DNA of 64,000 nt, taken from NCBI GenBank assembly GCA_036003045.1, contig DASYSS010000059.1, positions 1-64,000 on the forward strand. The letters run 5' to 3'. Shown here in pieces: positions 1 to 64,000 of this stretch. Positions within the stretch are counted from its first letter, which is position 1. Every line of letters begins with the position of its first letter. The notes under the pieces are model-generated. The model searched no databases and was not told the origin of the DNA. It saw nothing but the letters and a program-made list of their open reading frames with translations. Position numbers and translations under genes: made by a program. This DNA comes from Gemmatimonadaceae bacterium. GTDB lineage: Bacteria; Gemmatimonadota; Gemmatimonadetes; Gemmatimonadales; Gemmatimonadaceae.

Positions 1-285
1 ATGATGCCCGCTCCGGATCGCAACGCGTTCGTCGCGCGTACGGTGGATTGGATCAATCGCACGCTCGTTCCCGAGGGTGTCACGGTAGATGCCGACACAC
101 CGCTGTTCGCGAATGGGCTGATCAACTCCATTCGCATTCTCGAGATCATCGCCTGGACCGAGCGCGCAACCGGCCGGCGCATTCCCGACGCGGCAATCCG
201 GATGGACAATTTCCGCACGGTGCGACGCATCGCCGACGTCTTCTGCGCGACGGAAGACACGGGAGGTTCCGATGTGGCGGCATAG
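1..285 (+). CDS. stand-alone acyl/aminoacyl carrier protein
   Basis: A 94-residue carrier protein, about the usual ACP length. The expected phosphopantetheine attachment serine is S43 in GLINSIRILEI, at the start of helix 2; the usual Asp-Ser-Leu is here Asn-Ser-Ile, as is often seen in non-fatty-acid carrier proteins. Two Met codons (1 and 4) open the frame at the very edge of the window, so a start further upstream cannot be excluded. Its stop overlaps the next gene, an amino acid:carrier-protein ligase, by 14 nt. That pairing suggests this protein receives an activated amino acid as a thioester rather than a fatty acid. No phosphopantetheinyl transferase is visible in the window. The carrier fold is clear; the bound substrate is inferred. 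Confidence 0.85.
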   Translation: MMPAPDRNAFVARTVDWINRTLVPEGVTVDADTPLFANGLINSIRILEIIAWTERATGRRIPDAAIRMDNFRTVRRIADVFCATEDTGGSDVAA

Positions 286-1195
286 CGAGGTGCTTCGCAT
301 TCTGAGGTCGCGCGGCGATGTCTGGGACGTCGCCCCCGGCATCACCGGCTTTCGCGGCGCCACGGCAAACCTGTTCGCCGCGCTCGAGCGTCACATCGGC
401 GACGTGTGCCTTGGAGAAACACCCGACGAATGGCGCGTTCCGCCCGCCATCGGCTTCGCCACACTGGCGCGCGCCGACTACTTCGCGTCGCTGCCGCAGT
501 GGCTGACGCTGGTTTCTCATTTGAGCGGCCGAGAGGATGTGCTGCGGCGGGTGGCGGAGGATCCGGAGCCGGCATTGGCCGTCCGTGAAGCGGCAACACC
601 GCCGATCGTCGCGCTCAATCCCGCCGTCTGCTATCACGTGTACGCCGGACTCGCCGGACAAACGTTGGATGCTCCTCGATTGGTGACGGCCCAAGCCGGC
701 TGCTGGCGCCACGAAGCGACGCGGCATCGATCGCTCGAGCGCGGATGGGCGTTCACGATGCGCGAAGTCGTTTTCGTCGGCGACGACGTGCGTGCAACGG
801 AGTTTCTGCGGCGCGCAACGGAGCGGGCGACGTCGTTGGCCCACTCGCTTGGCCTCGACACGACGATCGCCCCGGCAACCGACCCGTTCTTCGCGCCGAC
901 GGCGCGCGCAAAACAAGTCCTGCAGCGCATCAAGGAGCTCAAGCACGAGCTGCTGCTCCCGATCGGCGACGATCAAACGACCGCCGCCGCGTCGTTCAAC
1001 CTGCACGACACGTTCTTCGGCGAGGCGTTCCGGATTCGATTGTCGGACGGGCGCCCCGCCACCACCGCGTGCATGGCGTTCGGCATCGAACGGTGGACGC
1101 TCGCATTCCTCGCGGCGCACGGCCCCGACGCGCGCCATTGGCCCCCCCGCGCGCTCCAGCCGCTCGGCGAGACAGTGGAGGTTAGCCATGTCTGA
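272..1195 (+). CDS. amino acid--[acyl-carrier-protein] ligase (SerRS-like class II synthetase)
   Basis: A 307-residue catalytic core of a class II aminoacyl-tRNA synthetase without any tRNA-binding arm. This matches the amino acid:carrier-protein ligases known from Bradyrhizobium, which adenylate a small amino acid (Gly or Ala) and pass it to carrier-protein phosphopantetheine. The three expected zinc ligands can be seen: C120 in NPAVCYH, E165 in FTMREV and C267 in TTACMAFG. Motif 2 is around CWRHE (144-148) and motif 3 is GIER (271-274). A strong Shine-Dalgarno GGGAGG lies 5 nt before the ATG. The gene overlaps the carrier-protein gene upstream and the desaturase-like gene downstream, so these three are almost certainly translated together. 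The family is well supported; which amino acid is activated cannot be read from the sequence. Confidence 0.9.
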   Translation: MWRHSEVLRILRSRGDVWDVAPGITGFRGATANLFAALERHIGDVCLGETPDEWRVPPAIGFATLARADYFASLPQWLTLVSHLSGREDVLRRVAEDPEPALAVREAATPPIVALNPAVCYHVYAGLAGQTLDAPRLVTAQAGCWRHEATRHRSLERGWAFTMREVVFVGDDVRATEFLRRATERATSLAHSLGLDTTIAPATDPFFAPTARAKQVLQRIKELKHELLLPIGDDQTTAAASFNLHDTFFGEAFRIRLSDGRPATTACMAFGIERWTLAFLAAHGPDARHWPPRALQPLGETVEVSHV

Positions 1196-1946
1196 AACGA
1201 TCGTCACGACCGGCGCGCTCTACGTTCGTCACGCGCGCGCGGCAGACCGCGGCGCTTGGTCCGTCGAGCGCGACGTCGACTGGAAGGCGATCGATGCGCG
1301 AGTCGCGCTCTCGCAGCCCGACATTCTCGCCAAGCTCCGCGACGCCGCGCTCATCGAGTCGTTTCATCCGGTGAACTTGTCGCGCCTCATCCGGCTCACC
1401 TGGGACGACATCGACGCCGGCGTCGTGTTCTCGCTCGAGATGTTCGAGGGGTTCAAGCACTTTCACGCGCTGCGCACGTACCTCGACGCCGTCGGTTACG
1501 GGCCGGCCATTACGAACGACGATCTTCGCGCGATCCGCGAACGCGCCGAGCGCGGCGATCTCGATCCGGCCGACGCCATGACGCCGCTCGTCGAGTTCAT
1601 GCTCAGCGAGCACCTCGCCGCGTACTTCTTCCGCCGGCTGAGCGAGCAAGCGCGCGAACCGCAGCTGGCCGCGATGCTCGAGCTGATCGCGGCCGACGAG
1701 GTTCGTCACGCGCAGTCCGCGTCCGACCTGATCGCCAAGCGGCTCGCCGTCAATCCCGAGCTCAAACCCGGCGTGCTCCGCGCGGCGACCCGCTTCAAGC
1801 ACTACGGCACCGAGGCGGTGGGCGGGGGTGACGTTCCCGTCGCCATGGAAGGCGACGAGATCGCGATCCGGACGTTCGCTGGGCGCATTGAACGGCTCTG
1901 CGGCACGCGCCTCGTCGATCACCTGAAAACCGAGATGGAGCTGTAA
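1188..1946 (+). CDS. acyl-ACP desaturase-like ferritin-fold diiron protein
   Basis: A 252-residue helical protein resembling the type 2 (soluble) acyl-ACP desaturases. The best match is 138-190, where a helix with E141/H142 is followed by IAADEVRHA with E171 and H174, the second ExxH of the diiron site. The earlier helix (81-100) carries E84, E87, H91 and H93 in a segment that aligns with the EENRHG helix of plant desaturases. The glutamate one expects three residues before H91 is glycine, so the first half-site is atypical. The protein is shorter than plant desaturases (about 360). Such enzymes use O2 on substrates tethered to ACP, which fits the neighbouring carrier protein and ligase; an aminoacyl thioester is the inferred substrate. 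The start is set by GGAGG before the ATG at 1188, which overlaps the previous stop. Confidence 0.75.
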   Translation: MSETIVTTGALYVRHARAADRGAWSVERDVDWKAIDARVALSQPDILAKLRDAALIESFHPVNLSRLIRLTWDDIDAGVVFSLEMFEGFKHFHALRTYLDAVGYGPAITNDDLRAIRERAERGDLDPADAMTPLVEFMLSEHLAAYFFRRLSEQAREPQLAAMLELIAADEVRHAQSASDLIAKRLAVNPELKPGVLRAATRFKHYGTEAVGGGDVPVAMEGDEIAIRTFAGRIERLCGTRLVDHLKTEMEL

Positions 1947-1948
1947 CC

Positions 1949-2497
1949 ATGGAAATCAACGAACGCGAGCTCACGCTTCTCAACTTCTATCGTGCCTCCG
2001 AGCTGCAGGGCGGATTGATCCTCGGCCGGCTCGTCGAGCACGTGCGCGACCCCGATCTCATCCTCCGACTCACCGAACATAGCTCGGAGGAAATCATGCA
2101 CGCGCAGCTGTGGACAAAGACCATCATTGCGGTGGGCGGACGTCCTCGGCCAACATCGGATACGTATCAGTCGCGTTATGCCGCGGCGATCGGCACGCCG
2201 AGCTCGCTCGTCGAGGTGCTCGCGCTGACCCAGGTCTTCGAGCGTGGCGTGTACCGGCACTTCGTCCGCCACCTGCGTCGGCCGGGGACGCATCCGCTCG
2301 TGCAGGCGACGCTGCGCCGCATGCTCGACGACGAGCGCGGGCACCTCTCGTGGGTACAAGAATGGCTCGCCGGACAGACCGGCGCTCGCCGCCTGGCGAT
2401 TCCGTCGCTCATGCGGCGATACACGGCTGTCGACGCGCGGATTCACGCGCAGCTGTTGCGCGACTACGAATGGGACGACCTCGCATGCGCGTCCTGA
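1949..2497 (+). CDS. ferritin-like diiron protein
   Basis: A 182-residue four-helix protein with a complete ferritin-type diiron ligand pattern: E18, then E48xxH51 (SSEEIMHAQ), then E98 (QVFERGVY), then E129xxH132 (DDERGHLSW). It begins two bases after the stop of the preceding desaturase-like gene and overlaps the following gene by 13 nt. The two diiron proteins are therefore made side by side, either as two successive oxidation steps or as an oxygenase and an accessory subunit. A GGAG lies 8 nt before the ATG. The fold and metal site are direct observations; an oxidase or oxygenase role is an inference from family and context. A non-catalytic iron-storage role is unlikely in this operon. 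Confidence 0.75.
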   Translation: MEINERELTLLNFYRASELQGGLILGRLVEHVRDPDLILRLTEHSSEEIMHAQLWTKTIIAVGGRPRPTSDTYQSRYAAAIGTPSSLVEVLALTQVFERGVYRHFVRHLRRPGTHPLVQATLRRMLDDERGHLSWVQEWLAGQTGARRLAIPSLMRRYTAVDARIHAQLLRDYEWDDLACAS

Positions 2498-3681
2498 CGG
2501 AGCCGCGCGAGACAGGATCCGCCGCAACACCGACGCGTGCGGCGGGCCTCGTGCGTCGCGTCTCGCTCCGCGGCGCGATCGACGATCGCCTGTACTTCGC
2601 GCAGGTCCGCGAGGACCCGCTCCTCGAGATCGAGGCGCTCGCCCCGACGGCGGACGATTCACTCGTCGTCGTGGGATCCGGCGGATGCACGGCGCTGTCG
2701 CTGCTCGCCGCGGGCACTGGTCACGTCGCGTCGGTGGATCTCAATCGGACGCAGAATCACCTCGCCGAGCTCAAGCTCGCGGCGGTGACTTCGCTGCCGC
2801 ACGACGCACTGCTCGGCATGCTCGGTGGCGCGAAGTGGACCCGTGCTGCTCGAGCCGCCAACTACGCCGAGCTCCGCGGCCGCATCTCGCCCGCGGCGCG
2901 CGCGTATTGGGACGCCCGTCCATCGATGATCGAGCGCGGTGTGCTCGACGCCGGCGTCACCGAACGGTTCGTGCGCGCCGTCGTGGTCGCGCTCCAGCTG
3001 TTCGTCCACCCGGGCTCGCGAGTCGAGCGGCTGTTCGCGTGTGGCTCGATCGACGGGCAGCGAGCGTTGTTCGAGCAAGAGTGGGACACGTTCCGGTGGC
3101 GTGCGTTCTTCAGGGTCCTGCTGAATCGCGTCGTCTTTCGCCGCGCATACGATTCGGCGTTCTTCGCGCATCTCGAGCAGCCCAGCTTCGCGGCGCACTT
3201 TCGCGCGCGCGCCGAGCACACGCTGACTCGGCTCAGCGTACGCGACAACTACTTCCTGCACCAGATGCTCACCGGCGAATATCCGGCGCATGAACCGCAC
3301 GGCGTTCCGCCCTATCTGCGCGAGGACGGCAGCCGCGCTGTCTCGAACGCGAGCGACGCGCTGACGCTCGTCGACGGCTCCTTTACCGACTACCTCAGGA
3401 CGGTGCCCGACGGGAGTGTCTCGGGCTTCGCCCTGTCGAACATCTGCGAGTGGCTCACGCCCGCGGCGGTCGACGAGCTATTCGGCGAAGTCGTGCGCAC
3501 GGCTCGCCCACAGGCGCGCCTCTGCTTCCGCAACTTCGTGGGATGGACGGAAGTCCCGGAGCGTTGGCGTGAATTCGTCGTCGAGGACCGGGCGCTCGGT
3601 GAGCGACTCATCGCGCGAGATCGCGCGGTCGTTCAGCGGCGCATCGCCGTTTGTCGGGTGAACGCGGGAGCGGACCGATGA
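2485..3681 (+). CDS. DUF3419 / BtaA-like SAM 3-amino-3-carboxypropyl transferase
   Basis: A 398-residue member of the DUF3419 family. Its best-known member, BtaA, moves the 3-amino-3-carboxypropyl group of S-adenosylmethionine onto diacylglycerol in betaine-lipid synthesis. A nucleotide-binding segment is visible at 60-90: VVVGSGGC (62-68) followed by the acidic D85 in SVDLN. The C-terminal half contains DNYFLHQMLTGEY, a conserved block of the family. No BtaB-type N-methyltransferase lies nearby, so betaine-lipid synthesis is not supported. In this operon the acceptor could be the carrier-protein-bound amino acid or a later intermediate. There is no Shine-Dalgarno; the ATG at 2485 sits inside the end of the previous gene and is probably translationally coupled. 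The family is confident, the acceptor unknown. Confidence 0.8.
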   Translation: MRVLTEPRETGSAATPTRAAGLVRRVSLRGAIDDRLYFAQVREDPLLEIEALAPTADDSLVVVGSGGCTALSLLAAGTGHVASVDLNRTQNHLAELKLAAVTSLPHDALLGMLGGAKWTRAARAANYAELRGRISPAARAYWDARPSMIERGVLDAGVTERFVRAVVVALQLFVHPGSRVERLFACGSIDGQRALFEQEWDTFRWRAFFRVLLNRVVFRRAYDSAFFAHLEQPSFAAHFRARAEHTLTRLSVRDNYFLHQMLTGEYPAHEPHGVPPYLREDGSRAVSNASDALTLVDGSFTDYLRTVPDGSVSGFALSNICEWLTPAAVDELFGEVVRTARPQARLCFRNFVGWTEVPERWREFVVEDRALGERLIARDRAVVQRRIAVCRVNAGADR

Positions 3682-4817
3682 CCGCCACGATCGTTCGACC
3701 GGACGTTCTTGTGCGCGACGCGCGCGGCGGCGACAACGCCTCACTCGTCGCGCTGGCCAAGGCGTGCCCCATGGAGGGCGACATCGCTCTCGCCGTCTCG
3801 CGCGAGCCGGACTTCTTTGCGCTCAACCGCCTCGAGGGATCGCGGTGGCGGGTGGGCGTCGCCGAGTCGGACGCGCTGCCTCGCAGCGGCGTCGCGGGGT
3901 GCGTCATGGCCGCGGCGCGGACGAGCTATCTCCGAGGACAGCCTCGCGAGACGCTCTACGCCGGCGACCTCAAAGTTCATCCGTCGGTGCGTGGCGCCGG
4001 CATCGCCGACTCGCTCACCGAGTGGGCGGTCGGCGTACTCGGCGATCTGGGCGGCGACGACGCCCCCGTTCTCGTCACTGTGCTCTCCGGTAATCGTGCG
4101 ATGGAGCGGCGTGCATTCGGCCGCGGCGGCGCTCCGGCGTTCACACGTTTCTCGACGATTCGCGCCTTCTCGATTCCCCTGCTCTGGCCGCGCTCCCAGC
4201 GCGACATCGGAGCCATTCGCGTCTCACCAGCGACGAGCTCCGATCTCGACGAGATGGCGGCCCTCTGGAAGCGAGTCGCGCCGGGGAGGCAGTTCGCGCC
4301 CGCCTTCGACGCCGATTCGTTGAGCGCGTGGATCGCCGACGCACCGGGACTCGGCATCCACGACTATCGCGTCGCGCGAACGCGCGACGGTCGGATCGTC
4401 GGATTTCTCGCGTGGTGGGATCAGACCGTTTTCAAGCAATCGCATGTGCTGCGGTATTCGCCGCGCCTCGCCGCCGCGCGTGTCGCGATCAACGGGATGG
4501 CGACCCTCATGAGTGGGATTCGGCTGCCGAGCGTCGGCGAGCCGTTGAGCTACCGAACCGCGCTGCACGTCTGTGTGCCGTCCGGTCGGCCCGACGTGCT
4601 TCGCGCCCTGCTTCGCGCGAGTTGTGCCGAGTTGCACGGCCAGCGATATGCCTTCGCGACGATCGGGCTCGACGTGCGCGACCCGCTCTGCGCGGCGATG
4701 CCCGGCTTCGCGGCGCAGCCAACCGACGTGAACGCGTACGTATTCACACCCTCGGGTCCGTACGCCGGCCCATCGCTCGACGATCGTCCTCTTCACTACG
4801 AGATCGCGCTCGTATGA
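3678..4817 (+). CDS. tandem GNAT-family N-acyltransferase
   Basis: A 379-residue protein that looks like two GNAT-like halves. The N-terminal half has the acetyl-CoA-binding signature around DLKVHPSVRGAGIADSL (97-113). The second half, from about residue 185, repeats a weaker GNAT-like pattern (TSSDLDEMAALWKRV, later RIVGFLAWW). It starts by ATGA overlap with the previous gene, with GGGAG 7 nt upstream, and ends by ATGA overlap with the radical SAM gene. Acyl donors for GNATs can be acyl-CoA or acyl-ACP, and aminoacyl-transferring double-GNAT proteins exist. Offloading or condensing the carrier-bound aminoacyl group is therefore a reasonable guess, but only a guess. Simple N-acetylation of the product is the alternative. 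Confidence 0.75.
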   Translation: MTATIVRPDVLVRDARGGDNASLVALAKACPMEGDIALAVSREPDFFALNRLEGSRWRVGVAESDALPRSGVAGCVMAAARTSYLRGQPRETLYAGDLKVHPSVRGAGIADSLTEWAVGVLGDLGGDDAPVLVTVLSGNRAMERRAFGRGGAPAFTRFSTIRAFSIPLLWPRSQRDIGAIRVSPATSSDLDEMAALWKRVAPGRQFAPAFDADSLSAWIADAPGLGIHDYRVARTRDGRIVGFLAWWDQTVFKQSHVLRYSPRLAAARVAINGMATLMSGIRLPSVGEPLSYRTALHVCVPSGRPDVLRALLRASCAELHGQRYAFATIGLDVRDPLCAAMPGFAAQPTDVNAYVFTPSGPYAGPSLDDRPLHYEIALV

Positions 4818-5830
4818 CGACTCGGCGAAAGAAGCTGGGACGCGTCGGATATTGGTCGAGGCTTTACGGCACGCTGCGACGGGCGAATCGCTCGTATTCG
4901 CGCGAGACCGACATGGAGCGCGCGCCATTCCCGAGGGTAATCCAGCTTCAGACGATCAACGCCTGCCAGGCGGCGTGCAAGATGTGCCCCTATCCCGCGT
5001 TCAAGGGCGTGTTTGCGCGCGGGCGCATGGACGACGCGCTCTTCGACAAGATCACCGACGAGATCGCACTGCATCCTGAAGTCGAAACGTTCGTCCCGAT
5101 GCTCCAGAACGAACCGTTTCTCGACAAGCACATCTTCGAGAAGATCGCCCGCTTCAAGCGTCGCACCGCCGGCCGCATCAGCGTCGAGCTGGTGACGAAC
5201 GGCGCGCTTCTCACCGACGAGCACATTTCGCGTTTGCGCGACGCCGAGCTCGACGTCCTCGACATCAGTCTCGATGCGCTGAGCCGGGACGTGTATGAGA
5301 AGATCCGCATCGGTCTCGATTACGACACGGTGCTGGCCGGCGTCGAGCGTGTGATCGCCGCGGATCTTCCCGGAACGAGCGTCTTCGTGCGACTCGTACG
5401 CCAGCGCGACAACGCCCAGGAAGTGCGTGCCTTCGCCGGCCGTTGGCGACGACGCGGCGTTCCGGTCTTCATATATGATGTCACCAACCGGACTGGCGCG
5501 CTTCCGCAGTTCGACCAGTCGATTCGCGCGCCCCGGCCGTCGGCGGCTGGGTCCCTGGTCGACGGCACGAAGCGGTGGGCCTCGCGGGCCTGGCTCGGCC
5601 ACTGTCCCATTCCGTTCGCGTCCGCGAGCATCCTGCACAACGGCGACGTGTTGATGTGCACCCACGACTGGGCGCGCGAGGAAGTCATCGGCAACGTGCG
5701 CGACCTCGGCATCGCCGAGCTGTGGAACGGCGATCGCATGCGCGAGATTCGGCGGCTCATCAGCGAGCGACGCTACGAGGCGATCCCCGCGTGCCGCCAC
5801 TGCTCCCTCTGGCGCGATGGCTGGTTCTGA
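4814..5830 (+). CDS. radical SAM/SPASM enzyme
   Basis: A 338-residue radical SAM protein. The [4Fe-4S] site that binds and cleaves SAM is C51xxxC55xxC58 (CQAACKMC), preceded by a beta strand VIQLQTINA. A C-terminal SPASM-type auxiliary cluster domain is indicated by C264 (GHCPIPF), C282 (VLMCTHDW), C327 and C330 (ACRHCSLW), with the typical ILHNGDV and IGNVRD segments. SPASM proteins commonly modify peptides but also small molecules and carrier-bound substrates. No precursor peptide gene is evident in the operon, so modification of the carrier-bound or released amino acid product is the better guess. It overlaps the upstream gene by ATGA and the downstream exporter gene by 14 nt. Confidence 0.85.
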   Translation: MTTRRKKLGRVGYWSRLYGTLRRANRSYSRETDMERAPFPRVIQLQTINACQAACKMCPYPAFKGVFARGRMDDALFDKITDEIALHPEVETFVPMLQNEPFLDKHIFEKIARFKRRTAGRISVELVTNGALLTDEHISRLRDAELDVLDISLDALSRDVYEKIRIGLDYDTVLAGVERVIAADLPGTSVFVRLVRQRDNAQEVRAFAGRWRRRGVPVFIYDVTNRTGALPQFDQSIRAPRPSAAGSLVDGTKRWASRAWLGHCPIPFASASILHNGDVLMCTHDWAREEVIGNVRDLGIAELWNGDRMREIRRLISERRYEAIPACRHCSLWRDGWF

Positions 5831-8108
5831 AGCGGCGGCGCGAGGCATCGTACGACGCAGGAGGACGATCCTCGCGGCGTGGATCGTCCTGTGCGCCGCG
5901 CTCGTCCCCGCGGCGCGAAGCATCGAGTCCGTGTTGAGCGTCGCGGCGCGTATCGACGGCAGCGAGTCCGCGGCGGTGGACGATCAGTTGGCACGGCGTT
6001 TCCGTTCGCCGTTCGCCCATTCGGTCGTACTCGTCGCCGCCGGTCTGCCGTCGCCGACGACGCGCGACGGTGAGTCAGCGCTCGGGAGGCTCGCGACGGC
6101 GGTCAAGTCCGAGCCGGGCGTGACGGGCGTCGTCTCGTACTTGGATGGTCGCGAATCTCTCATGGTCGCCGACTCCGGCCAGAACGCGACTTTCCTGATG
6201 GTCGGCCTCGATGGTCCGCGCCCGGACACGCGGCTCGCGTTGCTGCGCGACGACACGCGCCGCATCGAGCGCGAGATGCACGATGACTACCCGCACCTCG
6301 AGTTGCGTTGGACCGGCGAGACGGCTCTGAACGCCGACCTGCGTCGTGCCAGCGCCGCGGATGCGCAAAGCGCCGAGCTGCGAGCGCTGCCGCTGACGCT
6401 CCTTCTGCTGTTGGTGGCGTTCGGCGCGCTCGCCGCCGCGCTCCTGCCCATCGCCGGAGGCATGCTGGCGATTGGCGTCTCGCTCGGCTTGGCCAGCCTC
6501 GTCGCGCATGTATGGTCGCTGTCCATCCTCGCGCAGAACGTCGTGACGATGATCGGCCTCGGTCTGGGAATCGACTACTCGCTGTTGATGGTCGGTCGAT
6601 TCCGCGATGAGCTGCGGTCGGGCCGGCGAGCCGAAGTCGCCGCTGTAGAAGCGTTGCGCCACGCCGGACCGACGATCGCGCTGTCTGGACTCGCCGTGGC
6701 GATCGGGTTCGGCGCGCTCGTGACCGCGCCGGTGAACGAGCTTCGCTCCGTCGCGATCGGCGGTCTGCTCGTGACCGGCGTGTCGATTCTGATCTCGACC
6801 ACACTCCTTCCCGGGCTGCTCGCGGAGGTGGGCGAGCGGGTCGATCTCGGACGCGTAAACCTCGTGCGGCGGGCGCGGCCGCGCTGGAACCATTGGGCCG
6901 ACGCGGTGACCCGCCATCCGCTGCGCGTTCTCGCGATCTGCGGCCTGCCGGTCTGCGCGCTCGCGTGGCAGTCCCGAAAGCTGAACATCGATCTTCCGCG
7001 AGGCGACTGGCTCCCGAAGCAAATGGAGTCCGCCGTCGCGCTTCGCTCGCTGCAGACGATGGGACGAGGCTCCGTCGTCAACACGATCCGTTTGACGCTG
7101 GAATTTCCGCGTGGCATGTCGGCGTTGGACGACAGTGGCTGGGCGGCGACGACTCGCGTCGCGCGATGGCTGGTCGCCGATTCGGCGATTCAACGCGTGC
7201 GGTCGTTGCCCGGATTCGTCGCGCCGATGGGCACGTTCATCCCACGCGACACACTCGTGTCGCTCCTCCCGGCCTCCGTGCGACGGTCATTCGTCAGCGA
7301 GGACGGGGGGATGGCTCTCCTCGAGGTCGTTCCGCGGGAGAGTGCGACGCCACGCGACCTTTCGGCGCTCGTCCATCGGCTTCGATCGGCGGACACGGTG
7401 CTCGCGACGAGTCGCGGACGGGCGACGCTGTTGGTCGGCGGGCTTCCGGCGTTCAACTATGACTACGAGCGCGCGGTCGCCGGACGATTGGTGCAGGTCA
7501 TCGCGCTGGTCGTCGGCGCGACGTTCATCGTGCTGGCCGTCGGATTCAGATCGGTGCTCGTTCCGCTCAAGGCGATCGTGCTCAATCTGCTCGCGGTCGC
7601 GGCGGCATTCGGCGCGGTGAAGCTGGTGTTTCAGGACGGCGTCGGCGGCGCGGCCCTCGGGCTCGACGGAGCACTCGACGCGATTTTTCCCGCGGTGCCG
7701 GTGCTGGTCTTCTGCATCGTGTTCGGATTGAGCATGGACTACGAGGTGTTCCTCGTCGCGCGCATCCGCGAGGCGCGCGCCGGCGGCTTGAAGGAACGCG
7801 AGGCGATCGCGCATGGGCTGTCGCAGACGAGCGGCCTGATCACGAGCGCGGCCGCCATCATGATAGTCGTCTTCGGCGCGTTCGTGCTCGGCGACTTCCT
7901 TTTGATCAAGATGCTCGGGTTCGCGCTGGCCGTCGCGGTGTTGTTGGACGCGACCGTCATGCGCCTCGCCGTAAGCCCTGCATTGCTCACGTTGGCCGGC
8001 CGGTTGAACTGGTGGCCGGGAGACTTCGCGCGACGAGCGCTCGGCGGTCCTGGGAGTATCGAGGTAGGACGAAATCGCCTCGCCGACTTCACGCATCGCG
8101 GCGACTAG
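5817..8108 (+). CDS. MMPL/RND-family exporter
   Basis: A 763-residue membrane protein with the two-fold MMPL (RND superfamily) layout. There is one N-terminal transmembrane helix (about 16-33), an exported loop (about 40-185), a five-to-six-helix block (about 190-345), a second helix with exported loop, and a second helical block (about 560-740). SMDYEVFLVARIRE in the second half and GIDYSLLMVGRFRDE in the first are the conserved D-Y motifs of transmembrane helix 4 in each repeat, expected to carry protons. MMPL proteins export lipids and hydrophobic metabolites. As the last gene of the overlapping operon, it most likely exports the pathway product. The start overlaps the previous gene by 14 nt. 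Confidence 0.88.
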   Translation: MAGSEAAARGIVRRRRTILAAWIVLCAALVPAARSIESVLSVAARIDGSESAAVDDQLARRFRSPFAHSVVLVAAGLPSPTTRDGESALGRLATAVKSEPGVTGVVSYLDGRESLMVADSGQNATFLMVGLDGPRPDTRLALLRDDTRRIEREMHDDYPHLELRWTGETALNADLRRASAADAQSAELRALPLTLLLLLVAFGALAAALLPIAGGMLAIGVSLGLASLVAHVWSLSILAQNVVTMIGLGLGIDYSLLMVGRFRDELRSGRRAEVAAVEALRHAGPTIALSGLAVAIGFGALVTAPVNELRSVAIGGLLVTGVSILISTTLLPGLLAEVGERVDLGRVNLVRRARPRWNHWADAVTRHPLRVLAICGLPVCALAWQSRKLNIDLPRGDWLPKQMESAVALRSLQTMGRGSVVNTIRLTLEFPRGMSALDDSGWAATTRVARWLVADSAIQRVRSLPGFVAPMGTFIPRDTLVSLLPASVRRSFVSEDGGMALLEVVPRESATPRDLSALVHRLRSADTVLATSRGRATLLVGGLPAFNYDYERAVAGRLVQVIALVVGATFIVLAVGFRSVLVPLKAIVLNLLAVAAAFGAVKLVFQDGVGGAALGLDGALDAIFPAVPVLVFCIVFGLSMDYEVFLVARIREARAGGLKEREAIAHGLSQTSGLITSAAAIMIVVFGAFVLGDFLLIKMLGFALAVAVLLDATVMRLAVSPALLTLAGRLNWWPGDFARRALGGPGSIEVGRNRLADFTHRGD

Positions 8109-8123
8109 CGCAGATTGGTGTCA

Positions 8124-9242
8124 ATGCAGACCGGCGGCGAATCAATCGAGCAAGCGGTCTCCACCACCCCAGGTCCCCTGGTCCCGCCGATCGCCGGCGC
8201 CACTTCAGTCCCGGGCCGACCGCGACGCCGCTTCGAGGAGCTCGATGTGTTGCGCGGCGTCGCCGCGCTGGCGGTCGTGGTCTTTCACTACTCCGGGCAC
8301 GCCACGCGCTATTTCACCGGCTTCCCCTTCCATTTCAAGCTCGGTGAGCACGGCGTGCAACTGTTCTTCGGCATTTCCGGCTTCGTGATTTTCATGACGC
8401 TGGAGAACACGAAAAAGCTCCGCGATTTCGTCGTCTCGCGCTTCAGCCGGCTGTATCCGGCGTATTGGATCACGCTCGTGATCCTGGCCGTCGCGACTCT
8501 CCTAGCCCACGAAAAAGTTTGGCTGACCGGGCTCGCGGTCAACGTGACCATGTTGCAGAGCTTCGTCGGCGTCGGCGATTTCGATCTCGTGTTTTGGACG
8601 CTCGCGGTCGAGTTGGTGTTCTACGTCATCATGGGAACGCTGTTCGCTCTCGGCTTGACGCGCCGCATCGTGCCGATCGCGCTCGCGTGGCTCGCCCTCG
8701 GCGCCGCCGTCGGGTTGGCGGGTCCACAGGTTCCGGCGTGGATTTCCGTCTACACGACGCGGTTCCTCATCCTTCCGCACGCGCCGCTTTTCATCATCGG
8801 CATGATGTGGTTCCGCATCCATACCGACGGCGTCTCACGCGTACCGGTGCTGGTCGTCGTCGCCGCGGTCGCGACCGTCTTCGTGGCGAGCGGCATCGCC
8901 GCCGGCCTCATCGCGGCTGGCGTGTGCGTGATCGTTGGACTCGCGGTGCTTGGCGCTTTGAGCCTGGCCGTCGGGCGGGTCACGCTCTGGCTGGGCGCGA
9001 TCTCGTACCCACTCTACCTGCTGCACCGCAACCTCGGTTACACGCTCCTCTTCGCACTCGATCGGCTAGGAGTGCCGAGCGTTTTCAACGTCCTCGTCGC
9101 GATCGCGTTCGCGCTCTCCCTTGCCACCGCCGTAAGCGTGTTTGTCGAACGCCCCGCGATGGCGGCGATTCGCAAACGCTACAAGAACTGGTCGGCCCGT
9201 GCGCACCCCGAGACCGTGGAAGTACAAGCCGTGGCTGGTTGA
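8124..9242 (+). CDS. acyltransferase family 3 (OafA/YrhL-type) membrane protein
   Basis: A 372-residue integral membrane O-acyltransferase. It has the typical N-terminal signature FEELDVLRGVAALAVVVFHY (conserved R and H of the family), HGVQLFFGISGFVIF, and about ten predicted membrane helices ending in VFVERPAM. It starts 15 nt after the stop of the MMPL exporter on the same strand. It could therefore be transcribed with the biosynthetic operon and acylate an exported product, but it lacks the start/stop overlaps that bind the eight upstream genes, so membership is uncertain. GTG 8118 and TTG 8115 are alternative starts. A terminator follows at 9279-9313. Confidence 0.85.
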   Translation: MQTGGESIEQAVSTTPGPLVPPIAGATSVPGRPRRRFEELDVLRGVAALAVVVFHYSGHATRYFTGFPFHFKLGEHGVQLFFGISGFVIFMTLENTKKLRDFVVSRFSRLYPAYWITLVILAVATLLAHEKVWLTGLAVNVTMLQSFVGVGDFDLVFWTLAVELVFYVIMGTLFALGLTRRIVPIALAWLALGAAVGLAGPQVPAWISVYTTRFLILPHAPLFIIGMMWFRIHTDGVSRVPVLVVVAAVATVFVASGIAAGLIAAGVCVIVGLAVLGALSLAVGRVTLWLGAISYPLYLLHRNLGYTLLFALDRLGVPSVFNVLVAIAFALSLATAVSVFVERPAMAAIRKRYKNWSARAHPETVEVQAVAG

Positions 9243-9278
9243 GGCGCGCCGAGCGCCGCGGACATGGGGAGGGACGCG

Positions 9279-9313
9279 AAACCGGCGGCCCCGATGCGCG
9301 GGACCGCCGGTTT
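9279..9313 (+). terminator. intrinsic terminator after acyltransferase
   Basis: A perfect 10-bp inverted repeat AAACCGGCGG / CCGCCGGTTT with a 15-nt GC-rich loop, followed on the + strand by a T-rich tract. It lies between two convergent genes and would end the transcript that includes the acyltransferase and perhaps the whole 1-9242 operon. Confidence 0.7.
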
Positions 9314-9321
9314 CTTTGTTG

Positions 9322-9642
9322 TTAGCGCCAGTGACCTTCGACGTAGAACCAGCCGCCGCGATCTCGCTCCCAGCGGCCCGGCACCCACTCGTGGAAACCG
9401 CGCTCCGGAACCACCCATCGGCCCGCGACCCACTCGTAGTTGTCGCGACGCCAACCCCAATGGCCTTTCACCCACACGTACTCGACGCCAGGCGACGCCG
9501 GAATCACTTCCACGCGCTCGCCGGGCGGCTGACGTACGACGTATGCGACCCCGACTCTCGGCCGCGGATTCACATAGCATGCGCCGAGTGCACTCGTGAA
9601 CACGAGACCGGCAGCGAGACGCAGAACAAAGGTTCTTTTCAT
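9322..9642 (-). CDS. YXWGXW-type repeat lipoprotein
   Basis: A 106-residue lipoprotein. The signal peptide ends in a lipobox SALGAC. The mature part has the Trp-rich repeat pattern of YXWGXW/BcpO-type proteins: VWVKGHWGWR, EWVAGRWVV, EWVPGRWER and YVEGHWR. Such proteins are small, cell-envelope located and of unknown biochemical role. Two adjacent ATGs are possible; the one at 9642 has AGGAG at a better distance (6 nt) than that at 9645. It is a single gene, convergent with the acyltransferase. Confidence 0.8.
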   Translation of the reverse strand: MKRTFVLRLAAGLVFTSALGACYVNPRPRVGVAYVVRQPPGERVEVIPASPGVEYVWVKGHWGWRRDNYEWVAGRWVVPERGFHEWVPGRWERDRGGWFYVEGHWR

Positions 9643-9861
9643 CATTCTCTCCTAAGGTTCTTGCCTGTTCGACGAATGTCTTAGGGCAATCGTTAGGCCC
9701 TGTGGGCGACTCTTAGCGGCACGTTTTGTGGCACGCGTGACTCATGTCACACGCGAATGTGCGGATCCGGGCGGTTGCGCGTGAAACGGCGCCGACTGGC
9801 GCAAATCCGCCGATCCGTCGTACTTCCAGCGAAGCCTTCCTATCCATCCCCGGGGGAACTC

Positions 9862-10707
9862 ATGGCTCGCCGCGTCGCACTGATCGTTGTACTCACCGCG
9901 CTCGCCGCGGCGTGCACTACTCGCGGCGCGTCGTCGCCGGCGCCCGTTCAAGCCGGATCGCACGACATGGCGTCGATGGCCGGACACGACATGGCGGCAA
10001 TGGGTTCGCACGCCGGCGCCGAGATGGCGTTTCTCTTTCCCGACGGCGACGACCGGGGCTGGTCGAAGATCGAGAACGGCACGCAGCACAACATGGCCCC
10101 CGAGGTGCCGCTCGCGAAGCTTCCCGCGGCCACGCGCGGCGAGCTGCTTCGACAGCTCGCGCTCACGATCGACGTCGTCAAGAAGTATCCGACCGTGAAA
10201 GACGCCGAGGCCGCCGGCTATCGCCGCGCCGGGCCGTTCATTCCCGGACTCGGCACACACTATGTCGGCGGACGTAGCGGGAGAGGCTCCGCGCTGACCG
10301 ACGACGACATCCTGCATCCCTCGACGATCATCTACGACGGCAACAAGCCGACGTCGCCGATCGCCGGGTTCATGTACATCTCGAGCGCGATGGCGGGCGC
10401 GCCGGAGCCCGAAGGCTTCGCCGGGCCGAACGACCACTGGCACTATCACGTCGGCATCTGTCTCGTGCGCGGCGCGAACGGAGCGCAGGAGGCGCTCGGC
10501 TTCGACGGCAGCATCACGCAGGAGGGATGCAAGGCGAGGAGTGGTTTCTGGGTCGCGACCACACAGTATTTGCTGCACGTGTGGACGGTGCCGGGCTACT
10601 CGAACCCCTTGGGCGTATTCGCGCACGCGAATCCCGCGCTCACCTGCGGCGACGCGACGTATTACACCGACGACCACGACATCACGAATCAGTGCAAGCA
10701 GCCGTGA
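9862..10707 (+). CDS. putative lipoprotein with Met/His-rich N-terminus
   Basis: A 281-residue exported protein. The signal peptide ends in a lipobox (LAAAC), followed by a low-complexity stretch with repeated HDM and GHDM units (mature residues about 20-45) that could bind a metal such as copper. The rest contains a conserved-looking block around GPNDHWHYHVG and four cysteines (in ICLV, EGCKA, LTCGD and NQCKQ), suggesting disulfides. I do not recognise the family. GGGGGA sits 6 nt before the ATG at 9862, supporting this start over earlier in-frame codons. It stands alone, with a convergent cupin gene downstream. Confidence 0.7.
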   Translation: MARRVALIVVLTALAAACTTRGASSPAPVQAGSHDMASMAGHDMAAMGSHAGAEMAFLFPDGDDRGWSKIENGTQHNMAPEVPLAKLPAATRGELLRQLALTIDVVKKYPTVKDAEAAGYRRAGPFIPGLGTHYVGGRSGRGSALTDDDILHPSTIIYDGNKPTSPIAGFMYISSAMAGAPEPEGFAGPNDHWHYHVGICLVRGANGAQEALGFDGSITQEGCKARSGFWVATTQYLLHVWTVPGYSNPLGVFAHANPALTCGDATYYTDDHDITNQCKQP

Positions 10708-10826
10708 CCGCGCGTCGCGCGATCCCGGTCGCGACCGGCGCGATTTGCGTCGCCTTTGGCTTCGATCGCGTGCACCTGCACAAGAGCTTCCGCGACGCAG
10801 TCTACGGGCCGTACGCGAAGCCCTAA
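10704..10826 (+). CDS. possible 40-residue coupled ORF
   Basis: A short frame starting with GTG, which overlaps the stop of the preceding lipoprotein gene (GTGA). It has one hydrophobic stretch (IPVATGAICVAFGF), then a basic, charged tail. Its stop overlaps the end of the convergent cupin gene by 4 nt. The overlap start is suggestive, but there is no Shine-Dalgarno and no recognisable family, so it could be chance. Confidence 0.2.
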   Translation: MTARRAIPVATGAICVAFGFDRVHLHKSFRDAVYGPYAKP

Positions 10827-11263
10827 GGTTCTCTGGTCCAGCGCACCGCGATCTTCTGCGCCTCGACCCCCGGTACCCACACGACGACGACCTTCGCGCC
10901 GGCCGGTCCGGTCTTGTGGCGGATCGTGTCCGGCGGCTTTACGTAGCCGACCATCCCGGCCGTGAGATGCTGGCTCTTGCCGTTGACGACGTGCTCGAGG
11001 TCTCCCGAGATCACGTAGAACATCTCGATGGCGCCGTGCTTGTGGTCGCCCGAGTCCGAGTTCGGCGGAAACGTCATTTCGCCAAGCGACACGTCCGGTC
11101 CAACGTTGGCGCTGTCGAGGAACAGCCGAAGCGTCGTTCCGCCCGGCGACCGATAGGTGGTCGCGGCAGGCGGCGTGTCGTTCGCTCGGCCCTGCGCCGT
11201 GAGCGGCGCCGACACCGCGGTCATGAGCAACGCAACGGCGAGCATGGTTCGTCCTGACACCCG
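10823..11263 (-). CDS. secreted cupin-domain protein
   Basis: A 146-residue protein with an N-terminal signal peptide (LAVALLMTAVSAPLTAQG) and one cupin barrel. The metal-binding residues expected for cupin motif 1 are H73, H75 and E79 (GDHKHGAIEM), and H114 (DTIRH) serves for motif 2. The start is the GTG at 11263, chosen because GGAGG lies 5 nt upstream; ATG 11248 is an alternative. Periplasmic cupins may be isomerases, dioxygenases or binding proteins, and nothing here decides between these. Confidence 0.8.
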   Translation of the reverse strand, partial: RVSGRTMLAVALLMTAVSAPLTAQGRANDTPPAATTYRSPGGTTLRLFLDSANVGPDVSLGEMTFPPNSDSGDHKHGAIEMFYVISGDLEHVVNGKSQHLTAGMVGYVKPPDTIRHKTGPAGAKVVVVWVPGVEAQKIAVRWTREP

Positions 11264-11544
11264 GACCTCCTGGATGTGACGGAATCTATCAAAGATCGCT
11301 ATCAAGCCGGGCGCGCGGCTCTGGCATCACATTCGGGACAACCGTCCTGGGACTCGACCAGTACCGTAGGTTCGCGTCGCTCAACGCAGGCCTCGAGGCC
11401 GACATCTGGGGTTGGTTTCACACGGCCGCGTATGGCGGCTACCGGCAGACTGCCGGAAGAGCGATCCCGAACGCGACGAGCTCGAATTCGGGACCGGTCT
11501 TCGGGTGGTGTGCGAGATCGGAAAGTTCTAACGACTCCTCAGTG

Positions 11545-12057
11545 CTACTTGGAGAACGGCGCGCCGCCCTTGGCCCAATCCCAGATGTCCTTCGTGCCGA
11601 TGTAGCGGGCGATCTCGTGCTCCGGCCCCACGTAAAGAGCCGTGATCTGGTTGTCGACATCTCGCTCGAGCACGATCACCTGCGGAACGCTCGCCCTCTC
11701 ATACGCGCGTCCGAAGTCGCCGCCGAGGTAGTGAACGACCGACGAGTTGGTCCAGTTGCCGCCGAGGCTGACCTCGTTGAACGAGCCGACCAGGGCTAGG
11801 TCGCGCATTCCCGTAGCGACGTCAGGGTCGAGCGAGACTCCGCGAAGGACGAGTTGCTGGCCAGGCCCGACGAGCCGACGCGCTGCGGCGAGCCGCACGG
11901 TGTCAGCGAGCCCCTTCATCGCATGATCGACGCCTTCGACACCGACGTAGACGACGATGAACTCGTGCGACATCACCCTCGTCGCCGCCGGTTTCGTCGA
12001 GCCGCTGACGACCGCGACGAGCATTGTCCCGAGAACCCACTTCACTTTTCGCCACAT
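11545..12057 (-). CDS. exported protein of unknown function
   Basis: A 170-residue protein with a probable signal peptide (about 1-25, MWRKVKWVLGTMLVAVVSGS). The mature part alternates strands and helices and contains ALVGSFNEV, a VHYLGGDFGRAY block and PQVIVLERD before YVGPEHEIARYIG. The last part has a faint thioredoxin-like flavour but no CxxC. I do not recognise the family. GGAGG sits 4 nt before the ATG, so expression is likely. Confidence 0.55.
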   Translation of the reverse strand: MWRKVKWVLGTMLVAVVSGSTKPAATRVMSHEFIVVYVGVEGVDHAMKGLADTVRLAAARRLVGPGQQLVLRGVSLDPDVATGMRDLALVGSFNEVSLGGNWTNSSVVHYLGGDFGRAYERASVPQVIVLERDVDNQITALYVGPEHEIARYIGTKDIWDWAKGGAPFSK

Positions 12058-12285
12058 AAGGCCTCCAGGTCCGACCCGGTTCCTATGCAGGCGCCGCTTC
12101 GCGCGCTCCTATGAACACAGAATTGAAGTTATCTCAGTCCAGATGCAAAGCCGTCGACGGCAGTCCAAGCGCTGGCCTGACGTCAGACTTCCGACATCCG
12201 TCGTCCGTCGTCCCTAACCACGTGGCTCGACCAAGCGAGCCATGACGCAGACTGGCCGGGATCTCTTTTCTGGGGATCCTCTTCT
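12058..12285. other. intergenic stretch with a GACGTCAGA repeat fragment
   Basis: No gene is seen here. Positions 12177-12212 hold a short run (TGACGTCAGACTTCCGAC, then repeated CCGTCGTC) that matches the larger inverted-repeat element at 29882-30014. Confidence 0.4.
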
Positions 12286-15534
<3,249 letters not shown>

Positions 15535-15675
15535 CACGGAACCCGAGTGGAGGACGGCGGAATTTGAAGCACCGCGCGCGCCCAAGCCAGCGCTTCGACC
15601 GATCATCTCTGGCGCGCACCGCCGGTGGTCTCCACGTTTGTCCGACCTTTGCGGCTCCCCCCGCCTGACGCCGCC

Positions 15676-18396
15676 ATGCAAATGACCGACGCGTTCTCCA
15701 CCGCCCTCGCCGACCGCTACGCAGTGGAGCGGCTCATCGGCGAAGGCGGGATGGCCAAGGTATACCTCGCGCGCGACCTTCGGCATCATCGCCGCGTCGC
15801 GCTCAAGGTGCTGCGCCCCGACCTGGGCGCCGTGGTCGGCGTCGACCGATTCCAGGCGGAAATCCAAGTCACCGCCAACCTCCAGCATCCCAACCTCCTG
15901 CCGCTGTTCGATTCCGGCGTCGCGGGGGAGATGCTGTTCTACGTCATGCCGTACGTCGAGGGCGAAAGCCTTCGCGCGCGGATCGAGCGCGAGAAACAAC
16001 TCCCGGTCGACGAAGCCATCCGGATCTCGACCGCCATCGCCGGCGCGCTCGACTACGCGCATCGCCAAGGCGTCGTCCATCGCGACCTCAAACCCGAGAA
16101 CATCCTGCTGCAGGAAGGCCAACCGCTCGTCGCTGACTTCGGCATCGCGCTGGCGATCTCCAACGCCGGTGGCTCGCGCATCACGCAGACAGGACTCTCG
16201 CTCGGCACACCCCAGTACATGAGCCCCGAGCAGGCCACCGGCGACCGCGCCATCGACGCGCGCACCGACATTTACTCGCTCGGCGCGCTCACGTATGAGA
16301 TGCTGACCGGTGAGCCGCCGCACGTCGGTTCGACGTCGCAGGCGATCATCGCGCGCGTGTTGACCGAACGACCGCGCAGCATTCGCGCGACGCGGCCGAG
16401 TGTCCCCGAGCAGGTTGAAGCGTCGGTTGATTGCGCGTTGGAAAAGCTACCGGCGGACCGTTGGGCGACCGCGCGCGATTTCGCCGATGCGTTGAACGGC
16501 GTGCGACACGTCACGCGCAGCACCGGGATGTTGCCGAGCGCGCGGTCGACGGCCGTTTCTCGCGCGAGCCGTTCTCGTGAAATCGTCGCCTGGTCGCTCT
16601 TCGCAGCCGCTGCCGCCGCGCTAGCCCTGGCCTCAGCGCGCGCGCCTCGCGCGGAGCCACCGCCTGTTCCGGCGGAGTTCGAGGTCGTGCTGCCCGACAG
16701 CCTCGACCTCCCGACGGGCGGAGCGGCATCGTCGATCGCCTTATCGCCCGATGGACGAACGTTGGTGTTCATGGCTGCGAAACCCCACTCGGTTCCCATG
16801 CTCTACGCGCGGCGGCTCGGGGATCGCGTCGTGCAAGAGCTGCGCGGCACCGAGGATGCTCGTTCGCCCGTCTTTTCGCCTGACGGCGCCGAGGTTCTGT
16901 TCTCGCTGCCGCGCACCGACGCCGGAAGCGGGGTGATCAAGCGGATCGACATCGCCGGCGGCCAGGTGCGGACTGTTTCCGACTCCGGACCTCGTAATGG
17001 CCAAGTCTCGTGGAGAAATCGCGACGAGATCATCATGGTCGCGTCCGGCGGGCGCACACTGTTGCGCGTCAACCCGCAGAGCGGAAACCGAACCGTACTG
17101 GCAACCGCGGATACTGCGCGCGGAGTGCTGCTCGGATTTCCCGACGTCCTTCCCGGCGGCAACGCGGCGCTGATCACGATTTTCAAAAGGCGGAACTATC
17201 TCGATTCCACCTTCATCGGCGTCGTGTCCATTCCGGGCGGCAAGATCACTGAGCTCGGCGTGCGCGGCCTGTTTCCGCGCTATTCGATGGGACGAATCGT
17301 CTTTGCGACACCCGGCTCGGGCCTGTACGCCGTTCCGTTCGATGCGCGCGCGTTGCGCCTCACGGGAGAACCGGTCCTCGTGGCGGAAGACGTGAGCGGG
17401 GGCACAGGTGGCGCTTATCCGGTCGCCGTGGCCGGCAACGGGACGCTGGCCTTCATTCAAGGGCGCGCGGTTGCGGGACAAGTCCAGCCCGTCATAGCCA
17501 GTCGCGTCGGTACGCCGCGTTCGATCGGCGCAACCCCGGGCGTCTACTCCACACCACGTGTCTCTCCCGACGGCCGGGAAGTGGCTTTGTCCCTTGGCGA
17601 TGGGTTCACGGCCGGAAGCCAAATGAGAAATCCGGACATTTGGCGGATGGATGTGGCGACCGGCAAATCGATTCGCGTCACCATGACACGAACGAGCGAT
17701 CGGCCAATTTGGAGCCGCGACGGGAAGGAGTTGTTCTTCCAGACGTTCCCGGGCGATTCCACCGAATACGTCATTGACCTTTCAGCGAATGCGCGCCCAA
17801 GAGCGTTCATTCATGCAACCGGAGCGATATTGTCCGGCGACGTTGGTCCCGCCGGCGGGTACGCGGTGTGGGCCCTCACTGGGCCGATCAGTCCCGACGT
17901 ATGGATCGCCCCGATCGATTCGCTCGACAAGGCGCGCGTGTTCGCCGCCGAGCCCTACGCCGAGTCAAATCCGCGAATCTCGACGGATGGCCGCTTCGTC
18001 GCGTATCGGTCGTCGCGCACAGGACAGCCCGAGATCTACATCCGCAGGATCGTCGGAGCGAACGAAGAGGTGAAGGTGTCGAACGAAGGTGGCGACGATC
18101 CGGTGTGGTCGCGCGATGGGCGCGAGCTGTTCTATCGAACTCCGAGTCCACACCCGACCATGATGGCGGTCCAGGTCACGACCTCGCCGAAGCTCGCTGT
18201 CTCGAACGAGCGAAAGCTGTTCGCGCTCGACGGCTACTCGATACCCGGAGGGCGAGCGTCGTACGACGTCTTTCCGAATGGCGACTTCTTGATGCTCGCG
18301 CTCGCGGGCGAGACCCTGAAGACGCGCCCGCCGTTGGTCGTCCGGCTCAATTGGGCGTCGGCTCTCGAGAAAGCCAGCGACGACAAAAAGCCCTGA
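15676..18396 (+). CDS. transmembrane Ser/Thr protein kinase with extracytoplasmic beta-propeller
   Basis: A 906-residue Hanks-type kinase. The glycine loop GEGGMAKVY (22-30), K44, HRDLKPEN (135-142), DFG (154-156) and the activation-segment SPE (183-185) are all intact, so it should be active. One transmembrane helix lies at about 303-320. The remainder is a WD40/TolB-like propeller with repeated (S/A)PDG and WSRDG(R/K)E(L)F motifs, for example SPDGRTLVF, SPDGAEVLF, SRDGKELFF and SRDGRELFY. The propeller is presumably periplasmic and may sense a ligand or partner. ATG 15676 is chosen because the kinase domain begins about 14 residues later. The neighbours are the VPS10-like gene (divergent) and a MATE exporter (convergent). 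Confidence 0.92.
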   Translation: MQMTDAFSTALADRYAVERLIGEGGMAKVYLARDLRHHRRVALKVLRPDLGAVVGVDRFQAEIQVTANLQHPNLLPLFDSGVAGEMLFYVMPYVEGESLRARIEREKQLPVDEAIRISTAIAGALDYAHRQGVVHRDLKPENILLQEGQPLVADFGIALAISNAGGSRITQTGLSLGTPQYMSPEQATGDRAIDARTDIYSLGALTYEMLTGEPPHVGSTSQAIIARVLTERPRSIRATRPSVPEQVEASVDCALEKLPADRWATARDFADALNGVRHVTRSTGMLPSARSTAVSRASRSREIVAWSLFAAAAAALALASARAPRAEPPPVPAEFEVVLPDSLDLPTGGAASSIALSPDGRTLVFMAAKPHSVPMLYARRLGDRVVQELRGTEDARSPVFSPDGAEVLFSLPRTDAGSGVIKRIDIAGGQVRTVSDSGPRNGQVSWRNRDEIIMVASGGRTLLRVNPQSGNRTVLATADTARGVLLGFPDVLPGGNAALITIFKRRNYLDSTFIGVVSIPGGKITELGVRGLFPRYSMGRIVFATPGSGLYAVPFDARALRLTGEPVLVAEDVSGGTGGAYPVAVAGNGTLAFIQGRAVAGQVQPVIASRVGTPRSIGATPGVYSTPRVSPDGREVALSLGDGFTAGSQMRNPDIWRMDVATGKSIRVTMTRTSDRPIWSRDGKELFFQTFPGDSTEYVIDLSANARPRAFIHATGAILSGDVGPAGGYAVWALTGPISPDVWIAPIDSLDKARVFAAEPYAESNPRISTDGRFVAYRSSRTGQPEIYIRRIVGANEEVKVSNEGGDDPVWSRDGRELFYRTPSPHPTMMAVQVTTSPKLAVSNERKLFALDGYSIPGGRASYDVFPNGDFLMLALAGETLKTRPPLVVRLNWASALEKASDDKKP

Positions 18397-18429
18397 AGCG
18401 TCTGACGGGCCCCTCGTCATGAGATCTCG

Positions 18430-19926
18430 TCAGACCACCTTGATGCTCCGCCATTTTCCCTGATTGAACCTCGCCACGCTCAACGCGCACCTCGTCGCGT
18501 GCCCCGTGAGGATCGCGAGCCAGATCGTGATCGGTTGCAGCATTCCCAGCCGCGAAAACACGAACACGATGCCAAGCGGAATGACGAGCTGCGACACGAG
18601 CGAGATGTAGAGCGGGCTCTTCGTGTCGCCCGTTCCCTGCAATCCGCCGGTGTACGTGAGCGCGACGGAGATGAACAGGCCGCTCACGCTCAGGACGTGA
18701 AGCAGTTGGACGCCAATCCCCACCACCACGGGATCGTGCATCCCGAAGATGGCGAGCAACTGTCGCGGAACGAGCCAGAACATGAGACCGATGAACGCCG
18801 CGCCCATCAGTCCAAGCCTCGCCGCGACGTGCACGCCCTTTACGGTGCGATCCGGGAATCCCGCGCCGAGGTTCTGTCCGGCGACCGTCGAAGTGGCCGC
18901 CAAAAGTCCTTGCGACGTCCACGTCACGAGCGAAAAGAGCTCGGTGTACGACACGGCATACGCCGCCTGCGCGGCCGCGCTCTGCGGTAGCGAACCGATG
19001 AACGCGAGGAGCAGGACGCCGCCGACGTTCATGGCGATGCCCTGAATTCCCGCCGGGAGACCGAAGCGGAAGAGCGCACGAATGATCGGCCAGTCGGGTC
19101 CCCACCCGCCGCGATGCGCGAACGACACCACCCATCCGCCACGCACGAGCTTCCACAGTGAATAGATGGCGACGATCCCCGAGGCGGTCGCCGTGCCCAT
19201 GGCCGCCCCTCGCGTCCCGAACGCGGGGATCGGTCCGAGTCCGCGAATGAGCACCACGTTCAGCGCGACGTTGAGCGCCGTCATCGTGATGCCGAGGATC
19301 ATCGGCGTTCGTGCGTCGCCCGCGGCGCGGAGCGCGCCGCCGACCATGAAGAAGGTCAGCATCCCGCCGCTGAACACGAACATGATCCGCAGGAACGGCA
19401 GCGCTTCGTGCCGCACCGCGGGCGCCGCGTTCACCAGCGACAAGAGAGACGGCGCCGACACGTAGCCGATCGGGGCAAGGACACCGAACGACAGGACGAT
19501 CACGGTCAGGAAGGCCTGGTAGATCGTACGGTCCGCCATGTCCCCGTCGCCGGCACCGACATATCGCGATACCAGAACGCTCATCCCCGTGAACATCGAC
19601 GACACGAACACGATCACCACGAGAATGATCTGCCAGCTCACACCGATCGCCGCGTTCGCCGCGAACCCCACCAGGTTGCCGACGAGCGCGTGGTCGATCA
19701 TCCCCTGCAACCCGCCGATCGTGTTCGTCAGGACGGTGGGCCACGCCAGCTTGGTTACGGCCGGGGCCAGCGGCCCATCGACGATCGAGCGATCGAACCG
19801 CCGGCGGTCAGCCCGCGCCGGCGCCGACGCGGGAGCTGAGGCGGCGGGCTCGCTCAGCGCGTCGGGCGACCCAGATGTTGCTACGTCATTCAGCTCGCTC
19901 ATAGCCCGGCGGGACCGTTCGCCCAT
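18430..19926 (-). CDS. MATE-family multidrug/organic-cation exporter
   Basis: A 498-residue membrane protein with the MATE two-fold repeat of six helices. Typical segments include AWPTVLTNTIGGLQGMIDH in helix 1 and the matching FRFGLPAGIQG in helix 7, with AGQNLGAG in the second half. The N-terminus has an unusual Ala/Pro/Ser-rich cytoplasmic extension of about 50 residues. The start could also be ATG 19902; neither has a convincing Shine-Dalgarno. MATE proteins exchange Na+ or H+ for cationic compounds, and the substrate here is unknown. The gene is convergent with the kinase at 18396, with only 33 bp between the stops. Confidence 0.9.
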   Translation of the reverse strand: MGERSRRAMSELNDVATSGSPDALSEPAASAPASAPARADRRRFDRSIVDGPLAPAVTKLAWPTVLTNTIGGLQGMIDHALVGNLVGFAANAAIGVSWQIILVVIVFVSSMFTGMSVLVSRYVGAGDGDMADRTIYQAFLTVIVLSFGVLAPIGYVSAPSLLSLVNAAPAVRHEALPFLRIMFVFSGGMLTFFMVGGALRAAGDARTPMILGITMTALNVALNVVLIRGLGPIPAFGTRGAAMGTATASGIVAIYSLWKLVRGGWVVSFAHRGGWGPDWPIIRALFRFGLPAGIQGIAMNVGGVLLLAFIGSLPQSAAAQAAYAVSYTELFSLVTWTSQGLLAATSTVAGQNLGAGFPDRTVKGVHVAARLGLMGAAFIGLMFWLVPRQLLAIFGMHDPVVVGIGVQLLHVLSVSGLFISVALTYTGGLQGTGDTKSPLYISLVSQLVIPLGIVFVFSRLGMLQPITIWLAILTGHATRCALSVARFNQGKWRSIKVV

Positions 19927-20178
19927 CGTGGACTCTCGTCTGTACTCGAGCAGCGGCGTTCCTCACGCAATCTAGAGCGCGGAACCCGGGTTGACGCGAT
20001 CCCGCCCCCGGGCTGTCCGATTCTGGAGTGGAAATCCCACGAGCGGACAAGGGGCATGGCTCCGACGACGCTTCGCGGTCGCCAACGCGTTGTCGCACCC
20101 CCGGTTGACGCACGATCGCGACAGGCACGCTTCTTACCATCTGCACCCAACGCGCCGACCATGAGAGAGCACCCTACG

Positions 20179-22614
20179 ATGTTCGAAGATCTGCGACTTG
20201 CCGCCCGCGCGATGTACCGCGACCGAGGCCTCGCCACCGCCGCGGTGCTCTGCCTCGCCCTCGGCATCGGTGGCACGACGATCGTGTACAGCGTCACATC
20301 CGCACTCGTGCTCCACCCCGTTCCGGCGACGGATCCCTCCGGCCTCGTGATGGTCGCCGAGGTGCCGCCGGCGAAACCGGGCCCGGACGACGCCGAGATG
20401 GCGCCCGCGAACTACGGGGACCTCGCTCGACGGAATCGCAGCTTCAGCGAGCTCGCGGCGTTCACCAACCTCGACGCCAACCTGACCGGAATCGACGAAC
20501 CGGAGCGCATCGCCGGCTTTCGAGTGACTCCGAGCTACTTCCATCTGCTTGGTGTCCTGCCCGCGCTGGGCCGCTTGTTCACCGATGAAGACGCGCGCTA
20601 CACCACTTCGCCGGACGTCGTCATCATCAGCGACGGACTCTGGCACCGGAGGTTCGGCAGGGACCTTGGCGTCGTCGGCCGAAAGGTGCAGATCAACGAC
20701 GTGCCGCGCACGATCGTCGGCGTGTTGCCCGCCGGCTTCGTCTTTCCACCGGGCGCCGAGCTGTGGACGCCGCTCTCGCTCGCCGGAGACTACGGCCGCG
20801 AGCGCGACGGGCGATTCCTGCGAGGTGTGCTCGCCAGGCTTCGCCCCGAAATTTCGCTCGCGCGGGCGCGCGCCGACGTGCACGGCATCATGCAGCAGCT
20901 GCAACGCGAGTATCCTGAGGACGACGGTAAGTGGGACATGCGCGTCGAGGATGCCAACGCCTTCTATGGACAACATCCCCGGCCGTTCATGCTCGCCCAG
21001 CTCGCCGCCGTCGTGCTCGTGCTGCTCATCGCGTGCGCGAACGTCGCCAACCTGCTGCTCGCTCGCGCTACGACCCGCACTCGCGAAATCGCCGTCCGCG
21101 TCGCGCTGGGCGCGTCGCGCGGACGCGTCGTGCGCCAACAGCTCGCCGAGTCCCTGCTGCTCGCGTTCGCCGGCGGACTGCTCGGCACTCTGTTCTCCGT
21201 CTGGGGAATCGAGGCGGTGCGCGCCATGCTCCCCGCCGAACAGGCGAGATTGAATCCCGGATGGACGCGCATGGAGCTGAGCGCGGGTGTGCTCGCCTTC
21301 ACCGCCGCGGTCTCCGTCGTCTCGGCGCTGCTCGTGAGCCTGGCTCCCGCGTTCGTCGCGAGCGGCGCGGATCCGAGGCAGGCGCTCAACGAAGGCGGAC
21401 GCAGTGCGTCGCATGGTCCCTCGAAGCACCGGCTGCGCGGATTGCTCATCGCCGGCGAGATGGCCCTCGCCCTCACGATGCTCGTCGGCACGATGGTCAC
21501 CGTGCGCGGCTTCGTAGCGGTCGCCAACGAAGCGCCGGGCTATCGCGTCGATCACGCGCTCACGATGCAGCTCACCGCGCCCATCGCGCGCTACAGGACG
21601 ACGGCCGACGCCGAGGCGATGTACACGCGTGTGCTCGATGCCGTTCGGGCGGAGCCCGGCGTGACCGGCGCGGCATTGTCGACGATGCTGCCCCCCGACT
21701 GGGCCAAGTACGACAGCCGGATTTTTCTCGAGGGCGAGCCGCGTCCGACGCGCAGCGATCCGGCTCGTACGCCTCGCTGGCAGATGGTGACGCCCGGCTA
21801 TTTCGCGACGATGGACATCCCGCTCGTCCGCGGCCGCGCCTTCACCGACCACGACGATTCGACGTCGGCGAGCGCGATCGTGGTGAGCGAGTCGATGGCG
21901 CGCGCGTATTGGCCGAATGAAAGCCCCGTCGGCAAACGCATCGGGTGCGCGTGCGACGACACGACGATGATGACCGTCGTCGGCGTAGTCGGCGACGTTC
22001 ACTTCAACCCCAACGTCGGTCCTGCCGACGCGCCCACCTACTACGTGAGCGCCGCGCAGGCGCATCCATGGCGCACGAAGTCGTTGGTCGTTCGCACGAA
22101 GGGCGATCCCGCGTCGATGACGCGCCGGATCGAGCGCGCGATCGCGGGTGTCGCGCCGACGGTGGCGCCGGGCAGCGTGCTGACGCTCGATCACGTGCAG
22201 CGCAGCGCTCTTTCGCCGCAACGCATCACGAGCGAGATGATGGCGGCGTTCGCTGTCGTCGCGTTGCTCTTGGCGGCGGTCGGCATCCACGGCGTGATTT
22301 CGTACACGGTGGCGCAGCGAACGCACGACATCGGGATCCGCACGGCACTCGGCGCGCAAGGTGCCGACGTCGTGCGAGGCGTGGTCGGTCCGGCGATGGG
22401 ATTCATCGTAGTCGGCGCCGGCGTCGGCGTGGTTGGCGCGATGCTGATGACCCGCACACTCGCGCACCTGCTGACGCAGCGTTCGCCGAGCGACCCGGTG
22501 TCGTTCGTCGCCGCGGTCGCGGTGCTCGCATCCGCGGCGATCGCCGGCGCGTATCTCCCGGCGCGGCGAGCGATGCGCATCGATCCGGCGATCGCGCTGA
22601 GACGCGACGTGTAA
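20179..22614 (+). CDS. orphan ABC-type permease of the ADOP/MacB-FtsX type
   Basis: An 811-residue protein with two MacB-like halves, as in the duplicated orphan permeases common in Acidobacteriota and Gemmatimonadota. It opens with MFEDLRLAARAMYRDRG and a first membrane helix (ALGIGGTTIVYSVTSAL), followed by a large MacB periplasmic domain. An FtsX block follows (ACANVANLLLARATTRTREI, a signature of the family), then a second periplasmic domain and a final FtsX block (YTVAQRTHDIGIRTALGAQG). There is no ATPase gene next to it, hence orphan. ATG 20161 is an alternative start 18 nt upstream. The family is usually linked to macrolide/lipoprotein-type export or mechanotransmission, but the substrate is unknown. 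Confidence 0.9.
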   Translation: MFEDLRLAARAMYRDRGLATAAVLCLALGIGGTTIVYSVTSALVLHPVPATDPSGLVMVAEVPPAKPGPDDAEMAPANYGDLARRNRSFSELAAFTNLDANLTGIDEPERIAGFRVTPSYFHLLGVLPALGRLFTDEDARYTTSPDVVIISDGLWHRRFGRDLGVVGRKVQINDVPRTIVGVLPAGFVFPPGAELWTPLSLAGDYGRERDGRFLRGVLARLRPEISLARARADVHGIMQQLQREYPEDDGKWDMRVEDANAFYGQHPRPFMLAQLAAVVLVLLIACANVANLLLARATTRTREIAVRVALGASRGRVVRQQLAESLLLAFAGGLLGTLFSVWGIEAVRAMLPAEQARLNPGWTRMELSAGVLAFTAAVSVVSALLVSLAPAFVASGADPRQALNEGGRSASHGPSKHRLRGLLIAGEMALALTMLVGTMVTVRGFVAVANEAPGYRVDHALTMQLTAPIARYRTTADAEAMYTRVLDAVRAEPGVTGAALSTMLPPDWAKYDSRIFLEGEPRPTRSDPARTPRWQMVTPGYFATMDIPLVRGRAFTDHDDSTSASAIVVSESMARAYWPNESPVGKRIGCACDDTTMMTVVGVVGDVHFNPNVGPADAPTYYVSAAQAHPWRTKSLVVRTKGDPASMTRRIERAIAGVAPTVAPGSVLTLDHVQRSALSPQRITSEMMAAFAVVALLLAAVGIHGVISYTVAQRTHDIGIRTALGAQGADVVRGVVGPAMGFIVVGAGVGVVGAMLMTRTLAHLLTQRSPSDPVSFVAAVAVLASAAIAGAYLPARRAMRIDPAIALRRDV

Positions 22615-22940
22615 CACCGGCACCGCGCGAGCGGTGGACGGTGACGCGTCGACGCTTCAACGGATCGACAGTAACAGTCCCTACTGTCCACCCGTCCAAC
22701 CAGAGCATGTGCGTGTGCAACGGCGGCCTTGACGGCTCCCCCGCGCCCCCCCAAGGCGAGCTTGGCCTTGGGACGCATTCCGTTCGCGGACGCTTATGCG
22801 AGAACTCTAGTCGCGGCGGGTCGCCTCGATCGTTTGGTCTCGGACCGGGAATTGCCTTCGCTGCAACTTCGGTAGGCATGGCCCACCCGCCGCGCTTCGG
22901 CCCGTTGCCGAGCGGCGCCAGCGTTCGGCAGGGAGCTCAG
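22615..22940. other. intergenic region, 326 bp
   Basis: No convincing gene is seen. It holds a fragment (CTGTCCACCCGTCCAACC, 22682-22699) matching the GTGGACGG/CCGTCCAC array at 43489-43610, and GC-rich sequence further on. A Shine-Dalgarno for the next gene lies at its end (GGGAG, 22931-22935). Confidence 0.4.
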
Positions 22941-23606
22941 ATGTTCCGTCCGTTCCACTGCGTCGTCGGCGCGCTGTCGCTGATGGCCGCCGCATGCTAC
23001 GACCACAGCAACTTCAATCAAGTCGGCAGCTTCGCCACCGTTCGCCTCGTCAATGCGACGGATACGCCCGTGTCGCTCGCCAACGCGGGAGTCCTCGACT
23101 CAGGCAACGCGCGGCTCGTGTTCGGTCAGTCCTCCAGCTGCGTCTTTGTCACCCTGAGCCACGCGCTGATCGATGGAATCGCGATCACGAACGGCGGGAC
23201 CGGCGCGACCATTCCGCTCGCGGCAAGCCTGAAGTCCGGCGACAATGTCATCATCGTCGCGTTCGGCGATTCGGTCGGCAACATACAGCTCACGACGCTG
23301 GACAATCACTTCGTGCCGGCGGCAAACTCGGCGGGCTTGCGCTTCTTCAACGGCACGTCGAGCACGGCGCCGCTCCTCATGCACCGCAACGATCTCACCT
23401 TCACGTCGTTCGTCGGCCTCGGGTCGGCGAGCAGCTTCGTGAGCGTGCCGATCGACGCGGGGACGATCACCTTCAGCGACAAGCTGTCCGTCGTTCTCGA
23501 CGCCGGCGTAATGGCGTTCCCTCTCGGTCAGAACTCGACCGTGGTGCTCGGTCCCCCCGCCCCCGCGGCGGTTCCGCTTCGCTTCTTCACGGTACAGGCC
23601 TGTTGA
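22941..23606 (+). CDS. DUF4397-domain lipoprotein
   Basis: A 221-residue lipoprotein. The signal peptide ends in lipobox MAAAC, followed by a beta-rich body resembling DUF4397: ATVRLVNATDTPVSL near the start, GLRFFNGTSSTAPLL in the middle. This domain forms a beta-sandwich, is exported, and has no known enzymatic role. GGGAG lies 6 nt before the ATG. It is followed after about 100 nt by an unrelated DUF2239 gene on the same strand. Confidence 0.75.
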   Translation: MFRPFHCVVGALSLMAAACYDHSNFNQVGSFATVRLVNATDTPVSLANAGVLDSGNARLVFGQSSSCVFVTLSHALIDGIAITNGGTGATIPLAASLKSGDNVIIVAFGDSVGNIQLTTLDNHFVPAANSAGLRFFNGTSSTAPLLMHRNDLTFTSFVGLGSASSFVSVPIDAGTITFSDKLSVVLDAGVMAFPLGQNSTVVLGPPAPAAVPLRFFTVQAC

Positions 23607-23724
23607 AGCCGATGTCCTGATGGGGCTGTCCGACGAGTGCCGGTTGCGCGAATTATACCCTGGTAATATTCTTCCATTTCGTATTCATTCCTGATAAATC
23701 GTCTTGGAGACCGGGGTTTTGGCT

Positions 23725-24294
23725 ATGGAAGAGAGAGGCAGTTTCACCGCGTTCGCCGGCCATCGTCAGGTCGCCAGCGGCCCGTGGCCACAGCTTCTGA
23801 CGGCGACGAAACGATACCTCGACGCCGGCGGCGAGCCCGTGCTGATCTTCGGCGACGAGACCGGCAAGCAGGTCGACGTCGACTTTCGCGGCACACTGGA
23901 CGAGGTACTGTCTCGAGCCGGAGCCGCCGACGCGCCTCGCGTTGGCCCCGGACGGCCGAAGCTCGGCGTGGTCAGCAAGGAGGTCTCGTTGCTGCCGCGT
24001 CACTGGGAGTGGCTCGCCGAGCAGCCGAACGGAGCGTCGGCAACGCTGAGGCGTCTCGTCGACGCGGCCCGCAAAGCGACACCACGTTCCCGGCGGCTCC
24101 GCGACGCGGCCTATCGATTCATTTGGGCGGTCGCGGGCAATTTCGAGAATGCTGAAGAGGCGATCCGCGCCCTCTACGCCAAAGAGGACGCCCGCCTGGA
24201 ACGACTGATGGAAAACTGGCCGGCCGACGTCCGCGAGCACGTGCTGCGGCTCGTCGCCGAGGCGTGGCGCGAGGAGAGTGCGCTCGGCGGTTAG
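23725..24294 (+). CDS. DUF2239-family protein
   Basis: A 189-residue soluble protein with the features of DUF2239: an N-terminal half with FTAFAGHRQVASG and LIFGDETGKQVDVD, and a C-terminal half with EVSLLPRHWEWLAEQPNGAS followed by a helical tail rich in Arg and Glu. The biochemical role of the family is unknown. ATG 23725 is preferred over the in-frame TTG at 23704, which leads a short hydrophobic extension. The upstream intergenic sequence (23640-23700) is unusually AT-rich for this window, as expected for a promoter. The gene is convergent with the next permease gene, stops 31 bp apart. Confidence 0.8.
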   Translation: MEERGSFTAFAGHRQVASGPWPQLLTATKRYLDAGGEPVLIFGDETGKQVDVDFRGTLDEVLSRAGAADAPRVGPGRPKLGVVSKEVSLLPRHWEWLAEQPNGASATLRRLVDAARKATPRSRRLRDAAYRFIWAVAGNFENAEEAIRALYAKEDARLERLMENWPADVREHVLRLVAEAWREESALGG

Positions 24295-24325
24295 TCCGCC
24301 AACCGGGGTGCGTACCGCTGCGCGC

Positions 24326-26797
24326 TCACTCCTCGCGTAGCGCGACGGTCGGGTCGACGCGCGTCGCGCGCAGCGCGGGGATGTACGTCGCGAGCATGGC
24401 CGTCGCGATCAAGATGATCGGCACGACCGCAAACGTGATCGCGTCGGTCGTGCTGATGCCGAACAGGAGACTCGCCATCACGCGCGTCAGCGCCGCGGCG
24501 CCGACCAGTCCGGCGACGACGCCGAGCGCGGTGAGCTCCGTACCGCGTCGCAATATCATCAACAGAATGCCTCCGCGATCGGCCCCGAGCGCCATGCGGA
24601 CGCCGATGTCGTGCGAGCCTTGCGCGACGAGGCGCGACATCACGCCATAGACACCAATGACGGCGAGCAACAGCGCGAACGCGGCAAACGCGCCGAGCAT
24701 CGTCGTCGCGAATCGCTGGCGCGCCATCGAGCCGCTCATTCGGTCGGACATCGTTTGAACGTCGTACACCGTGAGCGTCGGATCGAGGTCGTGCATCTTG
24801 CGGATCATCGCCCGGGCGATGGTGATTGGATCGCCGGTCGTTCTCGCCACTTGATAGCCCGCATTCGGGGACGGCATGTAAACGACAATGCGCCCATCGA
24901 CGTCGAGGCCATACTGCTTCACCGTGCCGACGACGCCGGCGATCCTGAACTTTCGTGCGGGATTGAACCACACGTGCTTGCCGATCGCCTCGCCCTTCGG
25001 CCAGAAGCGTTGCGCGAACTTGTTGTCGATGAGGACAACGGGTTCCGCATTCTCCGCCAGATCCGCATCGGTGAAGACTCGTCCGGCGATGAGCGGGATC
25101 CGCATCGTGCTGAAGTAGTTCGTCGTCGCGCCCCGTTGGTCGACTTGCAGCTCGTGCCCCGGCTCGGGCGTCCATCCTTCGACATTGATCTGGCCCCACC
25201 CGACCGATGACGTGAACGGAAGCGCGGAAACCGCTCCGCGCTCTTTCACGCCAGGGACGCTCGCCAGCTGGTCTCCGAAGGTGGTCCAGTACGCCAGCGC
25301 GGCGTTGCGATCGTCGAAATGACGCCCGGATACGCCGAGCCGCATCGACACGACACCGTCGGGTTGGAAGCCTGGCGAGACGCGCTGCAGCTGAACGAAG
25401 CTCCGAATGAGTAGCCCCGCGCCAACGAGCAACACGATGGAGATCGCTACTTCCGCGACCACGAGCAGGTTACGGAGCCGCCGGCGTGAACCGCTCAAGC
25501 CTCCGTCACCATGAGTGTTCCTGCCACCGGCCTTGAGCGTCGAGTTGAGATCGACGCGCGCCGCTTTGAGCGCCGGCGCCAGACCGAACAGAATGCCCGT
25601 GAGAATCGACACGCCAAACGTGAATGCGAGGACGCGTCCGTCGAGACCGATCGCGTCGATGCGCGGAATGTTGCCCGGATTGATGGCGCGAATCGCGCCG
25701 AGGGCGAGCGCGGCGACCAAGAGACCGGCCACGCCACCCATGAGACCGAGCAGCGTGGTCTCGGTGAGGAGTTGCCGCACGAGACGCCGCCAATTTGCCC
25801 CGAGCGCAACGCGAACGGCGATCTCCTTTTGCCGTGAGCTCGCGCGCGTGAGCAACAGGTTCGCGACGTTCGCGCACGCAATGAGCAGGACGAGCGTCAC
25901 GGAGCCCATCAGGACCAGCACCGCGAGCCGCACGTTGCCGACCACGGATTCGACGAGCGGCACGACGTCGATCGTGAAGGTGCGATCGCGCTTGTCCTTG
26001 TCCCGAATCCGCGCCGCGATCGCGGCGACGTCGGCGTGCGCCTGCGTCATCGTCACGTTTGGCTTGAGCCGCGCCATGAGATTGTAGTTCTCGTCCCCGC
26101 GGCGATTCACGGCATCGGCGCCGAGTGGGAGCGGCAGAAAGAGATCCATCTGCTGCGTGCTCGACACGGTCGGCATGATCTCGGCGTTCAAGAGAAAATT
26201 CGCGTCAAGCACGCCGACGACTTGAAATTGATGGATCGAATCCCGTGGACTGAGACCGTTCAGCACGATCGTCTTGCCGACGATGGTTGGATCGCCGTTG
26301 AATGTGCGCTTCCAGAACGCGTTGCTCAGCACGACGACGGGCGCCTTGCCCGGCACGTCTTCGTCTGGCTGCAGGAGCCGGCCGTAGCGAGCTTTCGCCC
26401 CGAGCATATGAAAAAGGCTCGAGGAGGTGAGCAGCGCCTCGACACGCTGCGGCTCGGGAAACGGCGCTTCGCCACCGCGGCCAATCAGCGTTCCCGCGCG
26501 ACCCTGCGAGATCGAGAGCTCGGAGAACGACCGATTCTCGTTTTTGATGTCCGTGTATTGGCCGGGTGACGGCCAGTCCTGCGGGATGTTGATGCCCGGC
26601 GACCGGAGCCACAGCACCGTCAGTCGCTCGGGCTCCGGATATGGGAGCGGCTTGAGCAGGAGCGCGTCGACGACGCTGAAAACCGCGCTGTTCGCGCCGA
26701 TGCCGATCGCCAGCGACGCGACGATTACGGCAGTCAGGCCGGCCGTTCGCCTGAAGGTCCTAAGGGCGTATCGGATGTCTTGCAGAAAATCGGTCAT
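24326..26797 (-). CDS. orphan ABC-type permease of the ADOP/MacB-FtsX type
   Basis: An 823-residue paralogue of the permease at 20179, with the same double MacB/FtsX plan. It opens with MTDFLQDIRYALRTFRRTAG and helix 1 (ASLAIGIGANSAVFSVVDAL). The first FtsX block has ACANVANLLLTRASSRQKEI and the last has LVAQGSHDIGVRMALGADRG; it ends with TRVDPTVALREE. GGAG sits 6 nt before ATG 26797, ruling out the 42-residue upstream extension. No ATPase gene is adjacent. The two permeases differ enough to be old paralogues rather than a recent duplication. Confidence 0.9.
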   Translation of the reverse strand: MTDFLQDIRYALRTFRRTAGLTAVIVASLAIGIGANSAVFSVVDALLLKPLPYPEPERLTVLWLRSPGINIPQDWPSPGQYTDIKNENRSFSELSISQGRAGTLIGRGGEAPFPEPQRVEALLTSSSLFHMLGAKARYGRLLQPDEDVPGKAPVVVLSNAFWKRTFNGDPTIVGKTIVLNGLSPRDSIHQFQVVGVLDANFLLNAEIMPTVSSTQQMDLFLPLPLGADAVNRRGDENYNLMARLKPNVTMTQAHADVAAIAARIRDKDKRDRTFTIDVVPLVESVVGNVRLAVLVLMGSVTLVLLIACANVANLLLTRASSRQKEIAVRVALGANWRRLVRQLLTETTLLGLMGGVAGLLVAALALGAIRAINPGNIPRIDAIGLDGRVLAFTFGVSILTGILFGLAPALKAARVDLNSTLKAGGRNTHGDGGLSGSRRRLRNLLVVAEVAISIVLLVGAGLLIRSFVQLQRVSPGFQPDGVVSMRLGVSGRHFDDRNAALAYWTTFGDQLASVPGVKERGAVSALPFTSSVGWGQINVEGWTPEPGHELQVDQRGATTNYFSTMRIPLIAGRVFTDADLAENAEPVVLIDNKFAQRFWPKGEAIGKHVWFNPARKFRIAGVVGTVKQYGLDVDGRIVVYMPSPNAGYQVARTTGDPITIARAMIRKMHDLDPTLTVYDVQTMSDRMSGSMARQRFATTMLGAFAAFALLLAVIGVYGVMSRLVAQGSHDIGVRMALGADRGGILLMILRRGTELTALGVVAGLVGAAALTRVMASLLFGISTTDAITFAVVPIILIATAMLATYIPALRATRVDPTVALREE

Positions 26798-27062
26798 GCT
26801 CGCTCCACGCCAGGTCACCTTCCAACGAACGTACCGCGATGGCGATCTGTTGCACACCGCACCGGAGTGGGACAGCGAAATCGTCTCCGCCGTTGCCCCG
26901 AAGACAGCCGTCGTGCATATCAAACGGGCATCGGTGATGCATCCGCGGGTGGGCGACGTGGATCATTTCACAGATCCAGTCCGCGTGTAGAACGCGATTC
27001 GACACGTCGCTGATCTTGAGGACGGTCCCCTGCATGACCAACCTTGTAGTTGACAGCACCGC
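26798..27062. other. intergenic region upstream of two divergent genes
   Basis: This 265-bp stretch separates the minus-strand permease from a plus-strand promoter at 27063. It must contain the permease promoter, but I cannot pick one with confidence. A TTGACA at 27050 has no good -10 at the right distance. Confidence 0.3.
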
Positions 27063-27091
27063 TTGACGCTCTGTTCTCTGCGCAATAGGAT
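27063..27091 (+). promoter_or_regulatory. sigma70-type promoter of the DinB leader
   Basis: TTGACG (27063-27068), a 17-nt spacer, then TAGGAT (27086-27091). This predicts a start near 27098, which gives a leader of about 130 nt before the DinB gene. Confidence 0.6.
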
Positions 27092-27097
27092 GCGGCG

Positions 27098-27229
27098 ACA
27101 ATCGAACTGAAACGCGCCGACCATAGGGGCCCTTCGGGTGCATGCGTTCGGCGCGAGAGTAGGCGGAATCCCTGGCCGCGGAAATGGCCGGATTCCGCTT
27201 TTTTTACACTACTGGTTTGAGGGGGCCGC
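27098..27229 (+). ncRNA. candidate structured 5' leader or small RNA
   Basis: From the predicted start (about 27098) to the terminator at 27163-27205, about 108 nt of noncoding RNA would be made. It contains GGGGCCCTTCGGGTGCAT and GCGCGAGAGTAGG, then the terminator hairpin, then 13 nt later the Shine-Dalgarno GAGGGGG (27219-27225) of the DinB gene. Promoter, structured leader, terminator and ribosome binding site in this order are the layout of a riboswitch or leader that acts by premature termination. It does not match any riboswitch consensus I can recall. A free-standing small RNA with read-through to DinB is the alternative. Confidence 0.4.
27163..27205 (+). terminator. strong intrinsic terminator upstream of the DinB gene
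   Basis: A nested hairpin: GCGGAATCC (27163-27171) pairs with GGATTCCGC (27190-27198), and inside it GGCC (27174-27177) pairs with GGCC (27186-27189). A run of seven T follows (27199-27205). It points along the + strand although no protein gene precedes it. Confidence 0.75.
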
Positions 27230-27733
27230 GTGCAACCATCTGATCTTCAGCGCATATTCGACTACAGCTATTGGGCGAACGCAAGACTCTTTGCGGCGAT
27301 CGAGCCGTTGAGCGCCGAGCAATTCGCGGCGCCGGTCGCCGGAAGCTACGGGTCGATACGGAACACGCTCGTGCATGTCTTGAGCGCGGAGTGGGGCTGG
27401 TTGGATCGCTGTGGCGGGCCGTCGCGCGGCGATGCACTCAAGCCCGAGAACTTCCCGACGCTGGATGCGCTTCGTCAGACGTGGGCCGAGGTCGAAGAGC
27501 ACGTGCGGGCGTTCCTCGTCGGGTTGTCGGACGCCGACGTGTCGCGCACGGTGCGCTTCGCGTTTGGCGGAGGGCCGACGCACGAGATGCGTGTCCGCGA
27601 TTTGCTCGAGCACGCGGCGCTGCACGCGGTACATCATCGCGGTCAAGTTGCGTTGCTCCTGCGTGAGCAGGGCGTGGCGCCGGGAAATTTCGATTTTCTC
27701 ATTTATCTCGCGGAAAGCGAACGACACCCATGA
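27230..27733 (+). CDS. DinB-family putative metalloprotein
   Basis: A 167-residue four-helix DinB-like protein. The three histidines expected to hold a divalent metal are H49 (TLVHVLSAE), H132 and H136 (LHAVHHRGQ). Family members include thiol transferases (bacillithiol, mycothiol) and damage-induced proteins of unknown activity. The start is GTG 27230, with GAGGGGG 4 nt upstream. Its stop overlaps the ATG of a broken membrane-protein gene. A leader with terminator precedes it, so its expression may be regulated by read-through. Confidence 0.8.
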   Translation: MQPSDLQRIFDYSYWANARLFAAIEPLSAEQFAAPVAGSYGSIRNTLVHVLSAEWGWLDRCGGPSRGDALKPENFPTLDALRQTWAEVEEHVRAFLVGLSDADVSRTVRFAFGGGPTHEMRVRDLLEHAALHAVHHRGQVALLLREQGVAPGNFDFLIYLAESERHP

Positions 27734-27960
27734 CTGTCGTACGTATCTGCACGGCCGCCGTGGCGTCCTTCGCGACGTACTTCCTCCTGGGGGCGCCTTC
27801 TTCAGCGGCTCGGCGATGCGCGCCGAATTCGCTCGCGTTGCGACCGTGTACCGCACGCAAGACTCGATGAAGAGCGTGATGCCGATCGGCATGCTTGGTA
27901 TGCTCCTGTCGATGATCGCGCTCGCGACGCTGTTCGCCATGATGCACGCCGTTTTGGCTA
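27730..27960 (+). pseudogene. frameshifted membrane-protein remnant (DUF1761-like)
   Basis: It begins by ATGA overlap with the DinB gene. The first frame reads MTVVRICTAAVASFATYFLL, a plausible first helix. Continuity is then found only in another frame: FFSGSAMRAEFARVATVYRT followed by VMPIGMLGMLLSMIALATLF, a second helix. Together these resemble the start of small four-helix membrane proteins of the DUF1761 kind. The switch lies near 27785-27800, around a CTGGGGGCGCC. After about 27950 the resemblance ends, so the gene also seems truncated. The assignment to DUF1761 is from memory of the sequence pattern. Confidence 0.4.
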
Positions 27961-28195
27961 CGTCTTGCTGCTTCATCCACATGACGCTGTTGAGCGACTC
28001 CGACGCGACCGGCCTGGCTTGGTGCCAGTCGAATGGTGGGAGTTGTCTTTGCAAAGGCTCCTTGAAATCGGAGCGACGAGGCGCCCACTCGAGGATACTC
28101 AGCGTGGGTACGAATCGCTTCGCTTGAGCTTGCCGAGCAACGTGCGAGCCCGGATCAATCTCAGGAAGAAACAGGGGGAGCGGCCTGATTCACAT
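27961..28195 (+). other. unassigned stretch after the pseudogene
   Basis: No intact gene is seen. One frame gives GLVPVEWWELSLQRLLEIGA, which looks coding in character but has no good start and runs into the tRNA-Gln region, so this may be debris of a second broken gene. Confidence 0.25.
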
Positions 28196-28229
28196 AAAAA
28201 AGCGACCCAACCGAACCGGTTGAGTCGCT
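28196..28229 (-). terminator. intrinsic terminator of tRNA-Gln
   Basis: On the minus strand a 13-bp stem (one mismatch) with a 3-nt loop, AGCGACTCAACCG...CGGTTGGGTCGCT, followed by a run of six T. It lies 7 nt past the tRNA 3' end. Confidence 0.85.
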
Positions 28230-28235
28230 GCAAGT

Positions 28236-28307
28236 TGCCCCTCCTGGGATCGAACCAGGACTCTCCTGATCCAGAGTCAGGCGTGTTGCCAGTTACACCA
28301 AGGGGCA
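28236..28307 (-). tRNA. tRNA-Gln (anticodon CUG)
   Basis: A 72-nt cloverleaf on the minus strand. The acceptor stem TGCCCCT pairs with AGGGGCA. The anticodon stem CCTGA/TCAGG carries the loop CTCTGGA, whose middle bases CTG read CAG codons. The T arm has GGTTCGATCC. CCA is not encoded. It has its own promoter at 28350-28378 and a terminator just past its end, so it is a single-gene transcript. Confidence 0.95.
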
Positions 28308-28349
28308 AAAAATCGCCGTCCCCCTGACAGCGGAGCGGCGAACATCTTG

Positions 28350-28378
28350 ATTATACTTGACATAACGCACCCGTTCAA
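28350..28378 (-). promoter_or_regulatory. sigma70-type promoter of tRNA-Gln
   Basis: Reading the minus strand: TTGAAC (28378-28373), a 17-nt spacer, TATAAT (28355-28350), a perfect -10. Transcription would begin about 35 nt before the mature tRNA 5' end. Confidence 0.8.
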
Positions 28379-28462
28379 CCCTGATGGCGGCCTGTCCCAC
28401 CCACCAGCAGAGTCTGGATCGGCGCTCGTCGCACGGTCCGTAAACTCAACTTCGGCCGCCGC

Positions 28463-29806
28463 TTGCCACTTCGCAATCCGACCGCTGGCGTCGCAGCCGC
28501 AGCCATCCTCGCTTGCCCCTTGCTCGGCGCGTGCGCCGACACCTTCCGCGGACTGGGCCCCACGCCGCCCGTCGCCGAGGCGCGCGCCAATGAGCTCTTC
28601 GAGTCCATCGCGGCGAGATTCGATCGCGTCGAGCTCGAACCCAAGTTCGAGCAGGCTCGTCTCCGGCTCGCGCAGGCAGCACTAGTCCCGTCGCGCGTGT
28701 TCAGCGACAGCTCCGTGTGGTCGATCATGCCGAATTCGACCACCCGGACGCTGTTCGCGCGGGGCGAGACCGACGACAAGACGGCCCGCTATCGAATCGA
28801 GACTCGACCGTCCCCGATGCCGATCGTGCGGGGGGCCGACACGCGGCATACGATTCAGCTTCGGTCGTTGGAGCCTGACGTCTATCGCTGGGATACGGAC
28901 GTCGAAATGGGCGTCGGTTCGATTTCGGCGGCCGAAGTAAGCAACCTGTTCGTCGCCCTCTTTCGCGTCGCGGAAGGCCGGACCGAGGCGCAGCTTCGCG
29001 AGGACTACCGCGCCGCCTTTCCGCGCACGTCGGCGGCGTTCGGTCGCGGATTCGCGATCGACTCGTTGCATCTCGCGGCCGCGGCCGGCGGCGGGACGAG
29101 CGTATCGATCACCGCGGGGTTCCACCCGGAGGCGATGCAAGGTGCGTATCCGGCGCTGGCGAAGTACCTCGAGAAGTATCTCGGTCCGGCGAAGTACCAC
29201 TTCGTGCTGGCGGACAAGAACGGCACGACGCTGCTCGACGCGACGGGACGCGATCGTTTCGTCACGTTCCGCTATCGCATCGCCGAAGGACGACTGGCGC
29301 CCCTCACCGGCCCCCTCAAGCCCTGGTCCGACACACTGCGCCTGACGTCCGACATCAAGATGAAGGTGAAGCTGTTCCACGTGGGATTCCGGCAGCTCGT
29401 GACCGACTTCGTGATCTCGAACGTCGGCCACGAGCGGGCAATCTCGATCATCGCGCAGCGCGAGCCCGAATGGGAACTTCCGCTCGTCACCGAGCGGCTG
29501 ATCCGGACGCCGTTGCATCGCCCGTTCCTGGGCCAGGGCGCCCTGTTCCAGCTTTCGGTCCGCGACACCGCCGGGGCTCAAACAGTGTTCGCGCGGCGCG
29601 CGCGGTTCGACGTCCAGGAGAGTACGATCGCGCGATTCCTCGGCTCGCTCGCAGGGCGCATGATGAGCGATCTGGATGCGACGGTCGAGGCCGAGGAGGA
29701 CAAGTTCCTCCACGACGGCTTCGTCGCGATGCAGGCCGACTTGAAAACTGTTGCCCGCGCGTGGCATCCGCGCGAGGAGGGAGGGTCGGACATCGCCAAG
29801 CCGTAA
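28463..29806 (+). CDS. lipoprotein of unknown function
   Basis: A 447-residue exported protein. The signal peptide (GVAAAAILACPLLGAC) ends in a lipobox with Cys at about residue 24, so the unusual TTG start at 28463 is plausible; no ATG or GTG in frame would keep the signal sequence. The mature part has mixed strands and helices, with a helix EARANELFESIAARFDRVE near the start and a C-terminal helix pair. I do not recognise the family. A C-terminal segment (LDATVEAEEDKFLHDGFV) looks amphipathic. It stands alone between the tRNA-Gln promoter and a repeat element. Confidence 0.65.
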   Translation: MPLRNPTAGVAAAAILACPLLGACADTFRGLGPTPPVAEARANELFESIAARFDRVELEPKFEQARLRLAQAALVPSRVFSDSSVWSIMPNSTTRTLFARGETDDKTARYRIETRPSPMPIVRGADTRHTIQLRSLEPDVYRWDTDVEMGVGSISAAEVSNLFVALFRVAEGRTEAQLREDYRAAFPRTSAAFGRGFAIDSLHLAAAAGGGTSVSITAGFHPEAMQGAYPALAKYLEKYLGPAKYHFVLADKNGTTLLDATGRDRFVTFRYRIAEGRLAPLTGPLKPWSDTLRLTSDIKMKVKLFHVGFRQLVTDFVISNVGHERAISIIAQREPEWELPLVTERLIRTPLHRPFLGQGALFQLSVRDTAGAQTVFARRARFDVQESTIARFLGSLAGRMMSDLDATVEAEEDKFLHDGFVAMQADLKTVARAWHPREEGGSDIAKP

Positions 29807-29881
29807 CGGCGCGAGACCACACACGGCGGTGGGATCGCGGCCAATCTGACGACTGTTTTGGAACGGCGAGTACGGCTTTGG

Positions 29882-30014
29882 GGACATCGGACGTCTGACA
29901 TTTGAGGTCCGACGTCAGACCCGGCGTGAACAGCAGGAGCTCCGACCTGTCGCGGAGCCTCTACGTGCAACGCAGGGTCTGACGTCAGATGTCCGAAATC
30001 GGACGTCCGACTTC
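29882..30014. repeat. inverted-repeat element rich in GACGTC
   Basis: The left arm (29882-29922) and right arm (29975-30014) are built from overlapping copies of TCCGACGTC / TCTGACGTC. CCGACGTCAGACCC on the left is answered by GGGTCTGACGTCAGA on the right. Related sequence occurs at 12177-12212. It lies in the gap between a lipoprotein gene and tRNA-Ala and appears noncoding. Confidence 0.5.
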
Positions 30015-30060
30015 TAGCGCGGGCCATACGTCGCGGTGCGCCTCGAAACCGAACTGGCCG

Positions 30061-30089
30061 AAAAAAAAGGCGCCACCGAAGGTGGCGCC
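30061..30089 (-). terminator. intrinsic terminator downstream of tRNA-Ala
   Basis: On the minus strand GGCGCCACC pairs with GGTGGCGCC across a short TTC loop, followed by eight T. It lies about 170 nt beyond the tRNA 3' end; nothing is recognised in between. Confidence 0.8.
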
Positions 30090-30259
30090 GCGCCTCTTAG
30101 GCAGTCTCTCCGGTGTTGCCTCGCGCGCCGTCATTGGAACTCTGCGTCCTACCGAGCGGCGGCGGGCATATTTCCGGAGGCCGATTCTAGCTAGAACCGT
30201 GCCTTATAGTCTTTCCCTACGTACAACCGCGGCGGAAGTGTCAACGCGCCGCGTCTTCA

Positions 30260-30332
30260 TGGAGCTGACCGGGATCGAACCGGTGACCTCTGCAGTGCGA
30301 TTGCAGCGCTCTCCCAGCTGAGCTACAGCCCC
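30260..30332 (-). tRNA. tRNA-Ala (anticodon CGC)
   Basis: A 73-nt cloverleaf on the minus strand. The acceptor stem GGGGCTG pairs with CAGCTCC (with G-U) and has discriminator A. The anticodon stem CTGCA/TGCAG carries the loop ATCGCAC, so CGC reads GCG codons. The T arm has GGTTCGATCC. CCA is not encoded. Its own promoter lies at 30395-30423. Confidence 0.95.
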
Positions 30333-30356
30333 TTCCGACTTCAGCCCCATGGAAAA

Positions 30357-30377
30357 GGCCCCGCAGGTCGCGGGGCC
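30357..30377 (-). terminator. terminator-like hairpin in the tRNA-Ala leader
   Basis: GGCCCCGC and GCGGGGCC form a perfect 8-bp stem with a 5-nt loop, followed on the minus strand by only four T. It sits between the tRNA promoter and the tRNA. It may be a weak terminator or a processing signal. Confidence 0.4.
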
Positions 30378-30394
30378 GCCTCCCACACGACGTA

Positions 30395-30423
30395 AAACTA
30401 GAAGGCGACTGCGCTTGCGTCAA
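30395..30423 (-). promoter_or_regulatory. sigma70-type promoter of tRNA-Ala
   Basis: Minus strand: TTGACG (30423-30418), a 17-nt spacer, TAGTTT (30400-30395). It overlaps the likely control region of the plus-strand dehydratase gene that begins at 30462. Confidence 0.55.
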
Positions 30424-30461
30424 GTTGACTTGCGAGCGCGCCGGAGGTAACAAACGGTAGA

Positions 30462-31424
30462 ATGTTTCGAGACCTGAACGCCGCCGACGTCATCGCGGCC
30501 GCGGATCGCATCCGACCCCTCATCCGTCGCACCCCGCTCGTGCGGAGCGACGCGCTGAGCGGCATGGCCGGGGGCGACGTCTATCTCAAGCTCGAAAACC
30601 GACAGATCACCGGTTCGTTCAAGCTTCGTGGCGCGCTCAATGTGCTCGCGACACTGCCGCTCGACGCACGGGCGCGAGGCGTTGTCGCGTCGTCGGCCGG
30701 CAACCACGGGCTTGGCGTCGCGCACGCGGCCAAGCACTTCGGCACACACGCGACGATCTTCGTTCCGACCACCGCGCCGCAGGTCAAACGCGACGGCATT
30801 TCGGCACTCGGCGCGGCGATGGACACGTCGCAGCCGCACTACGACGCGGCGATGGATGCAGCGAAGAGCTTCGCCGCGCATCACGGAGCGACGTTCATCA
30901 ACCCGTGCCTCGGGGACATGCTGCTCGCCGGTCAAGGAACCGTGGCGCTCGAGATTCTCGGCGACCTCCCTGGACTGCAAACGTTGATCGTGAACGTGGG
31001 CGGGGGCGGTCTGCTCGGTGGATGCGGGACGCTCGTGAGAGCGGTCGCGCCGCATGTCAGGATTGCGGCCGCGCAGAGCGTGAACACGGCCGCGATGTCA
31101 CGGTCATTGGCCGCCGGGCGCGTCGTCGAGATCGAGAATCTGCCGACGCTCGCCGACGGCCTGGCGGGTCAGATCGACGAGGACGCGCTCGACATCGGCC
31201 GCCACGCCATCGACGACATGGTGACGCTCGAGGAGGAGGAGATCGGGAAGACGATCGCGTGGCTCTGGTCGACGCACGGCGAGCGCGTCGAAGGCGCCGG
31301 CGCCTGTGCCGCGGGAGCCGTCTTGCTCCGCAAGCTTCAATCGATCAAGACGCCCGCCGCGATCGTGGTCAGCGGCGGGAACATTGACGACGCGAAGCTC
31401 GAAGCTGCGCGACGGCACGCCTAG
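30462..31424 (+). CDS. PLP-dependent threonine/serine dehydratase-like enzyme
   Basis: A 320-residue fold-type II PLP enzyme. K54 in GSFKLRGA is the lysine that binds PLP; the phosphate-binding glycine loop is VGGGGLLGG (about 176-184), and SSAGNHGLG (about 81-89) is the substrate loop. It has no C-terminal ACT domain and is much shorter than biosynthetic IlvA (about 500), matching catabolic threonine dehydratases and serine racemase-like enzymes. These make 2-oxobutyrate or pyruvate and ammonia from Thr or Ser. GGAGG lies 10 nt before the ATG. No amino acid biosynthesis genes are adjacent. Confidence 0.88.
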   Translation: MFRDLNAADVIAAADRIRPLIRRTPLVRSDALSGMAGGDVYLKLENRQITGSFKLRGALNVLATLPLDARARGVVASSAGNHGLGVAHAAKHFGTHATIFVPTTAPQVKRDGISALGAAMDTSQPHYDAAMDAAKSFAAHHGATFINPCLGDMLLAGQGTVALEILGDLPGLQTLIVNVGGGGLLGGCGTLVRAVAPHVRIAAAQSVNTAAMSRSLAAGRVVEIENLPTLADGLAGQIDEDALDIGRHAIDDMVTLEEEEIGKTIAWLWSTHGERVEGAGACAAGAVLLRKLQSIKTPAAIVVSGGNIDDAKLEAARRHA

Positions 31425-31456
31425 GCGCGCCGTCTCAGCCTCGGCTTCGGAGTCCT

Positions 31457-31963
31457 CTATCGGAAATCGCGAGTGATCAAGCTCGACGCGCGGCGTTCGT
31501 TGCCGAGCGAGGAGCTGCCACGCGAGCCGTGAGCGTCGGCGGTGTTGTTTTCCGCGTGTCCGCCGATCGCGACCTCGCGGTCGCTCTCCAACCCACCTGG
31601 ATGGTTCTGGTACCGCGATTCGATCGACGTGCCGTGCGTGTGCGATGTAGCGCCCGCGGTGTTCCGGTTGCGGGACTGTCCGCGCGCTTCGCCGCCCCGA
31701 CGGCCGATGGCCGCCATGTGTTCGCGGTTGCGGCTGACGGCGACGCCACCCTTCCGACCCGCCTCGCGCGCCTCGCCCGAATCGAATTCGTGCGCCGTAC
31801 CCTTGGCATGAGCGGCCTTTCCGCCCTTGCTCGCGATCTCTCGTTGCTTGCTCCGGTCCATCGACGCGAAACCGCGATTGCTACGCGCTCGCGCGCTTCC
31901 AGATCCACTCGCGCCGGTTCCTCCGGCGGCCGTGGTGCGATCCTCGTTGCCCTTGTTCGGCAT
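31457..31963 (-). CDS. KGG-repeat stress-induced protein
   Basis: A 168-residue, highly charged, probably disordered protein with KGG-type (stress-induced acidophilic) repeats: SMDRSKQREIASKGGKAAH, AREAGRKGGVAVSRN and AAIGRRGGEARGQ. The C-terminal third is rich in Gly, His, Asn and Ser. Proteins of this kind (GsiB, YciG-like) accumulate under desiccation, osmotic or general stress. The start at 31963 is set by AGGAGG 8 nt upstream; an upstream ATG at 32008 has no such site. It is convergent with the dehydratase gene. Confidence 0.82.
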   Translation of the reverse strand: MPNKGNEDRTTAAGGTGASGSGSARARSNRGFASMDRSKQREIASKGGKAAHAKGTAHEFDSGEAREAGRKGGVAVSRNREHMAAIGRRGGEARGQSRNRNTAGATSHTHGTSIESRYQNHPGGLESDREVAIGGHAENNTADAHGSRGSSSLGNERRASSLITRDFR

Positions 31964-32134
31964 TCCAACTCCTCCTGAATGAGTGGCTTTGGTCACAACG
32001 CCCTTCACTTTCCGGCCACCGTCGACCGATTCAGTGCAAATGGCTTGCCGTTAGCGGCCCCGACCTGAGGGAATTCGCGTAGGAGGCCTACGCCCAGCAA
32101 GAACGGTTCCACCTCACGGCTATATTCACCGACC

Positions 32135-33055
32135 ATGTCGCTGACCGTACACCTTCTCGGAACATCTGCGTCGCGTCCGACCATTGAGCGCAACGTCGCT
32201 TCGGTCGCGGTTCACCGCGAAGGTGAAACGCTGATGTTCGACTGCGGAGAAGGCACGCAGCGCCAGATGATGCGTTACGGGATTTCGTTCTCTCTCCAAG
32301 ACATCTTCTTCACTCACATGCACGCCGATCACTTGCTCGGTGTGATCGGTTTGATCCGAACCATGGCCCTTCAGGGCCGAACCGATGTCCTCCGCCTCTG
32401 GGGACCCAAAGGGACCGCCAAAGTCCTGAAACGCGTGGAGGGCCTCGGCTTCGAGCGCGCCACTTTTCCTGTCGAGATCCTCGAGGTTCACGATGGTCAA
32501 TCGATCGACCGCACGGGCTACGCCGTCCGCGCGTTCGCCGTCGACCATCGTGGCGCCATGTCCATCGGCTTCGCGATCGTCGAAGAAGAACGCAAAGGTC
32601 GATTCAATCCGGACAAAGCACGCGAGTTAAAAATCCCCGAAGGACCACAGTGGGGAAGATTGCATCGAGGCTTATCCGTAACATTGGACGATGGTCGTAC
32701 GATCGAATCGTCGGAGCTCGTGGGCGCAAAAAGATCCGGACGCACAGTGGTCATTACCGGAGACACGCGTCCCTGTTCCGCGACCATCGACGCCGCGCGC
32801 GGCGCGGATCTCCTGATTCACGAAGCGACGTTCGGTGACGAAGAGGCCGAGCGGGCGATCGAGACCGGACACTCGACCGCGCGAGAAGCCGGTCGGGTCG
32901 CGTGCGAAGCCGGCGTACGACGACTCGTCCTCACCCACTTTTCAGCGCGATACTCGCGCGACGCGTCGGACCTGGAGGAGCAGGCGAGATCCGTGTTTCC
33001 CAGTACGACGATCGGGAAGGACGGGATGGAGATCGAGGTTCCCTTTCAGGACTGA
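32135..33055 (+). CDS. rnz: ribonuclease Z
   Basis: A 306-residue metallo-beta-lactamase fold nuclease that cuts tRNA precursors at the 3' end. The signature HMHADH (61-66) supplies H61, H63, D65 and H66 for the two zinc ions. Further ligands are in FAVDHR (histidine), TGDTRPC (aspartate) and LTHFSARY (histidine), all present. The length matches bacterial RNase Z. Both tRNA genes in this window lack an encoded CCA, which fits a need for RNase Z and CCA addition. It is a stand-alone gene. Confidence 0.93.
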   Translation: MSLTVHLLGTSASRPTIERNVASVAVHREGETLMFDCGEGTQRQMMRYGISFSLQDIFFTHMHADHLLGVIGLIRTMALQGRTDVLRLWGPKGTAKVLKRVEGLGFERATFPVEILEVHDGQSIDRTGYAVRAFAVDHRGAMSIGFAIVEEERKGRFNPDKARELKIPEGPQWGRLHRGLSVTLDDGRTIESSELVGAKRSGRTVVITGDTRPCSATIDAARGADLLIHEATFGDEEAERAIETGHSTAREAGRVACEAGVRRLVLTHFSARYSRDASDLEEQARSVFPSTTIGKDGMEIEVPFQD

Positions 33056-33288
33056 GCTGCGAGCTCACAGCGATGGCTCAGGCCACGCTTGGCCTGACGC
33101 GCGTCTCGGAAGCGGAGGCGAGCCAAGCCTCGAGTAACAGCTGTCAGCGAGAGCTTTGAGCTAGCGACGGACAGCGCGCGTCGTTTCCGGCTCAAGGCTC
33201 CTGCTGCCAGCTGACGCTCGCAGCTTGGCTCGCGCCGAGCCTCGAGATAACAGCGTAGTGGCAGGTGCCGACCGACGGTTCTGCGCCG
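33056..33288. other. intergenic region with degenerate short repeats
   Basis: No gene is seen. It is built of imperfect repeats such as AGCCTCGAG(T/A)TAACAGC (near 33126 and 33238) and TGTCAGCG (33143), some in inverted order. The TGTCAGCG and GACAGCG words recur at 41238-41298 upstream of mgtE. Confidence 0.35.
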
Positions 33289-33585
33289 TTACCCGAGGAG
33301 TGTGCTCTGACCTCGAATCGCATTCGGCCGGGAGATCTTCATCGACCGCCGGTACAGCCGGCCGAGATCTTCGTCCGTCAACGACTCGAGCACCTTCTTT
33401 TTCGGCAGCCGCGACGTCACGCTCCGCGCTTCGGGACCCGCGCTGATGTACCACGCGTAGCGGTCCGTCCGCGCGCTCGTTCCGCCGGGATGATAGAACA
33501 GCACCATCGCGTTGCTGGAGCCCGGGAGATCCACGTCGACGACCCAGAGAATGCCGTCGGGAGAACGCCACGTTCTTGGACGCAT
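33289..33585 (-). CDS. small protein of unknown function
   Basis: A 98-residue protein starting MRPRTWRSPDGILWVVDVDL. The N-terminal half is strand-rich with NAMVLFYHPGG and YAWYISAGPEARS, and the C-terminus is basic with ESLTDEDLGRLYRRS. I do not recognise a family, though it looks like a compact single domain. There is no clear Shine-Dalgarno, so the start is uncertain. It lies 52 bp downstream of a DUF2203 gene on the same strand and may share its transcript. Confidence 0.5.
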   Translation of the reverse strand: MRPRTWRSPDGILWVVDVDLPGSSNAMVLFYHPGGTSARTDRYAWYISAGPEARSVTSRLPKKKVLESLTDEDLGRLYRRSMKISRPNAIRGQSTLLG

Positions 33586-33637
33586 TTCGATATTCGTGTT
33601 TTTTGATTCGGCCCGGCGGTCAGCGCGGGCCCGCGGT

Positions 33638-34039
33638 TCAAACGGCGACGGCGGGTGCGAGCGGTTGACGTCCGGCGTACCCGGCGTCGAGCTCGTGCCA
33701 GAATTGAACCTGGGGCTCGCCGAGGTGCCAGCACAAGAGCACCACGCGGCCGTCGTATTCGCTCGGATAGTCCACGAGGCCGAGACGCGGATCCTTGAGC
33801 TGGATGCCGAGCTCCTCGAGCTCACGCTGATATCCATCGAGCTCGCGCGCGTACGCCTGCGCCTGACGCTCCAGCTGCTCGGCGCGATTGCGCGAATCCT
33901 CGGCGCGGTTCGTCGACGCGACGAGATCCAGCTCGAGGATCGTCTCGCGCCATTTGCGGTGCTGCCGCACGACGTCTTCGACGATCTTGCGAACCAGCGG
34001 GAGGGTTCTATTGGCCTGGTCGACCGTGAACAATTGCAT
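33638..34039 (-). CDS. DUF2203-family protein
   Basis: A 133-residue helical protein with the DUF2203 pattern: FTVDQANRTLPLVRKIVEDV at the N-terminus, a central coiled-coil (about 45-80, AEQLERQAQAYARELDGYQ), the conserved GIQLKDPRLGLVDYPSEYDG and a C-terminal VVLLCWHLGEPQVQFWHELD. The family has no assigned biochemical function. It lies 16 bp downstream of a thioesterase gene on the same strand, so the two are probably co-transcribed. Confidence 0.85.
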   Translation of the reverse strand: MQLFTVDQANRTLPLVRKIVEDVVRQHRKWRETILELDLVASTNRAEDSRNRAEQLERQAQAYARELDGYQRELEELGIQLKDPRLGLVDYPSEYDGRVVLLCWHLGEPQVQFWHELDAGYAGRQPLAPAVAV

Positions 34040-34055
34040 GTCTCTCGTTCGCGCT

Positions 34056-34568
34056 CTAGCCGTTGCGTACTACGTGTTCGTTGGTGCGTGCTTCTTCTTC
34101 CCGTTCCTCTAACCGCCGCCGCCTGCGTTCCTTGGCGGCCGCCCAGCGGCGTTTCTCGTCCGGCGTTTCCGGGACGAGCCCCGGCACTTCGATGGGACGA
34201 CCGTTCCGGTCCACGGCAACGAACGTGAGGTAGCACGAGTTAGTGTGCCGCCGCCGGCCGGTCAGCAGGTCCTCGGCCTCAACCCGGACGCCGACTTCCA
34301 TCGAGGTGCGTCCGACCCAGTTGACGCTGGCTTTCATGACCAGAAGGTCGCCGAGGTGAATTGGCTCGCGGAAGTCGACGCGGTCGATCGAGGCCGTGAC
34401 CACCGCCGCTCGGCTGTGCCTGAACGCCGCGATCGCCGCCGTCTTGTCCATCATCGAAAGAATCACGCCGCCGAACACGTGGCCCATGTTGTTGGCGTGC
34501 TGGGGCAGCATGAGCTCGGAAGACTCGTGGCGGCTTTCTCTGACTGCCTTGGGGGGGGGCTGTATCAT
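34056..34568 (-). CDS. acyl-CoA thioesterase, hotdog fold (YciA-like)
   Basis: A 170-residue single hotdog-domain protein with the YciA/BACH-type signature: LPQHANNMGHVFGGVILSMMD (the helix and catalytic Asn/Asp region) and VDFREPIHLGDLL. It ends in a strongly basic/acidic tail (KERRRRRLEEREEEART). Its codons 4-6 are a nine-C homopolymer (PPP). The out-of-frame continuation of the upstream lipoprotein gene overlaps its first about 290 nt. Such enzymes hydrolyse acyl-CoA to free acid and CoA. The start ATG 34568 lacks a good Shine-Dalgarno and may be coupled to the gene before it. Confidence 0.85.
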   Translation of the reverse strand: MIQPPPKAVRESRHESSELMLPQHANNMGHVFGGVILSMMDKTAAIAAFRHSRAAVVTASIDRVDFREPIHLGDLLVMKASVNWVGRTSMEVGVRVEAEDLLTGRRRHTNSCYLTFVAVDRNGRPIEVPGLVPETPDEKRRWAAAKERRRRRLEEREEEARTNEHVVRNG

Positions 34569-35751
34569 GGCGAGCGAACTGGAGGCTCCAGTGGCCGAGT
34601 GTGGCGACGTGCGGCGGCTCGCCGTACATCGACGCGGCGTTAAAGGCACGCACGAGCGCCTGACGGTCGCCCGGGCTGATCGGAGGACGATCGAGCCAGT
34701 CCACGCGATGCACCGGCGCTCCGACCGACGCCAACGGCCACTCCCGCCGGGCGCTGTCGGAGATCGACAAATGTGCGACGTCGCCGGTCGTATCATACCG
34801 CGCGATAACACGATAGCGAGGAGCGTCCCAGTGCTCGCTTCCCGTAGAATCCGTGTGCGCCCGGGCCGACGCCGAGTCCGGGGACCAGGCGACTGAATCG
34901 ACGGGCAGCGGATCGAGCTCGAGGCCGTTTCCCTCCGGACCATCGCCGCGCCCCGGAACGTGAAAGGCAATGGCCGCGCGCCCGCCGAGCGTCGTGATCG
35001 AGAAACTGCGGTCGTCGAACTTCTGCTGGGCGAGGGCTGCCGCGGCGCGACGCTCGTCCGGACCCAGCGCGAATGCGACCCGCGTCACCGAGTCGCGCAT
35101 GATCTCGAACTGGCGGCGGCCGGCCGCGATCACGCGATCGCCGGTCGCGGTACCGAACAAATCACGCACACTGCTCGGTTTCCCTGAGCGAAGGTCGACC
35201 ACGCCCCGCCGCGTCGCGCGCCACGAGCTTCCGCCGCGCGTGCTGACGTCAAGACGATATTCATATGATAGAAATGGTCCGAAGACATCGAGGATGTCGA
35301 GTTCGGCCGATGCTTGCTGGCTCGGATCAGTCTCGCCGTCTTCGTCCGGCGCCAGCGGCTTTTCATCGGGATGCGCGCGGGCGTATGCGGCGGCCATGCG
35401 AGGCACGGCGGTATCCGCGAACACGAGCGCGCTGTCGCCGGTGAGCAAGTCGCGCCGAAAGAGAAACTGTCCGACGAGGAGCGCGTCGTCGTACGACCGG
35501 TCGTCATCGGCGCTGTAAACCTCGTACCATCGTCCGCCGTAGCGCGCGAGCACGAGCGGCTCGCCGCGGACCTCCGAACGCCCTTCCATCGTCGAGATCC
35601 AGTACGTCGAGTCGCTGCCGACGACGAGGAATTCGGCGCGCGGCGGTGGATCTCTTCGGGCAACCGGGCTTCCCGAACGTCCACACGCGACAATCGAAAG
35701 GAGCACCGCGGCCAAAGCGTGGCGGGCTGCTCGTCTGGAGGCTCTAAACAT
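34279..35751 (-). CDS. lipoprotein of unknown function with suspect 3' end
   Basis: The frame is 490 residues. A signal peptide (ARHALAAVLLSIVACGRSG) ends in lipobox SIVAC, supporting ATG 35751 over ATG 35796. Residues 20 to about 395 look like a genuine exported domain with many beta strands. At the nine-C run (34551-34559 on the + strand is G9) it passes into sequence that is the thioesterase gene read in another frame; the last about 95 residues are Arg/Pro/Gln-rich and look like shadow translation. The functional protein probably ends near the tract, or one C of the tract is wrong. A one-base insertion would give a stop about 95 nt later. I do not recognise the domain. Confidence 0.6.
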   Translation of the reverse strand: MFRASRRAARHALAAVLLSIVACGRSGSPVARRDPPPRAEFLVVGSDSTYWISTMEGRSEVRGEPLVLARYGGRWYEVYSADDDRSYDDALLVGQFLFRRDLLTGDSALVFADTAVPRMAAAYARAHPDEKPLAPDEDGETDPSQQASAELDILDVFGPFLSYEYRLDVSTRGGSSWRATRRGVVDLRSGKPSSVRDLFGTATGDRVIAAGRRQFEIMRDSVTRVAFALGPDERRAAAALAQQKFDDRSFSITTLGGRAAIAFHVPGRGDGPEGNGLELDPLPVDSVAWSPDSASARAHTDSTGSEHWDAPRYRVIARYDTTGDVAHLSISDSARREWPLASVGAPVHRVDWLDRPPISPGDRQALVRAFNAASMYGEPPHVATLGHWSLQFARHDTAPPQGSQRKPPRVFRAHAAPARQQHGPRVRRRDSFDDGQDGGDRGVQAQPSGGGHGLDRPRRLPRANSPRRPSGHESQRQLGRTHLDGSRRPG

Positions 35752-35820
35752 CCTGAGAAGGGAATATACTGGCAGTGCGGACCGTCCCCGCGACATGCGC
35801 TACTCTCGCCGGTCAGAGCA

Positions 35821-35900
35821 ATTGGAACGCGGATGAACGCGGATCTTAGCGACAATACCGCGGATCAAAGAACAAAACTTTGCACCGCCGATCGCGGCCA
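35821..35900. repeat. dispersed palindromic repeat, copy E (divergent)
   Basis: It contains AACGCGGATGAACGCGGAT, then ACAATACCGCGGATCAAAG, the same order of words as the copies at 46831, 50435, 56582 and 61551, but with more changes and a weaker right arm. It lies between divergent genes. Confidence 0.5.
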
Positions 35901-35977
35901 GCCGATCGTGACGTGATACCGATGCTCTGCGAGACGCGACTAGTTTCCGGTATCTCCAACGACAATCTGAGCCCCGA

Positions 35978-37066
35978 ATGATTTCCGCGCGTCTGGCCGC
36001 CGGCCTTCTCGCACTGACGTCTCTCAGCGGTTTCCCCGCACGCGCGCAACAGCCGGCGGAGCGGGGGCCGGCCGTCGTACGCGCGTTGTACGTGAACCGG
36101 TGGGCCGCGCAGAGCCGGAGGAAGATGGCCAAGCTGGTCGCCGTCGCCGACACGACGGAGATCAACGCGCTCGTCATCGACATGAAGGACGAGTTCGGGC
36201 TCAACTACGCGACGAAGAATCCGGAGTTCGCGAAGAACGCCGGCAATTCCGGAAAGGCCAACGTCGTCGCGCTCCTCGACACGCTCAAGGCGCACAAAAT
36301 CTTCCCGATCGCGCGCATTGTCGTGTTCAAGGATTCGGTGACGGCCCGCGTGCATCCCGAGTGGACGATCCGAAAGACCGACGGCTCGGTGTGGCGCGAC
36401 AAGAAGGGACTCGCCTGGGTGAACCCCTATCATCACGAGCTCTGGGACTACAACATCGGCGTCGCCGAAGAGTTGGTGAAGCTCGGTTTCGGCGAGATCC
36501 AGTTCGACTACATCCGGTTTCCCGAACCGTATCCGAGTCTTCCGAAGCAGGTCTTCCCCGACTCGAAGGACGTGACCAAGCCGAACGCGCTCGCCGAGTA
36601 TCTCAAGGAAGCGAAGACACGCCTCAACAAGCTTGGTGTGCGCTCGACCGCGGACATCTTCGGTCTCGTCACGACGGTGAACGGCGCGCTCGAGGTCGGA
36701 CAGGAGTGGGAGAAGCTCTCGCCAAACGCGGACGTGCTGCTGCCGATGGTCTATCCGTCGCACTATCCGCACGGTTCGTTCGACATCAAGTCGCCGAACG
36801 CCGAGCCATACAAGGTCATCACGATCGCCATCGGAAAGGCGCGCGAACGCGATCAGAAACTAGGTATCAAGGAACCCGAGCACGTCCGCCCGTGGCTGCA
36901 GGCGTTCACACTCGGCAAACCGGCATACGGCGCCGAACAGCTGCGCGACGAGAAGAAAGCGGTGTACGACTCGGGCTACGACGGCTGGGTGATGTGGAAC
37001 CCCGGGTCGGCGTACGACGTGTACCTACCGGCGCTCGAGAAAACGCTCACGACGCGCAAGAAGTAG
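35978..37066 (+). CDS. secreted putative glycoside hydrolase (DUF4015)
   Basis: A 362-residue exported protein (signal peptide ending ARAQQ at about residue 25) matching the DUF4015 TIM-barrel family of putative glycosidases. Conserved acidic positions are visible: D68 and D71 (VIDMKDEFG), D177, R180 and E183 (IQFDYIRFPE). Also typical are HPEWTIRKTDGSVWRDKKG, WVNPYHHELWDY and MVYPSHYPHG. The substrate is unknown; relatives are thought to act on alpha-linked polysaccharides of biofilms. No Shine-Dalgarno is obvious. It is convergent with the next gene, stops 3 bp apart. Confidence 0.85.
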   Translation: MISARLAAGLLALTSLSGFPARAQQPAERGPAVVRALYVNRWAAQSRRKMAKLVAVADTTEINALVIDMKDEFGLNYATKNPEFAKNAGNSGKANVVALLDTLKAHKIFPIARIVVFKDSVTARVHPEWTIRKTDGSVWRDKKGLAWVNPYHHELWDYNIGVAEELVKLGFGEIQFDYIRFPEPYPSLPKQVFPDSKDVTKPNALAEYLKEAKTRLNKLGVRSTADIFGLVTTVNGALEVGQEWEKLSPNADVLLPMVYPSHYPHGSFDIKSPNAEPYKVITIAIGKARERDQKLGIKEPEHVRPWLQAFTLGKPAYGAEQLRDEKKAVYDSGYDGWVMWNPGSAYDVYLPALEKTLTTRKK

Positions 37067-37069
37067 CGA

Positions 37070-38773
37070 TCAGGGCGAGCCGGTATGTAGGCGAAGCGTC
37101 AGCACCATCACGTTCTCGGACCAACGGCTGATCGCGGCGTCGCCGTGTTCCTCGCCCAGCGACACGTGAAACGCCATCGGCTGTTGGAGCGAGGCGCCGC
37201 ACACGATGAAGGCGCCCGTGAAGTCGATCTCGCCTTGGCGATGCACCGCCCGCGTCAGCGTGTCGCCGAGGACGACCGTCTGGAGGGTCTCCATGTCCAC
37301 GTGCGCGCGCCTCGCAACGACGCCGGCCGTGTCGAGGACGCGAAGAATCGCGACTCCCTGCCCCTCGACGTAATTGTTGTTCGGACACTGCACCTTCAGC
37401 GCATCGCCGCGCGGATACATCTTGAGCACGTCGACACTGATGTCGGCGGCCGGGCTTCGTTCGTCAGACACCACCAAGGTATGCGGCACCGTTTGATTGA
37501 TGCCGCCCGACGCGAGCGTGCTGTCGGCCGCGACGACGCTGAACAATCCGCCGATCACCGGACGCGGCAAACGAAATAGTCCGGCGCTGTCCGTGACGAC
37601 GGTGTCCGACATTCCATTGAGCCAGACGCGCATTCCCGGCATGGGCCGGCCGTGCAGATCCACGACGACCCCGGTGATCGACGCGAGCCGCGGACGCCAG
37701 ATTGCTCCATCGGGCCACATGACTTGCCGCGCTTCCGCGCCCAGGACTTGATAGCCGAGTACGCGATAGCGGTGCCGGTCCCGCCTCGGCGGCAAGCTTC
37801 GCCGAATGCCGCTCGACATCTCGGTTTCGTCGGTCGCGATGATTGGAGAATGGATCGTCCACCGGACGATCATCGGCACGCCATTCGGCATGGATTGAAA
37901 CGAGATGCTGCCGCCGCTGCCGCCCTTCACCGGTTCGAGATTCGTGTACTCGAAATCGACGGTCCGAAGGTCGAGCGTTTTTTGGTCGAGCCACACCGTG
38001 CCACGGATCTCGACGAGGCTGTCGCGCTCCGGTGTCACCGGCTCGAACCCGATGCCGATTTCGGCGGGGTGCGCCTGATCGGCCGCCGACACGCGTAGAC
38101 AGTGCGCTCCGGCGAACGCCTGGTCGAGCAACACGGCTTCGTCGGGCGCGTAATAGTCGCGGTCTCCCCCGGCGCGTTCGCGCATGTAGCCTTCGGTCGC
38201 GAACACCGTCGCCGATCGGGCGGCGACGAACGGCTGATCGCCGACCAGCGTCTTGGACCAGATGCTGTCGTCCACGACGCGCCTGACCATCGGGTCGCGC
38301 TCGACCCTGAAGTACCGCAGCTGAAGGTTCGGGGGGTGGGCGTCGCGGGCCACGACCGCGGCGAGAAAGCCGCTGCGCGCCTGCTCCCAGAGCTGAAGCG
38401 CCTGGCTGTTGGCGTCGTCGCCGGGACACACTCGCCGCCCGGAGGTGGTGACGGCGGCGAGTTGCGATGCGATCGCGCGCATTTCCAGCTCGAGCTGCTC
38501 GTTTCCGGCCGGAACGGTCGCGTCGATCGGTCGATAGCCGATTCGCACGATGCGGATCTGCTTCGAGCCTGGGAATCGCGGAATGTCGAAGCGACCGTCG
38601 CCGCCGGCGATGCCGCGGGCGAGAAAGCGCCCTGACGAATCGGAGACCGTGACGACCGCTCCGGTGATCGGCTCGTGCGTCGAGCTGTCGGTGAGCGTCC
38701 CTCGCACTCGCTGGGCGAGGGCGGGAGTCGCGGCAACGGCCGAGAGGACGGCACCGACAAGGAGGCTACGCAC
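37070..38773 (-). CDS. exported protein with two carboxypeptidase-regulatory-like domains
   Basis: A 567-residue exported protein (signal peptide ending PALAQ). Residues about 22-100 form one Cna/carboxypeptidase-regulatory-like beta-sandwich (RVRGTLTDSSTHEPITGAVV, DGRFDIPRF). A second lies at about 365-445 (ITGVVVDLHGRPMPGMRVWL, DSAGLFRLPR). Between them is a mixed domain with three spaced cysteines and a beta region (RGTVWLDQKTLDLRTVDFEY). This arrangement is common in Gemmatimonadota and Bacteroidota surface proteins of unknown role. The start overlaps the end of the cysteine-desulfurase-like gene by 8 nt, so it is the last gene of a three-gene operon. Confidence 0.8.
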   Translation of the reverse strand: MRSLLVGAVLSAVAATPALAQRVRGTLTDSSTHEPITGAVVTVSDSSGRFLARGIAGGDGRFDIPRFPGSKQIRIVRIGYRPIDATVPAGNEQLELEMRAIASQLAAVTTSGRRVCPGDDANSQALQLWEQARSGFLAAVVARDAHPPNLQLRYFRVERDPMVRRVVDDSIWSKTLVGDQPFVAARSATVFATEGYMRERAGGDRDYYAPDEAVLLDQAFAGAHCLRVSAADQAHPAEIGIGFEPVTPERDSLVEIRGTVWLDQKTLDLRTVDFEYTNLEPVKGGSGGSISFQSMPNGVPMIVRWTIHSPIIATDETEMSSGIRRSLPPRRDRHRYRVLGYQVLGAEARQVMWPDGAIWRPRLASITGVVVDLHGRPMPGMRVWLNGMSDTVVTDSAGLFRLPRPVIGGLFSVVAADSTLASGGINQTVPHTLVVSDERSPAADISVDVLKMYPRGDALKVQCPNNNYVEGQGVAILRVLDTAGVVARRAHVDMETLQTVVLGDTLTRAVHRQGEIDFTGAFIVCGASLQQPMAFHVSLGEEHGDAAISRWSENVMVLTLRLHTGSP

Positions 38774-40037
38774 GACCGGCGGCGATCTGGTGGACGCCTT
38801 CGATCAAACGATCGATCTCCTCTTCGGTGGTGTAGCAGCTGCAGCCCGCGCGCACGAAGCCGCCGCCGTTTCCACCGACACCGTACCGGTCGGCGATCGT
38901 CGCGGCGTAGAAGTCGCCGTTCGACACGAACACGCCTCGCTGCGCGAGCTTGGTCGCGACGTGGTCGGTTGAACGCCCGCGCAGCGTGAACGACAGCGTC
39001 GGCGTGCGACCGCGGCCCGGCTCCGGCCCGTACAGCCTGACACCGTCGATGTCCGTGAGCGAATACCAGAGTTTCTCGAACAGCACGGAGTTGCGCGCTT
39101 CGAGCCCGCGCAGCGCCTGCACCACCCCGTCCCGACGAGACGCCGAGCGCACCGCGAGCGACGCGATGAAATCCACCGCCGCCCCCGCGCCGACGATGGC
39201 CTCGTGGTTCTGCGTGCCCGTCTCGAGTCGCTCGGGCGACTCCTGCGGCGCCGGATCGAGCCGCGGCGCGTCGAGCGCCTCGATCGCCGCGCGCTTGCCC
39301 CACAGCACGCCGATGTGCGGACCATAGAATTTGTACGCCGACATCCCGACGAAATCACAGTCGAAAAGCTTCACGTCGACCGCTTTGTGCGGCGCGTAGT
39401 GAACGGCGTCGACGAATATCCGCACGTTCGGCGCCGCGGCGCGCGCCATTTTCGAGGCCTGATTGAGGCCGTTCAACGTGCCCAACGCGTTCGAGGCGGC
39501 GAAGATGGCCACCACTTTCGTCCGCGGATTGAGCAAGCTTTGGTAGTGATTCCAGTCGAGCGTGCCGTCCTCGAGGCGCATCTGCGCCATGCGTACGGTG
39601 ACGCCGCGCTCCTTCTCGAGCGCTCGCCATGGGGCGACGTTGCCGTGGTGATCCAACTCGGTGAGAACGATCTCGTCACCCTTGCCGAGCTCCCGACCGA
39701 TCGCACGCGCAAGGTGGAAGGTGAGCGTGGTCATGTTCTGACCGAACACGATCTCGTCGGGGCGGCCGAAGACGAAATCCGCGAGCGCCGCCCGCGCGCG
39801 CGCGATCAGATCGTCGGTCTCCTGGCTCGACGGGTAGAGCCAGTGCGTATTGGCGTTGTGGTGGAAGAGATAGTCATCCATCGCCGCCACGACGGAGCGC
39901 GGGACCTGGGTGCCGCCCGGGCCGTCGAAATACGCAACCGGGTATCCGGCGTGCGTGCGCTCCAACGCCGGAAAGTGCGAACGAATCTCGTCGACGCCGA
40001 CAGTCCAATTCGGGTCCAGCCCGGCAACGATCGTCAT
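38766..40037 (-). CDS. cysteine desulfurase-like aminotransferase class V (VC1184-type)
   Basis: A 423-residue PLP-dependent fold-type I enzyme. K236 in MSAYKFYGPHIG should bind PLP, D210 (IFVDAVHY) the pyridine nitrogen, and H130/H131 (ELDHHGN) stack on the ring. The sequence matches the VC1184-like branch of cysteine-desulfurase-like proteins, in FDGPGGTQVPRSVV and NANTHWLYPSS among other blocks. No NifS/SufS-type catalytic cysteine loop can be placed with confidence, so desulfurase activity is not assured. It overlaps the dehydrogenase gene upstream (ATGA, 40034-40037) and the following gene, so all three are one operon. Confidence 0.85.
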   Translation of the reverse strand: MTIVAGLDPNWTVGVDEIRSHFPALERTHAGYPVAYFDGPGGTQVPRSVVAAMDDYLFHHNANTHWLYPSSQETDDLIARARAALADFVFGRPDEIVFGQNMTTLTFHLARAIGRELGKGDEIVLTELDHHGNVAPWRALEKERGVTVRMAQMRLEDGTLDWNHYQSLLNPRTKVVAIFAASNALGTLNGLNQASKMARAAAPNVRIFVDAVHYAPHKAVDVKLFDCDFVGMSAYKFYGPHIGVLWGKRAAIEALDAPRLDPAPQESPERLETGTQNHEAIVGAGAAVDFIASLAVRSASRRDGVVQALRGLEARNSVLFEKLWYSLTDIDGVRLYGPEPGRGRTPTLSFTLRGRSTDHVATKLAQRGVFVSNGDFYAATIADRYGVGGNGGGFVRAGCSCYTTEEEIDRLIEGVHQIAAGRA

Positions 40038-40921
40038 GCGATCTCCACCCCGGCCCACTGCTCGACCATTTTCACGGCCTCCACGTGGTCGGCGACTTCC
40101 CCGAATTCGCCGCGCGCGATCCGAAACAGATCGGCTGTCAATTGAAGAATAGGCGCCGGCACGCGCGTCTCGCGTGCGACCTCGGCGGCGATGCCGACGT
40201 CCTTCTCGAGGAGCGCCAGCCGGAACGTGCGGGGAAACTTGCGTGTGATCACGCGCTCGGGAATCAGGTTCATCGACGCGTTGGACCGGCCGCTCGAAGC
40301 GTTGATCACGTCCAGCGCGACCTTCGGGTCGACGCCCATCTTCACCAGCGCGGCGAGTCCCTCGGCGGCAGCCAGAATGTGCGTGGCGAGAAAGGCATTG
40401 TTGACGGCCTTGACGGCGTCGCCGGCCCCGACCTCGCCGCAGTGCACGATTTTCTGGCCGAACGTTTCCAGCACGGGTCGGGCCCGCTCGAGGACCGCGG
40501 CGTCGCCGCCGACCATGATCGTGAGCGTCCCCTTCTCCGCTCCGGTCGTGCCGCCGCTCACGGGCGCGTCGATGTAGCCGACATTCCTTTCCGCGAGGCG
40601 ATCGCGAATCCCGCGCGACGTGGCGGGGTCGCCGGACGTACAATCGATCAGCGTGGCTCCGTCCCCGAGGCCGGCCATCAGGCCGTCGGGGCCATCGAGC
40701 AAGCTGGCGACGTCTCGCGAGGTCGGCATGCAGGTGACAACGACGTCCGCGTCACGCGCCGCGTCCGAGGGAGTGGCTGCGTGCCGAGCGCCGAACTCCT
40801 TCGCGAAATCGGCGGCGCGCGACGCCGTGCGATTCCATACGGTCAACGGGAGTCCCGAGGCGGCGATCCTCGCGGCCATCGGCCGCCCGATGGCGCCGAG
40901 TCCCAAAAAGGCGATTTGCAT
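40034..40921 (-). CDS. 3-hydroxyisobutyrate dehydrogenase-family NAD(P) oxidoreductase
   Basis: A 295-residue beta-hydroxyacid dehydrogenase. The Rossmann glycine motif is GLGAIGRPMA (7-16), the substrate-binding loop DAPVSGGTTGAEKGTLTIM starts at 118, and the catalytic lysine is K171 in GDAVKAVNN. The family oxidises 3-hydroxyisobutyrate, tartronate semialdehyde (GarR), glyoxylate/succinic semialdehyde and similar; which is used here cannot be told. It is the first gene of a three-gene operon with a PLP enzyme, perhaps pairing an amino acid with its hydroxyacid. It is divergent from a copper-chaperone-like gene with only 34 bp between starts. Confidence 0.9.
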   Translation of the reverse strand: MQIAFLGLGAIGRPMAARIAASGLPLTVWNRTASRAADFAKEFGARHAATPSDAARDADVVVTCMPTSRDVASLLDGPDGLMAGLGDGATLIDCTSGDPATSRGIRDRLAERNVGYIDAPVSGGTTGAEKGTLTIMVGGDAAVLERARPVLETFGQKIVHCGEVGAGDAVKAVNNAFLATHILAAAEGLAALVKMGVDPKVALDVINASSGRSNASMNLIPERVITRKFPRTFRLALLEKDVGIAAEVARETRVPAPILQLTADLFRIARGEFGEVADHVEAVKMVEQWAGVEIA

Positions 40922-40955
40922 GCGCCAGAACTTATCATCGGCCTATCTTTCCCGC

Positions 40956-41186
40956 ATGATCACGACCGTGACCGTCGATGGGATGACGTGCCAGCACTGC
41001 GTGCGGGCCGTGTTCACCGCCCTGGCCGCGGTTCCCGGAATCGATAGGGCCGAAGTTTCCATCGGGTCCGCCGTCGTCGAGCACGACGGCACCGTCACAG
41101 TCGAGCAGCTGCGCGATGCGATCGCGGTCGCGGGATATGTGGTGAGAGACGGGAGAACGAACCGCCGAGTCCTGCCGCTCGTTTGA
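40956..41186 (+). CDS. HMA-domain metal-binding protein (CopZ-like)
   Basis: A 76-residue single heavy-metal-associated domain, with ferredoxin-like fold and the metal site C12xxC15 in VDGMTCQHCV. Such proteins carry Cu(I) to P-type ATPases or act as buffers. Unusually, no copper ATPase or Cu regulator is nearby. A second HMA protein is at 43612. No Shine-Dalgarno is evident, and the 34-bp gap to the divergent dehydrogenase leaves almost no room for a promoter, so regulation is unclear. Confidence 0.85.
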   Translation: MITTVTVDGMTCQHCVRAVFTALAAVPGIDRAEVSIGSAVVEHDGTVTVEQLRDAIAVAGYVVRDGRTNRRVLPLV

Positions 41187-41237
41187 GAGCGGGCGTGCAC
41201 TAAGGGGATCACTGTGCGGGTGGCACTCTAGTTGTCA

Positions 41238-41298
41238 GCGTCAGCGACAGCGCCAGGTGAGTGCGCAGTCCCCTGTCGCTATCGACTGTCGCTGACGC
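41238..41298. repeat. inverted repeat upstream of mgtE
   Basis: GCGTCAGCGACAG (41238-41250) and its exact complement CTGTCGCTGACGC (41286-41298) flank a 35-nt spacer. This could form a long hairpin in an mgtE leader. Related words occur at 33143-33176. It has no T-run. Confidence 0.5.
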
Positions 41299-41430
41299 CA
41301 ACACGATTTCGTTATGCGCGAAGATCTCATTTAGTGCGCGTCAACAAAGCCCAGAGGGTTGTAAAGGCCCGGGGGCTTTGCCTATGTTGCCTCCGCCGAA
41401 CTCGGTGAGGACCCAAAGCGGAGAGTGGCC

Positions 41431-42927
41431 ATGACGCCACCGCAGAGAAACCCAGAGGACCGGCCGGTCGCGGCGCTCCTCGCGCCCGACATCGTCGCGC
41501 TCCTCGTCGAATCGCCGGCGGACATCGCGGCGGAGACGGAGGAGATCCACCCCGCGGATCTCGCCGACGTCGCGGACGCGCTCGACCGCGACCAGTTGCA
41601 GAAATTCCTCGCCGCGCTTGGGGCGTCGCGCGCCGCGGACGTGCTCGAGTACATGGACGAGGAGGTGAGGACAGAGTTCCTCGAGGGCATCACTCCGCGC
41701 CAGGCCGCCGAGCTCGTCACGCAGATGACGCCGGACGACCGCGCCGACGCGCTCGAGGAGATCGACGAAGAGCACGTCGAGGAAATCCTCTCCGAGATTC
41801 CGAAGGAAGCGCGTCAGGAGACGGAACGGCTCCTCTCGTACGAGCCGGACACCGCCGGCGGCCTGATGACGACCGAGTTTGTCTCGGTGTCCGCCGATGC
41901 GACGGTCGAGAAGACGCTCGAGCTGGTGCGCGCGGTCGCCCGCTCGGGCCGGAAAGAGGCGATGTACGCGATCTACACGACCGACGAAAACGGACGGGTC
42001 GTCGGCGTGATCTCGCTGCGCGAGCTATTGGCCGCGCCGACGGGCGCCAAGATCGGCGACATGGCCTGGAGCGAAGTCCAGAGCGTCCGCTCGAGCGCCG
42101 ACCGAGAAGAAGTCGCGACGGTGATCGCGGACTACGATCTCGTCGCCGTGCCGGTCGTCAGCGAATCCGGGCACATGCTCGGCGTGATCACGGTCGACGA
42201 CGTCATCGACGCGATCCAGGAAGAGCAGACGGAGGACGTCCAGAAGTTCGGCGGTATGGAGGCTCTCGACGAGCCGTACATGCAGATCGGACTCGTGGCG
42301 ATGATCAAGAAGCGGGCGGGATGGCTGAGCGTCCTGCTCATCAGCGAGATGCTGACCACGACCGCGATGCAGCACTTCGACATCGAGCTCCAAAAAGTCG
42401 CGGTGCTCGCGCTCTTCGTCCCGCTGGTCATGAGCTCGGGGGGCAACTCCGGCTCGCAAGCGACGTCGCTCGTGACACGCGCCATGGCCCTGCAAGAGAT
42501 CGAGCTCAAGGACTGGTGGCGCGTCGCGGCTCGCGAGCTGCCGTCGGGGCTGAGCTTGGGCGCGATCCTCGGCGTGATCGGGGTAATTCGAATCTCGGTC
42601 TGGCAGCAAATGAAGGTGCACTATCCATCGTTCCCGGTCGGCTACGACTACAACCTCTGCAGAATCCCCGCCACGTCAGGTGCGTGCCCCGCGGCGCAGA
42701 TCATCCCTCATTCGTGGATGCTCGTCGCGTTGACCGTCGGACTCTCGCTCGTCGGCATCGTGACGTTCGGCTCCCTCGCGGGCTCGATGCTTCCGTTCGT
42801 TCTGAGACGGTTGGGCTTCGACCCGGCCAGTGCCTCAGCGCCCTTCGTCGCGACCCTCGTGGACGTCACGGGACTCAGTATCTACTTCCTGGTCGCCTTG
42901 ATCGTCCTTCATGGAACGCTGTTGTAG
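41431..42927 (+). CDS. mgtE: MgtE-family magnesium transporter
   Basis: A 498-residue protein with the full MgtE layout. There is an acidic helical N domain (about 20-125, with HPADLADVADAL), two CBS domains (about 130-255, TTEFVSVSADATVEKTLELV and GVITVDDVIDAI), a connecting helix, and five transmembrane helices (about 290-498). The pore region contains PLVMSSGGNSGSQ, the family signature. MgtE is a Mg2+ channel gated by Mg2+ binding to the cytosolic domains. A GGAG 7 nt before ATG 41431 favours this start over GTG 41425. The inverted repeat at 41238-41298 may lie in its leader. Confidence 0.93.
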   Translation: MTPPQRNPEDRPVAALLAPDIVALLVESPADIAAETEEIHPADLADVADALDRDQLQKFLAALGASRAADVLEYMDEEVRTEFLEGITPRQAAELVTQMTPDDRADALEEIDEEHVEEILSEIPKEARQETERLLSYEPDTAGGLMTTEFVSVSADATVEKTLELVRAVARSGRKEAMYAIYTTDENGRVVGVISLRELLAAPTGAKIGDMAWSEVQSVRSSADREEVATVIADYDLVAVPVVSESGHMLGVITVDDVIDAIQEEQTEDVQKFGGMEALDEPYMQIGLVAMIKKRAGWLSVLLISEMLTTTAMQHFDIELQKVAVLALFVPLVMSSGGNSGSQATSLVTRAMALQEIELKDWWRVAARELPSGLSLGAILGVIGVIRISVWQQMKVHYPSFPVGYDYNLCRIPATSGACPAAQIIPHSWMLVALTVGLSLVGIVTFGSLAGSMLPFVLRRLGFDPASASAPFVATLVDVTGLSIYFLVALIVLHGTLL

Positions 42928-43093
42928 GAGAACTGGCGGAGAACTGGCGGACAGTCAATTTTTTTCCATCTGGACACACTCACCGTACTACCATATGGTG
43001 TTTGTGGCGCCCCATCACCGAAATCGGGTGCCCGTCGGCTCTCCCGGATAGATCTCGATTCAGATGGTCACCCACGCCCTCATGGAGGTCCAG

Positions 43094-43483
43094 ATGGTCA
43101 AGCGTGTCGCGATGATCTTCGGCGTCGTCTTCATTCTCGTCGGGCTGCTCGGATTCGCGTATCCCGGTGGAATGTCGATGGGCGTGACGAGCCCCGGATT
43201 GATTCTCGGTATTTTCCCGGTGAACCTGCTCCACAACGTGGTTCACATCCTGTTCGGCATCTGGGGCCTCATGGCGGCGCGCGCGTACGCCTCGGCGCAG
43301 ACCTTCTGCAAGCTGGGCGGATTCATCTATCTCTGTCTGGCGCTCCTCGGGCTCGTCGTTCCGACGACGTTCGGCCTGATCCCGATCGGCGGCAACGACG
43401 TTTTCCTGCACACCGTGCTCGGCGTGCTGCTCGTGTGGGTCGGCTATGTCTCGAAGGACGAGACCGCGGCCGCGACGGCGTGA
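43094..43483 (+). CDS. DUF4383 membrane protein
   Basis: A 129-residue protein with four transmembrane helices and the DUF4383 pattern: LVGLLGFAYPGG after helix 1, NLLHNVVHILFGIWGL in helix 2, and NDVFLHTVLGVLLVWVGYV at the end. The function of the family is unknown. The start at 43094 is preferred because GGAGG lies 5 nt upstream; an ATG 30 nt earlier adds only a polar extension. An array of short repeats follows directly after the stop. Confidence 0.85.
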   Translation: MVKRVAMIFGVVFILVGLLGFAYPGGMSMGVTSPGLILGIFPVNLLHNVVHILFGIWGLMAARAYASAQTFCKLGGFIYLCLALLGLVVPTTFGLIPIGGNDVFLHTVLGVLLVWVGYVSKDETAAATA

Positions 43484-43488
43484 ACGCT

Positions 43489-43610
43489 GGGTGGACGGGT
43501 GGACGGGTGGACGGCAACTGCCTTGTCCACCTGTTTCATTTTACGAAGAGAGAAAGCCGCGCTGCTATTGTGTTTCCGGTCCACCCGTCCACCCGTCCAC
43601 CTGTCCACCC
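43489..43610. repeat. inverted arrays of GTGGACGG / CCGTCCAC
   Basis: Three tandem copies of GGTGGACGG (43491-43514) face three to four copies of the complement (CCACCCGT, 43580-43610), with about 65 bp between. The right array ends one base before the ATG of the HMA gene. A shorter match is at 22682-22699. The arms could pair as a long hairpin. Confidence 0.55.
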
Positions 43611-43611
43611 G

Positions 43612-43824
43612 ATGATGGAACACCTCCACCTGACCATCGAAGGCATGTCGTGCGCGCACTGCCTGCACGCCGTGCGCGGACGACTCGAGAAGACGCCGGG
43701 CGTGCAAGTGAAATCGGTGCAAATCGGCTCGGCGGTGCTCGACTACGACCCGAGCAAGACCAGCGTCGACGACATCGAAGAGGCGATCGCGGACGAGGGC
43801 TACACCGCGTACGTCGCCGGGTGA
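43612..43824 (+). CDS. HMA-domain metal-binding protein (CopZ-like)
   Basis: A 70-residue heavy-metal-associated domain with C14xxC17 in IEGMSCAHCL and the usual fold (VKSVQIGSAVLDYD, DDIEEAIADEGY). It is a paralogue of the protein at 40956 with limited identity. Its translation start (ATG 43612 or 43615) lies right next to the repeat array at 43489-43610 and has no Shine-Dalgarno, so it may be read from the array or translated weakly. No metal ATPase gene is nearby. The stop lies 1 bp from the end of the convergent methyltransferase gene. Confidence 0.85.
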   Translation: MMEHLHLTIEGMSCAHCLHAVRGRLEKTPGVQVKSVQIGSAVLDYDPSKTSVDDIEEAIADEGYTAYVAG

Positions 43825-43825
43825 T

Positions 43826-44614
43826 TCAGCCCGGTCGTCTCAGCCGCACCTGAAGGAAGTCGGCGACGACGCGCGCTCTCGCGAGACGCGGCCGCGCGCG
43901 AATCGCGTCGTCGCTCGCGTACGGCTCGCAGAGCCGCTCGATCGAGAACCCGGTGTCGAGCGCGAGATTCAGCCAGCCGGATAGCGTGCGGGTGAACCGC
44001 GGCGTCTTGAACGGCTCGAGCCCCGCCTTCACCTCCGGCGGCGCGGAGCTGAAGAGCCATTGCTCGACCCGCCCGTCCACCTTTCCCCAGTAGTCGCCCA
44101 CCTCGACGCCGATCTTCACACCATGTTCGTCGCGCACCGTGCGACGAAAGGGCGTGTCGAAGCAGGGGTGGGAGATCGAGAACTGAAAGAATCCGCCGTG
44201 ACGAATGACCCGGAACGCTTCTTCGAGCACGCGCTCGGTCTCCGGAATGTCCATGAGCGACATGAACGCGGTCGCCGCGTCGAAGGTCGAGTCTTCGAAC
44301 GGCAGCTCGACGGCGCTCGCGATCCGATACTCGATTCCCCGCGGCTCCTCGCGCTCGGCCGCGATCGCGTGGCCGATGAACCGGTCCGCGATGTCGATCC
44401 CGACGACCCGCGCGCCGCGATCGGCGAGCAGGCGCGTGTTGTAGCCTTCGCCGCAACCGATGTCGAGCACTCTCAGCCCTGCGATGTTCGGAAGCATCGC
44501 GAAGAACGCCGGGCTGTTGACGAAGTCGCGGTAGATGTCGTAGCCGGCTCGCGCCAGCTGAGTCCAGGTATCGGCGTTGCCGTTCCAGTACTCGCCCACT
44601 TCCCTATGATCCAC
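43826..44614 (-). CDS. class I SAM-dependent methyltransferase
   Basis: A 262-residue protein of the UbiE/Methyltransf_11 type. Motif I is VLDIGCGEGYNTRL (49-62), followed by VVGIDIAD (70-77). Motif II is around SAVELPFEDSTFDAATAFMS. The C-terminal part, with FSISHPCFDTPF and VEVGDYWGK, is typical of a branch of small-molecule methyltransferases. The acceptor is unknown. It is convergent with the HMA gene and stands alone. Confidence 0.82.
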   Translation of the reverse strand: MDHREVGEYWNGNADTWTQLARAGYDIYRDFVNSPAFFAMLPNIAGLRVLDIGCGEGYNTRLLADRGARVVGIDIADRFIGHAIAAEREEPRGIEYRIASAVELPFEDSTFDAATAFMSLMDIPETERVLEEAFRVIRHGGFFQFSISHPCFDTPFRRTVRDEHGVKIGVEVGDYWGKVDGRVEQWLFSSAPPEVKAGLEPFKTPRFTRTLSGWLNLALDTGFSIERLCEPYASDDAIRARPRLARARVVADFLQVRLRRPG

Positions 44615-44864
44615 GGCGGCGGCTCCGGTGGAGTAAAGCCCTCTTCAAACTCAATCTCGGCGCGTTTCCGTCACTGCGAATCGCAGGCTCGTCGGCAGGA
44701 TTGTGGATGGAGGACAAAAAAGCACAATCGCGGATGCGCGCGGATGATCTGGGATTTGAATTGCGATGGTGTCGGGGGCAATGGATCGGTCGCGGCTTAC
44801 GGGAGCGCTCGGCTTGATGCTGTGGCCGTTGCCGTAGGATTTGCTGTAGGCGGCGGCTTTGGCC
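44615..44864. other. intergenic region, 250 bp
   Basis: No gene is seen. Near 44730-44755 is CGCGGATGCGCGCGGATGAT, a weak match to the core of the dispersed palindromic repeat (perhaps a decayed sixth copy). Confidence 0.3.
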
Positions 44865-45581
44865 CTATCGCTTCAGCGCCTGCTCGATCGCCGGCGCAGT
44901 TAGCCTGGCCATCAATGCGTAGCCGGCGTTGTTCGGATGCACTCCGTCGCCGCTCAACTCGACCCTCATCCCCCCATGCCCATCGTTCATCGCCGAGTGC
45001 AGGTCCAAGTACACCGCTCCGGCCGACGCGGCGTACTGTTTCAGCCATGCGTTCAACGCGATGATCTTCGGCGCGGGCTCCATTCCTTTCTTCCACGGAT
45101 AGTCGGCGGCGGGAAGGATTGAGACAAGCACGACGCGAATTCCGTTCGCTTTCGCGAGCTCAGTCATCGACGTGAGATTGTCTTCGATCATCTCGAGTGT
45201 CGAGGGGCCGGTGTTACCCGCGATGTCGTTCGTGCCGCCGAGAATTACGACGGCCTTTGGCTTGAGCGCGATCACGTCCTGGCGAAAGCGTACGAGCATC
45301 TGCGGCGTCGTCTGTCCGCTGATCCCGCGTCCGACGTACGGCTTTCCGGGAAACAGCGAATCGAAGAACGGTGCCCACCCTTGGGTGATCGAGTTGCCCA
45401 TGAACACGACCCGCTGCTCGCCCGGCTTCGGGGGCCCAAGTTGAGCGTTCGCGCTCTGGTATCGCGCTAGAGCGGCCCAATCGGTTGGCGAGGGCTGCGC
45501 GTCGGTAGGCGACAGCGCGGCAAATAGCAGGGCGAACCCGGCGATGACCTCTGAGAAACGCGGAGGACGCTTGGTGGGCAT
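44865..45581 (-). CDS. secreted SGNH/GDSL-family hydrolase
   Basis: A 238-residue exported esterase/lipase of the SGNH type. The blocks are GNSITQG (62-68, catalytic S64 and block I), GISGQTT (block II Gly), GGTND (block III Asn) and SGDGVHPNNAGY (block V Asp and His). A signal sequence at 11-28 ends TDAQP. It resembles bacterial acetylxylan- or acyl-hydrolases; the substrate is unknown. ATG 45581 is chosen since the signal peptide follows directly. It is divergent from cysteine synthase with 142 bp between starts. Confidence 0.88.
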   Translation of the reverse strand: MPTKRPPRFSEVIAGFALLFAALSPTDAQPSPTDWAALARYQSANAQLGPPKPGEQRVVFMGNSITQGWAPFFDSLFPGKPYVGRGISGQTTPQMLVRFRQDVIALKPKAVVILGGTNDIAGNTGPSTLEMIEDNLTSMTELAKANGIRVVLVSILPAADYPWKKGMEPAPKIIALNAWLKQYAASAGAVYLDLHSAMNDGHGGMRVELSGDGVHPNNAGYALMARLTAPAIEQALKR

Positions 45582-45723
45582 GGGCGTTTGAGTGTCGACC
45601 GGGCCCAAGGTGATCGCCGCCGGGCCGCGGCGCAAATCGGCCGCGTTCGCCTCGTGTTGCTCAGGTCGCCCGCGCTTGGCACCCTCGACAGATTTCCTTC
45701 TCTCTCAGAACCAGGTTCGTCCG

Positions 45724-46791
45724 ATGACACGCTTTGCGAGTATTCTCGAAACGGTCGGCAACACGCCCGTCGTCAAGATTCGGCGTCTCGCTCCCGACGG
45801 AATCGATCTCTACGTGAAGATCGAGGCGTTCAATCCACTTGGCTCGGTGAAGGATCGTCTCGCGCTCGGCGTGATCGAGGACGCGGAGAAGCGCGGCGCG
45901 CTCAAGCCGGGCCAGACGGTGATCGAAGCGACGAGCGGCAACACCGGAATCGGACTCGCCATGGTCTGCGCGGCGAAGGGATATCCGTTGGTCGTCACGA
46001 TGGCCGAGTCGTTCAGCGTCGAGCGCCGCAAGCTGATGCGTTTCCTCGGCGCCAAAGTGATCATCACACCGGCGCCGGCCGGTGGGACCGGCATGGTCGA
46101 CAAGGCGAACGAGCTCGCCGAAGCGAACGGCTGGTTCCTCACCCGACAATTCGAGAACGAGGCAAACGCCGACTTCCACTCGCGGACGACGGCGAAGGAG
46201 ATCGTCGCCGACTTCGCGGGTCAGCGGCTCGACTACTGGGTCACCGGCTTCGGCACCGGCGGGACGCTCAAGGGCGTCGCGCGAGTGCTGGCGAAAGAGC
46301 GGCCCGATACGAAGATCGTGCTCGCCGAGCCGGCGGACGCGCCGATGGTTTCGAGCGGAACGAAGCAGTCGCGCCGCGAGGACGGATCGCCGGCGGCGCG
46401 TCATCCGGCGTGGAAGCCTCATCCGATCCAGGGATGGAGCCCGGATTTCATTCCGAAGCTGACCGGCGACGCCGTCGAAGCGGGCAACGTCGATCGCATC
46501 ATCACGATCGCGGGCGCCGAAGCGATGCGCACGAGCCAGGAGCTGGCGAAGAAAGAAGGGATCTTCGTGGGGACGTCGTCGGGCGCGACGTTCGCGGCCG
46601 CGCTGCAAGTGTGCCGCGACGCCGAGAAAGGTTCGACGGTGCTGTGCATGCTGCCGGACACGGGCGAGCGCTATCTCAGCACGCCGCTCTTCGCGGACGT
46701 CCCCGCGGACATGACTGAAGAAGAGCGGGCAATATTGCAGTCGACGCCAACGTTCGCACAGCCACCGGCAGCGACGCCGGTCGGAGTGTAG
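45724..46791 (+). CDS. cysteine synthase (O-acetylserine sulfhydrylase)
   Basis: A 355-residue fold-type II PLP enzyme making cysteine from O-acetylserine and sulfide. K43 (GSVKDR) binds PLP, EATSGNTGIGLA is the substrate loop, and TGFGTGGTLKG is the phosphate loop. HPIQGWSPDFIP is the family HKIQG region. Compared with usual CysK (about 310-325 residues), it has an insert of about 15-20 residues before HPIQG (SGTKQSRREDGSPAARH) and a longer C-terminus. No sulfate-assimilation genes are adjacent. CysM or cystathionine-beta-synthase-like activity cannot be excluded. Confidence 0.88.
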   Translation: MTRFASILETVGNTPVVKIRRLAPDGIDLYVKIEAFNPLGSVKDRLALGVIEDAEKRGALKPGQTVIEATSGNTGIGLAMVCAAKGYPLVVTMAESFSVERRKLMRFLGAKVIITPAPAGGTGMVDKANELAEANGWFLTRQFENEANADFHSRTTAKEIVADFAGQRLDYWVTGFGTGGTLKGVARVLAKERPDTKIVLAEPADAPMVSSGTKQSRREDGSPAARHPAWKPHPIQGWSPDFIPKLTGDAVEAGNVDRIITIAGAEAMRTSQELAKKEGIFVGTSSGATFAAALQVCRDAEKGSTVLCMLPDTGERYLSTPLFADVPADMTEEERAILQSTPTFAQPPAATPVGV

Positions 46792-46830
46792 AGCTCCCGG
46801 CCCGCGGGCTACGGTCGAAGGCGAAAAAAA

Positions 46831-46938
46831 TTCAACGCAGATGACGCAGACACAAACAACAATCCCGCAGATCAAACCCTAGAGCTTTGGTTTTTATCTG
46901 CGGGATCGGTTTGCAAAGTCTGCGTCGTCTGCGTTCAA
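46831..46938. repeat. dispersed palindromic repeat, copy A
   Basis: Outer arms AACGCAGATGACGCAGA (46834-46850) and its near complement (46918-46935); inner arms CCCGCAGATCAAA and TTTTATCTGCGGGAT. On the minus strand it ends in a run of T, so it may act as a terminator for the kinase gene. It lies between convergent genes. Confidence 0.75.
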
Positions 46939-46965
46939 GTTTTCTTGCCCTGGTCAGTGGCCCGG

Positions 46966-49593
46966 TCAGTGCGCGATCGTCGGCTTGCCCGCGATGAGCT
47001 TCTCGAACCGCGGGTTGCCTTTGAGCGGGGCAAAGCTCGGATCGATCTTCAGGTAGCCGGGCGTGATGTCGCTCGCGGGCATCGTGATGAGTCGTTCCAA
47101 CAAGTCGAGCGCTCGCTCGTTCTCGCCGGACTGAATGAACACGCGCGCCGCCTGAAAGAGCACGTACCCTTTGAGGGTCGCGTCGTTCGTCGTCTCGCGG
47201 AGCTTGAGCGCGCTGTCGGCCTGGATTGCCGCCTCCTGTTTGCGGCCCGCGAGCGCCAGCGCCCGAGCCAGCAGCTCGCGCAGCTGCGCGCGATCGGGGA
47301 AGTCGTGCAACTGCTTCGCGAACGCGATGACCGCGGTGTCGCCGAACATGCGCGCGTGCATCGTGTCGCCCATCAAGCGATAGGTGTGCCCGAGCTTGAG
47401 CCCCCAGTGCCCGCGGTCGTTGTCGAAGTCCTTTGGCGTGAGCTTGACGATCTTGGGCAGAAGCTCCGGCGGCAGCGTCCACATCGTTTCCTGGTAGAGC
47501 GAGAAGCGGACGAGGAGCGCCGTCGTGTCGACGCCCGCCTTCAGCTTCTGCGCGACGAGCGCGCGGACGCTGTCCAGCTCACCGAGCGCGAGATAGCCGA
47601 AGGCCTTTCCCTGAATCATCGAGAGATTGTCCGGCGCGAGCGCGAGCGCGCGGTCCCACGCCGGCAACTCCTCGGGGAAGCGACGCATCATGTGCAGCAA
47701 TGCGGGCACCCGGCGCATCGTCGCGATCGACCGCGGGTCGAGCTTTGCGGCCTGTTGTGCGCGCGCGTACGCGTCGTCGAACCGGCCGAGGATCGCGTCG
47801 ACGCCGGCCTCTCCGATGATCAAGTCCGTGTTGTTCGGATCGATCTTGAGCCCGGCCTCGTATTGCGTCCGCGCTCCTTCGTAGTCGAGCTTCACATCGC
47901 GTAGGTACTGCGCCTGCGCGAGGTGCGCCTCGGCCCGGTTCGGACCGAGCACCGTCGCTCGCTCGGTGGCGACGCGATTTTGCTCCATCGTCTCGACCGT
48001 CGGCCCCGCGTTGTTGATGTACGACAACGCGCGCGACAACTGCGCCCACGCCTGCAAGAAACTCGAATCGAGCTGGATGGCCCGCTGGTAGTGCGGAATG
48101 CCGGCGTTGAGCACCCTCGAGTCACCGCTGCCGATGCTGGCGGTGATCTGCTCGCCTTTCAGGAACTCGTCGTACGCCTCGAGGTTCTCGGTGGGCCGCG
48201 AAGCCAGCCGCTGCTGCGTCGGCGCCGCGAGCGCGACGTCCAAGTTCCTGGCGACGGTCGACGCAATCGCCGACTGCACCGCGAAGACGTCGGACATCAC
48301 CGTGTCGAACGGTGCCGACCATTTCGTCGAACGGTTCGACACTTGCACCAACTCGGGCGTGACACGCACCCGATCGGGACCGGTCCCCTTGCTCCACCGC
48401 ACCGTGCCCGTGAGCAAGTAATCCACCGACAATTCACGCCCGATGTCGCGCGGATCCTTCGTCGTCTTCTTGTACTGCCGAGTGCTCGCGCGGGCGGTGA
48501 CCTGCAGCCCCGGCACCGACGACAGCCGGCTGCGAACCTCGTCGGTCATTCCCTCGGCGAAATAATCCTGATCGGCCGATCCCTCGTTCTCGAACGGCAG
48601 AACGGCGATGCGATAGCCGCCGTCCGGCGCCGTGTGCATGCGTCGCCAAGCGAGCGCGCCCGCGGCGAGGACGAGAACTGCTGCGATCCCGATCCAGAGC
48701 GCGCGAGATCCGGCAGCCGGTCGCGCCGCGGTCACCGCACCGGTGGCGCCCGTCGCCCCGCTCGCCGTGATCTCCTCGAGCGTCGTCGCGACGGCCTTTG
48801 CCGATTCGGGGCGATCGGCCGCCGAGCGAGCGACCATCGTGTCGACGAGGTGCGAGAGCGCCGGAGGGACGGTGTTGCGGACCGTCGTGAGCGACCGCGG
48901 CGTCTCCGTCATCTTGCGGGCGATGATCGCTTGCGCGTTCGGACCGGTGATCGGCTGCTCGCCGGCAATCATCTCGTAGAGCACGCAGCCGAGCGCGTAG
49001 ATGTCCGTGCGCGCGTCGAGCGTCCGCTCACCGGTCGCCTGCTCGGGGCTCATGTACCCCGGCGTGCCGATAGCCATGCCCGTCTGCGTCAGCCCGTGCT
49101 CGTCGGCCACGGCGCGCGCGATCCCGAAGTCGGCGACGATCGCTTGTCCGTCGCTCAGCAGGATGTTCTCGGGCTTGATGTCGCGGTGGACGACGCCGTT
49201 GCGATGCGCGTAGTCGAGCGCGAGCGCCGACTCCCGCGCGATACGCATCGCGTCGCGGATCGGCAGTTGTCCCTCCCGGTCCATGCGGTCGCGGAGGGAC
49301 TCGCCCTGCACGAAGGGCATCGTATACCAGAGCTGCCCGCCCGCGTCGCCGGAGTCGTAGACGCTCAGGATATGCGGATGCTGCAGCTTGGACGCGAGCT
49401 TCACCTCACGCTGGAATCGCTCCGAGCCGAGCGTCGCGGCGAGGTCGGGATGGAGGACCTTGAGAGCGACCGACCGATCGCGCTGTTCGTCGATGGCGAG
49501 ATAGACGGTCGCCATTCCACCGCGGCCGAGCTCTCGGTCGATGCGGTATTTGCCGGCGAGTCCCTCACGAAGCCGTTCGAGCGAGTCGCTCAT
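46966..49593 (-). CDS. transmembrane Ser/Thr protein kinase with TolB-like and TPR domains
   Basis: An 875-residue Hanks-type kinase. GRGGMATVY (23-31), K45, HRDIKPEN (136-143), DFG (155-157) and SPEQ after the activation loop are intact. One transmembrane helix lies at about 299-316. Residues about 328-430 form a FlgO/TolB-N-like domain (RIAVLPFENEGSADQDYF, AEGMTDEVRSRLSSVPGLQV). The rest, about 450-875, is helical with TPR units (PNNTDLIIGEAGVDAILGRF and similar). The kinase plus TolB-N plus TPR plan is typical of Gemmatimonadota and Acidobacteriota. The start ATG 49593 begins MSDSLERLREGLAGKYRI; an in-frame upstream ATG at 49704 adds only Pro-rich residues. Confidence 0.92.
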   Translation of the reverse strand: MSDSLERLREGLAGKYRIDRELGRGGMATVYLAIDEQRDRSVALKVLHPDLAATLGSERFQREVKLASKLQHPHILSVYDSGDAGGQLWYTMPFVQGESLRDRMDREGQLPIRDAMRIARESALALDYAHRNGVVHRDIKPENILLSDGQAIVADFGIARAVADEHGLTQTGMAIGTPGYMSPEQATGERTLDARTDIYALGCVLYEMIAGEQPITGPNAQAIIARKMTETPRSLTTVRNTVPPALSHLVDTMVARSAADRPESAKAVATTLEEITASGATGATGAVTAARPAAGSRALWIGIAAVLVLAAGALAWRRMHTAPDGGYRIAVLPFENEGSADQDYFAEGMTDEVRSRLSSVPGLQVTARASTRQYKKTTKDPRDIGRELSVDYLLTGTVRWSKGTGPDRVRVTPELVQVSNRSTKWSAPFDTVMSDVFAVQSAIASTVARNLDVALAAPTQQRLASRPTENLEAYDEFLKGEQITASIGSGDSRVLNAGIPHYQRAIQLDSSFLQAWAQLSRALSYINNAGPTVETMEQNRVATERATVLGPNRAEAHLAQAQYLRDVKLDYEGARTQYEAGLKIDPNNTDLIIGEAGVDAILGRFDDAYARAQQAAKLDPRSIATMRRVPALLHMMRRFPEELPAWDRALALAPDNLSMIQGKAFGYLALGELDSVRALVAQKLKAGVDTTALLVRFSLYQETMWTLPPELLPKIVKLTPKDFDNDRGHWGLKLGHTYRLMGDTMHARMFGDTAVIAFAKQLHDFPDRAQLRELLARALALAGRKQEAAIQADSALKLRETTNDATLKGYVLFQAARVFIQSGENERALDLLERLITMPASDITPGYLKIDPSFAPLKGNPRFEKLIAGKPTIAH

Positions 49594-49834
49594 TCGTCTC
49601 GGTATTCCCCCACCGGCTTCGGCGGGGCTAAGGGGGTCGGGCCTGGAGGGCGGTTGGGGGTCCTGGGGCGAAGTTAGGGTTAAACCGCTCAGTTTCAAGG
49701 CCAAACCGTTCCAATGTGAGACGCGAGGGGCGGAGCCCGTGGTCCCACGGTTTGGGATTCAAAACCCCGGACGGCCGCCCTCTCCGGCTCGGCGCGGCAC
49801 CTGGCTTGCTTTCTCGAATGGCGTGGAGAGACGC

Positions 49835-50398
49835 GTGAAAATCCGCCTCGGGGGTGGGGCCCTTGCCCTGCTTATCGCGAGCGCCTGGCCCGTTTCGGCG
49901 CAGCTGCTGCCGAGCGGCCCGGCGACGATCGTCCTGATTCGCCACGCCGAGGAGCCGCACGACGCGACGAATCCCCACCTGTCCAAGGACGGCGTCGCTC
50001 GCGCGCAGAGGCTCGTCGAGTTCATGACACACGACCCGGCGATGATCCGGCTCGGGCCGCCCGCCGCGATCTTCGCGACGGAGACGACGAACGACGGCAA
50101 CGGTCAGCGCACGCAGGAGACCGTCGCGCCGCTGGCGAACGTGCTCCGCCTGCAGGTCCAGGCGCCGTACCACGCCAAGGACTACGCCAAGCTCGCGAGG
50201 CGCGTGATGTCCGACCCGGCGCTCGGGGGCAAGACCGTGATCATCTGCTGGAACCACGAGTGGCTTCCGCAGCTCGCCGCCGCACTCGGCGTGACCCCCA
50301 TGCCGCCGAAGTGGAAGGACAAGAACTACGACGGCGTGTACGTCATCACGTTCAAGGATCGGCGGGCGTTGCTCGCGACGACGCAGTACGGCGACTAG
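49835..50398 (+). CDS. secreted histidine-phosphatase-like protein
   Basis: A 187-residue exported protein (signal peptide ending PVSAQ). It has the phosphoglycerate-mutase-like fold signature RHA at 36-38 (LIRHAEEP), a second partner histidine in WNHEW, and an Arg/Gln-containing DGNGQRTQET stretch. The first RHG arginine and both histidines are present, so phosphatase activity is possible. The start is GTG 49835, with GGAG 6 nt upstream. It is divergent from the TPR kinase, about 240 bp away, and convergent with the giant-protein gene. Confidence 0.72.
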   Translation: MKIRLGGGALALLIASAWPVSAQLLPSGPATIVLIRHAEEPHDATNPHLSKDGVARAQRLVEFMTHDPAMIRLGPPAAIFATETTNDGNGQRTQETVAPLANVLRLQVQAPYHAKDYAKLARRVMSDPALGGKTVIICWNHEWLPQLAAALGVTPMPPKWKDKNYDGVYVITFKDRRALLATTQYGD

Positions 50399-50434
50399 CC
50401 GCGATCTGGCCACGAACTCGGTAGGGCAAACCAA

Positions 50435-50512
50435 CTCAACGCAGACTGACGCAGATGGGAACAACAATGCCGCAGACGAAAAGAGTTTCATCTGCGGCAT
50501 CGCTGGTTTGAG
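50435..50512. repeat. dispersed palindromic repeat, copy B
   Basis: CTCAACGCAGACTGACGCAGA on the left, then ACAACAATGCCGCAGACGAAA, and the complementary TTTCATCTGCGGCAT. The outer right arm is missing, so this copy is shorter. It sits at the 3' ends of two convergent genes, 10 bp from the giant-protein stop. Confidence 0.7.
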
Positions 50513-50522
50513 GTTCAGGTCG

Positions 50523-53500
50523 TCAGTTGTGGATCTGGATGCTGCCTCCGCCAAGCGTCGTGGTCGGGTCAGCGGTGAGGTCAGTCGAGGTGATTTGGTT
50601 GTCGTAGATGACCGCCAACGTGGTCTTGTTCCAAATCCTGATGCGGAAGGTGTCGGGGCTGCCTTTCGATTTCAGGTCTCCGTCGATCGCGGTGAGCATG
50701 AAGAAGTAGTCGCCACTGCCGTTGATCGTGCCCGAGCCTTTGTACTGCGCCTTCGTGCCGGAGATGACCAGCCATTCGTAGGACGTCGACTGAAAGTTGA
50801 GTCCGGCGGCGTGGAAGTCGAACTCGGTGTCGCCGTCCGGTGTCGTCTGTCCCTTCTTGTACTTGGACACGAATCCGAACGTAGCCTTCCCGGTCAGGGT
50901 CGGATCGGCCGGGTACGCCCCACTTGGCGAGTTGATCCAGCCGCCGCCGGTCACGAACCCTGCGGTCGGATCATAGACGACGACGTACTGGTACATCGCG
51001 TCGCTCGTGAGGTTGCCCGAGTCCTTGACGTGCGCGACGATCGTGTAGACGCCCGTCGCCGTGTACGTGTGCGACCCGCTGAAGTTGCGTGACGTGCCCG
51101 ATCCTGGCGCGACGCTGATGGCGCTCGAGCTGCCGTCGCCCCAGTCGATCGTGCCGGTGTGCGAGTCGATCACCGGACTGTCGCCGAGGTCGACGTCGGT
51201 GAACGTACCGTTGGCCGTCACCGGGGAACCGAGCGCCGTCGGCAGCAACGGTCCGGCGAACGCCGTGATCGTCGGCGGATCGTTCACCGGCGTCACATAG
51301 ATCGTGAACGTCTTTGTGGTTGCGTCGACGCCGCCGTTTGCCGTGCCGCCGTTGTCCTGCAACTTCACCGTCACGGTGGAGTTGCCGTTGGCGTTCGGGG
51401 CGGAGGTGAACGTGAGCGTGCCGCTCGCGTCGATCGACGGCTGAACGCTGAACAGTGCGCTATTTGTGCTCGTCACTGTGACCGTGACTGCCTGACTGCT
51501 CTCGTTCGACGGGCCCGGGCTCGGATTCGTCAGCGCGTTCGGCACGGACTGCGCACCGGCATCCTCGAGCACGGTCTGATTTCCAATGAGATTGAATGTC
51601 GGCGCATCGTTCACCGGAGTGATGGTGATGGTGAACGTCTGCGAAGGACTCGTATCCACCCCGAGGTTGGCCGTTCCGCCGTCGTCGTGAAGTTGTACCG
51701 TCACCGTCGCCGACCCGTTCGCGTTCGCGGCCGACGTGTAGGTCAGCTTGCCGCTCGGGTCGATCGCCGGCTGCGAGGAGAAGAGCCCGTTGTTGTCGTT
51801 GGTGACGATGAAGTTGAGTTTCTGAGAGGATTCATCGGGCGGGCCGGCGCTGATCGCGGTAGCCCAACTGACATTCTGGGCCCCGGCGTCTTCGAGAACC
51901 GTCTGATTTGGTCCCTTCGTGAAGCTCGGCGCGTCATTCACGGCCGTCACGGTAATGAGGAACGTCTTCGTCGTCTGATCGACGCCGCCGTTGGCCGTGC
52001 CGCCGTTGTCCTGAACCTTGACGGTCACCGTCGTCGTGCCGTTCGCATTCGCCGCGGGCGTATATGTCAACGTACCGCTGGCATCCACCGCTGGCTGGCT
52101 GCTGAAGAGTGCGTTGTTGTCGTTGGTCATCGTGAGCGTGAGAGTCTGCGACAGCTGCTCGTCCGGCGGGCCAGCGCTCTTGTTCGTGACCGCGTTCGGA
52201 ACCGACTGCTGCCCCGCATCCTCGAGTATGCTCTGGTTGCCGATCAGATCGAACGTCGGCGCATCGTTCACGGCAGTGATCGTGATCGTGAACATCTGCG
52301 ACGGGCTTGTGTCCACGCCGCCGTTGGCCGTGCCGCCGTCGTCGTGGAGCTGCACCGTCACCGTCGCCGATCCGTTAGCGTTCGGCGCCGACGTGTAGCT
52401 CAGCTTTCCGCTCGCGTCGATAGTCGGCTGCGACGAGAAGAGCGCGTTGTTGTCGTTGGTGACGATGAAGTTGAGTGCCTGGCCGGATTCATCGGGCGGA
52501 CCGGCGCTGATCAACGTCGCCCAGCCGCTCACACTCTGAGCGCCCGCGTCCTCCAACGCCGTCTGATTCGCGCCCTTCGTGAAGCTCGGGGCGTCGTTCA
52601 CCGGCGTGACGTTGATGTAGAGCTTCTTCGTCGTGTGATCGATGCCATTGTTCGCAGTGCCGCCGTTGTCCATCACGGTCACCGTGACTGTCGCCTTGCC
52701 GTTCGCATTGGGGTTGGTCGTGAACGTGAGAGCGCCAGTGACCAAATCGATCGACGGCTGAACGAGGAACAGCGCGTTGTTGTCGTTCGTTACGTTACTC
52801 GAAAGCGTCTGACTGCTCTCGTTCGCCGGACCCGGGCTCGGATTCGTGAGAGCGTTCGGTACCGACTGCGCCCCGGCGTCTTCGAGAACCGTGGTCGAGG
52901 CGATCAGGGCGAAGGTCGGGGCGTCGTTGACCGGCGTGACGTTGATGACGAACGTCTGCGACGGGCTCGCGTCGACGCCGCCGTTCGCCGTTCCGCCGTC
53001 GTCCTTGGCCACCACTGTGATCGTCGCACTGCCATTCGCGTCCGGCGCGCTCGTGAACGTGAGCGTCCCGTTCGATGCGATCGACGGCGCCGACGAGAAC
53101 AGTCCGGGGTTGGTGTTTCCGGTGATCTGGAACGACACGGTCTGCGAGCTCTCGTTCGCGGGCCCCGCGTTGATCGCCGTCGCCCAGCCGGAGACGGATT
53201 GCGGCCCAGCGTCCTCGAGAGCCGTCTGATCGGCGCCCTTCGTGAAGCTCGGCGGATCGTTCACCGGGTTAATGGTGATCGTAAACATCTGCGGCGCGCT
53301 CGTATCGACGCCGGTGTTCGCGGTGCCGCCGTTGTCGGAGAGGGTGAGCGTGATCGTCGCCGTTCCGTTCGCATTGGCGGCGGGCGTGTAGGTCAGCGTG
53401 CCGTTCGCCGCGACGCTCGGCTGCACCGAGAAGAGCGCCGAGTTGGTGTTGTTCGTGATGTTGAACGTCAGCGTCTGACCCGATTCGTCCGGCGGGCCGG

Positions 53501-56036
53501 CGCTGATCGCCGTCGCCCAGCCAGTTACCGTCTGCGCACCCGCGTCCTCGTTCACCGTCGGATCGGTGCCCTTGGTGAAGCTCGGCGCGTCGTTTACCGC
53601 CGTGACGTTGATGACGAACGTCTGCTCCGCGCTCTTGTCAACGCCGTTGTTCGCGGTGCCGCCATTGTCGCTGAGCTGAATCTTGATCGTCGCGGATCCG
53701 TTCGCGTTGGCGGCGGGCGTATAGGTGAGAACGCCGGTGGCACTCACCGTCGGTCCGGCCGAGAAGAGACCGGGGTTCGAGTTGTTCGTGATGGAGAAGG
53801 TCAGCGTCTGTGCCGATTCGTCCGGCGGCCCCGCGCTGAGCGCCGTCGCCCATCCGGAGACGGTCTGTGCTCCGGCATCCTCGAGCACCGTTTGATCGGC
53901 GCCTTTCGTGAAGCTCGGGGCGTCGTTTACGGCGGTGACGTTGATGACGAACGTCTGTTCCAAGCTTGCGTCGACGCCGCCATTCGCGGTGCCACCGTTG
54001 TCCGTGAGCTTGAGCTTGATCGTCGCTGATCCGTTGGCGTCGGCCGCGGGCGTGTAGGTCAGCGTGCCATTCGCGGCGACCGACGGGGGGGTTGAGAAGA
54101 GCCCCGGATTCGAATTGTCGGTAATCGAGAACGTCAGGGTTTGGCCGGACTCGTCCGGTGGCCCTGCGCTGATTGCCGTGGCCCAGTTAGTCACAGACTG
54201 TGCGCCCGCATCTTCGAGCACCGTTTGATCGGCGCCTTTGGTGAAGCTCGGCGCGTCGTTGACAGCGTTGACTGTGAGGTTGACCGTCACGTCGCTGCTT
54301 ACTGCGTTCGACGGATCTTTCGCGTGGTACTTGAAGCTGTCGGGACCGTTGTAGTTCGCGTTCGGCGTGTAGGTGAACGAGCCGTCTGCGTTCAGCGTCA
54401 ACGTCCCATGCGTCGGACCGGAGCCGGTCACCAGAACAGTCGTCAAACCGTTCGGCGTTTCGGCGTCGGTGTCGTTCGAGAGGACACCAGGAGCCGTGAC
54501 GTTCAGCGCGTTGTCTTCGTTGGTGCTGTAGGTGTCGCCCTGCGCCGTCGGTGGAGTATTCGCGGCGGTAACGACGAGCGTCCCTGACGTCGTCAGATCG
54601 CCGTTGCCCTGACAATCGTTACCGCGCGCCCCCTGGACGGTGAAGGGATAGGTACCAGCCGGTGTCGCCACCGTCGTGGAGATCGTCAGCGTGCTGCTAT
54701 AACTCGAATTGCCGGTGTGCGGCGAATTCGTAAACGAGGCGCTCGATCCTGCTGGCAAGCTGCTGGTCACCGACAGCGTCACCGTGCACTGGTTGGTGTT
54801 CCCGTTGATCGTCACGTTCACCGTGTACTGTGCGTTTACCCCCGCAACGACCGTAACACTCGTGGGCGCCGCGATCGTAACGAGCTGAAGGTTTCCATCC
54901 GTGAAGGTCGTTTGCGCTACGAGCCCGGACGGATTCCCTACCGCGGTCGCAGTGAACGTGACGCCGAAGTCGCGCTGCTGTACGACAAACTCGTGGCTCG
55001 CGAGATTGCCATTCGCGTCCGCTACCGCGCTCACGGTTCGATCCGGATTCGACCACTGGGGATCCTCATGCACCGTGATCGTCACGGTGTCGCCGGCCGT
55101 CCATCCCGTTCCGGAGAACAGCACCGTATCACCCGGGAGATAGTCCGGCTTGTCCGTCGTCAACGTCGGACCCGACGCTCCTCCATCGCTGGTGGCGTCG
55201 AGCGAGGCGCCCGAAGATGGCGCCTTGTTCAACGCCGCCGGACCTGACCTCCCTCCACTCGACCGACCGTCGGAATTCGAGTACAGCACGAGCACACTCT
55301 GCCCATTGGACTCCGCGGCCGTCGCCCCACCAATCGCGCCAACCTCCGTCCGCGCCGCGGCGCGAGCGCCGATGTGAAGCCCGTACGACGCCATGTTCGT
55401 GAATCGGCGCGCCGCGCCGCCCGCGAGCAGCGCATCGCCTCCCCCGTTCTTGCTCGAGATGGGCGTCACGTCGCCGAACGTCGTCAGATCCGCATCGGCG
55501 GACACATCGGCCAGAGAGACCGAACGAACCCACGAGTAGCGACTGGAGGACGCAGTCGACAGGTCGAGCAGCGCCACCATGCCGACGAGGCTCGTCGCGC
55601 GGGTGTGTCCCGCCGCTGCCCACGTCGCGAGGTTCTGGATGATCGCGTCCTTGTCCGCCCGATTCGCGTTCCCCTGGTCCGGTGCGCCCGAGTACACCGC
55701 GACGCGGCCGTTGATGGCCAGATGGAGGCGCGACGCCGCGGCTCTCAGCAGCGCGTACGGCTGCTTGTCGTCGTCGTCGGCCAACGACGGCACGATGAAG
55801 ACCGCATAGTGGTTCAAGTCGATCGCCTTGAGGTCGAGCGTTCCGTTCGACCCGTCGTAGGCGCGATCCACGCCGTCGGGAAACTTCGACGCAAGCGCGG
55901 TGACGATTCGGTCGCATCCGGTCGCGTCGATCCCGACCGGGCAGTAGACGAGGGCTTTCTGGGCCTGGGCTGCCGGCGCTGCAATGGACAGCGCCAGCGC
56001 CGCCGCAAACGCGGCGGCCGCGAAGTTGGTGCGCAT
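50523..56036 (-). CDS. giant secreted repeat protein with nine 110-residue repeats
   Basis: A 1837-residue exported protein (signal peptide ending AAQAQ). Residues about 25-250 form an alpha/beta domain (ALVYCPVGIDATGCDRIV, VAVYSGAPDQGN) shared with the paralogue at 56731. A beta region follows (PDYLPGDTVLFSGTGW), then a cadherin-like domain (about 500-590). Nine repeats of about 110 residues occupy about 591-1580; each starts NDAP(S/T)F and contains EDAGAQ, a (T/S)YTPxANANG-like segment and DNGGTAN. A PKD-like domain (DWGDGSSSAI) and a conserved tail with VTGGGWINSP close it. There is no sortase site or Por-type tail. It may be an adhesin or surface-layer protein. It is downstream of a small lipoprotein gene (32 bp gap). 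Confidence 0.85.
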   Translation of the reverse strand: MRTNFAAAAFAAALALSIAAPAAQAQKALVYCPVGIDATGCDRIVTALASKFPDGVDRAYDGSNGTLDLKAIDLNHYAVFIVPSLADDDDKQPYALLRAAASRLHLAINGRVAVYSGAPDQGNANRADKDAIIQNLATWAAAGHTRATSLVGMVALLDLSTASSSRYSWVRSVSLADVSADADLTTFGDVTPISSKNGGGDALLAGGAARRFTNMASYGLHIGARAAARTEVGAIGGATAAESNGQSVLVLYSNSDGRSSGGRSGPAALNKAPSSGASLDATSDGGASGPTLTTDKPDYLPGDTVLFSGTGWTAGDTVTITVHEDPQWSNPDRTVSAVADANGNLASHEFVVQQRDFGVTFTATAVGNPSGLVAQTTFTDGNLQLVTIAAPTSVTVVAGVNAQYTVNVTINGNTNQCTVTLSVTSSLPAGSSASFTNSPHTGNSSYSSTLTISTTVATPAGTYPFTVQGARGNDCQGNGDLTTSGTLVVTAANTPPTAQGDTYSTNEDNALNVTAPGVLSNDTDAETPNGLTTVLVTGSGPTHGTLTLNADGSFTYTPNANYNGPDSFKYHAKDPSNAVSSDVTVNLTVNAVNDAPSFTKGADQTVLEDAGAQSVTNWATAISAGPPDESGQTLTFSITDNSNPGLFSTPPSVAANGTLTYTPAADANGSATIKLKLTDNGGTANGGVDASLEQTFVINVTAVNDAPSFTKGADQTVLEDAGAQTVSGWATALSAGPPDESAQTLTFSITNNSNPGLFSAGPTVSATGVLTYTPAANANGSATIKIQLSDNGGTANNGVDKSAEQTFVINVTAVNDAPSFTKGTDPTVNEDAGAQTVTGWATAISAGPPDESGQTLTFNITNNTNSALFSVQPSVAANGTLTYTPAANANGTATITLTLSDNGGTANTGVDTSAPQMFTITINPVNDPPSFTKGADQTALEDAGPQSVSGWATAINAGPANESSQTVSFQITGNTNPGLFSSAPSIASNGTLTFTSAPDANGSATITVVAKDDGGTANGGVDASPSQTFVINVTPVNDAPTFALIASTTVLEDAGAQSVPNALTNPSPGPANESSQTLSSNVTNDNNALFLVQPSIDLVTGALTFTTNPNANGKATVTVTVMDNGGTANNGIDHTTKKLYINVTPVNDAPSFTKGANQTALEDAGAQSVSGWATLISAGPPDESGQALNFIVTNDNNALFSSQPTIDASGKLSYTSAPNANGSATVTVQLHDDGGTANGGVDTSPSQMFTITITAVNDAPTFDLIGNQSILEDAGQQSVPNAVTNKSAGPPDEQLSQTLTLTMTNDNNALFSSQPAVDASGTLTYTPAANANGTTTVTVKVQDNGGTANGGVDQTTKTFLITVTAVNDAPSFTKGPNQTVLEDAGAQNVSWATAISAGPPDESSQKLNFIVTNDNNGLFSSQPAIDPSGKLTYTSAANANGSATVTVQLHDDGGTANLGVDTSPSQTFTITITPVNDAPTFNLIGNQTVLEDAGAQSVPNALTNPSPGPSNESSQAVTVTVTSTNSALFSVQPSIDASGTLTFTSAPNANGNSTVTVKLQDNGGTANGGVDATTKTFTIYVTPVNDPPTITAFAGPLLPTALGSPVTANGTFTDVDLGDSPVIDSHTGTIDWGDGSSSAISVAPGSGTSRNFSGSHTYTATGVYTIVAHVKDSGNLTSDAMYQYVVVYDPTAGFVTGGGWINSPSGAYPADPTLTGKATFGFVSKYKKGQTTPDGDTEFDFHAAGLNFQSTSYEWLVISGTKAQYKGSGTINGSGDYFFMLTAIDGDLKSKGSPDTFRIRIWNKTTLAVIYDNQITSTDLTADPTTTLGGGSIQIHN
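51288..54264 (-). repeat. coding tandem repeats, nine units of about 330 bp
   Basis: Nine in-frame units form two subtypes. A-type units read APSFTKG...WATAISAGPPDES; B-type units read APTF...SVPNALTNPSPGP. Their order is A-A-A-A-B-A-B-A-B. The paralogue has A-A-A-B, so growth seems to have gone by whole A-B pairs (about 660 bp). Confidence 0.8.
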
Positions 56037-56068
56037 CGCTCTCGAGGGTAGGGGTGAGAGGGGCGCTG

Positions 56069-56323
56069 CTAGTTGCAGACGTCGTCGATCACCGCGCCGA
56101 GCGCGATGATCTTTCGCGACGTCACAGCGGTCTGCGGCTTGGTGAGCAGCTGGTCGCGCTGCCGCACGTTCGCCACGCAGATGGTGGACGCCGTCTTGGG
56201 AAGCGTCCGCATCGTGAGCGCCGGTTGCGGCGGCGCCGTGGCGAGAATTGGGTTCTGCCGATGGTCATCTCGGCAGGCGGCGAGACACAGCATCGTGGCT
56301 AGACCGGCGATCGCGACACGCAT
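56069..56323 (-). CDS. small lipoprotein paired with the giant repeat protein
   Basis: An 84-residue protein whose signal peptide ends in lipobox CLAAC. The mature part is about 67 residues, with a conserved block ALTMRTLPKTASTICVANV, then QRDQLL and a C-terminal IDDVCN, with cysteines at ICVANV and at the penultimate residue that could form a disulfide. GGAG lies 5 nt before the ATG. Its stop is 32 bp from the start of the giant-protein gene, so the two are an operon. A paralogue in the same arrangement is at 60544. The function is unknown; it may anchor or help export the giant protein. Confidence 0.75.
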   Translation of the reverse strand: MRVAIAGLATMLCLAACRDDHRQNPILATAPPQPALTMRTLPKTASTICVANVRQRDQLLTKPQTAVTSRKIIALGAVIDDVCN

Positions 56324-56417
56324 TACGACTCCGGGTGGGTTTGGGATCCGGTTCGACGGAGGGAGCGAGCATAAACGCCCCCGGCAAACGGGATACCGCC
56401 CGAAATCACGATCAGAT

Positions 56418-56468
56418 AATGCTCAGGTAGCCTTTCTGAGCATTTAATTCCAATCGGAGACGATAGAT
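56418..56468 (-). promoter_or_regulatory. candidate control region of the first lipoprotein/giant-protein unit
   Basis: A perfect 9-bp inverted repeat AATGCTCAG / CTGAGCATT (56418-56444), next to ATCGGAGACGATAGAT (56453-56468), about 130 bp before the lipoprotein start. The second element recurs with two changes at 60915-60930 before the paralogous unit, and AATGCTCA also recurs there. Confidence 0.4.
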
Positions 56469-56581
56469 CCAGCGCGGATGTAGAGATTTCTCTACCACCT
56501 CGTCGCGGCGACGCAACACGGCTAACCGGCATTGCCGGTTCTTCGCGGAGCGCCAGCTTCGAATTGGTCCCGGCACCGCTC

Positions 56582-56680
56582 AAACGCAGATGACACAAGC
56601 AGAAACGACGATGCCGCAGGTGAAAACTGAAGTCTTCACCGCGGCATTGTCGTTCAGATCCGCGTCATCCGCGTTCAACG
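56582..56680. repeat. dispersed palindromic repeat, copy C
   Basis: It has AAACGCAGATGACACAAGCAG on the left and ATCCGCGTCATCCGCGTT on the right as outer arms, and ACGATGCCGCAGGTGAAAA facing TCTTCACCGCGGCATTGTC as inner arms. It lies between the two lipoprotein/giant-protein units. Confidence 0.7.
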
Positions 56681-56730
56681 CATCTCGATCAACCGGGCCT
56701 TCCGCTCGGGCGTGACGCCAAATTCCGGCG

Positions 56731-59700
56731 TTAATTGTTGTGGATCCGAATGCTTCCGCCCCCCGTCGCATTCGTGGGATCCGCGGCGTCGGCGGCCCCT
56801 GGTTGGTTGTCGTAAACGACCGCTCCACTCGACTTGTCCCAGATCCTGATGCGGAGCATGTCCGAGTGCTTCGCGGCGAGCGAGCCGTCGATGACGGTGA
56901 CCATGAAGCCGTAATTGCCCGTCCCGTTGATCGTGCCCGAGCCCTGGTACATCGCCTTCGCGCCCCCCCCGGAGGTCACGAGCCAGTCGCAGGAGGTCGA
57001 TTTGAAGTTGAAGCCCGGGCCCTGGAACTCGGTGTCGCCTCCCGGCGTCGCCTGCCCCTTGGTGTACTTCGACACGAGGCCGAAGGCCGCCTTGCCGGTG
57101 GGTGTGTTGATCCAGCCGCCGCCGGTCACGAATCCCCCATTCGAATCGAAAACCACGACGGGGTACTTGCAGGTGGCGTCGCCGGCCAGCCCGCCGGCGT
57201 CTCTGATGTGCGCGGTGATCGTGTAGACGCCCGCTACCGCGTACGTGTGCGATCCGCTGAAGCTGCGGGACACACCCGAGCCCGCGGCGATCGACAGTGA
57301 GCTCGTCGTGCCGTCACCCCAGTCGATCGTGCCGACGTGAGAGTCCGGCGGAGTGTCGCCGAGGTCGACGTCGCTGAACGCACCGGTCACCGAAATCGAG
57401 GCGCCGAGCGCGATCGGTTGAACGGGGCCGTAGAAGCTCGTGATGACCGGCGCGTCGTCCACTGGCGTCACGGTGATGACGAACGTCTTCGTGGTCTGAT
57501 CGACGCCGCCGTTGGCCGTGCCGCCATCGTCTTGCAGCTTGACCGTCACGGTCGCGGTGCCATTCGCATTCGGAGCCGACGTGTACGTCAGTCGTCCCGT
57601 CGCCAGATCGATCGACGGCTGAACGGTGAACAGCGAGTTGTTGTTGTTCGTGACCGTGAGCGTGAGCTTTTGGCCGCCTTCGTTCGGGCCGGCGCTCGCG
57701 TTGGTCAACGCGCCGTTCACCGTTTGCGCTCCGGCGTCCTCCGCCGAGGTGTTGCTCGCGACGAGGGTGAACATTGGCGCGTCGTTCACCGGCGTAACGG
57801 CGATCGTGAACGTCTGCACGGGGCTCGTGTCGACGCCGCCGTTCACCGTTCCTCCGTTGTCGTGGAGCTTGATCGTCACCGTCGCCGAGCCGTTGGCGTT
57901 CGCCGCGGGCGCGTAGGTCAGCTTGCCGGTCGCGTCGACCGCCGGCTGTGAGGAGAACAGGGCGTTGTTGTCGTTCGTGACGACGAAGTCGAGCGCTTGC
58001 GCCGACTCATTCGGCGGTCCGGCGCTGATGCCGGTCGCCCAGCCGTTCACGCTCTGAGCGCCCGCGTCTTCCAGAACGACCTGGTTGGCGCCCTTCGTGA
58101 AGCTAGGGGCGTGGTTGATCGGCGTGATCGTGATCGTGAACGTCTGTGCCGCGCTCGCGTCCACACCGCCGTTCGCCGTTCCACCGTTGTCATGGAGCTG
58201 CACGGTCACCGTCGCCGTACCGAATGCGTCCGGCGCGGGGGTGAAGGTCAACTTGCCGGTCGCGTCGATCGACGGCTGCGCCGAGAAGAGCGCGTTGTTG
58301 CCATTCGAGACGACGAACGTGAGCGTCTGTCCGGATTCATCGGACGGTCCCGCGCTGATGGCGGTCGCCCAGCTCGAAACCGTCTGCGCAGCCGCGTTCT
58401 CGAACACGGTTTGGTCGGAGCCCTTCGTGAAGCTCGGCGCGTCGTTCACCGCTGTGACGTTGATGGCGAAGGTCTGCTCGCCGCTCGCGTCGACGCCGCC
58501 GTTCGCGGTGCCGCCGTTGTCGGTAAGCTTGAGGGTGATCGTGGCCGACCCGTTTGCGTTGGCGGCCGGCGTATACGTCAGCGCGCCGTTCGCGTTTACC
58601 ACCGGCGCAGCGGAGAACAGACCAGGATTCGAGTTGCCGGTCACGACGAACGTCAGCGTTTGGCCGGCCTCGTCGGCCGGACCCGCGCTGATCGCCGTCG
58701 CCCAGTTGCTGATCGACTGCGCTCCCGCGTCCTCGAGCACCGCCTGATCCGAGCCCTTGGTGAAGCTCGGCGCGTCGTTGACCGCGTTGACGGTGATGTT
58801 CACCGTCGCGGCCGCGCCCGAGTTGGCGGTGCCGTCGTTCGCTTTGTACGTAAAGCTGTCCGCCCCGCTGTAGTTGGCGACCGGCGTATAGGTAAACGCA
58901 CCGTTCGCGCTGAGCGTGAGCGTGCCATGCGCCGGACCACTGACGAGGACCGCGGTCAGCGGATTGTTCTCCGCGTCCGTGTCGTTGCCGAGGATGCCAG
59001 GCGCCGCGACGGTCAGGCCGGCGTCTTCCAGCGTACCATATGAGTCGTTGTTCGCGACCGGCGCGGTGTTGGAGACGACGTGAACCGAGACGGACGCCAG
59101 AACCGGATTGAAGGTCGATTGGGCGCTGACCTGGAAGGTCCAGTCGGCAGTCGAGGTGCTCGGAAAGTCGGGAATACACTTGGCGCCGTAGGTGTTGCCG
59201 GCCAGGACGGGAACGCTGGTCGAGCAAGCAATCGAGCCGAAGCCGCCACCTGGGCGCACCCAGCGCATGAACAGCGTCGTGCCGCCCGTCCCCGTGATGT
59301 CTTGGACGGTCGTTTGCCCGCAATACTCGTGGTTCACGAGGAACGTCGCGGGCGTCGTCGTGCCGCATTGGCCCGCTGCCGAAGAGGTGTTGAGGACCGC
59401 AGTGTTGATGACGGTCGCGATCGTTCCGTCCGTGAACGTGACCTGTGCGACGAGACCGGACGGATTGCCAACCGCGGTCGCCGTGAAGGTCACGCCGAAA
59501 TCGCGCGGCTGAACGACGAAATCGTGGCTTCGCAGATTCCCATTCGCATCGACGACGGCGACCACCGTTCGGTCGGGGTTCGACCACTGGGGATCTTCGT
59601 GCACCGTGATCGTCACCGTATCGGACGGCGCCCACGCGGCGCCCGAGAAGAGCACCGTGTCGCCCGGGAGATAGTCCGGTCGGTCGGTCGTCAGCGTCGG

Positions 59701-60510
59701 ACCCGACGCAGCGCCTCCCGCCGAAAGGTCGAGCGACGCGCCGCCTGAGTTTCGGCGATCTGCGTTCGAGTACAGTACAAGCACGCCCTGGCCGCCGGCG
59801 GCGGTCAGACCGCCGATCGCGCCCACGTCAGTACGGGCGGCCGCGCGGCCGCCGACATGGAGACCATATGAAGCCATGTTGGCGAAACGATGCGTCGATC
59901 CCGACGGCAGCACGTCTCCATTCCGGCTCGAGATCGGCGTCACGTCGCCGAAGCTCTGCAGCTCCGCATCGGCCGAGACGTCGGCGAGCGACACAGAGCG
60001 GACCCACGAGTAGCGATCCGCCGGGTTCGTGGAAAGATCGAGCAGCGCCACCATGCCCACGAGACTCGTCCCGCGCGTGTGTCCCTCTGCGGCCCAGGTC
60101 GCGAGATTCTGAATGAGCGCGTCCTTATCGGCGCGATTCAGATTCCCCTGGTCCGGAGCGCCGGAGTAGACGGCGACACGACCATTGATCGCCAGATGGA
60201 GCCGCGCCGCCACCGCGCGCAGCGCGGCGTACGGCTGCTTGTCGCCATCGTCGGCGAGCGACGGCACGACGAACACGGAATAGTGATCGAGGTCGATGGA
60301 CTTCAGATCCAACGTTCCATTCGACCCGTCGTATCCGCGATCGACGCCGCCGGCGAACTTCGGCTGAAGTGCCGAGACGATCCGGTCGCACCCGGTGGCA
60401 TCGACGCCGACGGGGCAATAGACGAGGGCTTTCTGGCCGTGGAGCGGGCGCGCGAACACAGGCAGCGCCAGCCCCGCCGCGAGTGCGGCGGCCGCGAGAT
60501 GGTTGCGCAT
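56731..60510 (-). CDS. giant secreted repeat protein with four 110-residue repeats
   Basis: A 1259-residue paralogue of the protein at 50523. The N-terminal domain (1-270) and C-terminal tail (from about 1020: PKD-like DWGDGTTSSL, then VTGGGWINTP and GGGSIRIHNN) are clearly alike. It has four 110-residue repeats (about 578-1020) after a cadherin-like domain (about 480-575). A different middle segment (about 370-480, with CGTTTPATFLVNHEYCGQTT) replaces the corresponding part of the other protein. The ATG at 60510 has GAGAG 4 nt upstream. It is 33 bp downstream of a small lipoprotein gene. The role is probably cell-surface binding, inferred only from repeats and export. Confidence 0.85.
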   Translation of the reverse strand: MRNHLAAAALAAGLALPVFARPLHGQKALVYCPVGVDATGCDRIVSALQPKFAGGVDRGYDGSNGTLDLKSIDLDHYSVFVVPSLADDGDKQPYAALRAVAARLHLAINGRVAVYSGAPDQGNLNRADKDALIQNLATWAAEGHTRGTSLVGMVALLDLSTNPADRYSWVRSVSLADVSADAELQSFGDVTPISSRNGDVLPSGSTHRFANMASYGLHVGGRAAARTDVGAIGGLTAAGGQGVLVLYSNADRRNSGGASLDLSAGGAASGPTLTTDRPDYLPGDTVLFSGAAWAPSDTVTITVHEDPQWSNPDRTVVAVVDANGNLRSHDFVVQPRDFGVTFTATAVGNPSGLVAQVTFTDGTIATVINTAVLNTSSAAGQCGTTTPATFLVNHEYCGQTTVQDITGTGGTTLFMRWVRPGGGFGSIACSTSVPVLAGNTYGAKCIPDFPSTSTADWTFQVSAQSTFNPVLASVSVHVVSNTAPVANNDSYGTLEDAGLTVAAPGILGNDTDAENNPLTAVLVSGPAHGTLTLSANGAFTYTPVANYSGADSFTYKANDGTANSGAAATVNITVNAVNDAPSFTKGSDQAVLEDAGAQSISNWATAISAGPADEAGQTLTFVVTGNSNPGLFSAAPVVNANGALTYTPAANANGSATITLKLTDNGGTANGGVDASGEQTFAINVTAVNDAPSFTKGSDQTVFENAAAQTVSSWATAISAGPSDESGQTLTFVVSNGNNALFSAQPSIDATGKLTFTPAPDAFGTATVTVQLHDNGGTANGGVDASAAQTFTITITPINHAPSFTKGANQVVLEDAGAQSVNGWATGISAGPPNESAQALDFVVTNDNNALFSSQPAVDATGKLTYAPAANANGSATVTIKLHDNGGTVNGGVDTSPVQTFTIAVTPVNDAPMFTLVASNTSAEDAGAQTVNGALTNASAGPNEGGQKLTLTVTNNNNSLFTVQPSIDLATGRLTYTSAPNANGTATVTVKLQDDGGTANGGVDQTTKTFVITVTPVDDAPVITSFYGPVQPIALGASISVTGAFSDVDLGDTPPDSHVGTIDWGDGTTSSLSIAAGSGVSRSFSGSHTYAVAGVYTITAHIRDAGGLAGDATCKYPVVVFDSNGGFVTGGGWINTPTGKAAFGLVSKYTKGQATPGGDTEFQGPGFNFKSTSCDWLVTSGGGAKAMYQGSGTINGTGNYGFMVTVIDGSLAAKHSDMLRIRIWDKSSGAVVYDNQPGAADAADPTNATGGGSIRIHNN
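57456..58775 (-). repeat. coding tandem repeats, four units of about 330 bp
   Basis: Four in-frame units, A-A-A-B in the naming used for the units at 51288-54264. The fourth begins APMFTLVASN and contains NGALTNASAGP, the B pattern. Confidence 0.8.
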
Positions 60511-60543
60511 TGCTCTCTCGGGTGAGGTTGAGAGAACGGCTTG

Positions 60544-60801
60544 TTAGTTACACACGTCGTCGATCAGCGCGCCAAGCGCGGTGACCTGCCGCGACGTCGC
60601 GGCGGTTTGCGGGTTGGCCAGCAGTTGGTCGCGCCGGCGGACGTTCGCGATACAGATAGTGGACGCTCCCGCGGGGAGCGTCCGCATCGTCAACGTCGGC
60701 TGAGGCGCCGCGGTGACGAGGGGTGAGCTTTGCCGATTGTCGTCTCGGCAGCCGGCGGCGAGACACAACACCGCTGCCGTACTGGCGATTGCGAAGCGCA
60801 T
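60544..60801 (-). CDS. small lipoprotein paired with the second giant repeat protein
   Basis: An 85-residue paralogue of the protein at 56069. The signal peptide ends LAAGC, and the mature part repeats the same pattern: LTMRTLPAGASTICIANV, RRDQLL, TALGALIDDVCN. The start ATG 60801 is set by GGGAG 6 nt upstream, which excludes a 22-residue upstream extension. Its stop is 33 bp from the giant-protein start, almost exactly the spacing of the first unit. The preserved pairing and spacing argue for a functional link. Confidence 0.75.
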   Translation of the reverse strand: MRFAIASTAAVLCLAAGCRDDNRQSSPLVTAAPQPTLTMRTLPAGASTICIANVRRRDQLLANPQTAATSRQVTALGALIDDVCN

Positions 60802-61168
60802 GCGGCACTCCCGATTACGGTACGGCAAAAATGTTAGTCGATCGAAAGGGTAGGTACCGAGTGACATTTTGCATCAAAAAATGCTCAAACTCATGATTCG
60901 GTCGGTTAAATCAGATCGGAGGCGATTGATTTCGGGCGAATAGCAGAGTTTTTGCTTTCGCGACGCGTTCGCCGCGTGTTTTCGCCGGCTTGATGCGGGC
61001 GATCGTGTAAATATTCTTGACCAACAATTGTGATTTGGGCGGGTGTCGCGCGGTGAAGCGGCGCACGCGCCTCGCGCGCTTCACGGCACGCGCCTGCTTT
61101 GCGAGCGAATGACACGCACGCGAAAGGAACGATGATCGGGCGCTGGTCACCAACGGCCATTCTTGCGG
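60802..61168. other. intergenic region, 367 bp, AT-rich in its first half
   Basis: No gene is seen. The first about 130 bp (60820-60950) are AT-rich and hold the candidate control motif of the second unit. The rest is GC-rich with palindromic GCGCGCCTCGCGCGC-like sequence near 61065-61095. Confidence 0.4.
60915..60930 (-). promoter_or_regulatory. candidate shared control motif of the second unit
   Basis: ATCGGAGGCGATTGAT, about 114 bp before the small lipoprotein start. It matches ATCGGAGACGATAGAT before the first unit at 14 of 16 positions. AATGCTCA lies close by, as in the first unit. Confidence 0.4.
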
Positions 61169-61564
61169 ATGGCAGCAAGAAGACCGATCGGCCACGAGCG
61201 AACGCATGAAATCATCGGCGGATTCTACGAGGTCTACACGCACCTCGGATACGGGCTCCTCGAGACGGTGTACGCGTCGGCACTTGCCCGCGAGCTCGAA
61301 TGGCGAGGCTTCACGGTCGAGCGCGAGGTGTGGATCGACGTCATGTACAAACAAGAACTGGTAGCCAAGCAACGCATCGACATGCTGATCAACCACAGGC
61401 TGATCGTAGAAATCAAAGCCACCGAGACGATCCCGCCCTTCGCGCGGCGTCAGTTGGTGAACTATTTGCGCGCGACGCGTGTCGAGTTAGGCCTGTTATT
61501 GCATTTTGGCCCCGAGCCCAAGGTTTGGCGACTGATTGATACGAAGAAAATTCAACGCAGATGA
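61169..61564 (+). CDS. GxxExxY protein
   Basis: A 131-residue protein of the GxxExxY family. The name-giving motif is GYGLLETVY (about residues 29-37), and a PD-(D/E)XK-like core follows, with RIDMLINHRLIVEIKATE (D, then E-x-K). The family is widespread in environmental bacteria, often beside repeats or in variable regions, and its role is unknown; a nuclease is plausible. ATG 61169 is used; TTG 61163 adds two residues. The last codons and the stop lie in repeat copy D. Confidence 0.82.
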   Translation: MAARRPIGHERTHEIIGGFYEVYTHLGYGLLETVYASALARELEWRGFTVEREVWIDVMYKQELVAKQRIDMLINHRLIVEIKATETIPPFARRQLVNYLRATRVELGLLLHFGPEPKVWRLIDTKKIQRR

Positions 61565-61622
61565 CGCAGATTTTGAACTACAAGCCCGCAGATTGTTTGG
61601 TCTTCGATCTGCGGCATTGCTG
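61551..61622. repeat. dispersed palindromic repeat, copy D
   Basis: TTCAACGCAGATGACGCAGA (61551-61570), then ACAAGCCCGCAGATTGTTT, facing TCGATCTGCGGCATTGC. The outer right arm is absent. The element begins inside the end of the GxxExxY gene and provides its stop. Confidence 0.7.
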
Positions 61623-61730
61623 TGCCCAATCGGCGTTACCGGTGTCGAGTTAGTCTCGCCTTGTCACAGGCCACACGGTGGACGGCAAGGCTGGTTTGGT
61701 TCACCTTCCAGGGACCCACGCCCCCTCCAC

Positions 61731-63440
61731 ATGTCTCCTTCCGTTTGTCTGGCTCTGGTCGCCATCGCCATTGGTTCGCCCGTTGCCGCTCACGCGCAGG
61801 CCAGCAAGGCGGCCGCGCCGTTCTCCGTCGTCGAAGCGAGCATCGCCGACATGCGCGCCGCGCTGGAGCAGCACCGCACGACGTCGCACGACATCGTCGT
61901 GCAGTACCTGACGCGGATCGCGAAATACGAAGACAAGCTGCACGCGGTGATCACGGTGAATCCGCGAGCGATCGCGATTGCGGATTCGCTCGACCGCCTG
62001 CGAGCGCAGGGTCGGATCCTCGGGCCGATGCACGGGATCCCGGTCGCGCTCAAGGACAACATCCACACGACGGACATGCCGACGACGGGCGGTGCGCTCG
62101 CCTTCGCCGACCTCGTGCCTCCATATGAGGCGACGCTCACGAAAAACCTCGAGGGCGCGGGCGCGATCATCATCGCCAAGACGCAGCTCACCGAGCTCGC
62201 GAACTGGGTCGCCGCCGCGATGCCCGGCAACTACAACGGCCTCAATGGTTACGGGATGAATCCGTGGGATCCGCGCCGCGACCCGCGCGACGCGTTCTTC
62301 GACGGACGTCCCGTGCTCACGACCGGCGGGTCGTCGAGCGGCGCGGGTACGAACGTGAGCTTCTGGATGGCGAACGTCGGCACGGAGACGTCGGGATCGA
62401 TCTTGAGCCCGTCGAATCAAAACATGCTGGTCGGCATCAAGCCGACGGTGGGGCGCGTGAGCCGCTACGGCGTCATCCCGATCACCGGCGACCAGGACAC
62501 CCCCGGCCCGATGGCTCGCTCGGTCTCGGACGCCGCGATCTTCCTCGGTGCAATGGAAAGCGCGTCTCCGGATCCGAACGATCCGGCGACGAGCAAGTGT
62601 CCGCCGCCGGCGGGGCGTGACTATACGAAATTTCTGAACGCCAATGGTCTCAAAGGAGCGCGCATCGGCATCCCGCGCGCCTTCTTCTACGACAGCACGG
62701 CTGCCGGCGCGACGAGACCGCGCGGCGGGTTGAACCCGGCCCAACGCAAGGCGATGGACGACGCGATCGCCGCGCTCAAGGCCCACGGCGCCATCGTCGT
62801 CGATCCCGCCGACATCCCGAGCGTGGTCGCCACGGACCCGGCGAACAACATTCTCAACTGGAACCCGTGCAGCGGCGACCAGTCCAAGGGGCGCGACGCC
62901 GACTGCACGATCGCGTTCAAGTACGGCATGAAACGCGACTTCAATACATGGCTTCAATCACTCGGTTCAAAGGCTCCGGTCAAGTCGCTCACCGAACTGC
63001 GCGAGTGGAACATCACGCACCAGCGCGCGGGCTCGATCAAGTACGGACAGGCGCAGCTCGACATCTCCGACGAGATGGACGTGAACGCGGACCGCGCGCG
63101 CTACGAGGCGGATCGCCGCAAGGACATTCTGCTTTCGGCGACCAACGGCATCGACGCCGCGCTCAAGGCGCATCAGCTCGACGCCCTGCTCTTTCCGGGC
63201 GTGAGCAGCGCGAACATCGGCGCGCGCCCGGGCTACCCGACCGTGACGGTGCCGTTCGCGTTCATTCCGGTGCCAGCCGGCCAGGGTCAGTTCGCCTTCC
63301 CGGCGGGATTCGAGCCGAAACCGGCGCCGTTCAACGTCAGCTTCACGGGGACCGCGTGCAGCGAGCCGAAGTTGATCGAGCTCGCGTACGCGTTCGAGCA
63401 GGCGACCAAGAAGCGAATTCCGCCGCCGCTCTTCCCGTGA
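61731..63440 (+). CDS. secreted amidase (amidase-signature family)
   Basis: A 569-residue exported amidase (signal peptide ending AAHAQ at about residue 23). The Ser-cisSer-Lys triad is visible: K108 in VALKDN, the cis-serine among S201-S203 in TTGGSSSGAG, and the nucleophile S223 in GTETSGSIL. HGIPVALKDNI and LVGIKPTVGRVSRYGVIP are also typical. The length and export match peptide amidase-like enzymes. An insert of about 20 residues (NGLNGYGMNPWDPRRDPRD) precedes the serine region. ATG 61731 is chosen since the signal peptide follows. A second amidase is found at the window end on the other strand. Confidence 0.88.
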   Translation: MSPSVCLALVAIAIGSPVAAHAQASKAAAPFSVVEASIADMRAALEQHRTTSHDIVVQYLTRIAKYEDKLHAVITVNPRAIAIADSLDRLRAQGRILGPMHGIPVALKDNIHTTDMPTTGGALAFADLVPPYEATLTKNLEGAGAIIIAKTQLTELANWVAAAMPGNYNGLNGYGMNPWDPRRDPRDAFFDGRPVLTTGGSSSGAGTNVSFWMANVGTETSGSILSPSNQNMLVGIKPTVGRVSRYGVIPITGDQDTPGPMARSVSDAAIFLGAMESASPDPNDPATSKCPPPAGRDYTKFLNANGLKGARIGIPRAFFYDSTAAGATRPRGGLNPAQRKAMDDAIAALKAHGAIVVDPADIPSVVATDPANNILNWNPCSGDQSKGRDADCTIAFKYGMKRDFNTWLQSLGSKAPVKSLTELREWNITHQRAGSIKYGQAQLDISDEMDVNADRARYEADRRKDILLSATNGIDAALKAHQLDALLFPGVSSANIGARPGYPTVTVPFAFIPVPAGQGQFAFPAGFEPKPAPFNVSFTGTACSEPKLIELAYAFEQATKKRIPPPLFP

Positions 63441-63464
63441 GCTAGGAGAGGATCCGCGTCGGCC

Positions 63465-63707
63465 TCAAGGCTTGGCCTTGAGCTCGGATTTGTGGGCCGC
63501 GATGAACTCGCGAAGCTCGTCGGACATGTCGAGCAGCTTGAGCCATTGCTCTTGGTAGAGGGTGATCGGGAAGCGTCCGAGGCCGTACACGGACACACCG
63601 CCCTTCTCACTCACTTTGATCGACACGGCGCGCGTGGCGCCTTTTTTCAGCGCCTCGTTTTCGCGCCGGAGTCGTTCCAACTCCGCCTTGAGATCTTCGT
63701 CCGCCAT
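63465..63707 (-). CDS. small conserved-looking protein with N-terminal coiled coil
   Basis: An 80-residue cytoplasmic protein. Residues 1-22 form a short coiled coil (DLKAELERLRRENEALKKG). The rest reads as a small strand-strand-helix unit: RAVSIKVSEKGGVSVYGLG, then RFPITLYQEQWLKLLDMSDE and a basic tail. I recall such small proteins in several phyla without a function. GGAG lies 6 nt before the ATG. It lies between two amidase genes of opposite orientation. Confidence 0.7.
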   Translation of the reverse strand: MADEDLKAELERLRRENEALKKGATRAVSIKVSEKGGVSVYGLGRFPITLYQEQWLKLLDMSDELREFIAAHKSELKAKP

Positions 63708-63802
63708 TGGTCGCTCCGAGTGTTGGACCGGCCCAGGAAACTAGCGCTTCGCGACTCGCATGGGTCGTCATGCGGCGGAGGTCGGCTGGGCCAGAAAGAC
63801 GT
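63708..63802. other. short gap between the small protein and the partial amidase
   Basis: Nothing is recognised except the Shine-Dalgarno of the small protein. Confidence 0.3.
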
Positions 63803-64000
63803 TCATCCGATGACGCGCGCCACCTGGTCGGCGACCACGAGCAGCTCCTCCGTTCGATCCCGACGGCCGACCAGCTGCAGCCCGACGGGTAGGCCGGACG
63901 TGCCAATCGGCAACGAGATCGCCGGATGCCCGGTGATGTTGAACAATTGCGTGAGGCGCAGCATCGCGGCGCGAACGGGGAGTGACTGGCCGTTGTCCAT
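63803..64000 (-). CDS. amidase-signature protein, C-terminal fragment
   Basis: The last 65 residues of an amidase, cut by the window edge. RLTQLFNITGHPAISLPIG, followed by GLPVGLQLVGRRDRTEELL, is the conserved C-terminal region of amidases and of GatA. The catalytic residues lie outside the window, so the substrate cannot be judged. The Met at 64000 is not a start; the gene continues beyond. Confidence 0.85.
   Translation of the reverse strand: MDNGQSLPVRAAMLRLTQLFNITGHPAISLPIGTSGLPVGLQLVGRRDRTEELLVVADQVARVIG

Follow-up and report, generated by a model that had tools for sequence, protein, structure and literature searches.

What would be made by an operon of overlapping genes in which a carrier protein and an amino acid ligase stand beside two ferritin-fold proteins, a DUF3419 transferase and an exporter? 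Such an operon lies at the start of the window (the whole stretch of DNA analysed, 64,000 nucleotides from the beginning of a Gemmatimonadaceae contig, here C59). The initial annotation described it as an eight-gene operon that builds a small amino-acid-derived metabolite on the carrier and exports it.

Organization of the operon

All eight open reading frames were found, on the forward (+) strand, and a gene finder based on codon usage returned the identical eight genes. The seven junctions measure -14, -8, +2, -13, -4, -4 and -14 nt, and the six overlaps and one 2-nt gap reported before thus agree with the coordinates; in the rest of the window, only 2 of 22 other same-strand neighbour pairs overlap. 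Since the contig start truncates the operon on the left, at base 1, which is also the first base of the start codon of the first gene, eight genes is a lower limit. The left part of the operon was found at the end of another contig of the same genome, C75, with genes for a phosphopantetheinyl transferase (PPTase), a ketosynthase III-like (KAS III-like) enzyme and a thioester reductase that stands alone. The gene order there (thioester reductase, KAS, PPTase) matches that of intact relatives, and this synteny, rather than the sequence itself, suggests that C75 and C59 are neighbours in the genome, with an estimated gap of about 0.2-0.3 kb between them. Thus, the count of genes and junctions held, but these eight genes are not the whole operon.

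Profile or sequence scores confirmed the family assignments of the carrier protein (PP-binding), the ligase, the DUF3419 protein, the radical SAM protein (Radical_SAM and SPASM) and the MMPL pump. The two candidate diiron proteins, DES and FER, and the tandem GNAT score under the Pfam cut-offs, and the folds of DES and the GNAT were modelled.

Carrier protein and ligase

The carrier protein ACP1 (1..285) matches PP-binding above the Pfam cut-off (25.2 bits), and its attachment residue, aligned across loci, is Ser43 within GLINSIRIL. The next gene (272..1195) encodes an amino acid:[carrier protein] ligase-like protein of 307 aa, residues 52-299 of which align with residues 83-331 of Bradyrhizobium Bll0957 (PDB 3mey, 8e-37). 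The two proteins have in common a class II SerRS-like core without the tRNA-binding domain, the Cys-Glu-Cys zinc ligands (C120, E148 and C267 here) and an adjoining carrier protein; however, the present ligase sits in a cluster with KAS, thioester reductase and diiron genes and, in the sister clusters described below, is fused to its own ACP. Its score against NCBIfam NF005479 (191.1 bits) lies below the equivalog cut-off of 357, and thus it shares the superfamily and architecture but not the named equivalog. A search of viral contigs with the ligase gave no match.

Conservation of the cluster

The neighbourhood of ligase, DUF3419 and ferritin-like genes, whose recurrence elsewhere had been proposed as a check, is conserved. 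Eleven loci, which we call type A and which all belong to Gemmatimonadota where titled, have KAS-TR-ACP-ligase-DES(-FER-DUF3419-GNAT-MMPL) in the same order (TR, thioester reductase); two of them (the window and L021/G049) are cut by contig ends. An intact type A cluster, that of G024 (L012:6680-16415), comprises ten genes and lacks the radical SAM gene. The ACP and ligase genes overlap by exactly 14 nt at most type A loci, and in all nine type A genomes in which the contig continues, the DUF3419 gene lies within 0.8 kb of DES. The order is kept across several families at 35-66% mean identity of the core proteins. Furthermore, the pairwise identities of KAS, TR, ligase, DES and FER correlate with each other (rho 0.71-0.87; values as high in 0 of 500 label shuffles). 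By their sequence divergence, the core genes share one history. A strong DES match was present in 15 of 395 genomes sampled from the phylum, and in a sample of 347 acidobacterial genomes the known locus was the sole strong match, the others being weak (1e-15 or worse). At one locus (L025/G236), the ligase is damaged and FER is absent from the whole genome, which is an estimated 85% complete.

Seven loci represent a sister form (type B), which keeps the core and has a methyltransferase in place of the DUF3419 protein; the acidobacterial form also keeps the core, with a methyltransferase in the DUF3419 position. In type B, the ligase is fused to ACP1, and FER to a second, fatty-acid-type ACP, a protein found in none of the type A clusters. 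The DUF3419 gene is thus an exchangeable part of the cluster, its place being taken by a methyltransferase in the sister clusters.

The radical SAM/SPASM gene (4814..5830), which the initial annotation counted in the set, is optional and not part of the core: it occurs at 3 of 10 informative loci. Its product has the motif C51xxxC55xxC58 and four auxiliary cysteines (264, 282, 327 and 330).

DUF3419 protein

BtaA, a DUF3419 protein, transfers the aminocarboxypropyl group in betaine-lipid synthesis. The gene at 2485..3681 encodes a putative SAM-dependent transferase of the same Pfam family (PF11899, 210 bits; cut-off 28.2) with the SAM motif GSGGC at residue 64, a motif that it also shares with BtaA. 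However, it belongs to a carrier-protein cluster, stands on a separate branch and has no adjoining BtaB-like gene; a scan of type A cluster genes revealed no such partner, which could lie elsewhere. Searches of solved structures with the single sequence and with a profile gave no credible match. In the DUF3419 tree, the cluster proteins fall together on one side with the exception of the long row L063, and thus we do not claim strict monophyly.

The operon might instead serve the membrane, the DUF3419 protein, GNAT and MMPL pump making and placing a betaine- or amino-acid-type structural lipid whose head group is given by the aminoacyl-ACP. We consider this unlikely, because the cluster is absent from the other four members of the genus included in the phylum search and from 380 of the 395 phylum genomes, a patchy distribution that would be odd for a structural lipid, although the relationship to BtaA, a weak match of ACP1 to an ornithine-lipid ACP model and the fact that MMPL pumps carry lipids all point towards it. 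Other DUF3419 genes of the phylum adjoin genes for CDP-alcohol phosphotransferase, CTP transferase and HMG-CoA reductase, as a lipid role would suggest, but the cluster proteins are distinct from these. Moreover, the sister clusters lack DUF3419, and neither a GNAT nor an MMPL gene was found beside them.

Tandem GNAT and exporter

The model of the tandem GNAT (3678..4817; pLDDT 88.5) superposes on N-myristoyltransferase (NMT) with a Z of 25.4 over 314 residues; its residues 1-379 lie on NMT through the C-terminal residues, and the whole protein thus has the tandem fold. The C-terminus is -ALV in 10 of 10 orthologues aligned. Eukaryotic NMT, the tandem GNAT MAB_4324 and NpuN have in common with it the two-domain GNAT architecture, an N-terminal CoA-binding loop and a conserved C-terminus, but solved NMTs are only 10-13% identical to the cluster protein, and neither a Pfam scan taken to E 1 nor a phmmer search of the PDB gave an NMT match. 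Since MAB_4324 fits the model about as well (Z 24.7 over 311 residues), an NMT-like architecture is a general property of tandem GNATs, and by fold alone a short-chain acyl donor would be equally possible. The bacterial tandem GNAT NpuN accepts acetyl- through oleoyl-CoA (PMC13060382). The last gene of the conserved unit encodes the MMPL/RND-type exporter (5817..8108), which matches PF03176 in two stretches above the cut-off (223 bits).

Condensing enzyme and thioester reductase

The KAS III-like enzyme encoded on C75 has the catalytic residues C134, H248 and H279. It belongs to the same sequence family as KAS III (FabH), PqsC and CerJ and keeps the catalytic Cys and His; however, the third residue is His in every aligned homologue, instead of the Asn of the Cys-His-Asn triad of KAS III. 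The thioester reductase, whose gene is cut at the contig edge, retains the NAD motif and YxxxK.

Diiron proteins

DES (1188..1946) has the ferritin-fold bundle of the desaturase/R2lox subclass, according to its model (pLDDT 89.7), which superposes on castor acyl-ACP desaturase with a Z of 19.2 over 239 residues and on R2lox, an R2-like ligand-binding oxidase, with 18.5 over 220. Its conserved residues are E57, E87, H91, E141, E171 and H174, of which E57, E141, E171 and H174 are invariant throughout the aligned family. The second ligand pair, DEVRH, is present, but the first reads E-[GS]-x-[KR]-H in all aligned homologues where relatives have E-E-x-x-H, so that the two-pair EExxH/DExxH rule of acyl-ACP desaturases and R2lox is broken by Gly or Ser in place of a Glu. 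DES thus lacks one canonical iron ligand and has a conserved Glu one residue earlier, with E87 as a possible replacement, a displacement assessed by alignment and not by geometry. FER (1949..2497) has the complete set E18, E48/H51, E98 and E129/H132, invariant in 12 aligned sequences, which is the E, ExxH, E, ExxH set of COQ7/rubrerythrin-like diiron proteins. In a sequence search of the PDB, it matched only armadillo-repeat and designed proteins, which we took as chance.

Two other roles could be imagined for these proteins. FER or DES might deformylate an aldehyde released by the thioester reductase, as in the pairing of acyl-ACP reductase with aldehyde-deformylating oxygenase. A standalone thioester reductase always accompanies the ferritin-fold oxygenases, and DES superposes on a Kitasatospora aldehyde-deformylating protein (Z 16.6), but it is at least as similar to desaturases, FER resembles COQ7/rubrerythrin, and the ligase and DUF3419 protein would be left unexplained; we regard this role as quite improbable. 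Very improbable, in our view, is an N-N or azoxy pathway in which DES would play the part of VlmB, an azoxy synthase, with a hydrazine derived from the carrier-bound amino acid as its substrate. VlmB is a ferritin-fold protein resembling DES (Z 16.9 over 226 residues, no better than for desaturases or R2lox), valanimycin synthesis also activates an amino acid by an aaRS-like enzyme, and KAS III and seryl-tRNA synthetase genes occur near some VlmA genes (PMC9379638). However, the valanimycin and azodyrecin systems are tRNA-based, not carrier-based, and their defining genes VlmA, VlmH and VlmO (PMC9379638) have no counterpart among the scanned cluster genes, in which neither VlmA (LPG_synthase_C), a VlmH/R flavin monooxygenase nor a VlmO-like membrane protein was found.

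Chance packing or genome compaction of unrelated genes, although tight packing by itself is weak evidence of linkage, is refuted for the core genes by their conserved order and correlated divergence, but the radical SAM gene could be a chance neighbour, as could an acyltransferase gene downstream (8124-9242).

Proposed pathway

We favour a specialised-metabolite cluster of uncultured soil Gemmatimonadota (probability about 0.6). The scheme builds on the gene content, a gene order conserved to the left and right of the contig break, conserved catalytic residues and the common history of the core, and our confidence decreases along its steps. The PPTase would prime ACP1, and the SerRS-like ligase would activate an amino acid with ATP and load it. 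The two ferritin-fold proteins may then oxidise the carrier-bound aminoacyl group by desaturation, hydroxylation or N-oxidation. The Cys-His-His enzyme could couple the aminoacyl group with an acyl or malonyl moiety; release of the chain, in the form of an aldehyde or an alcohol, would fall to the thioester reductase. The DUF3419 protein might alkylate the intermediate from SAM (with 3-amino-3-carboxypropyl, if it is BtaA-like), the equivalent step in the sister clusters probably being a methylation. The tandem GNAT would N-acylate the amine in the manner of NMT, probably with a fatty acyl group, and the product would leave through the MMPL pump.

That this is a dedicated biosynthetic cluster starting from an aminoacyl-ACP is highly probable, and oxidation on the carrier with reductive release is probable. 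A fatty N-acylated product exported by the MMPL pump is possible, at somewhat less than even odds, and the full order of steps as proposed is doubtful. The earlier idea of an amino-acid-derived product built on a carrier and exported is thus borne out as a conserved aminoacyl-carrier operon with an exporter, but given a GNAT with NMT architecture and an MMPL-type pump, an acylated product is likelier than a plain small metabolite. We tentatively suggest, as an unlikely but specific outcome, bacterial lipo-amino acids of a new class, built by a carrier-tethered logic without known precedent, with condensation of the aminoacyl-ACP by a Cys-His-His KAS III, oxidation by a ligand-shifted ferritin-fold oxygenase, aminocarboxypropyl transfer by a BtaA-type enzyme repurposed from membrane lipids, NMT-analogous N-acylation via the C-terminal carboxylate, and MMPL export.

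Implications

The cluster is real and is a variant of carrier-tethered amino-acid biosynthesis, undescribed among the open-access papers searched, in which no cluster with this gene set was found. As the initial annotation supposed, the set matches no pathway described in those papers, although one may have been described elsewhere, for instance in BGC databases. Few natural products of this soil phylum have been characterised, and the biosynthetic cluster is an orphan. Lacking a modular NRPS or PKS, it may escape standard signatures. In the Cys-His-His KAS, the displaced-ligand oxygenase and the NMT-like GNAT, three active sites depart from the textbook in ways that can be tested. Furthermore, the exchange of DUF3419 protein and methyltransferase between parallel clusters offers a direct test of DUF3419 function beyond betaine lipids.

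Gene organization

In the initial annotation, positions 1 to 8108 were read as an eight-gene operon. All eight open reading frames were confirmed in place, and a codon-usage gene finder picked the same genes independently. In order, they encode a carrier (ACP1), an amino acid:carrier-protein ligase-like protein (LIG), a desaturase/R2lox-fold protein (DES), a ferritin-like diiron protein (FER), a DUF3419 protein, a tandem GNAT, a radical SAM/SPASM protein (rSAM) and an MMPL exporter. Their seven junctions are -14, -8, +2, -13, -4, -4 and -14 nt; elsewhere in the window, overlaps occur in 2 of 22 other same-strand neighbor pairs. The family assignments of the carrier, ligase, DUF3419, radical SAM/SPASM and MMPL proteins were upheld. 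Both ferritin-like proteins and the GNAT score under the Pfam cut-offs; fold models were made for DES and GNAT, and FER was assigned from its ligand pattern.

Although the eight genes are real, the operon is truncated, as the window starts at the first base of its contig (C59). In relatives, the carrier gene is preceded by a standalone thioester reductase (TR) gene, and this by a KAS III-like gene (KAS), with a phosphopantetheinyl transferase (PPTase) gene ahead of KAS at some loci. Searching the same genome with the relatives' TR, we found that the N-terminal part of TR runs off the end of a second contig, C75, next to KAS and PPTase genes in the same order as in relatives. From this synteny we infer that C75 joins C59, with about 70-80 TR residues missing in the gap.

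On the same strand, an acyltransferase-3 gene (8124-9242) begins 15 nt past the MMPL stop, and this spacing suggests possible cotranscription; no homologue was found at that place in the type A relatives examined. Elsewhere, the minus strand encodes two giant adjoining proteins (50523-56036, 1837 aa; 56731-60510, 1259 aa), consisting largely of bacterial Ig/cadherin-like repeats.

Conservation and distribution

We compared 19 distinct loci, mostly from metagenome-assembled genomes and several truncated by contig ends. The DUF3419-bearing form (type A: the window with C75, L012, L021-L028 and L048; L021 stops after DES) has, as far as contigs reach, the order KAS-TR-ACP-LIG-DES-(FER)-DUF3419-GNAT-(rSAM)-MMPL. 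PPTase was called ahead of KAS at five type A loci, C75 included. The ligase, ferritin-like and DUF3419 genes, whose co-occurrence the initial annotation proposed to check, are neighbors at type A loci, FER being variable. The other members of its gene set also recur, but rSAM is present in only 3 of the 10 loci extending past GNAT (the window, L022 and L023). The carrier and ligase genes overlap by exactly 14 nt at most type A loci, the window among them; the exceptions, L024 and L025, have a doubtful ligase start call or a damaged gene. L025 looks damaged, by either decay or an assembly fault: its ligase (9183-9993) lacks residues ~174-212 and has a frame change, and FER was found neither in the cluster nor elsewhere in that genome (G236).

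In the sister form (type B: L029, L030, L031, L032, L034/L020, L035 and L036), the ligase is fused to ACP1, a methyltransferase and DES are present, and FER, where the contig covers it, is fused to a fatty-acid-type ACP; neither GNAT nor MMPL was found. The acidobacterial locus L033 (type C) has a methyltransferase and, at 3907-5267, a second, free ACP with an acyl-CoA dehydrogenase akin to prolyl-carrier-protein dehydrogenases, suggesting that an aminoacyl group is oxidised on its carrier. Clusters of types B and C repeatedly have a Polyketide_cyc2 (SRPBCC) gene nearby (L029:838-1272, L033:6491-6931 and others), which may encode a further cyclase or a lipid-binding component. According to record titles, the named type A and B loci are from Gemmatimonadota, except L030 (unidentified bacterium).

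In a sample of 395 genomes of the phylum, DES was strongly matched in 15 and DUF3419 was above the cut-off in 43; DUF3419 lies within 0.8 kb of DES in all nine type A genomes with a continuing contig. Pairwise identities of five core proteins correlate (rho 0.71-0.87; as high in 0 of 500 label shuffles), so the genes encoding them have moved as a unit. The cluster is patchy, like specialised-metabolite clusters in general: the four other genomes of its genus in the sample all lack it. Short, distant DES homologues (186 aa, 32-35% identity; L009/L018:8780-9340, L010/L017:2659-3219) are solitary, outside any cluster, in genomes of genus g7.

Active sites and relation to known systems

The C-E-C zinc ligands noted initially in LIG, which resembles amino acid:carrier-protein ligases, are C120, E148 and C267, aligning with those of Bll0957. 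The ACP1 serine is retained, and the TR fragment carries TGATGLLG and YxxxK. KAS resembles FabH/PqsC and retains C134 and H248; however, H279, a histidine in every aligned homologue, replaces the Asn of the Cys-His-Asn triad that defines FabH, and KAS is thus not a strict member.

The modelled DES (pLDDT 89.7) adopts the fold shared by acyl-ACP desaturases, R2lox and VlmB (Z 16.9-19.2), and E57, E141, E171 and H174 are invariant. However, Gly or Ser takes the place of the ligand Glu in the first EExxH (FEEAKH of R2lox becomes [FY]E[GS]xxH), and E87, one position earlier, is invariant, as is H91; DES thus lacks the ligand pair defining acyl-ACP desaturases and is not strictly one of them. The ligand set of FER is complete (E18, E48/H51, E98, E129/H132).

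The cluster DUF3419 proteins, the part resembling BtaA, retain residues common to other DUF3419 proteins of the phylum and form their own group, except for one long-branch sequence. Other DUF3419 genes of the phylum lie in two different conserved-looking operons, one (L056, L058, L061, L062, L064) with a PPDK_N/PEP-utiliser protein and a UbiA prenyltransferase at L058, the other (L057, L059, L060) with a CTP transferase, a CDP-alcohol phosphotransferase and an HMG-CoA reductase at L057.

The GNAT model (pLDDT 88.5) superposes on N-myristoyltransferase (NMT) over 314 residues, to the last residue (Z 25.4), and all 10 orthologues end in -ALV. The catalytic base of NMT is its C-terminal carboxylate. 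The bacterial tandem GNAT MAB_4324 matches equally well (Z 24.7), so the fold alone is no proof of a fatty acyl donor. NpuN, an experimentally studied tandem GNAT, takes acetyl- to oleoyl-CoA (PMC13060382).

Proposed pathway

The most secure step is amino-acid loading, as a ligase and a dedicated carrier are accompanied by PPTase at several loci; judged from sequence, the ligase would load an amino acid on the carrier. KAS and TR, found at the acidobacterial locus and at all type A and B loci with contigs extending that far, imply chain joining, which KAS would perform, and reductive release by TR. DES and FER are predicted to be an oxidising pair. The SAM-dependent step appears exchangeable: type A has DUF3419, and types B and C have a methyltransferase instead. 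GNAT accompanies DUF3419 in all type A loci reaching that far, with MMPL next, directly or after rSAM; as both are tied to DUF3419 in type A and not found at type B loci, they probably act on its product, and we favor N-acylation by GNAT and export by MMPL. The order of steps, the amino acid and the product are matters of inference.

The initial annotation knew of no described pathway with these genes, and we likewise found no paper with this set, as far as the literature could be searched. Known systems resemble only parts of the cluster, the defining features of FabH and acyl-ACP desaturases are changed, and VlmA, VlmH and VlmO, which define azoxy clusters, are missing among the cluster genes scanned. 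Thus, the cluster is a variant of carrier-tethered amino-acid biosynthesis, whose combination of genes and active-site changes has, as far as could be searched, not been described previously.
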